NCBI GenBank assembly: GCA_947184155.2 | Contig: CAMXCT020006445.1 | Coordinates: forward strand, 495,723 to 559,722 | DNA length: 64,000 nt | From: Cladocopium goreaui | Taxonomy: Eukaryota > Sar > Dinophyceae > Suessiales > Symbiodiniaceae | Reading direction: 5' to 3' | Part shown: positions 1 to 64,000 of the stretch, piece after piece | Numbering within the stretch: position 1 is the stretch's first letter | How the letters are laid out: the number at the start of each line of letters is the position of its first letter | Notes under the pieces: model-generated | Database searches by the model: none | Told to the model about the DNA's origin: nothing | Seen by the model: the letters and a program-made list of their open reading frames with translations, nothing else | Translations under genes and position numbers: made by a program

Positions 1-58
1 ATTCTCCTCAAACTTGGATAGAAAAAAACACCCTTATTTTTGGAATCATCAACATCAT

Positions 59-150
59 TACCCTCTGGTAATTTCACACTTTGCCATAGTTTCAACGGTC
101 ATAGACAGTTTTCCAGTTCGCAGACTGCAAACGTTCGTTTACCAGAGGCT
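59..150. mobile_element. Family B copy, diverged
   Basis: TACCCTCTGGTAATTTCACA ... CAAACGTTCGTTTACCAGAGGC. Confidence 0.85.
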
Positions 151-158
151 AACCATGA

Positions 159-268
159 CTGGTTGGTGGTATACCTACCCCTCTGAAAAATATGAGTTCG
201 TCAGTTGGGATGATGACATTCCCAATATATGGAAAGTCATAAAATTCATGTTCCAAACCACCAACCAG
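159..268. mobile_element. Family A copy with right outer arm
   Basis: CTGGTTGGTGGTATACCTAC ... ACCACCAACCAG, followed by the arm CTATTAACCACTAGTCACTA to about 360. It lies 8 bp from the family B copy at 59..150. Confidence 0.95.
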
Positions 269-409
269 ATCACCATCATATTCCCATTGTTGTTGGTTTA
301 TAACCTATTAACCACTAGTCACTATTAACCATTATATAGCCATTATATATCCCACTATTATACCATCATCCACCAACCAGATGATGTATCAACATATCCC
401 TAGGGCATC

Positions 410-530
410 CTAGGGCCATCACGGGCCCTTGCATCCAGAGGCTCGGCATAGCGCAACGTGAGATGCTGGAGCTTTTCCGGCAGTTTCACCATGTCTAAGG
501 GCTGGCTGAAGCATTCCCCGAAGGTCAAAC
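410..530 (-). CDS. LRR exon (candidate)
   Basis: Minus-strand reading gives LTFGECFSQPLDMVKLPEKL followed by QHLTLRY, one and a half units of the dinoflagellate-type leucine-rich repeat LTFGxxFNQSLxxVxLPxxLQ. The repeat begins right after a good acceptor (GCGCCCAG|GT TTG ACC), and a GT donor is possible after ...GACATG. The block is GC-rich against AT-rich flanks. It is the most downstream LRR exon seen, so the gene probably continues off the left edge. Such repeats form protein-interaction surfaces; no specific partner can be inferred. Family call fairly sure, exact ends not. Confidence 0.6.
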
Positions 531-1010
531 CTGGGCGCGTCTTAAATTGGGCGACTCGGCGAAGGTGAAAAAAGGTGGAAACCACCAGGAAACCAAGAAT
601 TCGACAGAAGAAATCTGGGAAGTGAACCAATCAAAACAGGATTTGTAGTTGATAATCATCGATTAAAGTTAGCTTTTTTAATTTTCGGACTTCAGACTCC
701 TCTGAAACACATTTTTGTCGAACCATATCTCATCCATCCCATCTCAATCGGTATCCCTAATCTGGATAGCCAATCAATAGGCTTCAATGGCTCAACTGTG
801 GATCATAATGCCAGCTTCAAAATGACAAAGAATTACACCACATATGTTTAAGCCAACTAAAAATGAACCTTGGAAAGCTGTGGAATAACCTGACTTCATG
901 GTGTGAGGGGTAAACTCACTGACACCATGATCAACATTCATTGGATTTCCCGTAATAAACTGCAGTTTACAAAGCCTCCTTTGCAGGTACTATTTTTCTA
1001 CTTTATCAAA

Positions 1011-1114
1011 CCCATATGCAACCCATGGTGCTGGAATATTTACCTACATCAAAACCCCACTTTTATGGCCCAGTTTTGTAGGTAAATGTACCAGCACCAT
1101 GGGTTGCATATGGG
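1011..1114. mobile_element. Family C palindromic element, well preserved
   Basis: CCCATATGCAACCCATGGTG CTGGAATATTTACCTAC is mirrored by GTAGGTAAATGTACCAGCAC CATGGGTTGCATATGGG around a 30-bp loop. Confidence 0.93.
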
Positions 1115-1234
1115 ATTTGCACGTCGGCCATCTGTGCCATCGTTCTGGTTTGTCCACGGAGAGGTGTATAAAAGATCCATTTTTTTACATCAATGATCAT
1201 TAATTAACATGTCTTTGTTTTGATTAACCAGTTA

Positions 1235-1438
1235 TCAATGAGTCAGATCATCAATGTTGAAGATGTTCTGATTGGTTCTGATTGGTGTGTTTTCTTTCAC
1301 AGCGATAGAAAGTTGGTTTCTGACATCTCTGAATGTAGCATTGTTCTCATCTTTGGCATCTTGAAACGCCGCAATGACTGTTTGGACAAATGATGGCTTC
1401 ACTTGGCCAAAAAGGCTTAGGGTGGGCTTGGTTTCCAT
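1235..1438 (-). CDS. Possible exon, protein-like frame
   Basis: Open minus-strand frame with balanced composition (PTLSLFGQVKPSFVQTVIAA, then FQDAKDENNATFRDVRNQL). The first part loosely fits the LRR pattern of neighbouring exons (L-S-L-F-G then S-F-V-Q-T-V). No family is recognised with certainty and no splice sites were fixed. It could be a diverged LRR exon or a chance frame. Confidence 0.3.
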   Translation of the reverse strand: METKPTLSLFGQVKPSFVQTVIAAFQDAKDENNATFRDVRNQLSIAVKENTPIRTNQNIFNIDDLTH

Positions 1439-1829
1439 GATCTGCCTGAGCAGTTGTCAAAATCAGATTTTTCTTCGAATTCAATAAACCAAATCAGTCG
1501 GAAAGGACACCTGTTGTTTGCAGTTGGATTTGTTCAAAGTGCCATATAGTTCAGCCTGAAATTTCATGCTTGTGCGTCGAGTATGATCCAGGATACGTAG
1601 AAAGACAAGACGCAAATGCTCGGTCAAACTCTGAAGTTTGCCCAATAATCATCAAATTCATCAAGGCAGTCAATGTTTCTTGAATATCTCAAAAAGAAAC
1701 CTTAGGCCATGGTCAAATTTTGGACTTTTGATGTGGAGCTCAATCCTTCACAAAATTCAGAAACCTTAACATACCAACCCAAAGAGCGAAAAGGACAGCC
1801 TGAAAGGATAACCTTTTCATTTCTCATCG

Positions 1830-2015
1830 TTGAACCACGATGCTTTGAAGGCCCGACAGGTTCACCGCATCCAGCAGGCGATGAAAACTGTCACCTCGGT
1901 TCGGGAATCATCCCTGAAAAATGTGGCTCCGGGGACGTATCACAATGTCTTTGAAAAACATGTGAAATGCATGGTTTTTATGTATGAAACCAGTGAAAAA
2001 CCACGTGTTTATTGA
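1830..2015 (+). CDS. Possible exon or relic, plus strand
   Basis: Plus-strand frame of 61 codons with protein-like composition (DALKARQVHRIQQAMKTV, then SSLKNVAPGTYHNVFEKHV). It opposes the minus-strand orientation of the recognisable exons, so it may be a relic, an antisense frame or chance. No family recognised. Confidence 0.2.
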   Translation: MNHDALKARQVHRIQQAMKTVTSVRESSLKNVAPGTYHNVFEKHVKCMVFMYETSEKPRVY

Positions 2016-2559
2016 TGAAATGCATTATATGAAATTTATATAAACAATAACCATTTATGAATCATTAATATCTCTACATTTGCCAAGTAATATGGTGAAA
2101 TGCACGATTACTTGATGTTACTTGTTTATTCGAGAAAACACGACTAAACAAATGCACAGTTCTCTGGTTTCCAAGTCTTAATGTTTGAACCCGAACTCAC
2201 TCACACGAAACCCAAATCTTACTTTTTATCCAAATCGCTGGTTTTTAAGTAACTTTTTTTGGTGGTTAAAAAAAAGTTTTGAGGTGAAATCATCCAATAT
2301 ATTAAGTCACATTAAACCCACACATATTTCGGAGCCCACAATCTGCAATTCGGAGTAATTATAAACATCTGCAATCTGGTGAGAAATCATCAACCCCACC
2401 GGATGTTTGATGTTTAAATCATTGATCATTGCCAGTAATCATTTTCCGGAACTTTGGATGACTTTGGGATGTTTCGAATTGAATGTAATTTTTATTATTT
2501 TTTCATGATTTCCAAACTTGATGATTGGATTGTATACATTGGCTATCATCATTAATGTC

Positions 2560-2646
2560 CAGGTCCAGGTGCCAAAAATCAGGCACTGAAGGCCCGCTGG
2601 GAGCTGAGAGCCCTCCAAAGGTTGCGCGAAGGCATAGCCGAAGGTC
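2560..2646 (-). CDS. LRR exon
   Basis: The minus strand reads TFGYAFAQPLEGSQLPAGLQ then CLIFG: one complete LRR unit plus the start of the next. It directly follows a textbook acceptor, a pyrimidine run (TTTTTCCTCCCCCAG) ending at the exon. The donor end is not fixed. Neighbouring units lie at 3.5 and 0.5 kb in the same orientation. Confidence 0.65.
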
Positions 2647-3023
2647 CTGGGGGAGGAAAAACCTCGAACCAATGGGGTGCCTAAGGTGGTCTAATCATCC
2701 AAAAATGGCGAGTTAAAGATGAATAACTGTTTTTTTGTTTTTTTTTCGAAAAAAAATGGAGGTTTAAGGTGGTTGAAAAGCGTCAACAATTTACAGTAAA
2801 TAAATTGGATGTTTTTTAACATGGTTTACCCCATAAAACTGATGATCTCACCAATTCAAGAAACGGGATTTGGATCTGATCCACCAACTAGCCGGTTATA
2901 ACATGTTATAACCAACGACACTGGGGAGATCATCGGAAATATCACCATTACGGTACTGCTTGGTTTATGGGGATGTTTATGGGGATATAAGGAGATAGTG
3001 ATGGAATATACATATTATATCAC

Positions 3024-3024
<1 letters not shown>

Positions 3025-3058
<34 letters not shown>

Positions 3059-3062
3059 TATA
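3025..3062. repeat. (TA)n microsatellite
   Basis: Run of alternating TA about 38 bp long with one interruption. Similar short TA runs recur throughout the non-coding DNA (for example 4.1-4.24 kb). Confidence 0.9.
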
Positions 3063-3515
3063 TACATACACATAATGATATTGGGGTTTTTAAGCGACCA
3101 TACTGGGTATATATTATGGTATATTGTAGTGAGAGATGTAACCAACAATGGGGGATGCCCCAAAATAGCAATTTTAATTATCTAATCTGGACAACGATGA
3201 TCTACCATACAGACTTTGTGATACCCTACTTTCAGACCATCCGAAATCACCATCAACCATCATTAAATCATTCAAGTATATTCGATCATATGATACAATA
3301 TCGAAAGATGAAACCCATGAATACCCCCATTTGAGCCATGCCGGAAACGTGAGATTACCAGCCTATGTCGCATAACATTACGCCAGAACAAAATTTGACT
3401 TACTCCATATTTCGAAGATGAATACACTATATATTACAACCCCCCAAGTACGATATGTGTTGCTTTCCCCCATGAATACTATAGTTCTATCATGGTTCTA
3501 TGACCAAATCGCACC

Positions 3516-3592
3516 GATCGCGAGCTGCACCAACGCCAATCGCCAAGCATCAGAGTCTCCAAATTGCCGGGCAGGCTCCCGTCCCCTGCCAT
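3516..3592 (-). CDS. LRR exon (candidate)
   Basis: GC-rich island; the minus strand reads GSLPGNLETLMLGDWRWCS, matching the LPxxLQxLxxG part of the LRR unit. The unit is incomplete and the boundaries are uncertain. Placement between the LRR exons at 2.6 and 4.6 kb supports the call. Confidence 0.4.
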
Positions 3593-4592
3593 GGTTTTCT
3601 TAGGGACGATTTACCTTATTTTACACTTGAAAAAGGTGAACAACAACAGCAACAACAACACCATGTACCATGTTTCTTTTTTAATGACAAACTATAGCAA
3701 TTATTTTTCGCCATTTCTTGAACCATTGGATTTGAAGGTTTCAAGGTAGTCCAAGGGATCACATATTTGGCACACTGGTTTCCAGAAAATGGATGCAACT
3801 GGCCTAATATGTAATGATCCGTCTCAGGGCATTAAAAATGCTATATGTATAGGATGTAATTTACGATGTTGATATATGCATGCTTATGAATATTTTTTTA
3901 GCATGTATGAAATTTTCAATGACATAATGGGGGATGAAGGGAATATCTTATCAATTCATTGGGTTCACTATTGGTTCAACGGTTTGGATTCTGTGGATTC
4001 ATCTAATGTCATCCAAAATCACCACTCCAGGGCTGGTACCCGCTAGGTCCGCTAGGTGAGGTCAGATTTCCGTGTCAAATTAACACCCCACACATTACCC
4101 AATCATTGCCTCAATTGCGATCTCAGAACCCATATATATATATAACTACATAATTATAATTAATTATAATTATACATATATATATATGTATACATAATAT
4201 ATATTATATATATATTATATATATATATATTGTAAGCAAACACACGATACAATCTGCTTTTGTTCCGTTCGCACACCTGGGCTTGTCTGAAGATTGGATA
4301 CACCATTCCATCCGCTGGTTGTCAAACACACACACACACACCTTGGATCTGTATACAGAACATCCGAAGATCCAGCACAAGGGCCCTACCTAAAAACACA
4401 TGAACAAAATTATTTCGAGTGATCCCCACCATGGCATTTCAAGGCATCACTGATGGAAGATCAGAATATTTGGCATAACCAAAGAATGGAACATGGGGTA
4501 TAGAAATCTCCTAGAATCACATCTTCAATTGGGATCCAGTCCCCATAGCTGCGATCTCCACCCCTGACCCCAGTCCCCACGTCCCCGCGCAC

Positions 4593-4694
4593 CAAGACAT
4601 TGGTCGAAGCGATGCCCGAAGGTCAAATGTCGCAGAGAGCTCGGTAGTGTGACCTCTGAGAGGCTCTGGTTGAAGCACTCGCCGAAGGTCAAAC
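4593..4694 (-). CDS. LRR exon with two units
   Basis: Best-preserved LRR exon of the window. The minus strand reads LTFGECFNQSLSEVTLPSSL then RHLTFGHRFDQCL, so one full unit and half of a second. Upstream of the proposed acceptor (CCTGAG|GT TTG ACC) there is an in-frame stop, which fixes the exon start. A GT donor follows CTTG. With these ends the exon is 102 bp and enters and leaves in phase 1, as expected if repeat units spread by exon duplication. The LTFG-containing repeat is a known abundant type in Symbiodiniaceae proteins of mostly unknown function. Confidence 0.75.
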
Positions 4695-5177
4695 CTCAGG
4701 ACGCTTGGCTGGTAGGCAACGGAACGGGAACAAAGGAGCGCCCTTTTGGTTGGAAATGGTGCAAAAAAAATACTCCTGACAATGATATATATATATATAA
4801 TGCTATATTATAAAAATATAATATTATATATATATACTTATTGATTTATATTTATTTATGTTCTCTTATGATCTGATTGGCCTGCAACTAATAACTGACA
4901 ACGCTCTTGCAGCATAGTTACCGTGCTAAACACCTCTAAGCGAAACAAATCATCTGCAGGCTTGCTCCCTGACCACACAAAATGCCAGCGGGAGTAAAAT
5001 TATGTAAAATTGGTAGATAAGTAGATAAAGAAGCAAACTGTAGCAAAATGACATATCATGTTCCCCGCCACCAAGGCTTGGCTTGCGATCTAGTCAAATC
5101 GGAGCTAGGGATCCCGCCGTTCCTGGTAGGTAGTAGATCCGAACCGTTGCCCGAATTGAACTTAGATCAAATGGGGG

Positions 5178-5252
5178 ATTTCCTAGAATTTGGGACACCA
5201 AAATCATCCGAAACCGGAAAAATTGTGTTGGGGTACCCCTATTCTAAGAAAC
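5178..5252. repeat. Family E palindromic element, degenerate
   Basis: Starts ...ATTTCCTAGAATTTGGGAC and ends GGGGTACCCCTATTCTAAGAAAC, an imperfect inverted pair like the family E termini (GGTTTCCTAAAATAGGGGTACC). Confidence 0.5.
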
Positions 5253-5734
5253 AGCCATGGAAATGGGCAGTGTTCAAGACCCTCTGTCTTTCCATTCAAT
5301 TCTGGTCCGTTAAGAATGTGATTCCCAGATGGTACTGTAGTCGCTTAAGAATTCTGATATCAATATAATGAGTAGTCGGCTATAGCCCCCGAACTGATCA
5401 ACCATCAGTTGAACGCTGTCAAATAATTTTGGAGTCCAAACACCCGCAAGGGTGACTTGCGGTCACTCTTGATATATGAAAAGGCAAAGCCAAGCCTAGC
5501 CATAGCCCAGCGGTTTCCATTCTGAAATTCACGTGGCACTTTGTTCAAAATTGCATCAGCTCGTATTTGCATCAGGGTAAAAATTGGCTCTTGTTGTTGG
5601 CTTCAACCCATCCTCAATGATATGTATATATATATAAATATAATCATGCAAACCACATAAGCCACTAGTCAGCTTTTTTCATTCGCCTGTTTTTTCCCAT
5701 CACCAGTGAATCACCAGTTCGTCCCCATCCATCC

Positions 5735-5807
5735 GAGCAACTCGACAAGTGTCCGGGAAAGTTCACCCTCTTCAAAGACTGATTGAACTTATATCCAAAT
5801 GTCAAGC
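5735..5807 (-). CDS. LRR exon
   Basis: The minus strand reads LTFGYKFNQSLKRVNFPGHL, a complete LRR unit with the diagnostic FNQSL core. Acceptor CTTCGAG|GC TTG ACA has the same phase as the exons at 4.6 and 0.5 kb. Downstream end not fixed. Confidence 0.7.
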
Positions 5808-5936
5808 CTCGAAGGGAGGCTTAAAGGAATGAACAGCCATGGGATTTGAAGGAGTGTCTCACTGAATTCTATATTTGTATATATATATACGTAAAATTAT
5901 GTAAATATATATATATATAACTTATACAATACATAT

Positions 5937-6039
5937 CTGGTTGGTGGTTTCAACTCCTCTAAAAAAAAATAGTCAGTTGGGATTATTATTCCATACCGGT
6001 ATATTGTGGAAAAAAAACATGTTCCAAACCACCAACCAG
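5937..6039. mobile_element. Family A palindromic MITE-like copy
   Basis: Terminal inverted repeats CTGGTTGGTGGT and ACCACCAACCAG are flanked on both sides by ATAT. Internal CCTCTAAAAAAAAATAGTCAGTTGGG matches the family core, slightly shortened. Confidence 0.85.
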
Positions 6040-6184
6040 ATATATGTTTGGGCTAAGACTCAGATGTGAAAAAAGTTGCCTGGGACTGGTAACCTGCATT
6101 CCCCAGGTAGATTCATAACCCATCTGGTTGGTGGTTCATAGTGGTTAATAGTGATTAATACCTGATCTAATGAATAATATATAT

Positions 6185-6304
6185 CTGGTTGGTGGTTGAG
6201 CCTACCCCTCTGAAAAATGATGGACGAATCGTCAGTTGGGATGACATGACATTCCCAACTGAATGGAAAGTCATAAAATTCCATGGTTCCAAACCACCAA
6301 CCAG
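6185..6304. mobile_element. Family A palindromic MITE-like copy
   Basis: Full termini CTGGTTGGTGGT/ACCACCAACCAG with a typical core (CCCCTCTGAAAAATGATGGA, TCAGTTGGGATGACATGACA). Preceded at 6124 by a solo left terminus and the arm GGTTAATAGTGATTAATACC, suggesting a nested or duplicated insertion. Confidence 0.9.
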
Positions 6305-6589
6305 CCATACTAATCAGCAAGGATTTGTGTCTCAGCCGAGCGACGAAAGTGACGAAAGTGCTGGGATTGGGAGTCGCTGCACTGTTGGCTAGGACCAGGA
6401 TTAATTAACCTTATATATTATTATATTAATACAATATTGATATATTATATTATATATATATTATTATCAGAGAAGCAAATCATCAGGGCTCTGGAAGTAG
6501 CAGGGCTACAGGTGGTGAAATACACATTCTTCAGATATTGTATATCAATGGCTTCATTCCACCAAAATTATATTATAATTATATTATAT

Positions 6590-6694
6590 GGGTATGGGTC
6601 AATACCTATAAATACCATTTTTAGGGGGATGAACATCCATTTACCAGCTATTTTGATGTGAACTACAGGGGTACAAGGTTTTGACACACTGCCA
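6590..6694. mobile_element. Family F element
   Basis: GGTATGGGTCAATACC ... GATGAACATCCATTTACCAG ... CAAGGTTTTGACACACTGCC. A near-identical copy lies in the opposite orientation at 46.2 kb. Confidence 0.75.
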
Positions 6695-6710
6695 TATTAT
6701 ATTATAATTA

Positions 6711-6826
6711 TTACCCTCTGGTTATTTAACATAGCCATGGAAAATCCCTCATAAATGGAGGTTTTAATGGGAAAATCATCTATAAATGGGCCATTGTCCA
6801 TGGCTATGTTAAATAACCAGAGGGTA
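6711..6826. mobile_element. Family B MITE-like copy (AACATAGCCATGG subtype)
   Basis: TACCCTCTGGTTATTTAACA at the left end is mirrored by TGTTAAATAACCAGAGGGTA at the right end, a 20-bp perfect inverted repeat bounded by TA. Confidence 0.95.
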
Positions 6827-6977
6827 TATTGATAATGGAGGCAATGTGAATGTAAAACCATGCGACCCATGGACTAGTCGACTAGCTGAGGATTCAAGGG
6901 CTTCAAGGCACCATAAGAGATTCGACAATGATGTAAACCTGGTGAAATCCGTCCCGGTGAAAGCTGAAAATCACCAT

Positions 6978-7160
6978 TACCCTCTGGTAAACCTACAAAA
7001 AACCTATAGAAAATTAGAAAAATCACAATTTTTAATGGGAAACCTCACTATTTCTATGGCCATTTTCAATACCTTTTTGTATGTTTAGCAGAGAGTATAA
7101 GCTGGTTTATCAGGGTTTATCCCATTAAAATCGCATGAAAATCTCATTAAATAGCTATGT
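6978..7160. mobile_element. Compound family B element
   Basis: A family B copy (left end TACCCTCTGGTAAACCTACA, to about 7098) is followed by GTATAAGCTGGTTTATCAGG ... AAATAGCTATGTT. The whole arrangement recurs as the reverse complement at 15730..15907, so it appears to have moved as a unit. Confidence 0.75.
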
Positions 7161-7239
7161 TCCAAACCAACAACCAGGGTAAAATCAGTCCTAGTGAGTC
7201 TTTCAGACCCCGAATCAAAATCATCAAATCATATCAAAT

Positions 7240-7330
7240 CTCTCCGACAGCTGAGAAGCTTTGCAGGCCATCAGGAAGCTTCACGTCATCCAAGCTGTGA
7301 TCAAATGTATGGCCAAAGGTCAAATTTTGC
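7240..7330 (-). CDS. LRR exon
   Basis: The minus strand reads NLTFGHTFDHSLDDVKLPDG then LQSFS, a full LRR unit. The acceptor (ATTCCCAG|G CAA AAT TTG) enters in the same phase as the exons at 11.5 and 13.7 kb. The frame meets a stop soon after LQSFSAVGEI, so a donor must lie before it. Confidence 0.7.
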
Positions 7331-7934
7331 CTGGGAATCCAGGTGCATGAAAATAGCTTTCCCCATGGTTTCCCCGTTCCATATCACGGGATGAAAAAAT
7401 CGGGCATGGTATGGCTGTGTTTTGGTGAGTAACTTGGAAATGTTTTTGGCGCACTGCTTCACTGGCACAAGACATCTAGATCGATCAGTTGCACAAAACC
7501 AACAACCAAGTTACAACTGACCATTAATTTTTACATCAACAATATAATATCAACATGTATGTAGATGTTGATTGGGTGATTAGATCACACCATGACCGAA
7601 CAAAGCAAAAACATCCATTGACCGAACTTGCTGCGATGCAGCGTTTTCTGCCAGATGTGGATTCGCCATTGATGGCTGATTTCCCACCTTTTTGCCGGTG
7701 AAAACTGAAAAATTGAGCAGCTTGTTTAGGATTCCCCACAGATTTAGGCAATGTTTGAAGATATTGGATACAACTATCCCATAGTATCATTCAACAAAGG
7801 TTGAGCAGCCACTGCTCAATTAACCATTCACCAGTTAATTAAACCCTAAGCTTGCAGCTGCCTGGAAGATAGGCAACCAGTATAATTGTCCCTTTATAGT
7901 TTTAGGGTTGACTATCTATCTGACGGCTAAGGGA

Positions 7935-8035
7935 GATGCGGGAACCATTCACTCTGGTCAATTTGCCCCTTCAGGCCATGTGGCAAGGTTCTCGGAAGAT
8001 CTACTCCAACAAGGCTCTGTGAGAACGCCTGTCTC
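7935..8035 (-). CDS. LRR exon (candidate)
   Basis: The minus strand reads QAFSQSLVGVDLPRTLPHGL, matching the FNQSLxxVxLPxxLxxGL segment. The opposite strand gives an accidental WD40-like frame (GTIHSGQFAPSG). The minus reading is preferred because it matches all neighbouring exons. Confidence 0.5.
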
Positions 8036-8596
8036 GACAATTTTCACCGGGCAAAACAAATACCTTGGCCTTCAAAGTAAGAAACAGGTAAATGATGATG
8101 TTTCAAAACCCACAACAAAAAAACAACATGTGTATATGTCACAACTGACGATGGTCGTTGGACGACAATCGTACCTTGGATGTTTGTTGCAGGTTGTTGA
8201 GCCCCAATTTTGAACTGGACCAAGTTGACCATTTGAGGCGTTTTGTTTGGGCTGCAGTTGGGGTTGTTAATGGGTATAACCATGGTACCAATCCCCATCA
8301 CTTGGTGTCTTGCCTCTATAATGATGGTTATAAAAACATTATAAAACCCTACAATTCCTTCAACTTCTTAGTCTTTTGGGTTCCTTCAACAATCCTCCAA
8401 TAATCCACATAAGTTGGCTATCTATAACAACCATATTTATGGTTATACTGTAGCTCCCCTTATAAATGGACATCCTCAAGTAGAGGATTGGAGGCGACCA
8501 GCAGCATTTTTTATTGGCCCCCGCATGGATTCATTAGTTGGTTTACAGCTAGCTTAAATATTGTATATAGTATACATAAATAAAAACATATTAATA

Positions 8597-8808
8597 TGTA
8601 TGTGTGTGTATGTATGTATGTATGTCTGTCTGTCTGTCTGTCTGTAGGTATGTATGTAGGTAAGTAGGTATGTACGCATGCATGTATGTAGGTAGGTATG
8701 TATGTATGTTTGTATGTATGCATGCATGTATGTATGTCTGGATGTAGGTAGGTAGGTATGTATGTATGTATGTAGGTAGGTAGGTATGCATGCATGCATG
8801 TATGTAAT
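8597..8808. repeat. (GTAT)n-type tetranucleotide microsatellite
   Basis: About 210 bp of GTAT/GTCT/GTAG/GCAT tetramers. Several open frames in it are translations of the repeat (PTYIHTYLPT on the minus strand) and are not genes. Confidence 0.95.
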
Positions 8809-9106
8809 AACTATTGCACACACACACATATATATATGTAAACCTTCCTATATACTTAATGTTTTTGTTTAACAAATCTAAGTGCAGGGCGCCGCCTTGG
8901 TTCCATGACATGCGCAATCCCAGGTACCCTCCAATCTTGTTTGGTTTCGATTGCGTGGTATTTTTTGACCTGCCAGGTGAGGGTCTCTTCCTCGTTCTCC
9001 TCCTTCCTCGTCTCCGGATGCAGTGGGTCACGCCTGGGCCCAAACACCATATGGCCAGCGCAGGATGCTGTGGAGCGTGCCTGGATCCGAACGCAAGCCA
9101 GAGAGA

Positions 9107-9246
9107 ATGCCAGATACAATGCCAAACATAATGTCAGAATATGTCAGAAAGAACGCCAGATAGACTGCCAGAATAGATGCCAGAATAGATGTCAGAAAGA
9201 ATGTCAGAGTATATGCCAGAAAGAATGTCAGATAGAATTTCAGAAT
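9107..9246. repeat. 12-bp tandem array
   Basis: About 11 degenerate copies of ATGCCAGAATAG / ATGTCAGAAAGA. Because 12 is a multiple of three it stays open and yields CQKE/CQNR tetrapeptides on the plus strand. I do not call that a gene. Confidence 0.85.
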
Positions 9247-9404
9247 ATATATATATATATGCAATATATACTTCTAAATGGTAAGTCAGAAACTAAGTCA
9301 GAATAGTGTGTCAGGGTGGGGATCACTCAAAGTAAAGTAATTTTAAGGGGGAAAGGGATTACGATATAGAGATTGTTCTGCAGCCACAATGCCACTGGAT
9401 CTGG

Positions 9405-9500
9405 CAGGATCGTGCCGAGTAGCATATCCAAATGTCAAGCTCAAAAGGTTGGGAAACGTCACCGACTTCCTAAGCGCTTCAGCAAATTTAGGAGGTCAAT
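9405..9500 (-). CDS. LRR exon
   Basis: The minus strand reads SVTFPNLLSLTFGYATRHDP, the end of one LRR unit and the LTFGY start of the next, preceded in frame by KFAEALRK. It sits in a GC-rich island with LRR exons on both sides. Confidence 0.6.
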
Positions 9501-9859
9501 GGGAAAAGCCGTGGATTTTCCCGCCCAAACATGGGGGTTTTTCCCCAATCCCTTGACAATAAACCTCAATAGCAAAGGAGTTTCAACTTGGAATGAACGA
9601 GAAAGAATCAGCCAGAGTGCAGCTATACAAGATATATCCGATACAATCATGTATATTACATATGTATAAATCTATGTATACTATACATACTCATAACATG
9701 TATATACATAACAATATAAAACTATAAATAAATTTCATTATATATACACATAACATTATACATATGTACCATTTGATTCATACATGAACTTTATTTTCCT
9801 AGGATGACACGACGTTTTTTTTAAATCTTCCGCTGAAATCCTGCTCAAATCACTGGACC

Positions 9860-9915
9860 GAGATGCAAATCGTGGTCGAACTCGTAGCCCAAGGTCAAAC
9901 TCTCCTGCGCCGGCA
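9860..9915 (-). CDS. LRR exon (candidate)
   Basis: The minus strand reads RLPAQESLTLGYEFDHDLHL, the LPxxLxxLTxGxxFxxxL portion of the repeat. Boundaries are not determined. Confidence 0.5.
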
Positions 9916-10935
9916 ATCTGTGGGGAGATTGCATTCGGGACGTATCAATATCTATGATATGTATATTTATATATAGATATACATAATTATATATATATGT
10001 ACAGTGCATCATATCATAAATCATGAGATGTGGGGTGTAGTCTATTTTCACACATACTCTTTCATGGCTTCGTCTAGAAGTTAAGGGTTTCCATCCAAAT
10101 TTCTTTGACCAACTTTTACTCTACAAACGGATTGACACTGATACAGAAACCACTGGGATTTCATGGAATTTGAGCAACCCAAATGTCGACACAGCCCACA
10201 CAATTGTCATCTGCTTGCTGGTTTCAGCCTCTTTCTTGGTGGACATCAAAGAAAGCGGGCATTGAAGCCGCACACAGTATCGAACCAACAGTAAAACAAC
10301 ATTCCACTGAAAGAAAGAATACTTTAATGTTGTTGATACCACAGTGAAATTGCACTTGAGCCCCTATACTGGAAGCGTGCTTGCTGAGACACTAGAACGG
10401 ATGACTCACATGGGTATGCATACAGGAATGCAGAATTGATTCATTCACACATGTAGAATTTAAACACTATTTCAAGAGAACGGTGTGTTCAGAGAGTTTC
10501 TTTCAAAAACAGGTTAGAAGTACCCAAAAACTGCCAAGGTTTCACACCATGCCCAAAATATGCCATTCTGGTTGGGGCACACAATCTTAAGACATTCTCA
10601 CGCCAAATGGGATGTCTTCTTTCTACTTTGAGAGGGAGCTATAACCAAGAAAGGAAAATTGGGGGGCTTCAATCTACCGGCAAGCAAAATAGAAGAGGGC
10701 TTCAATCTACCTACTAAAGAAATGGGAATGTGGGCATGTCACTGGAAATTGGCAGGAATACAACCATCTCAACAAGGAATCTACCAATCAAATATTCTCA
10801 TCATTCGGTAGCCAGCACCAATGAAAATCATATCTCCCCACAAGATGAAGGGTATCCAGCCCGCCTTATTTCTTTCCCAGGGGTACAGCCCAGTGAATAC
10901 TATATAATTATATAACATCAGTACTATGGTATATG

Positions 10936-11004
10936 TGCTATGTCATGCTATGTCATGCTATGTCATGCTATGTCATGCTATGTCATGCTATGTCATGCTA
11001 TGTC
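10936..11004. repeat. 10-bp tandem array TGCTATGTCA
   Basis: Nearly seven perfect head-to-tail copies of TGCTATGTCA. The absence of mismatches suggests recent expansion. Confidence 0.95.
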
Positions 11005-11168
11005 TATGTATGATATGATACATTATGATACAGAACACGGATGGCTAACTACGAAACAAACACATGGTACACTTATGGATGGCGGCCGGTGACCAGTTGC
11101 TGGCCCTGGATTCAGGTCAGCCCTGGATTCGCCTCGAGCCGATTCTATGCCCTGAGAACACTCTCATT

Positions 11169-11273
11169 TACCACCTGGTTATTTAAGATAGCCATGGAAA
11201 ATCACCATTTTTGATAGGTAAGCCATCTATAAATGGGCCATTTTCCATGGCTATGTTAAATAACCAGAGGGTA
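11169..11273. mobile_element. Family B copy (AACATAGCCATGG subtype)
   Basis: TACCACCTGGTTATTTAAGA ... TGTTAAATAACCAGAGGGTA; nearly full-length palindrome with TA ends. Confidence 0.9.
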
Positions 11274-11479
11274 AATCAGATGTGCAGTTTCCAAGTGTGG
11301 ATTAGTTATGGTCTTTTGTGGAAAAATTGAACAATTTGCCATACTTGGCTAGATCATTTCTATATTATATGAAACCAGGTAATTCGTAAAATCGTGTAAG
11401 ACACAAGTAATATAGAACCAAAAAACCATGAAACAACAAAACTTTTGTGTTCCTATCATCCATCGTTGAAGCGCCGATG

Positions 11480-11577
11480 TATAACGCTGAATCAAACGCG
11501 GTCGAGTCTCGAGGCTGAGGGGCAACTTGACATTTTCCAGGCTTTGGTTGAAATCAAAGCCCAAGCTCAAAGATTGC
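11480..11577 (-). CDS. LRR exon
   Basis: The minus strand reads QSLSLGFDFNQSLENVKLPL then SLETR, a full LRR unit with FNQSLENV. Acceptor ATGCTGAG|G CAA TCT TTG is in the same phase as the exon at 7.3 kb. Confidence 0.7.
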
Positions 11578-11767
11578 CTCAGCATTTCTGATTGGTTTCC
11601 AATACCGAAGATATCCGAAAATGGCTATGGTGAAAATATATGTGAAAATTGGATAGAAACCATCAATGGACCATCAACCAAATACCTTCTGGTATTTTAA
11701 CATAGCTATTGAAAATTGGTGACACATCTTTTAGAAACCATCAATGGACCATCAACATCCATCAACC

Positions 11768-11869
11768 CTGGTTGGTGGTATACCTACCCCTCTGAAAAAT
11801 ATGAACATCAGTTGGGATGATTCTTCCCAATATACAGAAAAATAAGAAATGTTCCAAGCCACCAACCAG
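11768..11869. mobile_element. Family A copy
   Basis: CTGGTTGGTGGT ... ACCACCAACCAG with core CCCCTCTGAAAAATATGAAC. It ends about 20 bp from a GC-rich island at 11.89 kb. Confidence 0.9.
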
Positions 11870-11889
11870 AACCAAATATCATGGGAATA

Positions 11890-11945
11890 TAAGCCGGCGA
11901 ATCCCAGGGGGCGAGAGCTGGACAAGTTCAGCAACTTCTGCAACT
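11890..11945 (-). CDS. Possible LRR exon
   Basis: GC-rich island; the minus strand reads AELVQLSPPGIRRLIFP, resembling LEGVQLPSSLQSLTFG. No splice sites confirmed. Confidence 0.3.
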
Positions 11946-12299
11946 TGTCGACTGGACAGACTGGACGTTCATGTTATTTTTTGGACTTCGTGGACTTTCA
12001 TGACTTTCATGTTGTTTTTTGACTTCTAATTAAAAAAAAACATCTCAGATTGGACGCCCATGTCCTAAAACATGATTTCCACGCATGTCCACCGTCAAAT
12101 TGCCATCAGGTCATGAAAAGCCACATGGGATCGGCATTCGTGTGGAATGACTCAGCTACCAGACAGGAGTCAAACACACATGTATCGCATTCCTAGATGC
12201 CTTTCCTATTCTTTCCCATGCAAAACGGAACATGAATGAACATGAAATATATCATGAAATGGACTGGTTTAAACCTCTTTTGAACAGGAGTCATGATGT

Positions 12300-12450
12300 T
12301 TTTGTTCCTGTGAGAGCGAGATTATGATCACCTGATTTGCCTGGCGCTTGTGACAGTAGTGCTACAAAACATTCATGAACACTTTCTGGCAGAAGAGCAG
12401 AACAAATACGATGTGGGGCCACCTCCAGTTCTGTTTCTGAAGGTTTATAA
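12300..12450 (-). CDS. Possible exon, unidentified
   Basis: The minus strand gives ETELEVAPHRICSALLPESV then HECFVALLSQAPG, a protein-like open frame within the LRR interval. No family recognised; it might be a diverged LRR unit. Confidence 0.3.
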
Positions 12451-12544
12451 ACCACATTAACTCTGGTTATCAGCAGCATACACCAAAGTTATTCTGCGAA
12501 ATGCAGCTGGGCGAGCTTTGGTCCTAGTAGTATCTACTAGTGGA

Positions 12545-12614
12545 AACACCAAATTGCATCCTCCGAGCTGCAAATTGCTTGGCAATTTCACTGCATCCAA
12601 AGGCTGATTAAAAC
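12545..12614 (-). CDS. LRR exon
   Basis: Strong acceptor (GCCTCAGCTTCCAG|GT TTT AAT) followed by FNQPLDAVKLPSNLQLGGC, the second part of an LRR unit. A GT donor is possible within or after the unit. Confidence 0.65.
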
Positions 12615-13218
12615 CTGGAAGCTGAGGCTGCAAAATCCAGGACGTGATCCAAGTGCAGGATGCATCCCGGAGGGGAAGAGGGGCCAACTTGGGAACTTAC
12701 CATACGTAGTGTTACCTGATACTAGCTGCTTGGCACATAATTATATAGTCATAATATAGTCTATGTCTATCACAAAGGAAAAACAAAAACGCGCATAATA
12801 ATGAAAGTAGCTTCAAGACATATTCAAAATGCAATGATTGATCATTTTCTATGTCAGTTGTTCCTTAGAATTCTTGGAAGTACTCTCAGTTGACCAGCGG
12901 AACTTTGTAGCTCGGAACCTGGCTTGTGCTGGTTGTACTATATGTCTTATAACATCTATTTAGTACCCACCAAGAACGATATATGAACCAAAAGCTGCTA
13001 TTTCAGAAGGATTGACATATGGGTTTGTCTGGAAATAGGGTATTCCCAAAGTTGACGGCTTATTCTAATTGTTCTCTTAAAACATTGCCATAACTGGGGT
13101 ATAACCATGTTCAAACACCCAAAATTGGACATGTGTTGGTCAAATATCCCATTATATCCCCTATGAAAATCTAATAAAAAATGAAATCCCATTAAGTTCA
13201 TGGAGTCAAATCCCCCAG

Positions 13219-13312
13219 TACGCTCTGGTAAACTAACAGTTTGCTATGGAAAATCACCATTTTAATACGGTAAAACATCTAGAAATTGTCCATTTTCCAT
13301 AGCAATGTTAAA
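13219..13312. mobile_element. Family B copy, right end eroded
   Basis: TACGCTCTGGTAAACTAACA and the mirrored inner arm CCATTTTCCATAGCAATGTT are present. The right terminal ACCAGAGGGTA is missing. Confidence 0.75.
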
Positions 13313-13429
13313 TGTTTCCACATCTAGAAATAGTCCATAACATATAGATATCCCATTCATTATATCCCCAAAAATCCCAATGAGTTTCTGATCGTTAAAT
13401 CCCCCATTCTTCGTCATACAGCTCGAGCC

Positions 13430-13473
13430 ACATCCCAGCTACTGCGCCGGGGAACATTCGCCAAAGGTCAAAA
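13430..13473 (-). CDS. LRR exon, short
   Basis: Acceptor GCGAG|TT TTG ACC is in the same phase as the exons at 0.5 and 4.6 kb, then LTFGECSPAQ. The preceding intron end still reads VQLPETLRV, so acceptor choice is uncertain and the exon could extend upstream to about 13500. Confidence 0.5.
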
Positions 13474-13694
13474 CTCGCAAGGTCTCAGGCAGCTGAACCT
13501 GACCAAGTTCCATATTTCACCGTCATTTCATGGGATTTAGTTGGATGGATTGTGGGTGAATAACTGATACTTTTTTTTGATAACTGATAGTTGCTTTACA
13601 TGATTTAAATATAGTTTTCAATGATCCAAAAAAAACTGCGGTATCCCAGAAAGTGCCCACATCGAAGACATCGAAGACATCAAAAAAAAACGCG

Positions 13695-13741
13695 CCTCAC
13701 AGAGACTCTCATCGAATTGATTGCAGAAGGTCAAGTTGTGG
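13695..13741 (-). CDS. LRR exon
   Basis: The minus strand reads HNLTFCNQFDESLCEARF after acceptor GCAGCAG|C CAC AAC TTG, in the same phase as the units at 7.3 and 11.5 kb. The first conserved Gly of LTFG is replaced by Cys. Confidence 0.55.
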
Positions 13742-13999
13742 CTGCTGCGTGGGAGACACCGCACCTGCTCCTTTCTGAGCGAAACTTGGGCGGAACATCT
13801 TTTGAGAGGGAAATCCAGGGATGCTGATTCAATGGCTTGAACTGGGAAAATCATGGAAAAACATGGAAAATCATGGAAAATCCATCTATAAACAAGGAGT
13901 TTGTTGCTGCAATGGTGATTGTAGCTGAGTTTTTGTTATTTTTGTTCAAAATATGGCCAATCCCAGATGCCCATGTTTAAAGTTGGTAAAGATATATCC

Positions 14000-14090
14000 C
14001 ACATAATGGCAAAAACGTTACACCTCCTGCTCCGACATCCAAAGGATATCCGGCCGCTATTGTCTCTTGCAAGTTCAGGTTTCGTTTGAA
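14000..14090 (-). CDS. Possible diverged LRR exon
   Basis: The minus strand reads SGRISFGCRSRRCNVF, weakly resembling LTFGxRFxxxxxV. Supported mainly by position in the LRR interval. Confidence 0.2.
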
Positions 14091-14455
14091 GTGCTACACA
14101 AGTCCACATAAAAGTCCTTTCTAGCAAACCGTAGCAAATGTAATTGCATGTATAGAAGCAAACAAAACCAAACAAGTTGATGTAGAATCGGATCGAATCA
14201 ATATCAATTCTTCTGATTTGGGGATCTAGAAATTATATCAATATTATCAAACCATTGCAAGAATCAGAATGAACATGTCCTGCATATGTATAACATATAT
14301 CATCAACACAGCTCTTCTCCGAATGTGCTCATCCAAGGCATCAGTGGTGCCCTTTTTGTTTGGGACATTCATTGCGGATTTACTCATGGCCAATCCTGGG
14401 CACAGGAAAAAACAAGTTGTTGCTGGTTCGTATATATCCATATATATATATATAT

Positions 14456-14508
14456 CCGTACATATCCATACATATCCATACATATCCATACATATCCATA
14501 CAGATCCC
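14456..14508. repeat. 10-bp tandem array CATATCCATA
   Basis: About five copies of CATATCCATA; the surrounding open frames read through this repeat. Confidence 0.9.
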
Positions 14509-14683
14509 TATTTACGGCTCGGAGCGGCACTCAGATCCAAACTACGAAGCCCCCATGTGGTATCATTTGGTGGGGACGTGGAGCTTGAGACTTCCAATGA
14601 ACTGTAAACGGGGAGAGATCAAAAAGTGATAAAGTTGCCATGCAAGGTTTGACCACATCTTTCCCATGAACCAAGAAAAACAC

Positions 14684-14809
14684 ATGGAGGTTTCCTACAA
14701 AAAAAAAGTACCCCTAAACAAAAAGATGATTGTACTGGAAAATCCCATCTAAGAATCTATAAATGGATGACAACTGGGGGTACCCCCATGACTTGTCGGA
14801 AACCTCCAC
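14684..14809. mobile_element. Family E palindromic element
   Basis: TGGAGGTTTCCTAC ... GGGGGTACCCCCATGACTTG ... CGGAAACCTCCA; terminal inverted repeat TGGAGGTTTCC with an internal GGGGTACCCC palindrome. Confidence 0.8.
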
Positions 14810-15599
14810 ATCTTCTGTTTGAGCACCACATCCCCCTGACCCATTCTGCCAGGTCTCGAGGTTACTGATTCCTCAGCGATGTAAGCTGCGACCACTTTAA
14901 GGTGGCCGTTTGAAACTAAAAACGATTGGAAATCCAACAAAGAAGAGCTTGGATTACTACAACATCCTACTTTCCCTTTTTTTGTTGGACGCATGTCTAG
15001 ATTTCTTCAAGATTTCCTGGCAATTAACTACATGTTATGATATGTTATGTCCTATGACCCTTGTGTTATTGGCCAGTTAGTTGTAAGTGTTAGTTGTTCT
15101 TGTTTTTCAATCTGCACTTTTTGGCATGATATGACGCATGATGCTCGAGTAATCCATTCAACTGGGGATCCTGGAGATTAAAAGGGGTCTGGAGACTCCG
15201 GAGATTAAAAAAAACCTGCAATTCTGGGTAAGAACCATCAGGTTACAGTATTATGATGATATACATATATATATAATACTATGATGATATATGATGTTGA
15301 TGATATAATGATATAGTGATATATGATGATTTCTGCATATGAGTCACCCAAACATGTTGATAGCTGCCATTTAAACAGCTATTTTCAGGGTCAATGTACT
15401 GTCTACCATGTCAACCTCAGAATAGGCACCGAAGATTGCCGATGCTGATACCCCAACCGATGAATAGGCACGAGTTCTCGGGTTTCATAGAAGACATGCA
15501 CATTTATAATATATATATTATGTTGTATTATATTATATTCTAATATAAGAAAATATTGATAGAAAAAAGGGTATCTATTTAAATGAACATGTTCAAATA

Positions 15600-15690
15600 T
15601 TCAACGGAACATTGCCCAAGCTTCGCTTGAAATGCGTCAAGCCCTCCATCGCGAAATCCACGTCCTCCTTGAAGGGAGGCCGGGACATGT
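15600..15690 (-). CDS. LRR exon (candidate)
   Basis: The minus strand reads VDFAMEGLTHFKRSLGNVPL, where FKRSLGNVPL matches FNQSLENVTL. The leading LTFG is degenerate. Boundaries unknown. Confidence 0.45.
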
Positions 15691-15729
15691 CCGACATGTC
15701 CCAAAACGGGACCTGTTTTGGAAGGACAT

Positions 15730-15798
15730 TACCCTCTGGTAAACTAACATAGCTATTTAATGGGATTTTCATGGAATAAACCCTGATAAACCAGCTTA
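15730..15798. mobile_element. Half family B element, part of compound
   Basis: TACCCTCTGGTAAACTAACA then AGCTATTTAATGGGATTTTC; the matching right arm is absent, replaced by the adjoining full copy at 15799. Confidence 0.75.
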
Positions 15799-15907
15799 TA
15801 CCCTCTGGTAAACATACAAACAACTCTTGAAAATGGCCATAGAAATAGTTCATTTACCCATTAAAAATGGTGGTATTCCATGGTTGTTTGTATCTTTACC
15901 AGAGGCT
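15799..15907. mobile_element. Family B copy, part of compound
   Basis: TACCCTCTGGTAAACATACA ... TTTGTATCTTTACCAGAGGC. Together with 15730..15798 it is the reverse complement of the compound at 6978..7160. Confidence 0.85.
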
Positions 15908-15999
15908 AAATGACCCTAAAGCCATGGGTTTCAATATTGAACTAGTCAAAAAAATGGGAAGTTTTTGGGGTACTTCTTACTTTTTGGTGCTGTTGGTTG

Positions 16000-16097
16000 C
16001 TGGTTGGTGGTTTCAACCCCTCTGAAAAATATTAGTCAATGGGAAGGATTATCCCATATATTATAGACGATAAAAAATGTTTGAAACCACCAGCCAG
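16000..16097. mobile_element. Family A copy
   Basis: CTGGTTGGTGGTTTCAACCC ... GAAACCACCAGCCAG. The right terminus carries one substitution. Confidence 0.85.
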
Positions 16098-16484
16098 GTT
16101 GGGAAATAACGATGTGAAATAACCACTGCAACGACTGGGAACAACGCACCCCCAATGATTTAACGGCAACGAAAAAAGTGGAGCTGCACCCCCAGGTAGT
16201 GGGAAGTAGGTCTCCTACATGAACCATAAGGGATCAAGGTACGACGGTAATGAGGATTCAACCAATCTTCCATTTCAATTGGAACTAAGCCAGCAATGAT
16301 CAAAGATGCGATCATGACTGAATTCATAATGACATGGGATGATTGAACATCCCATTGATCATGTGAATTTTATCATGGAACTGGCAGTGAATGATAGAAA
16401 CATCCAATTGTTATTTCATAATTCCGCCACATATATTCTTTTCACGTTAAAACAAAATGCCAATAAAATACATCAGTAATGGGA

Positions 16485-16603
16485 TACCCTTTGGTTATCT
16501 AACATAGTAACATAGCCATGGAAAATCATAACACTTAATAGGTACATCATCTATGAATGGGTCATGGCTTCCATAGCAAACTGTAACAAATAACCAGAGG
16601 GTA
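16485..16603. mobile_element. Family B copy
   Basis: TACCCTTTGGTTATCTAACA ... ACAAATAACCAGAGGGTA. The left half carries a small internal duplication (AACATAGTAACATAGCC). Confidence 0.85.
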
Positions 16604-17154
16604 ATACATCAATAATGGATAATATGATAATATGAAATCACCATTCTTATTAAAAATACCATTGCTATAAAATCACCAGATAATTAAACATCAACAGACC
16701 ATTATTATATATATATATCATCATCATAAAATATCAATGACATACCAATAAAATCACCAATCAATATAATACCAGTAATGGGATAATCCTGGATTGCTTC
16801 ATGGTCATGGTTTCATGACACTGCTGGTTTCATCATCAAAAAAACATGGCCAGCCAGATACCCTGCCTGCATAGAGATAGATAGACTTAGCTGGTGAACG
16901 TAGATAATTCCATACCAAAAGACTAGTTAGGATTAGTTTCTACCCATCTAAGATTGATCTAGATAATTTATGATAATTTCATCCTTATATGATATCTAAT
17001 TCCATATACCTATATTCCATACTATATATATATTAATATAAGTTTCATAAAGTTTTAATCATTATAAGGTTCATATTAGATTCATTTTATATATTTTTAT
17101 CATTATATTCCATATTATATAATTGTCATGATTATAAGTTTCATATACATATAG

Positions 17155-17251
17155 GGGTCTCCTAAAATAGGGGTACCCCACTATGGACGGTTTATAATGG
17201 AAAATCCCATTAAAGTGGATGATTCGGGGGTACCCCTATTTTAGGAAACCA
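17155..17251. mobile_element. Family E palindromic element, well preserved
   Basis: CCTAAAATAGGGGTACCCC is mirrored by GGGGTACCCCTATTTTAGG across about 60 bp; the most symmetrical family E copy. Confidence 0.9.
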
Positions 17252-17279
17252 CCATATATATATATTCCGCCAAGGACAA

Positions 17280-17360
17280 CCCTCGACCGAGCATCAACGG
17301 GCAAGCCCTTCAAGACCTTCCAGGCATGTTGCCTCAGCGACAGGGCGCCAGGACATGCCC
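17280..17360 (-). CDS. Possible LRR exon
   Basis: GC-rich island; the minus strand reads ALSLRQHAWKVLKGLPVDAR, fitting L-S-L-x(5)-x-x-x-L. Splice sites not fixed. Confidence 0.35.
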
Positions 17361-17544
17361 TCAATGGAGGCTTTAGATGGGACAAATAAACTATAAATGG
17401 TAGATTAGATGGATATAGAATGGATATAAATGCTAGATTTTCCAGACTCTATGTGACTGGAGTCACTGGAGGGTAACCATCGTTTCAATGAACATTTGAA
17501 GGTCTTTGGGGGCTTAAAAAATCTCAGGCTTTTCGTGTTCTATC

Positions 17545-17630
17545 CCTATGTCTGAAATCCCTGCCGAACGTTGCTTCAGAGCCCGCCACAACCCTGGCCC
17601 CAGCGACAAGTCACGAGGCATTGGATGACA
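17545..17630 (-). CDS. Possible LRR exon (upstream limit of LRR series)
   Basis: The minus strand reads MPRDLSLGPGLWRALKQRSA, matching LTFGxxFNQSL loosely. It is the highest-coordinate exon with a plausible LRR reading. Confidence 0.35.
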
Positions 17631-18000
17631 GCCGTGCAATACTATCAATATTCAAGTTGCATGTTATGAAAAGAAGATTTCTGAATCAATTTCCCAGGCC
17701 AAAAGCTTCAATGGATCTATTTGCATTGTTTGGGGAGCACTGTCACTGTTCTCACAAGCCATGAGTATTTGAAAAAAGAAAAAATACCGAATCAGATTCT
17801 CCTGATCTGGGCAGAGACTTGACGTGACTTCCAAGATTTTCTGGCAATCAATAATATAATGTACATATGATAAACTATTGTAAACATGATTAAATGTGTA
17901 TGTATATATATATATATATTATTGTAGAACACGGATCGATGTTGTGGTTCAAACATCTCAAACCCATGGCATTTTCGACTTTCACCCTTCACCTCCTCAC

Positions 18001-18074
18001 CAATCATTTCGGAGTGCCAAGGGACACGTTGGCAGGCACAAAGATGTACGACACGGAGCATTGGCCCTCCAAAC
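18001..18074 (-). CDS. Splice-flanked exon, unidentified
   Basis: Bounded on the minus strand by acceptor GGCTCCGCAG|GTTTGG and an excellent donor GATTG|GTGAGG, 74 bp. The fully open frame reads FGGPMLRVVHLCACQRVPWH. Another frame (GQCSVSYIFVPANVSLGTPK) looks more protein-like but meets a stop unless a non-GT donor is used. Function unknown. Confidence 0.45.
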
Positions 18075-18217
18075 CTGCGGAGCCAACTTAAATCCCAGTG
18101 ATATAAAAGGGGCTTTTTAAACATGTTGTGATCACTGATTGATTTTGGAGGCAACATTGATATTGTTGGTTTACATACTTGAAACATATCAACATATATC
18201 ATATATCATATACTGAA

Positions 18218-18295
18218 CTTGTAGAGGATTCAATTTGCGTTCGGCCGTAGTGCTTTCCGAAACAAAACTTGATTTTTTAAATCCTCCTCTACAAG
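18218..18295. repeat. Short inverted repeat
   Basis: CTTGTAGAGGATT and AATCCTCCTCTACAAG flank about 45 bp; no similarity to families A to H noted. Confidence 0.6.
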
Positions 18296-18508
18296 AACAC
18301 CACATTTACCACGTTCGTTAAGCCGAATAATGTGGTACTGACAACAAATCATGTTCTGCAGCTATGATGTGCAAATGAATCCATTAGCCATTAGTACTAT
18401 CAAATCGACATATGAATTAGCCTTAGGAGAAAATGCATGAACATGCAGCTAATACAGCTTTTTTAGTACGACATTCATCATAGCACGCTACAGTACACAT
18501 TTTGTTTG

Positions 18509-18811
18509 TCACCAACATTTTAGCCCGCTTCGGCATCTACTGCAATAAAAACAGCGAAATTCAAGATCTCTCGTTCTGAAATGAATTGTGATAACTTGTT
18601 TATCCAGAATGCTAGGCGTATTTATTGTAGTTTCCTCTTTGCTAACAAATAATCTAAGATTATAGAGAACAGTGTCATACTTTTCTACATGAACTAAAGG
18701 TGGAAATAGATACTCTGCACACAGTGACCTCATGATGTCCATTGAATTTTCACATGCTTTCCCAATCCTTGACATGGTAGTTTCATCCAGCAACATACCT
18801 CCAATATCCAT
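18509..18811 (-). CDS. AT-rich 100-codon open frame, unidentified
   Basis: Starts at ATG (MDIGGMLLDETTMSRIGKAC), continues MDIMRSLCAEYLFPPLVHVE and KYDTVLYNLRLFVSKEE, and ends near CSRCRSGLKCW. Composition is protein-like although the DNA is AT-rich, unlike the GC-rich exons here. No splice sites or family were recognised. Alternatives are a relic of an inserted element or a chance frame. Confidence 0.3.
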   Translation of the reverse strand: MDIGGMLLDETTMSRIGKACENSMDIMRSLCAEYLFPPLVHVEKYDTVLYNLRLFVSKEETTINTPSILDKQVITIHFRTRDLEFRCFYCSRCRSGLKCW

Positions 18812-19194
18812 ATATTCTCTTGTTAATTAACACAACTGTTGAGTTGAACATTTCCCATTTATAGAAGATTAAAATGATGATTTCCCCATTTAGACATTAA
18901 AAGTTGTGTTTTTCGATCGCAAGCCGATACCAGAGTGTAACGGGCGTAAAAAGAAACACTCGGCAAGCGGTGCAAGGCGCCGACGCCTTGTTCTTCCAGA
19001 CTTTTTGTGAGACAAACTTGGGAGTCTCCATGAAGCAATGCCAGCCTCAGATACAGCAGAGAAGCGTTAAAAACACACTTCATGTTGATTCATGGCAGAT
19101 CAACATAGATCATCGATGTTAATGTTCATAGACCTTGTGTATTTATAGCATATCTACAGCATCTGGAATGGCCTTGGTTTCAGTGGATGTTTGG

Positions 19195-19249
19195 GTTCCT
19201 TTCTGAGAGCTGCTGATGTCACATTGCTACCCGCTACGGTGATGAAACG
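19195..19249 (-). CDS. Exon candidate, unidentified
   Basis: A strong acceptor (TTTTTCCACACGTATCCACAG) is followed by the open frame RFITVAGSNVTSAALRKEP. Several GT donors are possible (for example after GGTAGCAAT), so the end is approximate. Confidence 0.4.
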
Positions 19250-19560
19250 CTGTGGATACGTGTGGAAAAAGCCGGAAAAACATCCATAAATTCGGGATGT
19301 TTCATTGCTAAATGTAATATATATATAATATAATATATATATATAATCATATATAAAATCATATATAAAATCATATATATATATATATATAGTTGATTGC
19401 CGGAGAGTAATTCCAGGACTTGGGGTTTTGGGTTGCCTAGTACCCACCAGTTCCAACACATGTTCAAATGCACGGTGGTCACACCTCTTGGGGTCGGTTT
19501 TGGCCCCTAGTCGCCTTTGATTTTCTCTACGTTACACAAGAGGTTACCACCCAAAATATA

Positions 19561-19670
19561 TACCCTCTGGTAAACTAACAGTTTGCTATTGAACATGGCC
19601 CATATTTATAGTTGCTTTACCTATATACTAATGGTGATTTTCCATAGTTATGTTAGTTTACCAGAGGGTA
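19561..19670. mobile_element. Family B copy
   Basis: TACCCTCTGGTAAACTAACA ... GTTATGTTAGTTTACCAGAGGGTA; intact termini with TA at both ends. Confidence 0.95.
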
Positions 19671-19887
19671 GTTATCATACATCATATGTCTTCATGAACC
19701 CCAAAAGTCGACTAGCAATGGAAAATCACTGCGCTTGGCAGCCTTGGCACATGACCAAATATTGGCTAAGTGCCATAATTCTCAAACTTAATAAGACAGA
19801 ATCACTGGGACCATGATTGAACATCATGTTTGGGAACCACATTAAATATAGGGCAGCTAGGGATTATTTGGATGTGTTATGGGGTGT

Positions 19888-19968
19888 TATGGGGTGTTAT
19901 GGGATCATGTGGGATCATATGGGATCATATGGGATCATATGGGATCATATGGGATCATATGGGATCAA
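19888..19968. repeat. 10-bp tandem array GGGATCATAT
   Basis: Six to seven copies of GGGATCATAT preceded by GGGGTGTTAT variants. It drives the apparent YGIIWDHMGS peptide. Confidence 0.95.
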
Positions 19969-20564
19969 GCAACGCGGCTCCGGGCTTGGAAGGCAGCTGA
20001 GCACTCACCAAATTTCCTGAGCAAGGCAGGAGCAGTTGGAAGTCAGGAAAAGGGATACACTTAAGGGATTATATGCCGCACAAACGAAACACATACAATA
20101 TCATACAACCATGATCAATCATGGACCATGGATGAAAAGTATGATGCAATCATGGATGATAAGTATGATCTGCTCAGACGCAAACAAAATTAAAATACTG
20201 TCACCAGCCCATTGCTGCCAATAAATATACTATCAATCAACACACACTTACAGAAAAACACTCAACAGCCCTTCACTTTAGTAATGAACAACATAAAACA
20301 CATGAACATTAACTTCAAAAATCAACAACCAAAGCAGTTTTCTCAAGTGTATTGATCATTCTTAGAGATTCTTACCCTATGGATCCAAACACACTGTCTG
20401 AGAAGGTACTTAACATTACTTAACCCTGTAAATCATAACCCAAGCACTTCCTAAGAAGGTACTTTCATCCATACATGATGGTTCCCCCCCAGTTGTAAGT
20501 TGGTTTATAAACCCCATTTACGAGTTCGTTATATCTACCATAATAATGCCATAGATCAACAACT

Positions 20565-20660
20565 TACCCTCTGGTAAACAAACATAGCTATTGAAAATGG
20601 CGTTGATTTACCCGTTAAACATTGTGATTTTCCATTGTTATGTTAGCTTACCAGAGGGTA
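20565..20660. mobile_element. Family B copy
   Basis: TACCCTCTGGTAAACAAACA ... TTATGTTAGCTTACCAGAGGGTA; a slightly shortened copy. Confidence 0.93.
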
Positions 20661-20710
20661 AATCTCATTAAATCATCATTAAACCACCAAAAAATCCCAT
20701 GAAAAACCAT

Positions 20711-20817
20711 TACCCTCTGGTAAATTAACATAGACCCTGGCAGTCATCGGGGTTGGAAGATTAGTTTCCATTAAAACTAGGCTATTTTCAGGGTCTATCT
20801 TAATTTACGAGAGGGTA
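20711..20817. mobile_element. Family B copy with variant core
   Basis: Standard left end TACCCTCTGGTAAATTAACA, but the inner arms are AGACCCTGG / CAGGGTCT instead of AGCTATTG. Right end GAGAGGGTA. It lies 46 bp below an exon. Confidence 0.85.
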
Positions 20818-20863
20818 AATCCCATTAAATCATCATTAAATCACCATAATATCCAATGGTTGC

Positions 20864-21007
20864 CATCGCTGTCGAGCCACGCAGCTCACGGCCCAGCAGA
20901 TTTTTGGACACCGACATGGCGAAACCTCCGCCATCGATACCAATGACCTCGACGACGGCGCGACTCTCGGGGTGCCGCGGCAGGGTCGCAGCATTCACAA
21001 CAGTGCC
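20864..21007 (-). CDS. 144-bp exon, unidentified domain
   Basis: Acceptor TTGTTTCCAAACAG|GGC begins 48 codons ending before a GC donor (GCGATG|GCAACC); a GT donor lies slightly further on. It reads GTVVNAATLPRHPESRAVVE, VIGIDGGGFAMSVSKNLLGR then ELRGSTAM. High GC and GC-rich third positions contrast sharply with the AT-rich flanks. In a joined model it lies between the TSP1 and LRR parts. No family recognised. Confidence 0.6.
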
Positions 21008-21708
21008 CTGTTTGGAAACAACAAACAACCAGAGATTTTCATGAAATCTATGGTTGATATAATATATATATATGTACATACATACATATATACATATATA
21101 CATTTATAAATATACAAATATGTATATATCATCATATAGTATATTAATCTCAAATATGTATGGCTATCTAATCATATGGAAAATCTGTAATATCTATTTG
21201 GCCGGCGATAAATGGCTAACACACAGAAGTAAAAAATATGATATGGTTCCGAGACTATCTGAGCGAACTTCAAGAATTCCTGAAGCTGAACGCAACCTAT
21301 TTGTGGGGTGGTTTCCCCAATCGCGAAAAGCCTAAAAATTGGGCTTATCATGGGAGGATGTAAGGGCCAAATTCAAATTCTTCTCAAACCGAGTTTGGGC
21401 ATCATGGAAGAAGATTCCAGTAACTGATAATCTTTAAAATCTGTGAAAAATAATCAGTTCCTAAACCAAGTGAATGGACATTTCGGGATGATTCCCTCTG
21501 ACATAAGCCAATTAGAATACATAAACATGTGGGATATAATCAACAATCCGCGCAAACTTGATATTTCTCAGGCTATTTCTCAGGGAAATGCATCATGCGT
21601 GAGGCTTGATCGGAAAAAAATCTATTCACCATCAGCAGGGCTCCCCCGGCAGTTGGGTACATCTCAGTATCCAAGGAGATGAAGTGGTGAAAAACTCGAC
21701 ACAATATG

Positions 21709-21802
21709 TACCCTCTGGTTATTTCTAACATAGCCATGGTATAGATGGCCCTAATCGAAAATGGTGGATCTTTCCATGGCTATGTGAAATAACCAGATGG
21801 TA
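21709..21802. mobile_element. Family B copy (AACATAGCCATGG subtype)
   Basis: TACCCTCTGGTTATTTCTAA ... TGTGAAATAACCAGATGGTA. Confidence 0.9.
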
Positions 21803-21974
21803 TACATGATTATATTACATGTAACATACAACGGCATGTGAATGTGTGATCCATGTACCGGCCTTCTTTCTGCCTCTCAAACACATAATGAAAGCCTCGA
21901 AAGCCCAATCTGAGAGGCCGCCACCAATCACTTCAGGTACCACTTGGGCCCATGACACCAGCATTAAACCCTCC

Positions 21975-22084
21975 TACCCTCTGGTAAACGTTAACAAAAA
22001 ACCATGGCAAATCACCATTCTTAATGGGTAAATCCACTATAAATGGTGGTTTTCCATAGTTATGTAACAAATTACCAGAGGATA
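21975..22084. mobile_element. Family B copy (GTTAACAAAAAACC subtype)
   Basis: TACCCTCTGGTAAACGTTAA ... TTACCAGAGGATA; the left inner arm GTTAACAAAAAACCATGG differs from the right arm ATAGTTATGT. Confidence 0.9.
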
Positions 22085-23056
22085 AATCGTGGTGGAAGAT
22101 GAATTTCTCACTGCTTCAAAAACCAATCTCTGATACTGCTTCTTGCCAGCCGATTAATAATCTCAACATGGCATTTGTTTAATAATTTCAACATGGCATT
22201 TGTTGATCATTGTCCTACAAAAAAGGTGTTCCTAGCAGTTGACCCCCAACGAAAACAGATGACAAAAAATGCACTACTGACAACATCCATCGGATGTTTT
22301 CAGTAATGACAATTCATGACAATTCATGGCCCCTTTATAGATGATATATGCTTATATATAAGTGTTATATATATATATATGATTGTCTATGGTTATATAT
22401 ATAAATATTATGTATGGGTGTATACATATATATACATATAGTTTTGGTTATTTATATATTTATATTTATATTATACATATAGATAATATTTATGGTTATA
22501 TCCTATCAAACATGGTGTTCAACGGGCTGCACCTGGAGATCAATGGAGTTACCAGCGAGATCCATGGGATCCATCAGATTTCAGCGAGATCGAGGAGGCT
22601 CGTAGTCGATCAGATCGAAAAATGTGAAGAGATTAATTCCATGGTAGAAATAAAATAATCATAGCAATAATCATAGTAATAGTAGAATAATCATATACAT
22701 AGTAATAGTAGTAACAGTAACAGTAATAGTATAAGACATATTTGTAGAATAATCATAGTAATACCATTTACAGAATAGATGTTGATTTCCATGATTTCCA
22801 TGGGCACTGATCATGTCTTGCTTTTTTAAAGCGAAGTTTGCATCAAGCGTAAGCGATATTGGATACTGTGGGATGGGGGTGAGGTGAAACCTTGATACTG
22901 GCAGGTCTGTGGACAATGTCATATAGCTCCAAATTCAAGACCATTGGGAATGAGATGCAAGAGGGATGTTCGTTGCATTGCACAGACAGAATCCAGTTTC
23001 AAGTCATAGAATGTTTTAGTTAATCCTGGTTGCGTTCTTTTGGCCCGAAAAAAAAC

Positions 23057-23099
23057 ATATTCGCAAGGACCCAACCCAGTGGCACGACCCACACAGACC
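23057..23099 (-). CDS. Possible TSP1 tail exon
   Basis: Acceptor CGGACTTTCTCAG|GGT and donor ATAT|GTTTTT bound 43 bp. In phase 0, as expected after the exon at 24132..24211, it reads GLCGSCHWVGSLRI, a short C-x2-C-x-W that could close the fourth TSP1 module. The cysteine spacing is tighter than in the other modules (4-5), so the assignment is tentative. Confidence 0.4.
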
Positions 23100-23582
23100 C
23101 TGAGAAAGTCCGCCGAATACCAGGATCTCGTTAGACATGTTGACTGTGGAAGCCACCCATACTCAGCAGTTTTTTGTGGTGAGAACATCTTCCAATTGCG
23201 AGTGAAAAATGATGAAACCAGTCTTTTGCTGAAAACGACACAGATTCTATGTATAGAATTCGGATTTCCTTCACTTTGGTGCTGCCATGATGGCCAATCT
23301 CAGATACTCCACGAGTCCAATTTCGTTGGTGAAAAAGTCCTTCGCGTCCATCCCTTTTTTTTGGGATCCAACACATCAAATTACCATAAAGTACTAAATA
23401 ACACTTTCAGGAGAAAATTGTACTTTTAAGACATAGATTGATATTCATAGTCAATTTACATAGTAAATCCAATTTTGTGTCACTACTTAGATTTGAGGAT
23501 ATCCATATGTCAATCATATTTGATATGACATAGATTGACATATCAAATCCCCAATGATTGTCATATCCAAAGTTTGAAAAAT

Positions 23583-23668
23583 CCACACAACATCTCAGCG
23601 GTGTGGCCTCCGGAAGCTGTTACCAGAACATGTTCGCGCTTGTGTTGAGGGTCAAAGTCAAGGTATCG
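23583..23668 (-). CDS. Possible exon with ALG14-like motif
   Basis: The minus strand reads YLDFDPQHKREHVLVTASGG then HTAEML. SGGHTAEML resembles the N-terminal motif of ALG14, the subunit anchoring the UDP-GlcNAc transferase that makes the second step of N-glycan lipid-linked oligosaccharide. Only this motif supports it; a diverged LRR reading is equally possible. Confidence 0.25.
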
Positions 23669-24131
23669 ACTATAATATATATATATATCATGATATATCT
23701 CTATGACATTGTATGACAATATTCCAGACTTATCCTATGTGCATGTTAAATGGAATACACATAATATATATATACATGGGTTTGAGTCAACATTTTGTAC
23801 CCCAATAATTGGATGTTTAATTCCTAAATATATATAGATTAAAATCCGTGGTCCACCAGGTCTCCATGTTGACCCATACCCATATTATCACTACGTAGTT
23901 CTATGGATATACACAAAATATATATAATGATATAATATTCAGTACATATGGAAAATACATGAAGATACATGTAAGTACTATGAGATTCAGCTGCCATGCA
24001 TACGCACGATGTGTTTGTATATTACACATGGCAAATATTGCTATAGCAAATATTGAAAACACTGAAAACCATGGGAAAAAAACAAAACACACCTGTGTAC
24101 CTTGCATCCATGATATCAGAATTTCTCAAAC

Positions 24132-24211
24132 CTTCGAACCCTTTGGTTTCCCTGCCACTGGCTGAGAGGTACAATCCTCTGGCAGCCCACTGTCGCACAC
24201 CGCTGAACGGC
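24132..24211 (-). CDS. TSP1 exon: second half of module 4
   Basis: Acceptor AACGCTAG|GC and donor TCGAAG|GTTTGAG bound 80 bp. A first codon completed from the exon at 25.3 kb (C+GC) gives Arg, then RSAVCDSGLPEDC and TSQPVAGKPKGSK. This supplies the R-x-V-C-x7-C-x(5-7)-KP part of a TSP1 repeat, following CGAGVQR exactly where expected. TSP1 modules are disulfide-bonded extracellular adhesion domains, stacked by Trp and Arg residues. Confidence 0.8.
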
Positions 24212-24235
24212 CTAGCGTTTCAATTTTCAGTAGGT

Positions 24236-24380
24236 ATCACTAAAGCCCATAATCATCTATCGTCATCTACAATCACTAAAAAACCATCTATCCTTTTTTT
24301 ATCACTAGCTCCACGGATAGGTTTTTAGTGATAGATGATAGATGATGGGCAGTGATAGTAGATGATTATGGATGACGGGT
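24236..24380. repeat. Imperfect palindrome next to an exon
   Basis: CATCTATCGTCATCTACAAT and CACTAAAAAACCATCTATCC are mirrored by GGATAGGTTTTTAGTGATAG and GTAGATGATTATGGATGACG. It ends about 25 bp upstream of the acceptor of the TSP1 exon at 24132..24211. Not one of families A to H. Confidence 0.7.
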
Positions 24381-24767
24381 TAACATATTGTAGTTGTAAT
24401 TACTTGGCTGGGATAACGGGTTAACCAACACACACATATATATATATGTATGTATGTAATAACACCATGTCTATATGTATATATATATACATTTACGTGA
24501 TAAAGATCTTACAAGTGACATCACCAACGGATGTATAAATATTTACATCTTTCCGCCAATTTCTTGGGTAGATCGTGTCCAACTTCCAAGGGGCTGGGCC
24601 TTGGAGCTGCTGAGGGACTGCGATTTTTGGTTTTCGTAGCCGCTTGATATGCTGCATGGCAACAATTTTTTGTTTCACCATGATAAAAATGATGGGTACA
24701 ATATATATACATGCATATATCTTATAATATACCATGGATCCATGGGTGATAATGCAAAGTTACCCAT

Positions 24768-25118
24768 TTGAAAACAAACAAAACACTAATAACAATGAAA
24801 CATGAACTGGCTCCAGTAATTCGATCAGAAAAAAAGGGGGCCAACATGGATACAGTAATTGATGATGTCAATGAACAAGTCGCAAAATTACTTGCTAACC
24901 GGTTACAAACCAGATCTTGGTGGTCTTTGTTTTGGAGACTAGTGATTTTTCAGTTTACCACATCCTTGATAATTGATGTCCATCTATACACTGGATGTAT
25001 CCCCCTTAAGCAAAACCGTGGGTGGAGCAGTCTGGGGCCTAAGAAAGTGAGACTAATCTCATGTTGGAGATTCCCCAATCGTACTGGCTTAATATCTATT
25101 GTATATATATATATATAG
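24768..25118 (+). CDS. Open frame, doubtful
   Basis: 116-codon plus-strand frame (KKGANMDTVIDDVNEQVAKL, then LANRLQTRSWWSLFWRLVIF). Partly protein-like, but antisense to the exon chain and inside an intron; the tail runs into a TA microsatellite. No family recognised. Confidence 0.15.
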   Translation: MKTNKTLITMKHELAPVIRSEKKGANMDTVIDDVNEQVAKLLANRLQTRSWWSLFWRLVIFQFTTSLIIDVHLYTGCIPLKQNRGWSSLGPKKVRLISCWRFPNRTGLISIVYIYI

Positions 25119-25323
25119 GTTTTCAATTTCCTGTTATTTGTATAGTTAAATCCCCAATTTCATCCCTAGTTTTGGATGGAAAAAACTAGTTCAACCATGT
25201 TAAATCCCCGATTTCATGGTTCAATCATGTTGTATCCCCCATGTTGCAGTTGATTTCCCATCCCTGGGGTCCCTTTTTCCCCTTATCTCCCCTTTCCCGT
25301 CTCGGTCCCCCCGGGGCCCCCAC

Positions 25324-25406
25324 GTTGCACTCCAGCACCGCACGTGGCATCACAGTCGGACCATGCGCTGATGGTCCAACCGCAGCCGGAGGTCACACGG
25401 CAGGAC
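25324..25406 (-). CDS. TSP1 exon: end of module 3, first half of module 4
   Basis: Acceptor CTGCTCGAG|G and donor CAA C|GTGGGG bound 83 bp. The first G completes CA from the exon at 27.6 kb to CAG (Gln). It then reads SCRVTSGC, the closing cysteine pair of one module, and GWTISAWSDCDATCGAGVQ, the W-x-W-S-x-C-x-x-T-C-G-x-G opening of the next. The open codon C is completed by the 24.1-kb exon. Confidence 0.85.
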
Positions 25407-25524
25407 CTCGAGCAGAAGGGCGTTGCTGGGAACAAACCTGCTTATAATACCGATTAATAATTTAATAGTGGTTAATAGTGGTTATTAGTGATTAATACCT
25501 GGCCTGATCTAATGAACAATATAT

Positions 25525-25628
25525 CTGGTTGGTGGTGGAATAACCATCTTGAAAAATATGAAAGTCAATGGGAAGGATGACATTCCATATATTCTGGAAA
25601 ATAGGACATGTTCCAAACCACCAACCAG
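25525..25628. mobile_element. Family A copy
   Basis: CTGGTTGGTGGTGGAATAAC ... ACCACCAACCAG, preceded by the arm GGTTAATAGTGGTTATTAGTG (from about 25453), the longer outer arm shared by copies at 6.2, 50.4 and 60.3 kb. Confidence 0.9.
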
Positions 25629-25643
25629 TTATGGAATGTGGAG

Positions 25644-25764
25644 TACCCGGCCTGGTAAACATACTTAAAAAACTATTGAACAATTGCCCAGTCGAAATAG
25701 TTGATTTACCCATTAATAGCATGGTGATGTTCCATAGTTTTTTGTATGTTTACCAGGGGGTTAC
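25644..25764. mobile_element. Family B copy
   Basis: TACCCGGCCTGGTAAACATA ... TTTGTATGTTTACCAGGGGG; both termini slightly diverged. Confidence 0.85.
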
Positions 25765-25856
25765 AGGGGTAACATCCCAACTTATGGGGTGAAAATTGCC
25801 GTAGTCATATCATGTTCCATTTTTGAAAAACACTGGCCTGAAGAAAAACATGGTAC

Positions 25857-25984
25857 CTACAAGGTGGTGCCCCCAAGATAGTGAAGTTGGTGAACACAAC
25901 TCTAATTTCACTAGGACTTAATGGGATTATCAACTACTATCAACATTATCAACCAACTTATACCTGGGGCACCACCTTGTGGGA
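25857..25984. repeat. Family H inverted repeat
   Basis: CTACAAGGTGGTGCCCC at the left and GGGGCACCACCTTGTGGG at the right enclose about 90 bp; seen only once. Confidence 0.8.
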
Positions 25985-26471
25985 AAGGGACAAGAGTCTT
26001 GGGTATACAACTTACATTGACTTACTATGATTTGGGAACTGGGACAGCATTGGGTATACATGATATAACCTGGGAAATGGGAAAACATTGGGTATATATA
26101 TATATATATATTAAAATTAGATATTATATATGGTATATATCATGGGATATTTTCTGGGCTGGTGGAATCAAAGCCGGAATCGTCGCGCATCTCTTGTATT
26201 TTCTGAGGACAAAATGGGGCACATTTTGGGTAGATAATTTAATTCATTATCCTAGCAATCTTAATGAGAAAACTAAGAGATTGCTGGCAGTTGCTGGTAT
26301 AAGCTTTATTTGCTGCCAATCAATTCATGGCTCTTTCAATGGCTTAATCGATTTGGTTGATATTGGTTGATGTTTGTTGATACACAACGGTTGATACGAA
26401 GCGTGGCACGCTTATCATAGTTGGAAGGCAGCAGGCCAAGTAGACACTGCGACCCAAGAATTTCAAGAACC

Positions 26472-26846
26472 TTAGTTGCTGCGATATCTTCGATCCAGCA
26501 CACGCTCTCGGACACAGCCCAAGTGGGTCAAGATCGCAGCATCAACCTGTTCATTCCGGCCTGTTGGCCAACCTAGCACTCTCTGCAAAAGATCATGCGG
26601 GGGCGACATTCGGGTCGCAGCAAAGGCTGGGCAGTCCCAGGCCAAGTGATCCCATGTTGGCACATTGCCGGACGCACACCACCTGAGGAGCTGGTGCGGT
26701 GTAATCAAGCAAGCACGTGAGTGAGTGTTGGAAGACTGGTATGTTTGGCGCGCGAGTTTGGCCCTGGCCTCTTGGTAAACACTTCCTTGTACAGCAGTGG
26801 CATCACGACGGCCACTTGACAAGAACTGTTGAAACTGTTGTCTGCG
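26472..26846 (-). pseudogene. LINE ORF2 C-terminal relic
   Basis: The minus-strand frame ends naturally (RVLDRRYRSN, stop). It contains CASGNVPTWDHLAWDCPAF, the C-x(n)-H-L-x-W-x-C-P zinc-knuckle-like signature found at the C-terminus of many non-LTR retrotransposon polyproteins, then LLQRVLGWPTG. Upstream QQFQQFLSSGRRDA is in frame, but a stop lies just before it and no reverse transcriptase motifs precede. So this is a 5'-truncated remnant in the intron between TSP1 exons at 27.6 and 25.3 kb. Confidence 0.7.
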
Positions 26847-27367
26847 CTATTTTGGATGGTTGCTTGATGTGGTTGATATTGGGTTTGTCTGAAAAAAAAA
26901 TGCCTCCAATTCAAATGGATTATCCCGTTGGGATGGCAATTTCGGGGTATGCCTCATTTTTAGACACACCCAAATCACATGCATTGTTGGTTGTATCACC
27001 GGTTGAAAAAAAATCACTTGTTTTTCTTTGTCCCACCGTCCAGTGCTTATATCCACACAAAATTGTCGGTTAATATCACCAAAAAAATGCAAGTGAAATT
27101 TGGTTTCGCTTGTGCCCTAAACAGTAAAGGAATAAATGCTACCAGTAGTTTCCCCGGTGGAAACACTTTCAGCTCCAGCAAAACCATTGGTTAAATCATC
27201 CAATCCCACGCAGTCCTCCCAAAAATGGCTGTAGCTGTAGGGGGTATTCAATCAATTTCATCCATTACTATATTACTATATATATATATACATTTATACA
27301 TGTATATATATATAGCACTATATAGCCAAGTCATTCCATCATCTTCCATTCTAGCACCATGTTTCAT

Positions 27368-27481
27368 CTGGTTGGTGGTTTCAACCCCTCTGAAAAATAT
27401 GAGTTCGTCAGTTGGGATGATGACATTCCCAATTAATATGGAAAGTCATTAAAGAAAATCATGTTCCAAACCACCAACCAG
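27368..27481. mobile_element. Family A copy, near consensus
   Basis: CTGGTTGGTGGTTTCAACCC, core CCTCTGAAAAATATGAGTTC and GTCAGTTGGGATGATGACAT, end ACCACCAACCAG. One of the most complete copies. Confidence 0.95.
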
Positions 27482-27628
27482 TCAAAAAAGAGGATATAAA
27501 TTGATCCTGGTACACAATGTAGAAATACCAAGGTATATATCTTTCACCAGCTAAGGGGATATACCAATGGCAACCAATGGCCATCCCCGGCCATCCACTG
27601 GACTGGTCCTGGTCCATCCCCAAGGCAC

Positions 27629-27696
27629 TGCGAAGTCGCTGGCTTCGATCCGCTGCAATCCAAGTCTGTGCCGCTGCTACACTGCACACTCCGGGC
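27629..27696 (-). CDS. TSP1 exon: second half of module 3
   Basis: Acceptor GATGCCACAAG|GCC and donor TTCGCA|GTGCCT bound 68 bp, phase 0 in and phase 2 out. It reads ARSVQCSSGTDLDCSGSKPA then TS. Joined to the preceding exon it gives CGDGTM-ARSVQC, the standard C-G-x-G-x-x-x-R-x-V-x-C of TSP1, then C-x7-C and a KP motif. Confidence 0.85.
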
Positions 27697-27940
27697 CTTG
27701 TGGCATCGCAAAACATGGTGAAGTCCATTGGGATTGCCATGGATTTGGAGAAACCGGAGATCTCAGATCGTCATAAATCCGAAATTCCATATATATATAT
27801 ACACATAATATATATATATTATATATATGATCACCATCACCATATATCCTGGTATTAAAATTTGAAACTCTCCACCATATAACACATCCTGGTAGTAGAA
27901 TCACTGGAGCTGAGAAGTTCATGGAGAATTCCATTGGATT

Positions 27941-28042
27941 TGCCCTCTGGTAAACATACCAAAAACCATGGAAACTCACCATGTTTAATGGGAAAATCCA
28001 CTATTTCTATAGCCATTTTCAATAGCTATGTTCCAGAGGGTA
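27941..28042. mobile_element. Family B copy, right end shortened
   Basis: TGCCCTCTGGTAAACATACC ... AATAGCTATGTTCCAGAGGGTA. Confidence 0.9.
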
Positions 28043-28451
28043 ATGATTTAGACTCACAGAGATCGGTCAATGAGATGTGGGTGAACAATGGTGAGCTATC
28101 CAACTCACTGAGGTGAGCGAGACACCTATGTGGCGCCATGGCGTATTATGATGTATTATGCACATACCCTGGGTAGATTGCATTATTGCATATGGAAATG
28201 ATGTGTATATATATACATATCATATGTATATAGTGAACTATAAATATATAGGTAGTTATATATATATGTACAATATACATTGTAGTAAAGTGGTCTACCA
28301 TGTTTCTACCGTGTCGATGTATTCGATTCTATGTGCCACATTTATCCAGAAGCCTTAATCTACTTGATTCACTTGAAACACTTTACCCTACAAACTGGTG
28401 CCCCCCGAGCTTGGAGATTCACCATGAGTTCCCCCCAGTTGTCGGCCAGAC

Positions 28452-28501
28452 CATAGTCCCATCGCCACAATCGTTGGAGCAACTGGACCAATCGCCAATA
28501 C
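28452..28501 (-). CDS. TSP1 exon: first half of module 3
   Basis: Acceptor GCTGGATCCAG|GT and donor ACTATG|GTCTGG bound 50 bp. It reads (C)IGDWSSCSNDCGDGTM, with W-S-S-C-S-x-x-C-G-x-G. The first two bases GT complete the T left by the exon at 29.3 kb to a cysteine codon. Confidence 0.85.
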
Positions 28502-29297
28502 CTGGATCCAGCGGTGCTAAACGCGGTGCGAAACGTAGGGAAAACACGTAGGGTTGCTGGGGGTTGCTGGGATGATTCTTAGGGTTACACGTAGTGATGG
28601 ATGATTAGATGACTCTGGATGGATCCCTCCCGAGAGTTTAGCACCAGATATGAGGGGTCTCAAAATCAACTATTTTAAGAGATGCTGGGAAACCTGGCCC
28701 AGAGAAATAGCTGAGAAATCCTCACAAATATGATGCTGCCAGGTTCGATCGCGAAGGATCTTACCGGAACAAACTGCGTTTCCCAAACAATTTCTGAAGC
28801 TCAACCACTATCAACAATTCCATGATATGGAATGGAGAAACAAGAATTGCACTGCTGGCAAACTCAAAGTGGGTAGTTTATATTCAAAACACATAGAATT
28901 TCATAGAAACCTCTAAGAATCCAACCCGCAAATGCGGAAATCGAGCAGGTGACCAACTCCCAGTGAAAACATGGGACTTTCCAACGTGGCCATGTCTACT
29001 TCACGAGTTTTAACCTTCAAAATTCAGGGAATTTGGTGAGCTGTGGTGACGCAGCTGGCCAGCTAAAACAGAACTTCGTCAACCAAAAAAAACATGGTTA
29101 ACATCTGTGGACCAGGGCCAAAAAAAATGGGTCCCAAATTGCTGAGTGGATTGTATACATGTATATATTCAAAAGCTAACCATGTTTTTTTTTTTAATAT
29201 TATATATACATAAATATATTTGGACTGCAGAAGTGTATCTCAAAATCAGCCATGCTTCCAGTAACATGGCTTTCACTTTGCGGCGCACGCCACTCAC

Positions 29298-29340
29298 AGG
29301 TGCTGGTTCCACGGCAAGTCTCGGTGGAAACCGGTTCGAC
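29298..29340 (-). CDS. TSP1 exon: tail of module 2
   Basis: Acceptor GTAAGCCCCAG|GTC and consensus donor ACC T|GTGAGT bound 43 bp. It reads VEPVSTETCRGTST plus the first base of a Cys codon. This is the C-x5-C closing segment that leads into W-S-S-C of the next exon. Confidence 0.85.
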
Positions 29341-29390
29341 CTGGGGCTTACCATGGCAGCCCCGTGAAAGAGCATTAGGGTAGAGTAGAG

Positions 29391-29830
29391 TATAATATTC
29401 ATTGTAAAGTGAGATATACATTATAATATTCAGTGTAAAGTGAGATATACATTATAATATTCAGTGTAAAGTGAGATATACATTAAAATATTCAGTGTAA
29501 AGTGAGATATACATTATAATATTCATTGTAAAGTGAGATATACATTAAAATATTCAGTGTAAAGTGAGATATACATTATAATATTCAGTGTAAAGTGAGA
29601 TATACATTACAATATTCAGTGTAAAGTGAGATATACATTACAATATTCAGTGTAAAGTGAGATATACATTATAATATTCAGTGTAAATAAAGTGAGATAT
29701 ACATTATAATATTCATTGTAAAGTGAGATATACATTATAATATTCAGTGTAAAGTGAGATATACATTATAATATTCAGTGCAAAGTGAGATATACATTAT
29801 AATATTCCGTGTAAAGTGAGATATACATAA
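29391..29830. repeat. 31-bp satellite array
   Basis: About 14 copies of a 31-bp unit beginning TATAATATTCAGTGTAAAGT. Most copies differ by 0-2 bases; one carries a 4-bp insertion near 29687. It lies in the intron between TSP1 exons at 30.7 and 29.3 kb. Confidence 0.97.
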
Positions 29831-30160
29831 TACTAATATATCATTATAAAGTACAATATCGATATAAATGTGCTATCATGTTTTACTATGTCGTATCCAT
29901 TTATATCCATGATTTCTGTGATAGAATCCAGTAAACTTGCTAAGCACCTTGAATTATTATGAATTATTGGCTTCTGAAGTTTTGCTGGTTAAGTCATGGT
30001 TTGGCTGGCCATCTCTCCAAACAAATGGCTGCTTCAATCCACATGTTGCGGAGCCCCCAATTGCGGCGCTGCATTCATCCCGTCGGTATGTACCATGGCT
30101 GGCGATCGTCGGTCAATCCCGCAGTTTGAGACAATCCCATACCGGCGATCACGTCACCAT

Positions 30161-30269
30161 CTGGTTGGTGGTATACCTACCCCTCTAAAAAATGATGGAC
30201 TTTGGCAGTTGGGATGATGACATTCCCAACTGAATGGAAAAATAAAAACTGTTCCAAACCACCAACCAG
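30161..30269. mobile_element. Family A copy
   Basis: CTGGTTGGTGGTATACCTAC ... ACCACCAACCAG with the typical core; abuts a GC-rich island at 30.04-30.15 kb in which I could not decide a frame. Confidence 0.92.
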
Positions 30270-30434
30270 CCATATTTCCCTCTGAACTTGCACACGATAT
30301 TTCCTGGATGCTGTATGTGAAAAAAAACAAGCAGTTCCCGCGCAAAAAGGGATGTCAAATTTCTCAACCCCCCAAAAAAAATGGATGGTTTGATTGATAC
30401 TTCGAACAGTTTTACAGTTTACACAACAATCATT

Positions 30435-30513
30435 TGGAGGTTCCTGAAAGTTGGGCTACCCCTAGTTATCATCCATTTCTAGATGGGATTTTCCTCCAGC
30501 TATTGGGGTGCCT
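30435..30513. mobile_element. Family E copy, degenerate
   Basis: TGGAGGTTCCTGAAAGTTGG ... CCTCCAGCTATTGGGGTGCC. Confidence 0.5.
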
Positions 30514-30741
30514 GTATAGCATCTCTGGTAAGCTAATATAGCTATGGAAAATCACTCATGCGTAAATCATGGTAAATCACCAAAAACAGTTGTCATTTTC
30601 CATAAATCATCCATTTCTAGATGGACTTTCCATAAAATAGACCATCCAATGTCCAGCAACCTTGGGGTACCATGACTATGGAAAACCATGCTGTTCCTCC
30701 AATCTTTGGATCAGGCGGAGCTGCCAACCTGAGGGCCGGGC

Positions 30742-30784
30742 CTGGAATTGGGCACAATCTGCCGGCCAGCCACTGGGGCAGCTC
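30742..30784 (-). CDS. TSP1 exon: middle of module 2
   Basis: Acceptor CAGATCCTAG|G and a GC donor (TTCCAG|GCCCGG) bound 43 bp. It reads (V)SCPSGWPADCAQFQ, the C-x7-C segment with spacing identical to the exons at 27.6, 24.1 and 45.5 kb. The non-GT donor was chosen because it keeps phase 0 into VEPVSTETC and gives the 12-residue cysteine spacing of module 1. GC donors are known in dinoflagellates. Confidence 0.75.
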
Positions 30785-31144
30785 CTAGGATCTGGATGAT
30801 CTGGATCCAGCTCCGAAAAAGCCAAGAAAAAATCGATGGCTATATCATGGACATGATTTTCATGGGATATTGATGAGATATTGAATGATCTTGAATGATA
30901 TTTTTTTTATAGATCACGCTAAAACAAAAATGACATTACTTTGATGGGAGATTTTAGAGATATTTTCATGAATTTAGCCTCCAGCAATCAAACCTGACTG
31001 GATGTGGCTGGCTGGAAAATCTCCAAACATGAAGGTTTGAATGGACAAATCATCTAAAAAATGGGGGATGACCAATTTTCTTGTTTGATTACACTCCGAG
31101 GGTATGTGTTTCTTTTTTTCGAGGGATGCAAAGTAACTGGAGGT

Positions 31145-31247
31145 TACACTCTGGTAAACGAACATAGCTATTGAAAATTGTCATTTATAGTTGATTTACC
31201 CATTAAAAAAAGTTATTTTCTATAGTTATGTTAGTTTACCAGAGGTA
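31145..31247. mobile_element. Family B copy
   Basis: TACACTCTGGTAAACGAACA ... TTATGTTAGTTTACCAGAGGTA. Confidence 0.93.
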
Positions 31248-31419
31248 TCTTCATCAAGTCATCAATATTGACGTAAATGAAGGCATATGATGAAATGGAC
31301 CGCAGTAGTATGATGTCAATGAAGAGTTGGGGACTGCAAACTTTGGACTTCAAACTTTGGACTTTACAGAAAATGGGGACTTGATGGAACAAGGAAATTC
31401 TATGATATTCTATGGGCAT

Positions 31420-31523
31420 TACCCTCTGGTAATTTAACATAGCTATTAAAAATTGCTATTTATAGTGGGTTTTCCCATTAAAAATGGTGATTTTCCATAG
31501 TTATGTTAGTTTACCAGAGGGTA
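31420..31523. mobile_element. Family B copy
   Basis: TACCCTCTGGTAATTTAACA ... TTATGTTAGTTTACCAGAGGGTA; intact. Confidence 0.95.
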
Positions 31524-31929
31524 ATATAATTAAGTATCCATGTAGCCCCGACCAAAAGCCATGGATCTATGTTCACCATGGCCGGTCGAGACCAAACATA
31601 ATTTTCGGGAGCCTGGATTCACATAAATTTGATCTGCAACAGGGATTTTGTTGCTCACTTAGCACTTTGTAATGACACTTTTAACATGATATATATATAT
31701 AGTTTGTAATTCATATACGTGTTCAGAACTGCCAAGAAAAACACATCTACTCAACCCAGAATTCTACGGCGTTTATCTACCGTCCAACATTGAAACGAAG
31801 CTCGAACTCACAGGATTTTGAACAGCGTCTCTGTTGGATTGGTGTTTCCTCGTCATGGGGCTAGCCCTATTTTCATGGGGAATCCCTATGCCAATTACCA
31901 ATTGGCTATATTAATGGTGGTTTCCATAA

Positions 31930-32025
31930 ATGGAGATACCCCAAAAATTACATGGTTTTCCATGGGAAAATCCTACCAGATTTCTGGATGATGGAGGTAC
32001 CCCCATGACTTGTCGGAAACCTCCA
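31930..32025. mobile_element. Family E copy
   Basis: TGGAGATACCCC ... GGAGGTACCCCCATGACTTG ... CGGAAACCTCCA. Confidence 0.7.
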
Positions 32026-32114
32026 TCTACAGGAAACACCCATATTTCATGACGAAAAGTAGCGGTAGATCTTCCCCCGGAAACCTCCATGGAGAACCTC
32101 CCAAGAGGCCGCAC

Positions 32115-32151
32115 ACAGATCGACTGCGAAGACCGGCGCCGCAGGTGGCAC
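32115..32151 (-). CDS. TSP1 micro-exon (37 bp): CG box of module 2
   Basis: Acceptor GCGCTAGCAG|GT and donor GATCTGT|GTGCGG. It reads (S)ATCGAGLRSRS(V): the T-C-G-x-G-x-R-x-R strand of TSP1 on its own exon. Ser is completed from A+GT and Val from GT+G at either end. A family A element begins 29 bp upstream of the acceptor. Confidence 0.85.
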
Positions 32152-32180
32152 CTGCTAGCGCTAGGTTGATGGGATCGTAT

Positions 32181-32285
32181 CTGGTTGGTGGTTGCAACCA
32201 AGCCCTCTGAAAAATATGAGTCAGTTGGGATGATGACATTCCCAACTGAATTGAAAAATACAAAATGTTCCAAACCACCAACCAG
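32181..32285. mobile_element. Family A copy adjoining an exon
   Basis: CTGGTTGGTGGTTGCAACCA ... ACCACCAACCAG, flanked by GTAT/GTATC. On the minus strand it forms the end of the intron just before the TSP1 micro-exon. Confidence 0.92.
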
Positions 32286-32874
32286 GTATCAATGTAGTTC
32301 TATTAATTTCCAAAAATGGGGATATCACGAGGGATATCTATACAAAATTCAAAAGCACAGTACACATTACAGTAGATACATGATCATTTTTGCGGATGTA
32401 CGTAAAATATCATATCATTAATATGTCTACAATAAAAGATACGAACCAAACATGCGAAAGGGGGGAGGTTCAAATGGACAAATGGTTTTCTGAATCGTTC
32501 TGCTTCCAGCAACAAAAGATGCATGGGCAAGGCCTTACAGTATCACCCATCGATTTTTCGGGGGGTTGCAATTGTCTTGGGCCATTTTTGAATGAGTTCA
32601 TGGTGCATGGCAAACATGCTGAGTTCAAAGTCTTCCCAGTTCTGATACACAAGGCAATATTCCAGGAAAATCCTACATTCCTGATAGGGCCACACGCAGA
32701 GCATCATAGGTGTTTCTCAAATTTTCGACACCCGAAACCATTGGTTTTCCCATTAAGCATGACGGGTCCTCCATTTTAAGAAAACCCCATATGGTTGTGG
32801 CTCAATACCTCCTATTCCTAATGAACCTCAAGAAAACATTATCGCAGCACAGCAACCCGATGCAAACCAGGCAC

Positions 32875-32914
32875 TACAAGCACTCCAAGTTCCTTCTAGC
32901 CAAGCACATCCGAC
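32875..32914 (-). CDS. TSP1 exon: opening of module 2
   Basis: Acceptor CGCATGGCAAG|GTC and donor TGT A|GTGCCT bound 40 bp. It reads VGCAWLEGTWSACS, where the last Ser is completed by the 32.1-kb exon. It supplies the C-x-W-x4-W-S-x-C start of the module and the closing Cys of module 1. An open plus-strand frame across it is a shadow. Confidence 0.8.
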
Positions 32915-33199
32915 CTTGCCATGCGTGGCGACAGAGAGATTCATTGAGCTGGATTAATCGCAATAATTCAATATGTTTCAACTACTAGGACATTTGGGGA
33001 TAGTCTCCCCTATCACATCATTTACGGTCAATCATTGACGTCGCAGTGCGGGCCTCGTATTGTATCCAGATTGAAGTCTACACCAATTTGATGCACATGC
33101 AAGGGTCTGGAAAAAGGCCCACATGTTTGGGCATGTTTGGGATGACACCATCCAATTTGGACGGGTGGTCAATTTGGAAAGAACATGAAACAAGCGAAC

Positions 33200-34085
33200 A
33201 TGTGTATATATAATAAATTAAACATTTATAAACATATAAATATGTAAAGAGAACACTAAATATATATATATAGATTATTCTACACAAACAACTATATTGT
33301 ATATATGTATGTATTATTAAACAATATATATATATTTGAATATATATATAGATTATAAAATATAGTGAAAATTAAAAAAAAAATCTATTTTTAATATTAT
33401 ATTTTTGATATTTTAAATAGGTTGATATTTTATATGTTTAATATTGTATTCTATAAATTTAAAAAAATATTATATATTGAATATTAAATATATATAGTAG
33501 TATATATTTAATATTTTGTATCATATTATATATTATTATATATTATAAATTAAATATTAAATATTAAAAAATATTTATATTATATAATATGTATTAAATA
33601 TTAAATATTATATATTAAATATTATATATATATACTGAATATTTGATGTTATATACTGAATATTAAATATCAAATATTATATATTATAGTTTATATATTC
33701 AATACTATATACATAAGAAAACAAAATTATTAATTATATATTACATATTAAATAAAAATATTATATATCAAAAAAACACATTGTATAAATTATACATTGT
33801 GTATTAAATATTATGTAGTATATATATTGTATATTGAATATTATACATCAAATATGATATATGATATATACTGTATGGTATACAATATAGTAAATTTAAA
33901 CTATGATAAATGAACTACTATATTACACATTATACATTGTATAATATATTTTGAAACTCATATATAAAAATAAGATATAAAATATAATATATAATAACTA
34001 AACGATATATAATATATAATGTATAAATTATAAAATGAAATGTATATGTATATACATAGTATAAATAATATATATATATTTATAC
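33200..34085. repeat. AT-only low-complexity block
   Basis: About 880 bp consisting almost entirely of A and T, with recurrent ATATTAAATATTAAATATT motifs. No coding signal. Confidence 0.9.
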
Positions 34086-34089
34086 GTTT

Positions 34090-34330
34090 GGCAGGTTGCT
34101 CTAGCATGATTTTCTGTAGCATAAATGTTCGGGCACACGGGGATGCTGCCACATGCTGGCACACAATTCCAGGTCTTGCTGATGCTTGGTCTGACTAGTT
34201 ACTGCCACGCTCTGCCACGTATTCTGCCACACTTCAAGGGTGTTGCTGCCAGTTGCACTGCCACACTTGAAAGGTGTTTTTGCCACGTGTGCTGAGTAGC
34301 TACTGCCACGTGTATTGGCACACTTTATGA
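34090..34330. repeat. TGCCAC-rich degenerate repeat
   Basis: About nine TGCCAC or TGGCAC motifs at irregular 10-35 bp spacing (GCTGCCACATGCTGGCACAC, ACTGCCACGCTCTGCCACGT). A minus-strand frame reads VWQNTWQSVAV here, but no family was recognised. Confidence 0.5.
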
Positions 34331-34700
34331 CGTCTTCTGACGTCTTATGTATATTACATATATATATATATACACACACACATATTTTATATATAATGAA
34401 TATATATATATATATGTATCATTATGCATTCTTGTCTCGAAATGGTGTAATTATAGCCATAAAATTGAAACTTGAATAGGAACACTGATTATGAACCATA
34501 TGAATTTGCTCGTCGAAGCTCTCCGGTGCGGCAATATGTCCTCTTTCTCAAACACAGTGAATCTTAGATAGCCCGCAAAAGAAACATCATTTTACAGTAG
34601 ATGCTGCAGTTTTTCGATTGCCAATAACATGGCAACAACATGCAACATATTCAACTGCCCGAGGTTTACGCTGGCACATTCGCTAGGAGCCCCCGGCCAC

Positions 34701-34786
34701 GTCGTAGCACCCCTCGAGAGCCACAGGCTTGGGTCCGGCTGCAGTGCAGTCAGCGTCCAGCTGCGTCATAGAACAGTAGACTGCAC
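34701..34786 (-). CDS. TSP1 exon: second half of module 1
   Basis: Acceptor GGTCTCCAG|GT and donor TACGAC|GTGGCC bound 86 bp. The first GT completes C to CGT (Arg), then AVYCSMTQLDADCTAAGPKP and VALEGCYD. Joined to CGSGTRT this gives the textbook R-x-V-x-C, C and GPKP features of TSP1. Confidence 0.85.
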
Positions 34787-34839
34787 CTGGAGACCGTTGG
34801 GATCTTGATTTTGATCCAAAACATTGGAGGAACAACATA

Positions 34840-34947
34840 TGGGGGTTTCCACAGTCATGGGGGTTACCCCAATAGCTGGATGGTCTGTGGAAAATCCATC
34901 TAGAAATGGATGATAACTAGGGGTACCCCCATGTCCGAAACCTCTAT
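34840..34947. mobile_element. Family E copy
   Basis: TGGGGGTTTCCACAGTCATG ... GGGGTACCCCCATGTCCGAAACC; symmetric halves. Confidence 0.75.
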
Positions 34948-35287
34948 GTGTAGAACTTACTTTTAAAGACTTTTTGCAGCTAGCCATCAGTTGGATTGAA
35001 CCCAACAGAAAAGGTATACAAGCACTAGAATGTGGCTTTGATCACCAAAGGGGGAAGTTGATGAACAAAAAACTGATGCAGTAAAAGTTCCGGGTCTTTG
35101 CAACACACACTTTGTGGATATATCATGTATATAATGTAACCGCAAACGGGAGTGAACCATTCAAACAATTTTTCAATATCAGCAACAATGCGGTAATGAG
35201 TAATTAACCAGCAACAAAATCAGGGTTTAGCTGGGAAATTGTAGGATTCAGCCATACTCTTTATTTTACTTTAGTGCGCGCATACAT

Positions 35288-35391
35288 ACGGTGGATGGAA
35301 GACATCCTGCACCACCTTGGATGGTTGAAACCCTATCAATAAGGGGGTAAACCACTATCAACTGGTGCAGGATTCCTTCCATCCACAATAT
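35288..35391. mobile_element. Family G palindromic element
   Basis: GTGGATGGAAGACATCCTGC ... GCAGGATTCCTTCCATCCAC; a near-perfect hairpin whose second copy lies inverted at 45.4 kb. Confidence 0.9.
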
Positions 35392-35927
35392 CTACGTATA
35401 GTTCAGTACATATATGATTCATGAGGATATGTTCTCCATCAAAGAATTGATATGCAGCATTCAGCAGCAAAATAGACACATTATGAAACTTGGAACGCCA
35501 CCAAAAAAACAAAATATCAACAAATAGCATGGGACATTTGACAAATCAAACTTGCGACTCAAAATATCAAGTTATTGAGGTTGAACAGTGAAGATCCAAA
35601 ACATGAGACATAGAAAGCGGACCGTCAAAAAGAGCTTACCTGATATACATGTATATATATATATGTGTATACACAGACACCGAATCAAAGTCTGAATGCA
35701 ACCAATTCCTATAGATCCAACCCTCTGACACAGTCAACATAGATCTTCAGGGCTGAGTACCTTTCAAGGATTTGGACCTGCTGTACCTTCCGCATCAGTG
35801 AACCATTTCAGAAACATTAACCGTGGCCTTGAAATCCTGTGAAATCAAGGTATAGTGACAGAAACAGATAACCCAAGTGCTTCAAATATATATATATATA
35901 TATGTATAAGTATATATAGATATAAAA

Positions 35928-36500
35928 TATGTATGTATGTATGTATGTACGTACGTATGTATGTATGTATGCATGTATGTATGTACGTACGTATGTATGT
36001 ATGTATGCATGTATGTGTGCATGTATGTGTGCATGTATGTGTGCATGTATGTGTGCATGTATGTGTGCATGTATGTATGTATCTATGTATGTATGTATGT
36101 ATGCATGTATGTATCTATGTATGTATGTGTGTGTGTCTGTATGTATGTATGTATGTATGGATGTATGTATGCATGCATGCATGTATGTATGTATGTGTGT
36201 ATGCGTGTATGTGTGTATGTGTGGGTGTCTGTATGTATGTATGTATGCATGCATGCATGCATGCATGTATGTATGCATGCATGCATGCATGTATGTATGT
36301 ATGTATGTGTGTATGCGTGTATGTGTGTATGTGTGTATGTGTGTATGTGATTGTATGTGATTGTATGTGTGTATGTGTGTATGTGTGTATATATGCATGC
36401 ATGCATGCATGTGTGTATGCATGTATGTATGTATGGATGCATGCATGCATGTGTGTGTATGGATGGATGGATGGATGCATGCATGCATGCAACATGTATG
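35928..36500. repeat. Large ATGT/ATGC tetranucleotide array
   Basis: About 570 bp of ATGT, GTGT and GCAT tetramers. It creates open frames of up to about 238 codons on both strands (MYVCMYVC... and HTYIHTYM...). These are artefacts of the repeat period, not proteins. Confidence 0.97.
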
Positions 36501-36948
36501 TAAATATTTCTTTCGATTGTTCAATATGCGTGATGTATCAATATTTCATTCACTTCGGCAAGTTCGCATGATTCAGCAACCTCAATGTAATTTGATTTAT
36601 GTCAGCGATTCTCAAGAGAAGAACGGCTTGTTCACGCCTCACCCTAGATAGTCTGCACCACAGTGGGCTACTCCATTTTTGTATTTATAACAAAACAAAC
36701 ACACACACACACACTTATTCAGCTACCTGGGCAAGATACATCAAAGTTTACCCAGTCTAGATGAGGCTGCGACGCTACAACCACCATCGACAAATTTGTA
36801 TTAAACAGTGAAGCACATTAAAACCATCAAATCTGCAACATGCATGGTTTAAGACGTTCTAAGACTATCAAAACATAAATAACCAAAAAAATCTGGGTCC
36901 ATTGGAGCTCCATCTCCTGGGGTGACCCTGAAAATTTTGCCGAGTGAC

Positions 36949-36998
36949 GTGTACGCGTGCCGCTGCCGCAGCTATTGTCGCAGTTCTCCCATGATTGC
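36949..36998 (-). CDS. TSP1 exon: first half of module 1
   Basis: Acceptor CATTGCCAAG|G and donor ACAC|GTCACT bound 50 bp, the same length as the equivalent exon at 28.4 kb. It reads QSWENCDNSCGSGTRT plus C of an Arg codon: W-x-x-C-x-x-S-C-G-x-G-x-R. Confidence 0.85.
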
Positions 36999-37465
36999 CT
37001 TGGCAATGGAAGTGGCCAGAAAAGTGTAAATACATATAAAAAGAAATGGGGTGATTTTGCTGCCCAAAGAACCGGGATTGATAACCCCTGGTCAGCACAG
37101 CTGCTACCAACTTAAACGTTGCAAAAAACATTTTTGGGCTTATCCTGCCAATTAGACGTCGGGCTTCATTGATCCGGGGCTGGCATTAGATCCTAATTAA
37201 AGTCTACCCGAGACAAAAAAAACTACATTATTTGTCCAAATAATGTTTCTTAAACAACCTAATAGCTGTGTTGTCTTTAGTCTTTAATATAGTATCCGCA
37301 TAACCTGGTAAACCCAATGAACTATCAAATCCGTAAACCACGCAAAAGTGGAGAGTTGGGTATCTGCCACCATGGCAAATAACACATGCGTGACCAAGAG
37401 TGCCAAAGACCAACATGTACAGTACCCTCCAGTAAACCAAGAGGTGTCAAAAATCAACCATATTT

Positions 37466-37577
37466 CTGGGTAAATTATAATATTTCACTAACCTGAATGA
37501 AGGCCATTTGGGGATGATCTCCCTTATTAACCATGATTCCAGTGAGGGAGAACAGTGAGGTCGTTATAATTTACCAG
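37466..37577. mobile_element. Family D element
   Basis: CTGGGTAAATTATAATATTT ... GGTCGTTATAATTTACCAG; TIRs of about 15 bp around GGCCATTTGGGGATGATCTC. Confidence 0.9.
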
Positions 37578-37681
37578 ATGTTTGGATCATACCTTGGGGT
37601 TTTCCATGGATTCTCCATATCACACTTCGTTGCTTTGCCTCAGCATTTTCTGGTTCCAATGCGGAGGGCCAACCTGGGCAC

Positions 37682-37722
37682 CCAAACGTCACCCAAACGC
37701 AGCCATTGGTCTCATAGCAGTC
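37682..37722 (-). CDS. TSP1 tail exon
   Basis: Acceptor CACAAATTGCAG|GAC followed by DCYETNGCVWVTF and a split Gly codon, with donor TTTGG|GTGCCC. It supplies the C-x5-C close of a preceding module and W before the 36.9-kb exon, which needs the phase 2 left by this donor. A GA donor a few bases earlier (GTTTGGGT|GACG) is an alternative. Confidence 0.7.
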
Positions 37723-38339
37723 CTGCAATTTGTGGCGGGTTACTTTTGAGTACTTCATAGTCGATCATCCCAATCTGATCAAAAAAAGGTCAACATTTGA
37801 TGCGAGTCTCATCCGTATAATCGGTAAACATCCGGATTCTTTGTGGATCCCCTTTTGCTGGAGGTCCCCTATTTTACAGTTTGGCCCTTCTCACCTCCAA
37901 AAAATGGATCACATTGGGTGAACCAACAGTAAAGAACGTCCTGCGGAGTCCCAGCGTCAAAACAGGTTCGAGTGTCAGTGTGTTCCTGAAGTTTCTCAAG
38001 AAACCACATTGACTAGTTGGTTGACAACCATTTATTGCTTCAACATGTTTGAACTACCTGTTTGCTAGCTCAATGGTGCAGAATCGGATAACACGAGAGG
38101 CCCCGGATGTCGCTGGTAAGTTCATGGAGCTTGTCTACGCGGTCTTCCGTGAAATAAACCCAGAGACTGTGGTGTCATGGGTAAAGGTCAGCTCACAGCT
38201 GATAAAATAGAGATCAGAGATCCATCTCCCATAAATGCCATAAACATCCATAAACCATCATAAGCCAATGATCCTATAAGTATTGGTCCGTGGCCCAGCC
38301 CAAAACAACCCCATGTTTGCTGGTTGAATCACCATTATT

Positions 38340-38468
38340 CTGGGTAAATTATAACATTTCAATATTTCACTAATCTGAATAGTTCGGCCATTTGGGGATG
38401 ATTTCCCTTGTTAACCATGATTCCCGGTTTGCGGTTGAGGAGAACAGTGAGGTCGTTCTAATTTACCT
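38340..38468. mobile_element. Family D element
   Basis: CTGGGTAAATTATAACATTT, GGCCATTTGGGGATGATTTC, GAGGTCGTTCTAATTTACC. Confidence 0.85.
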
Positions 38469-39077
38469 TCTTTTTTTACCGAAGTCAAAGAGTCCACGGC
38501 CTGAGGGAGTGAGACCGTGGCTGATGCCAGTTGTTGGCAATGCCATGCAATGATTGTTTAATTGATGACCAGCGGTTTTTGCTTTTGTTATCGCCATTTC
38601 CTTGTCAGTGTATACCCCTTAGTGACATCCTTTAAGTGAACGATTCGAACTGTTGGTGAGTTGTAGTCCTTGTGGCAAGGTCAAGCTCAGTCCCTCAATA
38701 GCTGGAAATGTGTCAAAGGTACGATGCTACTGCAGATATTGAAACATGTACTGGGCAGCATGAGCCTGATAAGGCATCTCCGGTCGCGGCAAGAAGCCGT
38801 ATGGTTGATTGGATGCTCCGAGCAGGTATAAACTTCGGCAGAAGCCTCTGGTCTTGTCAGGCCAGACATCCTCTGCTGTCAGTTTACGTACCTGTAGCAT
38901 CAGATAAGAAACCGCATTAGCCCGCTTCTCCTATTCCAACCTTGTGACAGGAAATGGTTAAACGGTGGGCCGACACTCGCTAGCGATTGTCAGCAAAGAA
39001 GCATTCATGTTTTATGAACAAAGCAGGCCACTTTTTCCTTTTGCGCATCTGTGCAGTGGCGCCAGGGTCGAAGGCAA

Positions 39078-39530
39078 CTACGAACATTGGTGGTGGCTCA
39101 AAGCCGTCACAAAGCCGGTCCACGTGTCATAGCGCCACCGACCAAAGAGTTGACCGTGACACCGCAAACAGTGCTTATGCACCACCTCACAGCCGTTGCG
39201 AGTGCGGCGTGGCAACGGAGCGCATTGTTGCTTCAGTAGCCAAATTTCCTCACACGTTCGAGCCAGGTCCTTGATGACAAGCCGCGCGCCGTGAAGACAG
39301 CGCTGGAGGGGCTGCGAAAGCAGGTGCATCTTGCCATCCAAAAGCACAGCAGCAGCCCCCAAAGTCAGCTCCAGGAAGTCTCCTTTGGTGTCGTCGCTCA
39401 GTGCTAAAAGGCGTGCAGTGTCGGTCCATAGATCACCAAATTCAAGAAGGCAATGGCCAAGCCTGGGGGCAGCTTGTGTACTGTCAGACACCGTGCCTTG
39501 CAACTTTCTGATTGGCCATTTGCTGAACAA
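39078..39530 (-). CDS. 150-codon frame, unidentified, possibly a relic
   Basis: Longest non-repetitive open frame of the window. Contains LGHCLLEFGDLWTDTARLLA, DDTKGDFLELTLGAAAVLLD and VHKHCLRCHGQLFGRWRYDT. Composition is protein-like and GC-rich. No domain recognised. It lies in a zone with LINE and kinase remnants, so it may be a decayed retrocopy or transposon part, or an exon of the host gene. Splice sites not defined. Confidence 0.35.
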   Translation of the reverse strand: MFSKWPIRKLQGTVSDSTQAAPRLGHCLLEFGDLWTDTARLLALSDDTKGDFLELTLGAAAVLLDGKMHLLSQPLQRCLHGARLVIKDLARTCEEIWLLKQQCAPLPRRTRNGCEVVHKHCLRCHGQLFGRWRYDTWTGFVTALSHHQCS

Positions 39531-39894
39531 GGCAACGCCTGATGCTTACCTCTTAGTGATGGTCTCTGATCCGTGCGTTCTACTCGGTCTGGGAGTGGCA
39601 TGGACCACTTAGAAAAAAATCAGGAACCCCCCAAACTGGCGTTAGACAACTTTGGTGGCCGCCGTCTCACTGGCTGTCAGCAAACTGAGTTTATGAATTA
39701 CAGCTTAAGAATTTGAGGGGCTTGAATCCAAGGCGGGTTATATATTTTCAGCTATGCCAAGAACATAGTACTTTAAGAATTCGAGGGACCCTGGAATAGG
39801 ATTGCCAAATTCTTAAATTACTGCTTACACGTGAGGTTTGCAATTCCCATTTGCGGTTCGTTTTTTGTTGTGTGACCCCTTAAGGTCTAATGGG

Positions 39895-40135
39895 ATGAAA
39901 TCGGGCTTTGCAGGAAAAAATCAAGCTCCGAAATATTGTTTTTTCGCACATGCTTGGACTGCTTCCAATCCACGCGAAATCTATATGTGGATAGAGTTGG
40001 GGACCTGAAACATGGTTTTCCCCAATAACTTGAAGAAAACTGAGGCTTTGCAGGAAAACAATTTTTCAAGCTCCGAAAAATTGCTTTTTTCGCACATGCT
40101 TGGACTGCTTCCAACACGCAAAATCTATATGTGTG
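39895..40135. repeat. Direct repeat, two units of about 118 bp
   Basis: GGCTTTGCAGGAAAA...CGCACATGCTTGGACTGCTT...AAATCTATATGTG...GGATAG occurs twice in tandem with about 85-90% identity by eye. Confidence 0.85.
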
Positions 40136-40182
40136 GATAGGCTTGGGGACGCCAAAAGATTGACTGACGCTTTTAGATGCCC

Positions 40183-40262
40183 AAAGAGGCGGCTATCGGG
40201 ATTCGAACCTCCAACCTTCACGCCTGAACTCCGACACTCTGACCATTATGCTACAGGAACCT
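40183..40262 (-). ncRNA. tRNA-like sequence, probable SINE head
   Basis: The minus strand carries a perfect A box (TAGCATAATGG) and B box (GGTTCGAATCC) about 33 bp apart, as in tRNA genes. However, the acceptor, anticodon and T stems do not pair: GTTCCTG faces TAGCCGC. It is therefore not a working tRNA. A tRNA-derived SINE or tRNA pseudogene with an internal Pol III promoter fits best. Confidence 0.6.
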
Positions 40263-40342
40263 TGCCTTCAAAGCATTTTGCCTGCTGATTCTCTCTTTGC
40301 CCTGGCTGCAAAGGGCTGGGTTTAGCACGGGTTGCAGCTGCG

Positions 40343-40612
40343 AAAAATCAATTCTTCAGGCTCTATTTTTTTTTCTGCACTGTTCTTGTGAAACTCAAGG
40401 AAGCCCGGCTTTGCAAAAAAAACAATCAGGCTCTTAAAAATTGTTTTTTCCGCGCTGCTCTTGTGAAACTCAGACAAGCCTGGCTTTTCAAAAAAAGAAA
40501 TCAGGCTCTAAAAACATGTTTTTTCCGCGCTACTCTTTGGAACTCAGGAAAGCCCGGCTTTGCAAAAAACAACTTTTCGGGCTCTATTTTTTTTCCGCAT
40601 GCCTCTTGTCAA
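40343..40612. repeat. Direct repeat, about four units of 66-70 bp
   Basis: Units share AAGCCCGGCTTTGCAAAAAA, TCAGGCTCTAAAAA and TTTTTTCCGCGCTGCTCTTG. Related in sequence to the 118-bp repeat at 39.9 kb. Confidence 0.85.
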
Positions 40613-40742
40613 ATCTGCTAACGCCACCTCCTTACCTTGTTTAAGCTCGCTCCAAATTGTGCGGATGCATGCAATACACAACTAAGAATGCTCTAAGGAT
40701 TTGAGGGACCCTCGACCTATTGTCCTGGAAATTTGCCTGCAT

Positions 40743-40960
40743 TTAAAAATAAGAATTTGAGGGACCCTGGGCCTCAAGCTTTCGGATTCTTAACCAACTC
40801 TCGGGCTGTAGTTCACGGAATTCACCAGTTTTTGAAGTTATTGATGTGGGATTGATGATGGCCAGGTTCATCTGCAGTCCTTCCGGTCCCGGGTTCCCGG
40901 GTTCTCCAACACGCACTGCAACAAAGGGATTGTGATCCTCTCTTCTTGTTGGCAAAATGC
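40743..40960 (-). pseudogene. LINE endonuclease N-terminal relic
   Basis: The minus strand reads VAVRVGEPGNPGPEGLQMNL then AIINPTSITSKTGEFREL. VGExxNPGP followed by a hydrophobic strand and NPT resembles the linker and start of the AP-endonuclease domain in dinoflagellate LINEs. The frame then degenerates without catalytic motifs. The upstream frame is shifted (40822..41034). Confidence 0.55.
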
Positions 40961-41769
40961 CATACTGACTTGTTGGAGATCCCTGACACGGCTTTTAATT
41001 GGCAATCCATGCGCATGACAGGGAATCTGTACACTTCTGGCTTGGCATGTGATGGTCTGGTCCTCTATGCAAAACTAAGGAAAATGGCAAAATTGGTGGC
41101 AATAGCATGAAGCAGTGCCCAGCTGGATGAACACGTATTTCCGCAACTTCAAAGATCTGGACAGGCAACAAGCTTGGAATTCCGTCCGTCTGATGGAGCG
41201 GCAGGGCAGTCAGAGGATTGGCCCCTCCTGTGCTTACTCTGAATGTGATTACTACCAGATGCATGGATCCTAAACATTTATGGCATCGGCTGTGCCCACA
41301 AGGGTTACAGTGCGCACACTGCATTGATGCGATTTGCACATTCCATGTCCAATATACTATTTATTTAAAAGAAATGTTAAAAATAATCACCTATATGCTC
41401 TTAACCCGTTGATGTCGATGATGATTGATTTTCCCAATAAACAAGGCTATGGCCATGGCGGCCATGGCTCACAAAACGCTTCCTTTTTTCTTCCACAGTG
41501 ATCCGAGGCTTGATGGCTTGATCCTGACCTACCCACTGGGTATGGATTTGGGCTATGGATCGCGTGTGGGTCCAGGGTATTCATCAGGGCCAAAGCATTT
41601 TGAGCCACGGCCAAGAATCAAGAAGGGAGTCTCAACTTGTCTCAACCATCCCCATGTTAAGATCATTGCTTCCGCATCTCCCAGACATTCCTGTAGCCTA
41701 TAATGATTTCATATTTTCATCACTCTTTTTGGAAACTTCCACGCCGGCACGGCCGGGCACTACCCACTA

Positions 41770-42135
41770 AATCACAAACAGTGCTGCTTCAACTGGGTGG
41801 CTGATGACTTGCTGGAGGGCCTTTGCAACCAAACGGCGCCCTAGGCTGCCGATGGCTGGAGGAGGTCTAGCAACGAGCCTCCCTGACACAGCTCCGTCAC
41901 AAGCCACCCGCACCCCAGGGAAATGAGTCCCAGGATGTGCTCATGCGGAGCCGCTGCCAAGAGCCCGGCTTCGTGGGCCAGGTTGTCAGCCTTCTTGGCT
42001 TGCCACCTCCTTGCCCAGGAGTGCATGATGGCACCGGTGCACGGTGCCAAATGCCCCTGAGCCCAGCACGCCCAAGAATTGCAGGTGGTCCACTGAATCG
42101 AGCCCTTCCTCCTCCTGACGGGTCACTTCCTCCAA
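41770..42135 (-). pseudogene. Protein kinase N-lobe fragment, frameshifted
   Basis: The minus strand reads DHLQFLGVLGSGAFGTVHRC, a clear glycine-rich loop (LGSGAFGTVHR), then HHALLGKEVA. After a frameshift it continues KKADNLAHEAGLLAAA and HEHILGLISLGCGWLVTELC then QGGSLLDLLQ: the VAxKK lysine, helix C and hinge regions. A second shift would allow LGRRLVAKALQQVISH (helix E-like), and the fragment ends before the HRD catalytic loop. It is truncated with at least two shifts, so probably a dead retrocopy or gene fragment inside an intron. Confidence 0.75.
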
Positions 42136-42224
42136 GCAAAAGCCAAATGGGCGGCTCCGCAGTCATCTTCACGGGGAAGTATGGCAATGGCGTGTGGCTG
42201 CCATACAGCGCCAAGGCTAATGTA

Positions 42225-42244
42225 GGCCGTTATAATTTACCCAG
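42225..42244. repeat. Solo family D terminus
   Basis: AGGCCGTTATAATTTACCCAG, the right end of family D without a partner, adjoining the kinase fragment. Confidence 0.6.
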
Positions 42245-42299
42245 ATTATTGTTGGTTATATTGTCATATGATACAAAATTGTGGTTGAAATCAAAATTG

Positions 42300-42960
42300 T
42301 GGTTTCTGGTTTGATAATGCAGCAGGAATCACCGCAATTTGCGATGGCTTTCCCACTTACAAACAACCAATTGACTGGAGGATTTGGGTATTCTTGGTTA
42401 CATATTCTCTGATATCCCCCATTTCCTAATCTTATATACCATGGGAACCCTGAAATATAAACAGTGCTACATCCGAATTCTAGAAAGCCCTCAACTATCT
42501 ACAAATTATGTCCCAAAAAGGTAAACTCCGCTACAGTAACAATTCTTGTGAAACGCCCAGACGTCTGCTCTGTTGGCACCTCCTCTACTGCGGGCATGCT
42601 GCCCGGGCAATCCGCAGCCTGCCCGATTTGTTTATCATGCATCTTCCCACGGCAAACATCCAACAACCCTGGGTATTTTCACCAAACATGCGTTAAACAC
42701 AAGATATGATTTGGTTCACAGATATGTCCCTTTCTGTTTGGACAAATCTTATGGTATATCCCGTTGTATTTCCATGACATTCACATTAATTGTCCCAATT
42801 ATCCCGAGTATATCCTGCAATCTCCCGCAGTACATCCCCCAAAGTGTCTGTTATACAAGGTGGCCCTTCAAAACAATAGGTAAGTTTGTTTATAATTTAT
42901 AACCAGCTTGGTTTATGGAAGAATATCACTCTTTAGTATTCATGGGGGTTATAAACCAAA
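42300..42960. other. Intronic stretch without recognised feature
   Basis: Moderately GC-rich in 42.54-42.70 kb, where short frames exist on the plus strand (SVGTSSTAGMLPGQSAACPI). No family or splice structure recognised. Confidence 0.4.
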
Positions 42961-42987
42961 CAATAATAAGTGGTTATCCCCACCGTG

Positions 42988-43095
42988 TGCCCTCTGGTAA
43001 ACAACATAGCTCTAGAAAATCCCCCATTGGTAGTGGAATGACCTATAAAAAATGGTGATTTTCCAGTTCGCAAACGGTTAGTTTACCTGAGGTTA
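42988..43095. mobile_element. Family B copy, diverged
   Basis: GCCCTCTGGTAAACAACATA ... CAAACGGTTAGTTTACCTGAGG. Confidence 0.8.
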
Positions 43096-43169
43096 AGCCT
43101 AGTTTTGGAGGGCATCTGAACTCCCATAGGTCTCCACTGCAGGTGCTGCCGCGACTGCCGCGGTTCTGC

Positions 43170-43242
43170 CTGTCCGCTTGGACATGTGACGTCGCGTTGC
43201 CGCTGGCCGGGGCCGCAGCTACTACTGCAGCTGGACCACGAC
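43170..43242 (-). CDS. TSP1 exon: first half of an upstream module
   Basis: A strong acceptor (TTTCATCTCATCAG|G) is followed by SWSSCSSSCGPGQRQRDVTC then PSGQ: all hallmarks of TSP1 (W-S-S-C-S-x-x-C-G-x-G-x-R-x-R-x-V-x-C). The end is set at a GC donor (GACAG|GCAGAA), but the frame stays open (AEPRQSRQHLQWRP), so the true donor may be lower. The partner encoding the next cysteines was not found between here and 37.7 kb. Confidence 0.8.
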
Positions 43243-43579
43243 CTGATGAGATGAAAGAGAAATCTGGAGAAAACATGGAAAGTCCCATGGTAAATGCCAG
43301 GGTTTGAGTGGGAAACGATGGTAACCCCCTTAAGAATCTCATTGGGTTGGAACATCTACAGGAAATCATGATTGGTTTCACCCCAACATGTAGAGGTGTC
43401 CTGCAATTTGTCCCTTCCATCAAATCTGGGATTATTGACATAATATAATAATAATTGATAATATGATAGATATGATCGTGGTAGATGGGAAATTGAATGG
43501 GACATCAACTTTTATGGATGGTCTATTTGCAGTACTTGAATTGGAGACTAGTTGAAACACTGGTGTTGCTTAAACACGC

Positions 43580-43860
43580 GATCAGAAGCGAAGTGCTGTG
43601 CCTCCGCTCCCTCTCTTTTTGCTGCCCCACTTCGCATTTCTTCTGCTACATATCCGATATATCCGGCATTGAAAACAAATGGCGCGGTACCAACATGGGG
43701 TGTGAAAATATGACCAGCGAAACCTCCACAGCCTGATGGAAGGTGATGGCAGCAGGGTCTTTTTTTTGCAGACGATGGCCGAGTCGTGCCATAGATTCAT
43801 CCGCCGGAGCATCCACGGAGAGCCAACATCCTCTAGCACTGCAAGATGATATCAACCATT
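43580..43860 (-). CDS. Possible exon(s), unidentified
   Basis: After a good acceptor (GATATCATCTTGCAG|T) one frame reads ARGCWLSVDAPADESMARLG then HRLQKKDPAAITFHQAVEV; another, LEDVGSPWMLRRMNL, is equally open. The C-W pair might close a TSP1 module between the 45.5- and 43.2-kb exons, but phase is unresolved. Confidence 0.35.
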
Positions 43861-44209
43861 CTTTTGGTTCGTTGGTAACATAAACTGACAGATTCAGGTT
43901 CTTTAATGTTATCCTTATCTTTACTGGTTACATGTCCCATAGCCTTTGGGCAGGTTAACAATTAGTTAGTGAATGGCCCCTTGAGTAGGCCCTGATTTGG
44001 ATTTCTCATTTGGAATGCCATTGTTCACCCATGAAGGAATCATCATTCCCTACGTAGACCATGCGACAAATTCCAAACGTTGGGAGATGCCTGTCCCTTC
44101 ATGGTGAAAGGGGTCCCGAACTTGACGATGTCGGCTGTTGCTCTCAGCCGCGCTTGGACGAACCCGACAGAGAAAATCAATGCAAAGTTGGGATAGTAAT
44201 GCAGTGTTC

Positions 44210-44268
44210 AGTTGACATCAGTTGACATCAGTTGACATTAGTTGACATCAGTTGACATCAGTTGACCC
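44210..44268. repeat. 10-bp tandem array GTTGACATCA
   Basis: Six copies of GTTGACATCA, one with a substitution. Confidence 0.93.
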
Positions 44269-45006
44269 CTGAAAGACTGGAAGGAGTTTGCAAGTCGGTC
44301 AACTTGACGCTTTTTTGGTAGTCCGATCTTAACATGCCAATACAGAATATCATTCCTACATCTAAATTAATGGGGAATAATAGAATGTCATTATATCATA
44401 TACCACGATATAACACTAAAAGATAATACATTCTACTATAATGCATACACACACACATAGTAGTGACAATACATTCACAATACCAATAGTATATTCAAAC
44501 CGTTGATATATATATATATATACGTATTAAAAACAAAAGTACTGTTGACACTGCATGAAGCCATTCAGCCGAACTGATCACTGCACCATCCTCTGATCTT
44601 ACCCCTCAGGGGTAGATCACTGTTGAGCCAAAGGTCCCGAGAACATTTCATGAGACCTGCCAAAGTATGTCCAATCTTAGATACCATGCCATTCTTTTGA
44701 AGTAGCCAGCTTTTCCCAGAAAGTACTACGACCAGCCACCTGGCTATGGCATGCTATGGCGACCTGAACATGACTCAGCTGACCTCAAAGATACCTTATG
44801 ATAGCACGTCTTCCCCATCAAGATGGCAAAACAGCAATGAGCTATCAAAGTGGCCGATCTTGATCTTAGATACGAACAAAGCAAAAAACCACTGTACAAA
44901 GCAAACCCCCATATGCCATATCTATTACGGCTATCTACGGTATTTCGGCAATTCCTACATCTATTGAATCTATTGATATACTTATATATATATATGTGAT
45001 TATATA

Positions 45007-45129
45007 TGGTAGTTTCTTAAAATAGGGAATCCCCAGTCGCCACCATGGTGGTTTCAATACTAAGTCATGGTCATCCGTGATGACTGGATGATGACTGGGG
45101 GTACCACTTATTACTTAGGAAACCTCCAT
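45007..45129. mobile_element. Family E copy
   Basis: GGTAGTTTCTTAAAATAGGG ... CTGGGGGTACCACTTATTAC TTAGGAAACCTCC; both arms clear. Confidence 0.75.
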
Positions 45130-45351
45130 ATTAGTGGATTGTACAACCACTTTATAATCATCATGTATAACCACTTGGGTGTCTATAATCATCCTGAAAT
45201 AGATTATTGTGGGACTTACCCCCGGGTGAATTCCACTAAAAATGGCTGATTTTCAGGGTCTATGATAATTTACCAGAAGGCATGCGATGATCATATCATA
45301 GTCATCCTGAAGTGTTTTTTTTTAAGTAGATACAATATGGAACTTTCAAAC

Positions 45352-45458
45352 ATACTGTGGATGGAAGAAATCCTGCACCAGTTGATAGGTGGTTTATCCC
45401 ATTGTTTATAGGGTTTCAACCATCCAAGGTGGTGCAGGATTTCTTCCACCCACCGTAT
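45352..45458. mobile_element. Family G palindromic element
   Basis: ATACTGTGGATGGAAGAAAT ... TTTCTTCCACCCACCGTAT; reverse orientation to the copy at 35.3 kb. Confidence 0.9.
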
Positions 45459-45542
45459 CAAACATGTGATCATTCCAACAAGCTACTAACCTAGCAATTT
45501 AGACCCATCGCTGTGATTTTTCGAGACCGGCTTCGCCAGCAC

Positions 45543-45598
45543 CTGCGGAGCGGTTTCCGCTGTGCTGCAGCTGGAAGGTAACTGGTGGTTGCAGGAAC
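45543..45598 (-). CDS. TSP1 exon: second half of an upstream module
   Basis: Acceptor GGTGCATAG|GT and donor CCGCAG|GTGCTGG bound 56 bp. It reads SCNHQLPSSCSTAETAPQ; the C-x7-C spacing equals that of the second-half exons at 30.7, 27.6 and 24.1 kb. Its first-half partner is not certain (see 47.27 kb). Confidence 0.6.
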
Positions 45599-45622
45599 CT
45601 ATGCACCCATTGTTTCATGAGA

Positions 45623-45733
45623 TACCCTCTGGTAATTCAACAGTTTGCTATTGAACATGGTCATTTATAGTTGATTTACCATCGTAAAAATGGTGGATCT
45701 TTCCATCGGTTTTTGGTATGTTTACCAAAGGAT
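45623..45733. mobile_element. Family B copy, right end eroded
   Basis: TACCCTCTGGTAATTCAACA ... GGTTTTTGGTATGTTTACCA. Confidence 0.85.
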
Positions 45734-45959
45734 CATCATGGTATAATTGGATCATCATGGGAGAATCTACATCCATCTATGGATTTAGCCCAAACGGGAC
45801 TTGATTCTCCCAATTCTCCCAGCTATGTTGTAATTCCAGGCCATGGGGATGTTCCATGGCCACGTTCGATGGTAAAATGGTGGGATTTAAGGAACAAACA
45901 TACGGTGCGTTAATTACGCGACCAACATGGTGGTTTAATGGGGATGTCAAATGAGGATA

Positions 45960-46063
45960 TACCCTCTGGTAAACTAACATAACTATGGAAAATCACCATT
46001 TTTAATGGGAAAACTCACTATAAATTGCCATTTTCAATAGCTATGTTAGTTTACCAGAGGGTA
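45960..46063. mobile_element. Family B copy, intact
   Basis: TACCCTCTGGTAAACTAACA ... TGTTAGTTTACCAGAGGGTA; 20-bp perfect terminal repeats. Confidence 0.96.
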
Positions 46064-46225
46064 TCTGGATAGATTATGGTTACAGCAAAAACCCTCCTTT
46101 TGGTCAACCATGGCTCAGAAATCCCTGGCCTTCGCTCAATGGAGTGGCTGCTGGGACAATCAGTGAGCTAAAAAAAAAGGGGATTCTCCATTGCCATGTT
46201 TCATTGAGGGACGGTAAGACACATC

Positions 46226-46330
46226 TGGCAGTGTGTCAAAACCTTGTACCCCTGGTGAACATCAAAATAGCTGGTAAATGGATGTTCATCCCACTAAAAA
46301 TGTATCTATAGGTATTGACCCATACCCATT
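46226..46330. mobile_element. Family F element (inverted relative to 6.6 kb)
   Basis: TGGCAGTGTGTCAAAACCTT ... CTGGTAAATGGATGTTCATC ... GGTATTGACCCATACCC. Confidence 0.85.
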
Positions 46331-46556
46331 TAAATTGCCCGCCAACAAGCCATGGTTTGGTATTCAAATCATAGATGACAGCTCGACCAGGCAGGCATGT
46401 GATCATTGGTGGTGGGGGCCAACTCATAATTAGCAAAAAACTCTCCGATCAAAAACTGGCCTTGGATTCAAGCCAGCTGTTGGTAAATATGTATATATAT
46501 ATATATATTATGTATATCAATTCATGGTTCCTATTCTTTTGCAAGATCATTCCAGA

Positions 46557-46618
46557 TACCCTCTGGTCATTTGTCACAGTTTGCTATTGAAAATGGCCCA
46601 TAGTGGATTTACCGAACT
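46557..46618. mobile_element. Half family B element
   Basis: TACCCTCTGGTCATTTGTCA to the middle of the hairpin, then interrupted by the full copy that follows; same arrangement as 15.73 kb. Confidence 0.8.
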
Positions 46619-46735
46619 TACCCTCTGGTAAACGTTAACAAAAAACGATGGAAAATCACCATGTTCAATGGGAAAACCCACGAACTAAATGGTGACTTTC
46701 CAGTTCGCTTTTGTTAACGTTTACCAGGCCGGGTA
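46619..46735. mobile_element. Family B copy (GTTAACAAAAAACG subtype)
   Basis: TACCCTCTGGTAAACGTTAA ... TGTTAACGTTTACCAGGCCGGGTA; the inner arms extend the terminal repeat. Confidence 0.9.
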
Positions 46736-47261
46736 TACTGAGCTTTCGACCTGAAAAACCTGTGGACCATGGACACTGGCAGTGTAACGCTTCAATATCC
46801 CATGCGAAATATGCCCCAGGATCCTATCATATCACTACTCTTTATATCCCTACTATGGTGAACCTTTGACAGTCCACAACAACAACAACAACAATTGTAA
46901 TCTTTTGCTGGTTATGGTTATTTTCCAAGCTATAGCAAACAAGTAAAGGATTAATGTACCAACGTACCCATGCAGTTGGTTGGGGAAGCATACATCCCAC
47001 TACCAAGTTCAAAGTTATCAGAAGTTAGCTCGCAAGTTAAAGTATCAGACCCTATCATCATATCACTACCAATTATATCCCTACCATACATCGCTATTCT
47101 AGTTGGTGTGTGTATATATATATATGTGATACCATGTATACTAATATATCTAGCATATATATATAAATATCTATAAATATATCTACCATATATCTAAGAA
47201 TATATCTACCATATATCTCAACCAATTATATCTGTAATTTATCCCATGTTTCAATCAGCCC

Positions 47262-47345
47262 ACCATCGGGCGCCGAACCCTGGAACGGCGTAAAAAACGC
47301 TAGACCCTGACGCTGCTGACGTTGGTCGGGACCGAAGGGGCACCA
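47262..47345 (-). CDS. Possible TSP1 first-half exon
   Basis: GC-rich island; the minus strand reads FWCPFGPDQRQQRQ, resembling C-x-x-C-G-P-G-Q-R-Q-R of the 43.2-kb exon but with F and D at key positions. A strong acceptor (TTTTTTACGCCGTTCCAG) lies inside the island, giving a competing, smaller exon. Confidence 0.3.
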
Positions 47346-47460
47346 AAATGGGTTGGTAACCGAAAATCCCTGTGAAAATGAGGAAAATCCCTGTGAAAAT
47401 CATGGAAGATGGGAATATACCCCTATGAAAATGGATGGTTTATTGAAAATATTTGAAAAT

Positions 47461-47568
47461 GGGAAAATCCCATCTAGAAATGGAAAATCCTGTGAAAATG
47501 ATTGAAGATGTAATATGGATGATAACTGGGGTTAGCCCCATGACTGCGGAAACCTCCGTTTAACACCA
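47461..47568. mobile_element. Family E copy, left end lost
   Basis: GGGAAAATCCCATCTAGAAA ... AACTGGGGTTAGCCCCATGA then CGGAAACCTCC. Confidence 0.6.
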
Positions 47569-47709
47569 ACCAGAATATCGTTGGGTAGAGTGGGTGTTTA
47601 TACAAACACCATTTAGGTCTTCCTGACTCACACCCAATCAATCCCACGTATTCAAAAGGCAGGGAAAAACTCACTGTGTGGCATGTTCCAATTCCATTTT
47701 TCACACATG

Positions 47710-47799
47710 GTGCAAATTATAATGATTCACTAACCTAAATAGTTCGGCCATTTTGGGATGATTCCCATTCTTAACCATGATTCGTTATAATTTACCCAG
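47710..47799. mobile_element. Family D element
   Basis: CAAATTATAATGATTCACTA, AGTTCGGCCATTTTGGGATG, TTCGTTATAATTTACCCAG. Confidence 0.8.
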
Positions 47800-48420
47800 A
47801 CAAATGGTGCAATGCAGTGTCATGCCCAATCAGCCAGTGAATCAGGGGACCATCGGTACGTGAGCTGTTATCCCCATAACGAATTCATCAGTAGGAGTCA
47901 TCTCAACCTCAGTGGAGTTTTTAGCACACCCCAAAAAAGATAGAACATAAAAATCCTCCTAAAACTAAGATAGTGATAAATTAATATCTATTATACACAT
48001 GAATCATTATTAATATTAATTATTTTTCAACAAATGACTGTTCCCCGTGATGATTTTTTTTTTTCAAAATTTCAACCTCGAGGGTTGCGACTTCTCAATG
48101 AGGGCTATACTGTCCAGCCCTCTCTACAGTGTCAAAGCTGGTGAGCCCAAACACAACCCAAATGTAGTAGTTGTTTGTGGCTGAGTTCATCATCTAAAAA
48201 TTGATGGGAACATAATTTTTGATGTATCAAAGAATGAATCGATCAAGCAGACTGATCCCCTGTGATGACGCAACTCAAGCAACTACTCAATGAATCACCA
48301 TGAATTCAAAAAACACATCTGCCATATGTGTCATGATGTACCATGTTCTCATAGGTTTTTCACGTGGATTAACCAATGATTACTCTGATATGAGGTCATC
48401 GATATGGTCATCCGCCATGC

Positions 48421-48487
48421 CACATCCCTTCCGAAAAATCGGGCCTCGGAGGCGGTGCTCCCGCATTGCGTCCCTGCCGCGCAGATC
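48421..48487 (-). CDS. Possible exon beside a family A element
   Basis: GC-rich island after a possible acceptor (CTGCGCGGCAG|GG). One frame reads TQCGSTASEAR; another DLRGRDAMREHRLRGPIFRK. No family assigned. Confidence 0.3.
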
Positions 48488-48501
48488 TTACCATATCTTC
48501 A

Positions 48502-48637
48502 CTGGTTGGTGGTTTGAGCCCTACCCCTCGGAAAAATCATGGAGTTCGTCAATGGGACGGATGACATACCATAAATTAATATATATTAATATATATATAT
48601 ATGGAAAATAAAAGCCATGTTCCAAACCACCAAGCAG
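48502..48637. mobile_element. Family A copy with TA insertion
   Basis: CTGGTTGGTGGTTTGAGCCC ... CCAAACCACCAAGCAG; the centre is lengthened by a TATATTAATA run. Confidence 0.85.
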
Positions 48638-49463
48638 TTCATATCTTCTGTTGAATGAGTTGATGATGAGTTATGATGAGTTGGTGCAATTTCTTGTGAA
48701 CCACTGGGCTTTGAAGGAGAACCACACGGGTGTTTTAAGAGAAAACACGGGTAGATAAGAATCTCCAAACAGATCAACGAATTACACATTTCAGAAGCTG
48801 TACAATTCTTTCATGCCTAAATGACCCGTGCCCTTTTTCAATCCAACATGTGATCCCCATCGCCAAAGGTTGGTCGAGGGCTTCGCATGTTGAACTCATA
48901 ATCCCCGTGCAAGGTGAGGGCCCCAAACGATAGCTACACTTATAACTTGGTTCACTAGGGGATGAAAACCGTGCACAGTGATACAGTGTACTATAAAAAT
49001 TGTATACCTGGGTTCCCAGGTATATATGTACATGTATGTATATATATATATTTAGTAACTTATACTTTAGTTACTTCTTATTTATGGCTCATGAAGTAAT
49101 AAAACTACATAGTTAATCGGGGTTATAAACCAACAAACATAACTGGGGAGCCTCACCTTGTACAATCCTTCACTACTAGTAGCCGGGGAGTGGGCGTTGC
49201 GAGAATGGGACCTATGTGTTCCACGCAAATATTGAGGGTCACATGGGTACATGGTGGCCTGGTACATGGTTTCAAATGGGACCCCCAAAACAGAAACATT
49301 CAAAATAACATTTGAGGGTACCAATTATGACGTTGATTTTCAATATACGGCTGTTGCCAGTTTGAAATCCTGTCATGTTACATGTCATGTTACATGCTCA
49401 GGGCCTACCTTGATATGAGCTGAGTCATTGGAGTACTGTGCAATCATATATCATATGTATCTG

Positions 49464-49570
49464 GGGATGGGTCAAAAGCTATTATTACATATTGTTACCA
49501 TATTTTGGGGGAATAACCATCCATTAACCACCTATTTCAAGGTACCTAGGGTACCTAGGGTTTTGACCAA
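49464..49570. mobile_element. Family F element, degenerate
   Basis: GATGGGTCAAAAGC ... AATAACCATCCATTAACCAC ... GGTTTTGACC. Confidence 0.6.
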
Positions 49571-49659
49571 AACCATATATATGTTATCTGGATCAATTGC
49601 CATATTTCACCAATCAGTCTGCCCAAAAATGGGGTAGACAGCCGCCATGGAACCATGAT

Positions 49660-49745
49660 TTCTAGTGACCTGCGACGGAGCGGAAGCAGCTGCTTCACGC
49701 CTCCAGGCGACGACACCATCGGGAAGCATCCAGTTGGGAGAGTTG
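49660..49745 (-). CDS. Possible exon, unidentified
   Basis: GC-rich island; the minus strand reads NWMLPDGVVAWRREAAASAP then SQVTR. A plus-strand frame (TCDGAEAAASRLQATTPSGS) is equally open, so strand is uncertain. Confidence 0.25.
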
Positions 49746-50054
49746 GGAGTGGCAGAGGTCAAAACTGCTTTTCAAATAGACTTAGAATTCCCCAATCGAT
49801 CGGTAGAACCTGATAGGCAGCATGATTGGGTTCAAATGTCAGCTCTACAGATTTGGTCCCGGATTTGACACTCCCCTTGTCGACATGCGCGCCTCACAAA
49901 TAGTAGTTGGTTTAGAACCAGGGCTTCAACAGGATGTTCAATTTCATAATCCTCACATATTGGTGTTCATTGTATCCTCCTCGTTGGGTTACTTTCAACC
50001 ATTTTTGCACAAACAGCCTAAACATCGATGTGCTTTGTTATTTTGTTCCGGCTT

Positions 50055-50155
50055 ATATATATATATTATATATATATATTATATATATAGATATTATATA
50101 TATTATATATATATGATATATATATTATATATATATTATATATATATATCATATA
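50055..50155. repeat. (TA)n-rich block
   Basis: About 100 bp of TATATATTATATATAT permutations. Confidence 0.9.
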
Positions 50156-50254
50156 TGTGTGTGCAAAATCCACATAATTTACGGTAGTTCGATGATTTTC
50201 CCAGCTATAAAGCTCCATTTATAGTGGACTTCCGCTGGTTTTCCGATGGGTTTT

Positions 50255-50330
50255 CCGATGGGCCTGCCACTGGGCGATGCGGCCCTCGACTGCTGCCGCG
50301 AAGGCTGCCGCGACTGACAGCTTGCGGATG
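50255..50330 (-). CDS. Possible exon, unidentified
   Basis: GC-rich island; minus-strand frames read FIRKLSVAAAFAAAVEGRIA or SASCQSRQPSRQQSRAASPS. The second weakly recalls a TSP1 opening. Not resolved. Confidence 0.25.
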
Positions 50331-50450
50331 AATGGCTTTACAGGATAATGGTTAATATATGGTTATATATGTCGTACTGATAATGGTTAATATAGTGGTT
50401 AATAGTGGTTATTAGTGATTAATACCTGATCTAATGGCTAATATACCATT

Positions 50451-50575
50451 TACCATCTGGTTATGACTCACAGAAATAGCCATGGAAAGATCCACCATGC
50501 TATTAAGTTCGGTAAACCATCTATTTCGATTAGGGCCATCGAAAAACCATGGCTATGTTAAATAACCAGAGGGTA
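50451..50575. mobile_element. Family B copy, preceded by family A outer arm
   Basis: TACCATCTGGTTATGACTCA ... TGTTAAATAACCAGAGGGTA. Immediately to the left, GGTTAATATAGTGGTTAATA ... CTGATCTAATGGCTAATA is the family A outer arm without its element, suggesting one element replaced or landed in another. Confidence 0.88.
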
Positions 50576-51537
50576 ACATGATTTAACCAAGAAAAAAGAA
50601 AGGCTTTCATGGGATTCATGGGCGTTGTATCATGATATATCTATAGTTAGTGGATTTATCATGGGATTTATAGGTGTGGATGGTTGATGACTTTTCTCGT
50701 ATCTCGGATGAGTCAGATTCTGGCTCTGTTACCATCCCTAAGTGGAAAACAATAAAGAATAAGTTGAGAAATACCTAGATGAGTATCTGTCTAAATGATG
50801 ATTTATGGTTTCTGATAATGGCGTCTTAATGGGGGATTCCAATATATTCCAATGGGATATGGAAAATATAGGATGAAGCTGGAATGTTGGGCCATTTAGG
50901 GATGATTCCCCCGAATCGAAGTCCCATCGTTCATTTAGAACTGCCACTGATGGTACATGATAATTGGAATATTATGTGCATATACTGAGAAACATGGGAG
51001 GATATTGTACAATATTATACATATCCATCCTGGAATAGACAGAACATCAATCATCATAATCATCTTTCCCCTTCAGTGGTTGATTTGAACTTTCCAGGAT
51101 GATTACTGTACACATACAATATATCTTACAATGATGGGAATACTGGGGATATGCTGGGATGACAGATCGCAAATTTTGTGTGTGTTGCCAAAGTGTGTTG
51201 CAATCTCTGCGAACTATCATGGCTTGTAATTTGAGGTGCAAACCATTGCACACTTTCCAGTAGAGAATCTGGAATTTGTACTAGAACAAATAGCAGGTGA
51301 CTTTAGTAGTAGGCTGGACATATGTGTATGTATGTAACCGGTAGGACTATGCTGTAATATTCCGTCTTGACAACCAGTACAACCCGGTTGATACCAATAA
51401 ATGATGTATATAAATGGACGCCACAAAGCAAATCTTGGCAATAAATCTGGGGGGGCCTCTCATCCGTCCTCCGGCGGGGATCCAGTACGATTGCGCAAGG
51501 AATTCTTGGATTCTGTGTCGAAAGTCGAAACCACTTC

Positions 51538-51669
51538 CCCATATGCGAACCATGGTGCTGGAATATTTACCAACATCCCATAAGCTCCATGTATGGAACA
51601 TTTACCAACATTTGCCCAAAAAACACCCAGTCTTGTAGGTAAACTTACCAGCACCATTGAGCATATGGG
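51538..51669. mobile_element. Family C element with internal duplication
   Basis: CCCATATGCGAACCATGGTG ... ACCAGCACCATTGAGCATATGGG; the segment ATTTACCAACAT is duplicated (at about 51566 and 51601). Confidence 0.88.
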
Positions 51670-52064
51670 TTTAGGCTAAAAGGTGAATTCTAGAACGATT
51701 CAGAGTTGAAGAGTCGGATCAGGGATACAATGTTCAACTAGCCGGAAACATCGTGTGAAAATTAGCAGGTCCATGTCTATTTCACCTCTTTCAATGATGG
51801 GCCTCTACAAGAGAAACACATTCGACTATGACATCACCTGGTACATGGTGAAAACTTAATGTTGGTTATTGTTGGTCTGTAATAACTATACTCCGATTTG
51901 TAGGTAGTTGATAACCATTTGTTGGTTTGGCATGGTTTACCTCATATGCTTTGGAAAGAGATACAGGTCTACCCGAAAATGCGGTACCGAAACATCCAAT
52001 GATTGATCATTGACCATAATTTTCCCAAAAACAGTTAGTTTTGGGGGGGTGTACAATACCCCAT

Positions 52065-52112
52065 TTTTACACACACACACACACACGCACACGCACACAC
52101 ACACACACACTT
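52065..52112. repeat. (CA)n microsatellite
   Basis: ACAC run of about 48 bp with two G interruptions. Confidence 0.95.
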
Positions 52113-52139
52113 GGACTCTTACAGAATTTACCCCAAGGA

Positions 52140-52215
52140 CACTGAGGACACTGGGCAAGTAAGAGCCATTCCCGCCTGCTCGCGTGCTCGCTCAACAGCC
52201 TTCGCCATTGATGGG
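52140..52215 (-). CDS. Possible exon, unidentified
   Basis: The minus strand reads MAKAVERAREQAGMALTCPV then SSVSLG, a helical-looking frame starting at ATG. No splice sites fixed. Confidence 0.3.
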
Positions 52216-52358
52216 ATGCATGCTATGCAGTTGGCCAAACAAGTATGGACGTATGCATGTATGCATCTATACAATATGTGCATAGCATAGAAATACATGC
52301 TCTCTATGCAATGTGGGCCATTTATGAATCATGCTTTCAGACGACCTCACTTTCAAGT

Positions 52359-52510
52359 ATTATATTATATTATATTATTATATATTATATATTATATATT
52401 AAATTATATTATATATTATATTATATTATACTATATTATATTATATATTATATTATATTAAAAATTATTATATGTTATATTATAGTATACCATATTATAT
52501 TATATATATA
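52359..52510. repeat. TTATA-type low-complexity block
   Basis: About 150 bp of TATTATATTATATTA permutations; carries a YYIILYYII pseudo-peptide. Confidence 0.93.
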
Positions 52511-53079
52511 CACATAAGTAAATCAATGTAAATTAACATATTTTCACAAACCTGAAATGAGGTACGCGTGGATATTTAGCCTTGGGGTTTTCAACGAATT
52601 GCGTCGTAATTGCACTGGGGATTCAAATTAAGGGCACCGGCAAAGCTGCACCTATGCCTCATCCTTTTTGTCCTCGACATATCATCTTAAGCCAGTTTGG
52701 CAATTTCCCACAAGCAAATTGGCACGGAACGGCATGTAGCAGCAAAGAACATGGAAACGATATCTCAACCGAGAAAACTGAGTTCTGGTGGCGATTGGGG
52801 TAAGTTCACATCCGCAAGAAAAGCAAGGCATGTGGTATCGTCTCATTTCGTTTCATCACCAACATTGCCAAAAGGAATGCATGTAATAAAGACATATGAG
52901 CAGCAACATATGCGACTTTGAAACATTAAACCCAACCCAGCATCAAATGGAATCAATTTCAATTGAAGTTAACATCCAACCTCACCCCATCCCAACCCAC
53001 CCCACCCCACATAGTAAAAAAAAGGAAAAATAGAGAAAAACGCAAAACCACGAGGCCAATTGTCAGCACGCCTCTCTAA

Positions 53080-53159
53080 ATCATGCTATTTTGGGATCGT
53101 TACCCCTACTAACCATCCTTCCCGTGAGGTCGCAGTGAGGTCGTCGTAATTTACCTAGT
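53080..53159. mobile_element. Family D right half
   Basis: CTATTTTGGGATCGTTACCC, CCATCCTTCCCGTGAGGTCG, GTCGTAATTTACC. A possible left half (AATTAACATATTTTCACAAACC) lies 550 bp away at 52.53 kb, so the element may have been split. Confidence 0.6.
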
Positions 53160-53284
53160 TTACCCATATATATGTATATACAGTACATAATATAAGTATA
53201 TGATGTGCCGTAATGTAGATATTATATACTGTACACATCTGTACACATCTGTACACATAAATGGAGGTACGAACTTTGAAACCA

Positions 53285-53352
53285 AACTTCCCCGCCTCCG
53301 AGCGTAGTTGGGCGCCCAGGGTCTGCGGCGACCGGCGACATGGAACGCTAGA
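53285..53352 (-). CDS. Possible exon, unidentified
   Basis: After acceptor CTGGTTCTAG|C the minus strand can read RSMSPVAADPGRPTTLGGGE then VWFQ; another frame reads VPCRRSPQTLGAQLRSEAGK. Not assigned. Confidence 0.3.
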
Positions 53353-53700
53353 ACCAGGCTAGTACAGTCACCGGTTTCATGCTCAGCACAAGCCACATTA
53401 TGTCACATTTTGTATGTCTATATAGCAGATCTGTATTACATATATATATATATTTAATAGATATATAGTTTGCAATAATGTATATATATATATATATGTA
53501 TATATATATACACATACATACATGTCTAAACATATATAGAGTTCATATATAGAGTACCATATGTTATTACGTCGCCCAAGTTGGTGCAGGATAGCTCAGC
53601 TCTTTAGCTCCCCAGCTGACCCAAATCTTCGTTCGAACCATCCCAAAGGACGAGGCAGATTTTTCGTCATAAATTCTGTCCGTTCGGGGAACCAATTTTC

Positions 53701-53848
53701 ATGGTGACTTAACGGTGATTTAATGGGATTCTATGGTGATTTAATGGGATTTTATGGTGATTTAATGGGATTGAATGGTAATTTATAGTGATTTCATTGG
53801 GTTTCATGGGATTTTCAGGTGACTTAATGGTGACTTAGTGGGATTATG
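53701..53848. repeat. Degenerate 20- to 22-bp tandem repeat
   Basis: About seven units of ATGGTGATTTAATGGGATTN with length drift. Confidence 0.85.
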
Positions 53849-53958
53849 ATTTGGGTCTGCCTGAAAATAATAGGGGACCTCTATTGCCGGACTATCATAG
53901 TTTCCCTACTCAATGGTAAATTTATAGGTGTCCCATTGACAGACTCATACGATTACCG

Positions 53959-54083
53959 TACCCTCTTGAGATAACTATGACGATGACAATGACCCATTTT
54001 TTTTCTAGGATTTACCTATTAAAAACAAAAAAACGCTGATGTATGCTGATGTTCAGTATTTCATGTTGAATTACCAGAAGGTA
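53959..54083. mobile_element. Family B copy, old
   Basis: TACCCTCTTGAGATAACTAT ... CATGTTGAATTACCAGAAGGTA; the most diverged full-length copy. Confidence 0.7.
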
Positions 54084-54424
54084 ATATATCAATTGATATC
54101 ATTCTTCCATCCATGGCTGACAAAGGAACATCAACGAAGCCATGGAGCAACGATCCCAGAACATTGGTTTAACATGGTTTAACAATCTTGAAGTCATTCC
54201 TGTTCACCAGCCCTAAAGACATCTGCAAATGGCGGAAATTTAAACGAATTGGGCGGGATGGACGGACAGAGATGGTGGAGACTGCCCGGCACCCAATGAA
54301 TCCGTGTGGATCTTCGAGCATTGGATGGTTAAACATGGCAAAATCCTATGAAAAAATGGATGATAACTGGGGGTACCCCCATGAACTCCCATTTGCTTCC
54401 TCATCAGAGCGTTTTTTTTTTTAA

Positions 54425-55380
54425 CACGGCTTGGAACCTGGCCAGGCTCTGAACCTGGCCTCTATGATCAAATCTTCAAATCACTCGTACGTAATTTTTG
54501 GTCACACGAACTGGAAATTATGTCCTGATCAAACGCACTGGGAATCAGTCAGTCCAAGATCGACATGGCGACATCCGCACTGCTTGTCTTATCCTGTGTT
54601 CTTGTTGAACTGTTCACTCCGAAGCTTGGTTAGTCAAGTCCTCAAATGTTGAACGGTTAAATCCATGCAAATCGTAGATACCTTGCTTGTTTTTTGCTCG
54701 AACCCTGCTTCGTTATTTTTTTCAACTTAAATAATGTGGCACACCCGAAACCAGAAAACAGCCCCAGCATCGGCATCGGCATCAAAGGCTCAGAAAGTCC
54801 CTGCCTGCATTTGCCACTTCAGCGCCTCTTCATCATTGAGCCCCGGCGGCATCTCACCTAGTTCTACTGGAGATCATCAGTCTGTGTTTCAAAATTAAGG
54901 GACATGATGCAGGAAACCTCACTGATGGGTGTTGTTTAATATGTCCTGTACTTTAGATCACTTTAGATCAATTGATTCGAGTACTCATTTTTATAGGGAA
55001 ATCATGGGAAATCTATGTTCTCAAAACAAGATTGCTGTTTCCTGTAACATTTCCCTATCTCCAATTCTGGGACTGATTGCTTGGACACCAATATTGAAAC
55101 CGCCGGCATGTGACCGAAGAAGTTCTCATGGAAATCTAAGAGCTACATACGTATGGTACATCTATGTGTGCATATCATACCAAATCATCCACATGGTGGG
55201 CAACTATAGACTTCACATGGATGTTAATAGGTTAGTATGATAAGCACCAAATGGAAAAGCCTTGGCATCCTGTGTAGCAGTTCATATGATATGATATGGG
55301 CTTCTGCAGATTGGGGATCATGGAAATGCGCAGCCTGAGCTCGACATTGAAATCTTCTGGTGCCCATGACGTTTTTGATC
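54425..55380. other. Stretch without recognised feature
   Basis: Short frames on both strands and a TGTTCTTGTTGAACTG-type palindrome near 54.6 kb; no repeats of families A to H and no convincing exon. Confidence 0.4.
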
Positions 55381-55789
55381 ATAGAACCACGTCATTAAAA
55401 CTTAGTTGAGATAAAAACATTCTTGAGTTGGACATTGTCATTCTTCAAACTATTGGGATTGTCATCTGAAGTGGAGGCTTCACACACACACACATGTGTT
55501 TTGATCACGAGAAAGCAAAAGGGTCCACTGGTTGGATTCCAATTGACACCTTCAGATCTTCCCACCCATCCACGCAATCCAATGATGGATCGCCAAACCT
55601 GACTAGTAACACACACAGCGAAACAATCCCATACTATATATATATACGTACGATCGTATATATGTATACAACCAAACAATATATATATATGCATATACAT
55701 ATACATTATATATAATATAATACCTATTATAATAAACTTATAATAATTATAGAACCATAACATATTCGTAAGAATAATTCTTGATCACA

Positions 55790-55883
55790 GCTCCCTCGCC
55801 TGGAGACGTGGGGACACCGTAGCCGTTGCGCACACCTGCCGCAACGAAAGCGTGGGGTGCAGGCCAGGGGTGCCTCTCATGGA
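55790..55883 (-). CDS. Exon candidate, unidentified
   Basis: GC-rich island with a possible acceptor (TTTCGTTGCGGCAG|GT). A long open minus-strand frame reads ERHPWPAPHAFVAAGVRNGY then GVPTSPGEGAV. Third positions are GC-rich. Function unknown. Confidence 0.4.
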
Positions 55884-56139
55884 GATAAACCATATGGAAA
55901 TCAAAAACAATATGGCTTCAACCAATAAATCATGGGTATTTAGAGTAACTAAACTTGCTGGTGGGTACAACTATGGGATTTGAAACCCCCCAATAAGTTG
56001 AGATCAAGCCTCTGTAACTATGGTTACATGGCAGATTCTACAAGTGGTAATTCATATTCTATATATATATATATATATCATGTCCGGATCCATGTTTACA
56101 CAGAATGAAAAAACGTGGGGAACATGGGGGACATTGACT

Positions 56140-56255
56140 AATTGGTGGTTTACCTCCCCCCCTGAAAAATATGAGTTCGTCAGATTGGATCATCATCCCA
56201 ACTCTTGGGGAAGTGATAAAAATATGTAAAAAAACATTTTCCAAACACCAACCAG
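56140..56255. mobile_element. Family A copy, left end diverged
   Basis: AATTGGTGGTTTACC ... CCTGAAAAATATGAGTTCGT ... CCAAACACCAACCAG. Confidence 0.85.
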
Positions 56256-56299
56256 TTGATGATCCTGGATTCTAAGATGACATCACGACGCTCTGTGGC

Positions 56300-56406
56300 C
56301 TGGTTGGTGGTTTCATGAAAAATGATGGAGTGAACGTCAGTTGGGATGATGACATTCCCAATTAATATGGAAAAATAAAAGCCAAATGTTCCAACCCACC
56401 AATCAG
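56300..56406. mobile_element. Family A copy
   Basis: CTGGTTGGTGGTTTCATGAA ... CCAACCCACCAATCAG; sits 45 bp from the previous copy in the same orientation. Confidence 0.9.
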
Positions 56407-56520
56407 TATATATATATATGTATGAACAGAAAGATTTATTATTTCTCATTACAGAAAGTTTTCTTTAAATGAACATTTGCCGTTCTATACCCATGTGTGG
56501 CTTGAATACCTGCCTCCTAC

Positions 56521-56567
56521 CGTCCCCATTCAATGGCGTCTGAGCCGGCGTGCCTAGCGGTGCTGTC
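56521..56567 (-). CDS. 47-bp splice-flanked exon candidate
   Basis: Excellent acceptor (CCCATTCCATTCCTCAG|GACAGC) and GT donor (GGGGACG|GTAGGA). Two open readings, DSTARHAGSDAIEWG and TAPLGTPAQTPLNGD. The second would fit the Pro/Gly-rich exons further up. Confidence 0.45.
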
Positions 56568-57209
56568 CTGAGGAATGGAATGGGCAGTTACAGGAACCAA
56601 AATACCCAGGTGAATAATTGGAACATATATGAACTATGATATTCATTGCTTACAAACAATGGGAATTATGAGGATACTTATGTATATATATATATAAAGA
56701 AACATAATACGTCATTATATAATTCATTGTAGTTCATGGCGATATAATGAGGTACACTGAATTATGATGCGGATATGGATTTACCACCGCAAATGGCTGC
56801 TTAATGGGGAACATAAAGATAAACCAGGGGACTTTTGGGGTATCCGCAAACGCAGTTGCTCACAAATGCGGAACTCGTTTCACAGAGCGTTCAAAAATAA
56901 CGTAACTGTAGGACATGTTAGGATAAGGACATGATACAAGTATTGTCTCCTTATAAGACATAATGGATACTTTGAGGACAATGATTACAAATAAGATAAG
57001 GATAGATAAAACATAACTAACGTAATAGGATAATTTAGGATACTTTAGATAAGGACAATTCTCGTAAAATGATCCAACATGGGTCTGTAACAAACAAAGT
57101 GACTTCATGTGTAAACATTACAAACATAATATTGATATGTATATATATATATATACACATATACATACAATGTAGAGATACGGAGCTTATGACTCTGTGA
57201 TTTTTGTTG

Positions 57210-57320
57210 CGCATCCTCGGAACGTTGCTCCGCTCAAAGACGCCACGGTGGTCCTGCCACCAGCGTCAGCCCCCAACAAAGCAGGGCCAGCTGCACCTCC
57301 GTCGACGGTCATTAGAAGAT
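57210..57320 (-). CDS. Possible exon, strand uncertain
   Basis: The minus frame reads VDGGAAGPALLGADAGGRTT then VASLSGATFRG; the plus frame reads NVAPLKDATVVLPPASAPNK. Both are open and GC-rich. Confidence 0.3.
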
Positions 57321-57338
57321 GACAGATCACCAACCAGC

Positions 57339-57444
57339 TACCCTCTGGTAATTTAACAGTTTGCTATGGAAGATGGCCATTTATAGTTGATTTACCTATT
57401 TAAAATTGTGATTTTCCATAGCTATGTTAAATTACCAGAGGGTA
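57339..57444. mobile_element. Family B copy, intact
   Basis: TACCCTCTGGTAATTTAACA ... TGTTAAATTACCAGAGGGTA. Confidence 0.96.
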
Positions 57445-58039
57445 TCCACCATCCAAAATTATCCAAACATACATTACAGTAATCTATACAAAACTAAAAG
57501 AGTTCTTTTTGGCAAGTGCTAAATATCACTTAAATGTATCATGTATCATGTGGCAGTCATGGTGGTTGAGGCCATTTCTTGCTGATTCATCATCCATGTT
57601 TGAATTCCTGTTTGTTTCACTTCAATTGATCATCCTGCCAGTCAGATATTTGTTTGAAAAAAATGAAACCAAACAAATCATCATTTGTGATAACCCCATG
57701 GAGTATTCCCAGTGCAGTGGGCAAATTCCCATCTTTGATGGTTGAATCCCAGTTTGCACCCCAGACTCCCCATCCTCATTGATCAATGGACATCATTGGC
57801 TTTATACCCATGATATGCCAATCTTAAAAGGAAAATCCCTATTACATCCCATAGGAGTACATTGAATCAATATGAATCAGCTATAAATCCATCAAAATGA
57901 TGTGTTTCCTATGATTTTTTTTCTGGGTTAAATCAACAATCTCCTATGATTTCCAATGTTTTCCCTATGGTTGTGTTACAGTTTTGTTGCTTTGATCACC
58001 ATTTTCCGATGGTTTCCCCCGCTGAGCTCCCCAGCCCAC

Positions 58040-58171
58040 TTTCCTGGTCCGCACCACGTGCGCCGTGCCACCCGTCGGTGCGCCGCCCGCTGAGGGCGAG
58101 GACCCCCCAGGTCCGGCACCCGTCGGTGCGCCGCCGGCGCGGGGGCAAGCGCCCGGCGGCGGTGCGGGCAA
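58040..58171 (-). CDS. Gly/Pro-rich exon
   Basis: Very GC-rich. Strong acceptor (CCACCTTTCCGCAG|TTG) and donor (AGGAAA|GTGGGC) bound 132 bp, 44 codons. It reads LPAPPPGACPRAGGAPTGAG, PGGSSPSAGGAPTGGTAHVV then RTRK, with GGAPTG repeated. Likely an unstructured linker. The plus strand also stays open (Arg-rich), but the splice signals favour minus. Confidence 0.5.
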
Positions 58172-58303
58172 CTGCGGAAAGGTGGCAGGTGGCAGGCTGA
58201 TTTCCATGGGATTATACATGGCTGGTTAGTGGTTAATAGTGGTTAATAGTGGTGAATAATGTTGGGTTACTATTATTGATATACTTTCCATGGGATTTTG
58301 GTT

Positions 58304-58403
58304 CCCATATGCGAACCATGGTGCTGGTATATAAAAACCTACAAAACTGGGTGTTTTTTGGGGCAAATGTTGGTAAATATTCCAGCACCATTGAGCATAT
58401 GGG
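58304..58403. mobile_element. Family C element
   Basis: CCCATATGCGAACCATGGTG ... TTCCAGCACCATTGAGCATATGGG; a simple copy of the duplicated element at 51.5 kb. Confidence 0.92.
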
Positions 58404-58753
58404 ATGGGATTTCGGTTGCTAAGGTTAAGGTCTCGCTCACTGAATTCTGCTGTTGAAAAGGTAGCTCGGATTCAAGAACATAACTTGGGAGCCTCAACAT
58501 CTCAACTCATTTCCATGCTTTTGGATGGATCATCTTCCCATTCTTTCTAGTCAACAAGTAGTATTAAATCTCATACCGCTCCAATACCCCCAAGGCGTTA
58601 GTACCTGTGCTGCTCAAACATGGCAATGACACATTGAAACTCAGGCACTACGAAGGATAGCTGCAGTCTGCGGAAGATTATGATAGACCAATGGATTTAG
58701 GGTCGAATTTTGAGACAATCCTATGATTGGAGATACCTATAGATATTGTGTAT

Positions 58754-58874
58754 CTGGACAAGTTACAATAATTCACTAACCTGAATAGTTCGGCCATGAA
58801 TGGAGATGATTTCCCTAATATAAACCATCATCCCCGTGAGGGAGAACAGGCTTCGGTCGTGATCAAATCTACCC
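58754..58874. mobile_element. Family D element, diverged
   Basis: CTGGACAAGTTACAATAATT, CCTGAATAGTTCGGCCATGA, GTGAGGGAGAACAG, end GATCAAATCTACCCA. Confidence 0.7.
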
Positions 58875-59353
58875 ATGTAGTGATGGGTCAAAACCTATGG
58901 GTGGCCTAACCTTGTAGCTCCATCTGGCTTGGTTCAGTTTCTTTAGGCTTTCATTTAGGTTTTCTTTAGGGTTTCATTTCAGGTTTCGGTTCAACCACCA
59001 GATTTTTTCAAACACCGTACGACCATCGGCCTGATGGCGGTACGATTGACCTGGGAGCGGATGGGCCGATGGGGGAAGGAAGGTTTTGGGTGTGTCTGAA
59101 ATGGGGAATGCTATAGCAAATACTGTATCTACAAACAAGTTACTGTACACACATAAAATTGTATAATATTTGAATATACATTGGCAAACACAAACATAGA
59201 ACCTTCATTTGCTATTGAATCATCTTAAGGGTTTGTTTAAGATTTGATTGCCCACTGTCACTGATATTGATCAAACAATAGTGGATCAAAAAAAGATGAT
59301 ATGATGAACATATATTGACTCTGATGGATGATCAGAAAAAAATGTCTCTTATG

Positions 59354-59536
59354 AAGAGTCAAATCTTACAATCATAATTGGCTATTGGTCAAAACCCTGG
59401 CACCTAGTGAACCCCAAAATAGCTGGTAAATGGATGTTCATCCCATTAGAATTGATAATATATAATAGGTTTTGACCCACCCCCAATTCAATGTAAGATT
59501 CCATTATGATCCATCGTAGGATTTGACTCTTCCATC
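59354..59536. mobile_element. Family F element with extended arms
   Basis: Outer arms GAAGAGTCAAATCTTACAAT and GTAGGATTTGACTCTTC flank the usual F core (GGTCAAAACC ... CTGGTAAATGGATGTTCATC ... GGTTTTGACCC at 59395..59485), so the mobile unit may be larger than the core. Confidence 0.75.
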
Positions 59537-59609
59537 TTTCAGGGGCTAAGATCTATAAGTGCTCAGCGCTCATGGGCCGATGCCAGCGGTACCCGCCTCA
59601 ATGTGTCAC

Positions 59610-59705
59610 CTAAGGCTCTGGCAATCCAGTCCCAAAGGGGGTCTCAGGCCGGGCTGCCTAGTTCGCAACGCTCCAGTGGGGGCGGGAGCATGTTCGCCCT
59701 AAACC
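59610..59705 (-). CDS. Exon candidate, Pro/Arg-rich
   Basis: The minus frame reads EHAPAPTGALRTRQPGLRPP then LGLDCQSL before donor CTTAG|GTGACA. APTG recalls the GGAPTG motif of the 58.0-kb exon. A plus-strand frame (SWADASGTRLNVSPKALAIQ) is also open. Confidence 0.35.
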
Positions 59706-60169
59706 AATGAATATGCCAGGCGCTTCGTGTATCTATTAAACGGTATGATGTATATAATGTATGACACTCATATACACTCATAATATGTTATTGTTATAAT
59801 CCAACTATTAGTTGATTGCTATATTCAGGTGTTGCAAACAATTTATACTGTATAATTGTAGTCGCCACTTGTGGGAGTTAATTGATATATTATGTGGGCT
59901 GATTAATGTATATACGTAGATACATGTAGATACATACAAGAATTAATTTATATATGGAGGGTGTGCCATTTTGAATTCGTAATTGGAACCGAATGATCAC
60001 TATTTGGGGGCATCCCTCATACTACATGTTCCATACAAGCAAGCCGGGAGTCCTGTATTTCAGAATGACATTCATCAACCAGCTTTCCATTTACAGCACC
60101 AGAACCTATGTTCTGGATTTATGATGATTTATGGATTTGTCACGCGTAGGACACGTAGGAAAACACGAA

Positions 60170-60300
60170 TCTCAACCATCTCAAGTGAACTATTCTCCCA
60201 TGAGCTCAGTGGGCCCAGTCCCAGTAGGGTCCCAGGAGTCCCAAAGTCGGACCTCACCTTGAGCACCTTGGCTTTTTGCGAGATCGACATGGATCGAAGC
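60170..60300 (-). CDS. Possible exon, unidentified
   Basis: A perfect donor context (GCTCAAG|GTGAGG) ends the minus frame SMSISQKAKVLK at about 60257. A second open frame, AQGEVRLWDSWDPTGTGPTE, crosses it. Not resolved. Confidence 0.3.
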
Positions 60301-60366
60301 TGGTTATTAATAGTGATTGATAGTGGTTAGTAATGGTTAATAGTGATTATATAATACCTGATCAAA

Positions 60367-60469
60367 TGGTGGTGCAATGTGCCCATCTTGAAAAATATGA
60401 AAGTCAATGGGAAGGATGACATCCCATATATGAGATGGAAAATAAAAAATGTTCCAAACCACCAACCAG
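60367..60469. mobile_element. Family A copy with outer arm
   Basis: Left end degraded (GGTGGTGCAATGTGCCCATC); right end ACCACCAACCAG intact. Preceded by the outer arm GGTTATTAATAGTGATTGAT from 60301. Confidence 0.8.
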
Positions 60470-60666
60470 TAAAAGTCATGATTGCCTGATTGCCATCGAA
60501 TGTTGGATGCTAAATCCATGTTTCTGCTCAAATTTAAGGGGTAAATTTAAGCCAACATTCATCAATTCACCAGTCCCAAATTTTAGCAGAAACACTCCGA
60601 AAGCCTCTCGATTTTTTGGCAGATTCACCAGGAAAAAGATAGCAAATGATGTGGTGGTATTCATAT

Positions 60667-60774
60667 ATGGAGGTCTCCATAAAGGGGGGTACCCCCAAAT
60701 CATCCATTTTAGTGGGATTTTCCATTACAAACTATCCACTTGGGAGTGCCCCCATTTACAGAACCCACCATATG
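60667..60774. mobile_element. Family E copy
   Basis: TATGGAGGTCTCCATAAAGG ... GGGAGTGCCCCCATTTACAG AACCCACCATA. Confidence 0.7.
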
Positions 60775-61414
60775 GCACCCATATCTTTTCCACAAAGAAA
60801 CTGCTCAACCTTAATCACCCTTCTTCTTATCCAAGATTAGATACCCAGCCCCAAATGAATAGATTCAGTATTACACCAGGGTTTCACTTGGGAGGTATCT
60901 TTGTATCAAAATATGATCCAACTGTTTTTCATTATACTGTGCCAAAATAGTCTTTGAATCCAATACATTTGTTCTTATGGCTAGATTGTCAGTTTTTATA
61001 CAACTTTCAGGTCTTGGCACTAGTTCCCATATGGCTTTGTCTGAAACTAAGCATGTACCCTCCGTTCATCAAACATGGCTTGCTGGAAGGGGATTCGCCA
61101 GTCACGATTCATCAAATTGGAAGGTAAACCCATTCACCAGCCATGCATTTCCTAGAATTCCAGGCCATTCCCCTAAATCTCTAGTGTCTTGGCAAATCTT
61201 TAACAGTCCGCAAAACATGGTCATCCTTTGCTCATTATTGTCTTTTTTCATAGCAAAATCACATCCAAGGTTGAAACTATAATCATTGCTGAATCCATAA
61301 TTAATCCATAATCTGCTGGTTATAATCCGTAGTCCATAAAATCCATTTGGTTGGGGATGCTGTTGATCACTTTCCACCCGGCCTTTTAAACGTCCCCACC
61401 CATCGACCAGAGAC

Positions 61415-61519
61415 CCTTCGACCGTCCACCGTCGTTCTGGGCTGTCCCGACGGCCGGCGGAACACCCCCCTGCTGCCGCGGACCGGGCTGGCCGTCGGGA
61501 ATGGGCAAACTCGAGAGGC
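61415..61519 (-). CDS. Pro/Gly-rich exon
   Basis: Strong acceptor (CCCACCGTTCCAG|GC) and donor (TCGAAGG|GTCTCT) bound 105 bp, phase 1 in and out. It reads LSSLPIPDGQPGPRQQGGVP then PAVGTAQNDGGRSK. A low-complexity, probably disordered segment; function unknown. Confidence 0.5.
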
Positions 61520-61664
61520 CTGGAACGGTGGGCTTTTTTCAAGAGAACATCAAGGATGGAAAATGATGGAAATAGATGGAAATTCACCACTTAGAATGCC
61601 ACAATTTGAACTAATTACATCGAATTGTACCATTGAATTTATCATTGTTTAAAACCAAATAGTC

Positions 61665-61766
61665 GATGCAACCGATTAGTTCGGCAAGTTGGACAAGCTG
61701 TTGGTATCTCAAACTCGCCACCTCGGGTAGGACCCGCTGCTGTGTTGATGCCTCGAAGGGGGGACA
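61665..61766 (-). CDS. Exon candidate, helical
   Basis: Acceptor AGCTGTCCCCAG|TGT followed by CPPFEASTQQRVLPEVASLR then YQQLVQLAELIG. A GT donor after CTACCCGAG would end it at 61722; otherwise the frame stays open to about 61665. Unidentified. Confidence 0.45.
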
Positions 61767-62220
61767 CTGGGGACAGCTGGTTTTGACCCATCTATGGGGT
61801 TTTCCTAAATGGATGGTGGCACCAAAATAGGTGGAGGTTTAATGGACATGACTGGTGATTTCATGTTTTTTTTTTTCATAAGGTTTAATGGTGACTTTCC
61901 ATGGGATTTTCCGTGGGATTTTTAAGATGATTCGGTCCTCAAATAGGTGGTACCTCAAGCCACCCGGGTGGGAAACCATACTGCGCTATGGTTTTTTGTG
62001 GCTTGGATGATTTGGGGTACCCCTCTTGTACCCCGCAAGAGGGGAACCCGTCAGTACGGCTTTCTATGACGATGATTCACCATAGCTTGGTGAGGAAAGC
62101 CCTCGCAAAAATCATTGACTCAAAGGCCTCAAAGGTTAATATACTGTTGGTTGGTAATATACTATTAGTATATGGTTAATACTAATGGTTATTATATGGT
62201 TAATGATGCTTAATAATAAT

Positions 62221-62340
62221 CTGGTTGGTGGTTTGAACCCCTCTGAAAAATGATGGACGAATCGTCAGTTGGGATGATTATTCCATTCCCCAATAGATGG
62301 AAAGTCATGAAATTCCATGGTTCCAGTCACCACCAACCAG
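62221..62340. mobile_element. Family A copy with both outer arms
   Basis: CTGGTTGGTGGTTTGAACCC ... CACCACCAACCAG. Left outer arm GGTTATTATATGGTTAATGA, right outer arm CTATTAACCACTATTAACCA; shows that the full element may be about 300 bp. Confidence 0.93.
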
Positions 62341-62562
62341 ATCACCATCAAATTAATCATATTCCCATTCTTGTTAGTCTATTAACCACTATTAACCACT
62401 ATTAACCATTATATACCCATTATATATCCATTATATGTTATAGGTACCCACAGTATCAGGTCGTTGCCGGAATTTTCGGCACACGTATCTTGTCGTTGCC
62501 TGAGTCCGCTGAATCCACCACATCAAAATGGCCCCAGATGCCCCAGCAAGAATGTGAACCAA

Positions 62563-62659
62563 CCCATAGGATCCATGGAATATTTACCTACATTGACCCC
62601 TAAAGTAATTTAAAATAATCCCAATGTAGGTAAATATTCCATACATGGATCCTTAGGGC
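62563..62659. mobile_element. Family C-related element
   Basis: CCCATAGGATCCATGGAATA TTTACCTACATTG is mirrored by CAATGTAGGTAAATATTCCA TACATGGATCCTTAGGG. Confidence 0.8.
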
Positions 62660-63424
62660 AAATCTATCATCCAATTTGTCGGTTACACACGTCTCTCTTG
62701 CAGACATACAAGTTTATGTGTGCCGATTTGTCACATAGTATATCAAGTACAAGAGCATGATCTAAGAACTATGCATCTGCACAGTAGTAGTTCTCGAACT
62801 GTTGGGAGAAAAACACATGTAAATTTTAGTCAAACTGAAAATAATTCGATATTCGATAATGCGTCCATTCCGACATTTCGATGCATTGCTTCACCAGAAA
62901 TCAAATACCAAAAAAATGTGTTTGAATCATCATAGATGAATGTCTCCTGAAAAACAAAATCCAATGCTGGGACCATCATGTTCTAAAATTCCTCCACCAT
63001 GATTTTTTGACATCGATATCTAGCCCCCCATAGCTGGCTAAGCTTGTTAAAAAAACTCGGGGTTTCAGTCACTATGACAAACTTATAACTACATTGCCAC
63101 CAAAATGTACGTCTAAAAGCATGTCACAAAAAATGACAATGTGTGATGATCATTATCAGCATGCAAGTATTCTACCATAGTGTATTCTATATAAAATAGT
63201 ATAACTATGACCCTAATATGCGACTTACCTTTGAGATAGGTAACTAGGGTCCTTTTACCATGGTTTCTTGCTTGGTTGCTCGTTTGAAAGGCGGAAAATG
63301 ACGGATAGTGATTAGCAATTTCACTTAGAACAAGGTGCTAGACAAACAAAAAACTCTGTTTATATAACTCATTTGTATAGACGAGTTAACTGATGTTAAC
63401 TGTTTCACTTGTTATTTACCTCAC

Positions 63425-63550
63425 ACAAGGTGAAAAAAAAGTTTGCTGCCATTCCACGCCATTCGCCACGTCACGGAGCTTCTCTTTCCTCTCCAGGAAG
63501 AAGCGATGGTCCACCTCATAGTGGCCTCGGGAACTCGACATAACTCGACT
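63425..63550 (-). CDS. Exon candidate, unidentified
   Basis: The minus strand reads MSSSRGHYEVDHRFFLERKE then KLRDVANGVEWQQTFFHLV, with strongly protein-like composition and GC-rich third positions. An upstream acceptor (GTTCCCGAG|G) and a donor in GTGTGAG|GTAAAT are possible, but phase is unresolved. It is the most upstream exon candidate seen. Confidence 0.45.
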
Positions 63551-63858
63551 CGTGGGGATGGTGTTTTTAAATACCAGCCATGGTGATAAACTGGGGTTGA
63601 CCAGCCATGGTAAACACCATGGTTTATACCACTCACGGACATTGATGCTATTGATGTTATTGATGTTATCTATATTGGGTTTACCGAACGGTTTACCATG
63701 GTTTCAGTCATAAGAACTATTAATTATAATAATAGTATCTTTGCTTCTGAGGAGTTCTTGTTGTTGCTAAGATTGCCATTTTTGTCTGTCCAAAGCTGTC
63801 AAAACACACATGACACATAAACACACATAGATTAGATTTGATCATGTGCGTTACATTT

Positions 63859-63968
63859 GCCATCTGGTTATTTAACATAGCCATGGAAAATCACCAATTT
63901 TCATAGGTAAGCCATCTATTTCTATGGGCCATCTATACCATGGCTATGTAAGTCATAACCAGAGGGTA
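63859..63968. mobile_element. Family B copy (AACATAGCCATGG subtype)
   Basis: TGCCATCTGGTTATTTAACA ... ATGTAAGTCATAACCAGAGGGTA. Confidence 0.92.
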
Positions 63969-64000
63969 AGGATTGAATAGAGATCCAGGTCGCCAATTTC

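Follow-up and report, generated by a model that had tools for sequence, protein, structure and literature searches.

The window, by which we mean the whole analysed stretch of 64,000 nt of Cladocopium goreaui DNA, carries on its minus strand a chain of at least 13 predicted exons of 35-86 nt, separated by introns of 551-4857 nt with GT or GC donors and AG|G acceptors. The joined product reads as five consecutive ADAMTS-like TSP1 modules (three complete, one without its first residues and one without its last), which show the family's tryptophan, cysteine and R-x-R/V pattern. Judging from the sequence, the chain looks like a real part of a very intron-rich but otherwise ordinary dinoflagellate gene for a TSP1-repeat protein.

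A preliminary description of this DNA had proposed eleven of these exons. Its segments do lie on the minus strand where it placed them, each preceded by AG and followed by GT (ten) or GC (one, at 30742); all eleven begin with G, and the joined 621 nt form one open frame of 207 aa. Two upstream exons had been missed; most exon ends stand unchanged, two donors are better placed a few nucleotides away, and the end of the last exon is tentative.

Exon chain

Within the window the chain opens with the exon 43170-43242 (73 nt, AG|G acceptor, GC donor), the start of window module 0 (..GSWSSCSSSCGPGQRQRDVTCPSGQ), which also gives a single-exon match to PF19030 at C5848:538886-538966 (30.3 bits); as read, the first residues of this module must come from an exon farther upstream. 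It is followed by the exon 42580-42618 (39 nt, AADCPGSMPAVEE, GT donor), for which a profile built from modules outside the window prefers a longer end, 42541, and by the exon 37688-37722 (35 nt, DCYETNGCVWVT), with the donor shifted by 6 nt from the previously given 37682. These three come from the spliced profile searches. Two further candidates proposed by the outside-module profile, 40988-41062 and 42048-42104, lie in or near a kinase-like stretch and break the module pattern; they were rejected. The kinase-like fragment occurs in two frames within the intron 37723-42579, so inserted sequence is present there, and many foldback repeats are found in the introns of the chain.

The exons 36949-36998 (50 nt), 34701-34786 (86 nt), 32875-32914 (40 nt), 32115-32151 (37 nt), 30742-30784 (43 nt, GC donor), 28452-28501 (50 nt), 27629-27696 (68 nt) and 25324-25406 (83 nt) keep the boundaries of the preliminary description and are seen both by direct reading and in the spliced profile searches; 34701-34786, 27629-27696 and 25324-25406 also appear in the genome search. 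The outside-module profile extends 34701-34786 by 3 nt to a GC donor at 34698, while the other profile searches recover it exactly. Between 30742-30784 and 28452-28501 lies the exon 29289-29340 (52 nt), with its donor moved by the spliced profile searches 9 nt from 29298; the move restores C-x-W-x4-W-S-x-C, and the protein reads TCEWRIGDWSSC, as in other modules. Codons split across introns had been described as completing conserved residues. This holds for Arg (C|GT), Ser (A|GT), Val (GT|G) and Gln (CA|G); the proposed Cys (T|GT) becomes Arg (C|GT) once the donor is at 29289.

The last exon, 24156-24211, retains its start, and a spliced profile search gives it a putative end at 24156 with a GC donor, which brings it into register with an exon lying far off, at C5848:460022. 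The searches also return the ends 24132 (GT donor) and 24147 (no donor, outside-module profile). We favour 24156 as a guess; 24132 is also possible.

Identity of the modules

The joined product matches only TSP1 models in Pfam, and the ADAMTS-like model fits best. For TSP1_ADAMTS the score rises from 92.9 bits for the chain as first described to 100.1 after both donor shifts, and to 113.9 with the shifted donors, the upstream exons and the last exon cut at its GC donor. The corrected model stands far above the curated cut-offs: 113.9 bits against 23.8 for TSP1_ADAMTS (PF19030; E = 4e-33) and 88.8 against 21.6 for TSP_1 (PF00090; E = 2.6e-25). The preliminary description had named the lack of an above-threshold TSP_1 match for the joined product as its own refutation; the product as first joined does match (TSP1_ADAMTS 1.5e-26, TSP_1 2.1e-20). 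A PDB search found four distinct sequences, all named thrombospondin-1 (best E 1.2e-8).

Module statistics refer to 20 modules of at least 35 aa, five of them in the window, after two shorter ones were left out of the initial 22. W-x-x-C is present in all 20 and the full set of six cysteines in 16; in the window three of five have six, and the other two are the cut modules with five. The motif C-x-x-S/T-C-G occurs in 12 of the 20 modules and in four of the five in the window.

That such agreement is hard to obtain by chance had been asserted earlier and is now borne out numerically. A spliced search with the profile of ten modules outside the window scores 283.7 bits on window positions 24000-43500, minus strand. 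The free choice of junctions gives such a search much freedom, and the best of four other 19.5-kb stretches of the window does reach 34.3 bits (range 17.1-34.3); still, none of 24 dinucleotide shuffles exceeds 23.4 bits (mean 19.0, SD 1.7), the plus strand yields 24.5 and the reversed strand 14.4, and with the Pfam E-values a chance assembly of open frames becomes a negligible explanation. The same profile recovers seven of the eleven earlier exons exactly at both ends, and an eighth, 34701-34786, in the 3-nt longer form. It is not fully independent, since its modules were themselves located by means of a profile drawn from modules inside the window; the independent check on TSP1 identity is Pfam. 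Profiles of the cluster's own type took the place of one made of classic TSP_1 modules, taken from other genes, which had fitted badly and led to an incorrect partial model (76.5 bits).

A genome search with the spliced product found only four of the eleven earlier exons, and micro-exon genes like this one are nearly invisible to an exon-by-exon search.

Extent of the gene

Further modules of this type turn up in the spliced profile search: on C5848 they occupy 447-460 kb and 590-593 kb of the same strand, and C764 carries some too. Other TSP1 loci of this genome lie on C1157, C6187, C5879 and C1890. In the stretch common to C764 and C5848 (447-455 kb), the predicted exons show a single, synonymous difference and no gaps in 368 aligned positions, against 249 differences in 7205 positions and 572 gap columns in the remainder (Fisher P = 7e-5); this test covers that neighbouring segment and not the window's own exons. 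The similarity to C764 ends at C5848:454.8 kb.

These data bear on whether the exons are a decayed, no longer expressed TSP1 gene copy. The inserted kinase-like fragment and the foldback repeats in the introns would suit a pseudogene, and for the window exons the genome search found no near-identical second copy on which selection could be tested, most exons being too short to register. Against decay, all 13 exons keep an open frame and their splice sites, the family pattern is kept across the modules, and in the neighbouring segment strong conservation is confined to the exons. We consider a pseudogene very improbable.

When the four segments are joined in all 12 ordered ways, the upstream-to-window and window-to-downstream joins score best (-8.0 and -13.1; the other ten orders from -14.7 to -26.9; a control join inside the gene -14.6), with a slim margin of -13.1 against -14.7 of the next order for the join across the 60-kb intron. 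In these joins window 43242 would meet the exon at C5848:589996, and window 24156 the one at 460022. By its sequence the gene thus probably runs on beyond the chain on both sides, across introns of about 51 and 60 kb. These putative introns are deduced from phase and register, and they could be assembly errors or gaps between separate genes.

The last point leads to the possibility that the window chain and those at C5848:590-593 kb and 447-460 kb are three separate adjacent TSP1 genes. The gaps of about 51 and 60 kb exceed the intron of 26,372 bp singled out in a review (PMC11453091); in the spliced profile search the upper gap received no exons, and the lower only weak ones without a pattern. 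Among the candidates discarded were C5848:541227-541318, which lacks the TSP1 pattern and was not used by the second profile search, and those at C5848:489-515 kb (window 18986 and lower), which also lack it and were judged spurious. What speaks for continuity is that the chains stop in mid-module at the gaps and that the halves fit best, in phase and register, in the genomic order, the second of the two only narrowly. We regard three separate genes as possible, if rather doubtful. The most extended proposal, a single gene that spans at least 146 kb, has a near relative on C764 and contains modules independently invaded by introns after duplication, together with single introns of 50-60 kb, is tentative as well and falls a little short of even odds.

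Positions of introns

For the intron comparison, four C764 introns repeating those of C5848 were dropped (47 to 43), and one more at a cut edge was dropped for the site test (42). All 43 predicted introns lie before a G whose next base is not G. Their donors are 26 GT, 13 GC and 4 GA, a tally shaped by the scoring, which penalised GC, GA and non-G acceptors, and hence not an estimate of genome frequencies; the same applies to the acceptors. Two or three introns are found in 16 of 20 modules.

In the chain and its neighbours, the 42 predicted introns occupy 30 sites of the repeat. Coincidence between modules is no higher than under random placement at permitted sites: 14 coincident pairs were observed, where introns scattered randomly over G-not-G sites give 10.3 +- 3.7. 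The intron positions vary from module to module, from which we infer late insertion; the distribution suggests that most introns were added after the repeats had multiplied.

Random loss of old introns that the modules once shared, together with sliding boundaries, could in principle produce the same scatter. Of the three module pairs with the greatest similarity, two (up0/para1 and win0/para0) do share one site each, as such an origin would allow; yet the pair at the top (63% identity) has none in common, site sharing is not tied to module similarity (P = 0.29), and to explain 30 distinct sites among 48 module columns the ancestor would have needed introns roughly 5 nt apart. We find this origin unlikely and retain late gain.

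Traces of recent introner elements were sought in the introns. Direct terminal repeats or target-site duplications were not seen in the 43 introns (permutation P 0.06-0.79), the comparison of exon end with intron end being borderline (P 0.06 at 6 and 8 nt). Terminal inverted repeats were not seen in them either: the longest end matches average 5.65, against 5.81 for re-paired ends. Genomic copies were searched for with two of the 12 window introns; the non-self matches cover an internal part of about 110 bp, one search adds three marginal ones to other internal pieces, and none reaches the ends among the candidates scored (40 of 1685 and 40 of 2463).

Discussion

The genome shows the expected dinoflagellate background: the dinoflagellate spliced leader occurs 172 times in it and never in the reversed control. 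For dinoflagellate nuclear genes, with Cladocopium goreaui as the example, GT, GC and GA donors are reported, AG|G acceptors in 96.1% of cases, and many short exons, with a mean exon of 120.4 bp and 17.2 exons per gene (PMC9412976). In a dinoflagellate genome one largely expects short exons, a GC donor and AG|G acceptors, which makes the chain correspondingly less surprising. Our gene resembles those described there in its donors, acceptors and many short exons, and differs in its averages, 55 nt for exons and 1531 nt for introns. We believe, with a probability of about 0.87 and on sequence grounds, that the stretch belongs to a nuclear protein-coding dinoflagellate gene on the minus strand, with five TSP1 modules and late introns, continuing on both sides.

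The modules would presumably fold as an extracellular, disulfide-braced rod that might bind glycans or proteins, either on the surface of the alga or in what it secretes. O-fucose may be attached at the C-x-x-S/T-C-G sites; the genome has six matches to the O-FucT family, and family membership does not prove POFUT2. Most of the introns would have been inserted once the modules had duplicated.

If introns did invade the modules independently after duplication, the TSP1 repeats are aligned replicates of one target and document, inside a single locus, which positions are open to dinoflagellate introns. With homologous modules and about thirty predicted intron sites in one locus, the array may offer many within-genome comparisons for intron gain, and may inform the site rule of dinoflagellate splicing. 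Among the matches listed in our literature search, the titles and the beginnings of abstracts describe no intron scatter across the TSR modules of a dinoflagellate gene.

Comparison with known systems

Introner elements, described for dinoflagellates by Roy et al. 2023 (cited via the review PMC11453091) and for Amoebophrya (PMC7789003), would account for the appearance of introns at fresh positions in duplicated modules; the 43 introns here are without clear direct or inverted terminal repeats.

Multi-TSR proteins are already known from Symbiodinium genomes, and this gene provides a further one. Up to 16 and up to 20 repeats are reported for S. minutum and S. microadriaticum, with six cysteines per module in S. 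microadriaticum and five or six in S. minutum (PMC5446238). Ours is likewise a dinoflagellate protein with many TSR modules, and these fit the ADAMTS-like Pfam model best. Apicomplexan TRAP adhesins, which according to the same paper mostly have VWA domains and all have a C-terminal membrane segment (PMC5446238), are also alveolate proteins with TSR modules; the present protein is known from internal modules alone.

A parallel for the introns is given by the peridinin-chlorophyll protein genes of Symbiodinium, where introns are reported to have arisen at separate positions once a coding unit had been duplicated and fused (PMC4201569). Separate gains after duplication are proposed in both cases. 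There, three introns were placed with the help of related species, whereas here some forty are distributed over a long repeat array within one genome.

Results

Exon chain and controls

Eleven minus-strand micro-exons (window about 24-38 kb), said in the preliminary description to join in frame into tandem TSP1 repeats ("modules"), were found where claimed, with AG before 11 of 11 and GT (ten) or GC (one) after; each begins with G, and together they form one open frame of 207 aa. The joined product matches the Pfam families TSP1_ADAMTS (1.5e-26) and TSP_1 (2.1e-20) in four stretches each, and Pfam is an independent check on the chain. Judging from the sequence, the chain is real and its initial interpretation is right in the main.

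In a spliced Viterbi search, a looped module profile was run along the DNA with splicing allowed at GT, GC or GA donors and AG acceptors. Using the window's own modules as the profile, 20-46 kb scored 384.7 bits on the minus strand and 20.3 on the plus strand. With a profile of ten modules from outside the window, 24000-43500 scored 283.7 bits on the minus strand, 24.5 on the plus strand and 14.4 when reversed; 24 dinucleotide shuffles averaged 19.0 (SD 1.7, maximum 23.4), and four other stretches of the window gave 17.1 to 34.3. The ten outside modules were themselves detected with the window profile, so the outside profile is not wholly independent.

Corrected gene model

Seven of the eleven exons were exact in the outside-profile search, and an eighth was exact in other spliced-profile runs. 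Two donors fit better after a small shift, from 29298 to 29289 and from 37682 to 37688. The split codons for Arg, Ser, Val and Gln stand, while the Cys codon (T|GT) is lost because its donor moved. The spliced-profile search added two upstream minus-strand exons, at 43170-43242 and 42580-42618. The 3' end of the last exon differs between runs (24132 in one, 24156 in another). The TSP1_ADAMTS score rises from 92.9 bits for the chain as proposed to 100.1 with the two donors moved, and to 113.9 when the two upstream exons are also added and the last exon is cut at a GC donor. As corrected, the window chain has 13 exons (mean 55 nt) and 12 introns (mean 1531 nt).

Extent of the gene

Further modules of this type, on the same strand, were detected at 447-460 and 590-593 kb of the contig that holds the window (C5848, window at 495723-559722) and at 133-160 kb of a second contig (C764). 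At its end, the chain at C5848:590-593 kb reads GCTWQKG and leaves a phase open, which is matched by the first window exon, beginning SWSSC; the halves make a module of usual length across a predicted intron of 51,031 nt. The last window exon, if ended at 24156, keeps register with an exon of 29 nt at C5848:460022, about 60 kb further. Among 12 ordered joins of the four segments, upstream-window (-8.0) and window-downstream (-13.1) are the two best, the latter leading by little (the others range from -14.7 to -26.9; an in-gene control join gave -14.6). We believe, with a probability of about 0.6, that these predicted chains belong to a single gene spanning 146 kb or more. The module pattern at C5848:593 kb seems to begin in a still earlier exon, because use of an acceptor that precedes the CSW codons by 17 nt yields YETVSCSW.

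The two contigs are 95-99% identical from 435.7 kb of C5848 (the edge of the stretch compared) to 454.8 kb, and then diverge. The near-identity stops abruptly within or beside a TSP1 exon (C5848:454.8 kb, C764:140.6 kb); the break may be a duplication border, an allele or a mis-join. In the shared part, one of 368 predicted exon positions differs (a synonymous change, with 0 gaps), against 249 of 7205 positions plus 572 gap columns outside the exons (P = 7e-5). For that neighbouring segment, as distinct from the window exons, this conservation supports the search method by which its exons were predicted.

Intron sites

The 42 predicted introns occupy 30 profile sites (column and phase) with 14 coincident pairs. 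Random placement gives 10.3 +- 3.7 pairs (P 0.18) at a G not followed by G, 8.8 +- 3.3 (P 0.09) at any G and 5.1 +- 2.3 (P 0.003) at any base, figures that hinge on the module alignment and the predicted junctions; the site rule therefore explains the coincidences. As to the rule, the second base of the exon, next to its initial G, is C in 19, T in 18, A in 6 and G in 0 of 43 predicted introns. The search scoring favours an exon-initial G, but not any second base, and in the coding stretches here a second G follows 274 of 1065 G (chance of 0/43 about 3e-6). Site sharing showed no tie to module similarity (P 0.29); two of the three most similar module pairs each have one site in common. We read the introns as probably gained mostly late, after the repeats were duplicated.

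The genome (1.17 Gb, 6202 contigs) was searched with two of the 12 window introns as queries, the best 40 of 1685 and the best 40 of 2463 candidates being scored. Besides self, the matches listed fall on an internal segment some 110 bp long, apart from three marginal ones to other internal pieces; none except self reaches the splice ends. Since the matches listed miss these ends and 43 introns showed no clear direct or inverted repeats at their termini, a recent introner origin is not supported; an old one is possible.

Other elements

A foldback repeat of about 110 bp (family B) lies at 32179-32287 and 13 further places in the window. Over C5848:440-587 kb and C764:105-161 kb it occurs at 36 places (28 and 8, including at least one duplicate among the C764 copies), with the best match on the minus strand, the sense strand of the gene, at 36/36. 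Among its genome matches listed, five contigs have two matches, each contig in one orientation. Across the whole block, this orientation may indicate which way transcription runs. Another foldback repeat of about 110 bp (family A; 27938-28043 in the window and many other places; ends CCCTCTGG/CCAGAGGG) is dispersed across both contigs and is too palindromic for orienting.

Inside the intron 37723-42579, protein-kinase-like pieces (glycine loop, hinge) lie in two frames at 41844-42162, minus strand; their Pfam matches (E 0.043 and 0.0048) are both under the curated cut-offs, and the stretch looks decayed. Two minus-strand open stretches have no Pfam match: 153 aa at 39081-39539 (codon score 52.2 bits, the top among those listed for the window) and 113 aa at 26478-26816, which we take to resemble the tail of a LINE-type retroelement.

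Discussion

We infer from the sequence that the product is probably an extracellular TSR rod. C-x-x-S/T-C-G is the O-fucosylation sequon; it occurs in 12 of 20 modules overall and in four of the five window modules, and the genome has six matches to O-FucT family genes. This does not imply a symbiotic role, because, according to PMC5446238, the TSR sequences of Symbiodinium carry a signal peptide and lack VWA and membrane domains, and labelling with a TSR antibody was seen in host tissue but not on the surface of symbionts in culture.

The dinoflagellate spliced leader, as it appears in part of PMC2606063, has 172 exact occurrences in the genome (reversed control, 0). For the improved Cladocopium goreaui assembly (1.2 Gbp, 6843 scaffolds), an excerpt of PMC9412976 gives a mean exon of 120.4 bp, 16.2 introns per gene, GT, GC and GA donors at 36.6%, 43.6% and 19.8%, and AGG acceptors in 96.1%. 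By these figures, the exon-intron architecture is normal for the group, and as a gene the chain is ordinary; the aspect worth following is the way introns are scattered across its repeated modules. Compared with the genes in that excerpt, the window chain has the same architecture in denser form (mean exon 55 vs 120.4), and the sag|GY form described for Symbiodinium sPCP introns in a section of PMC4201569 agrees in part with the rule observed here, G not followed by G.
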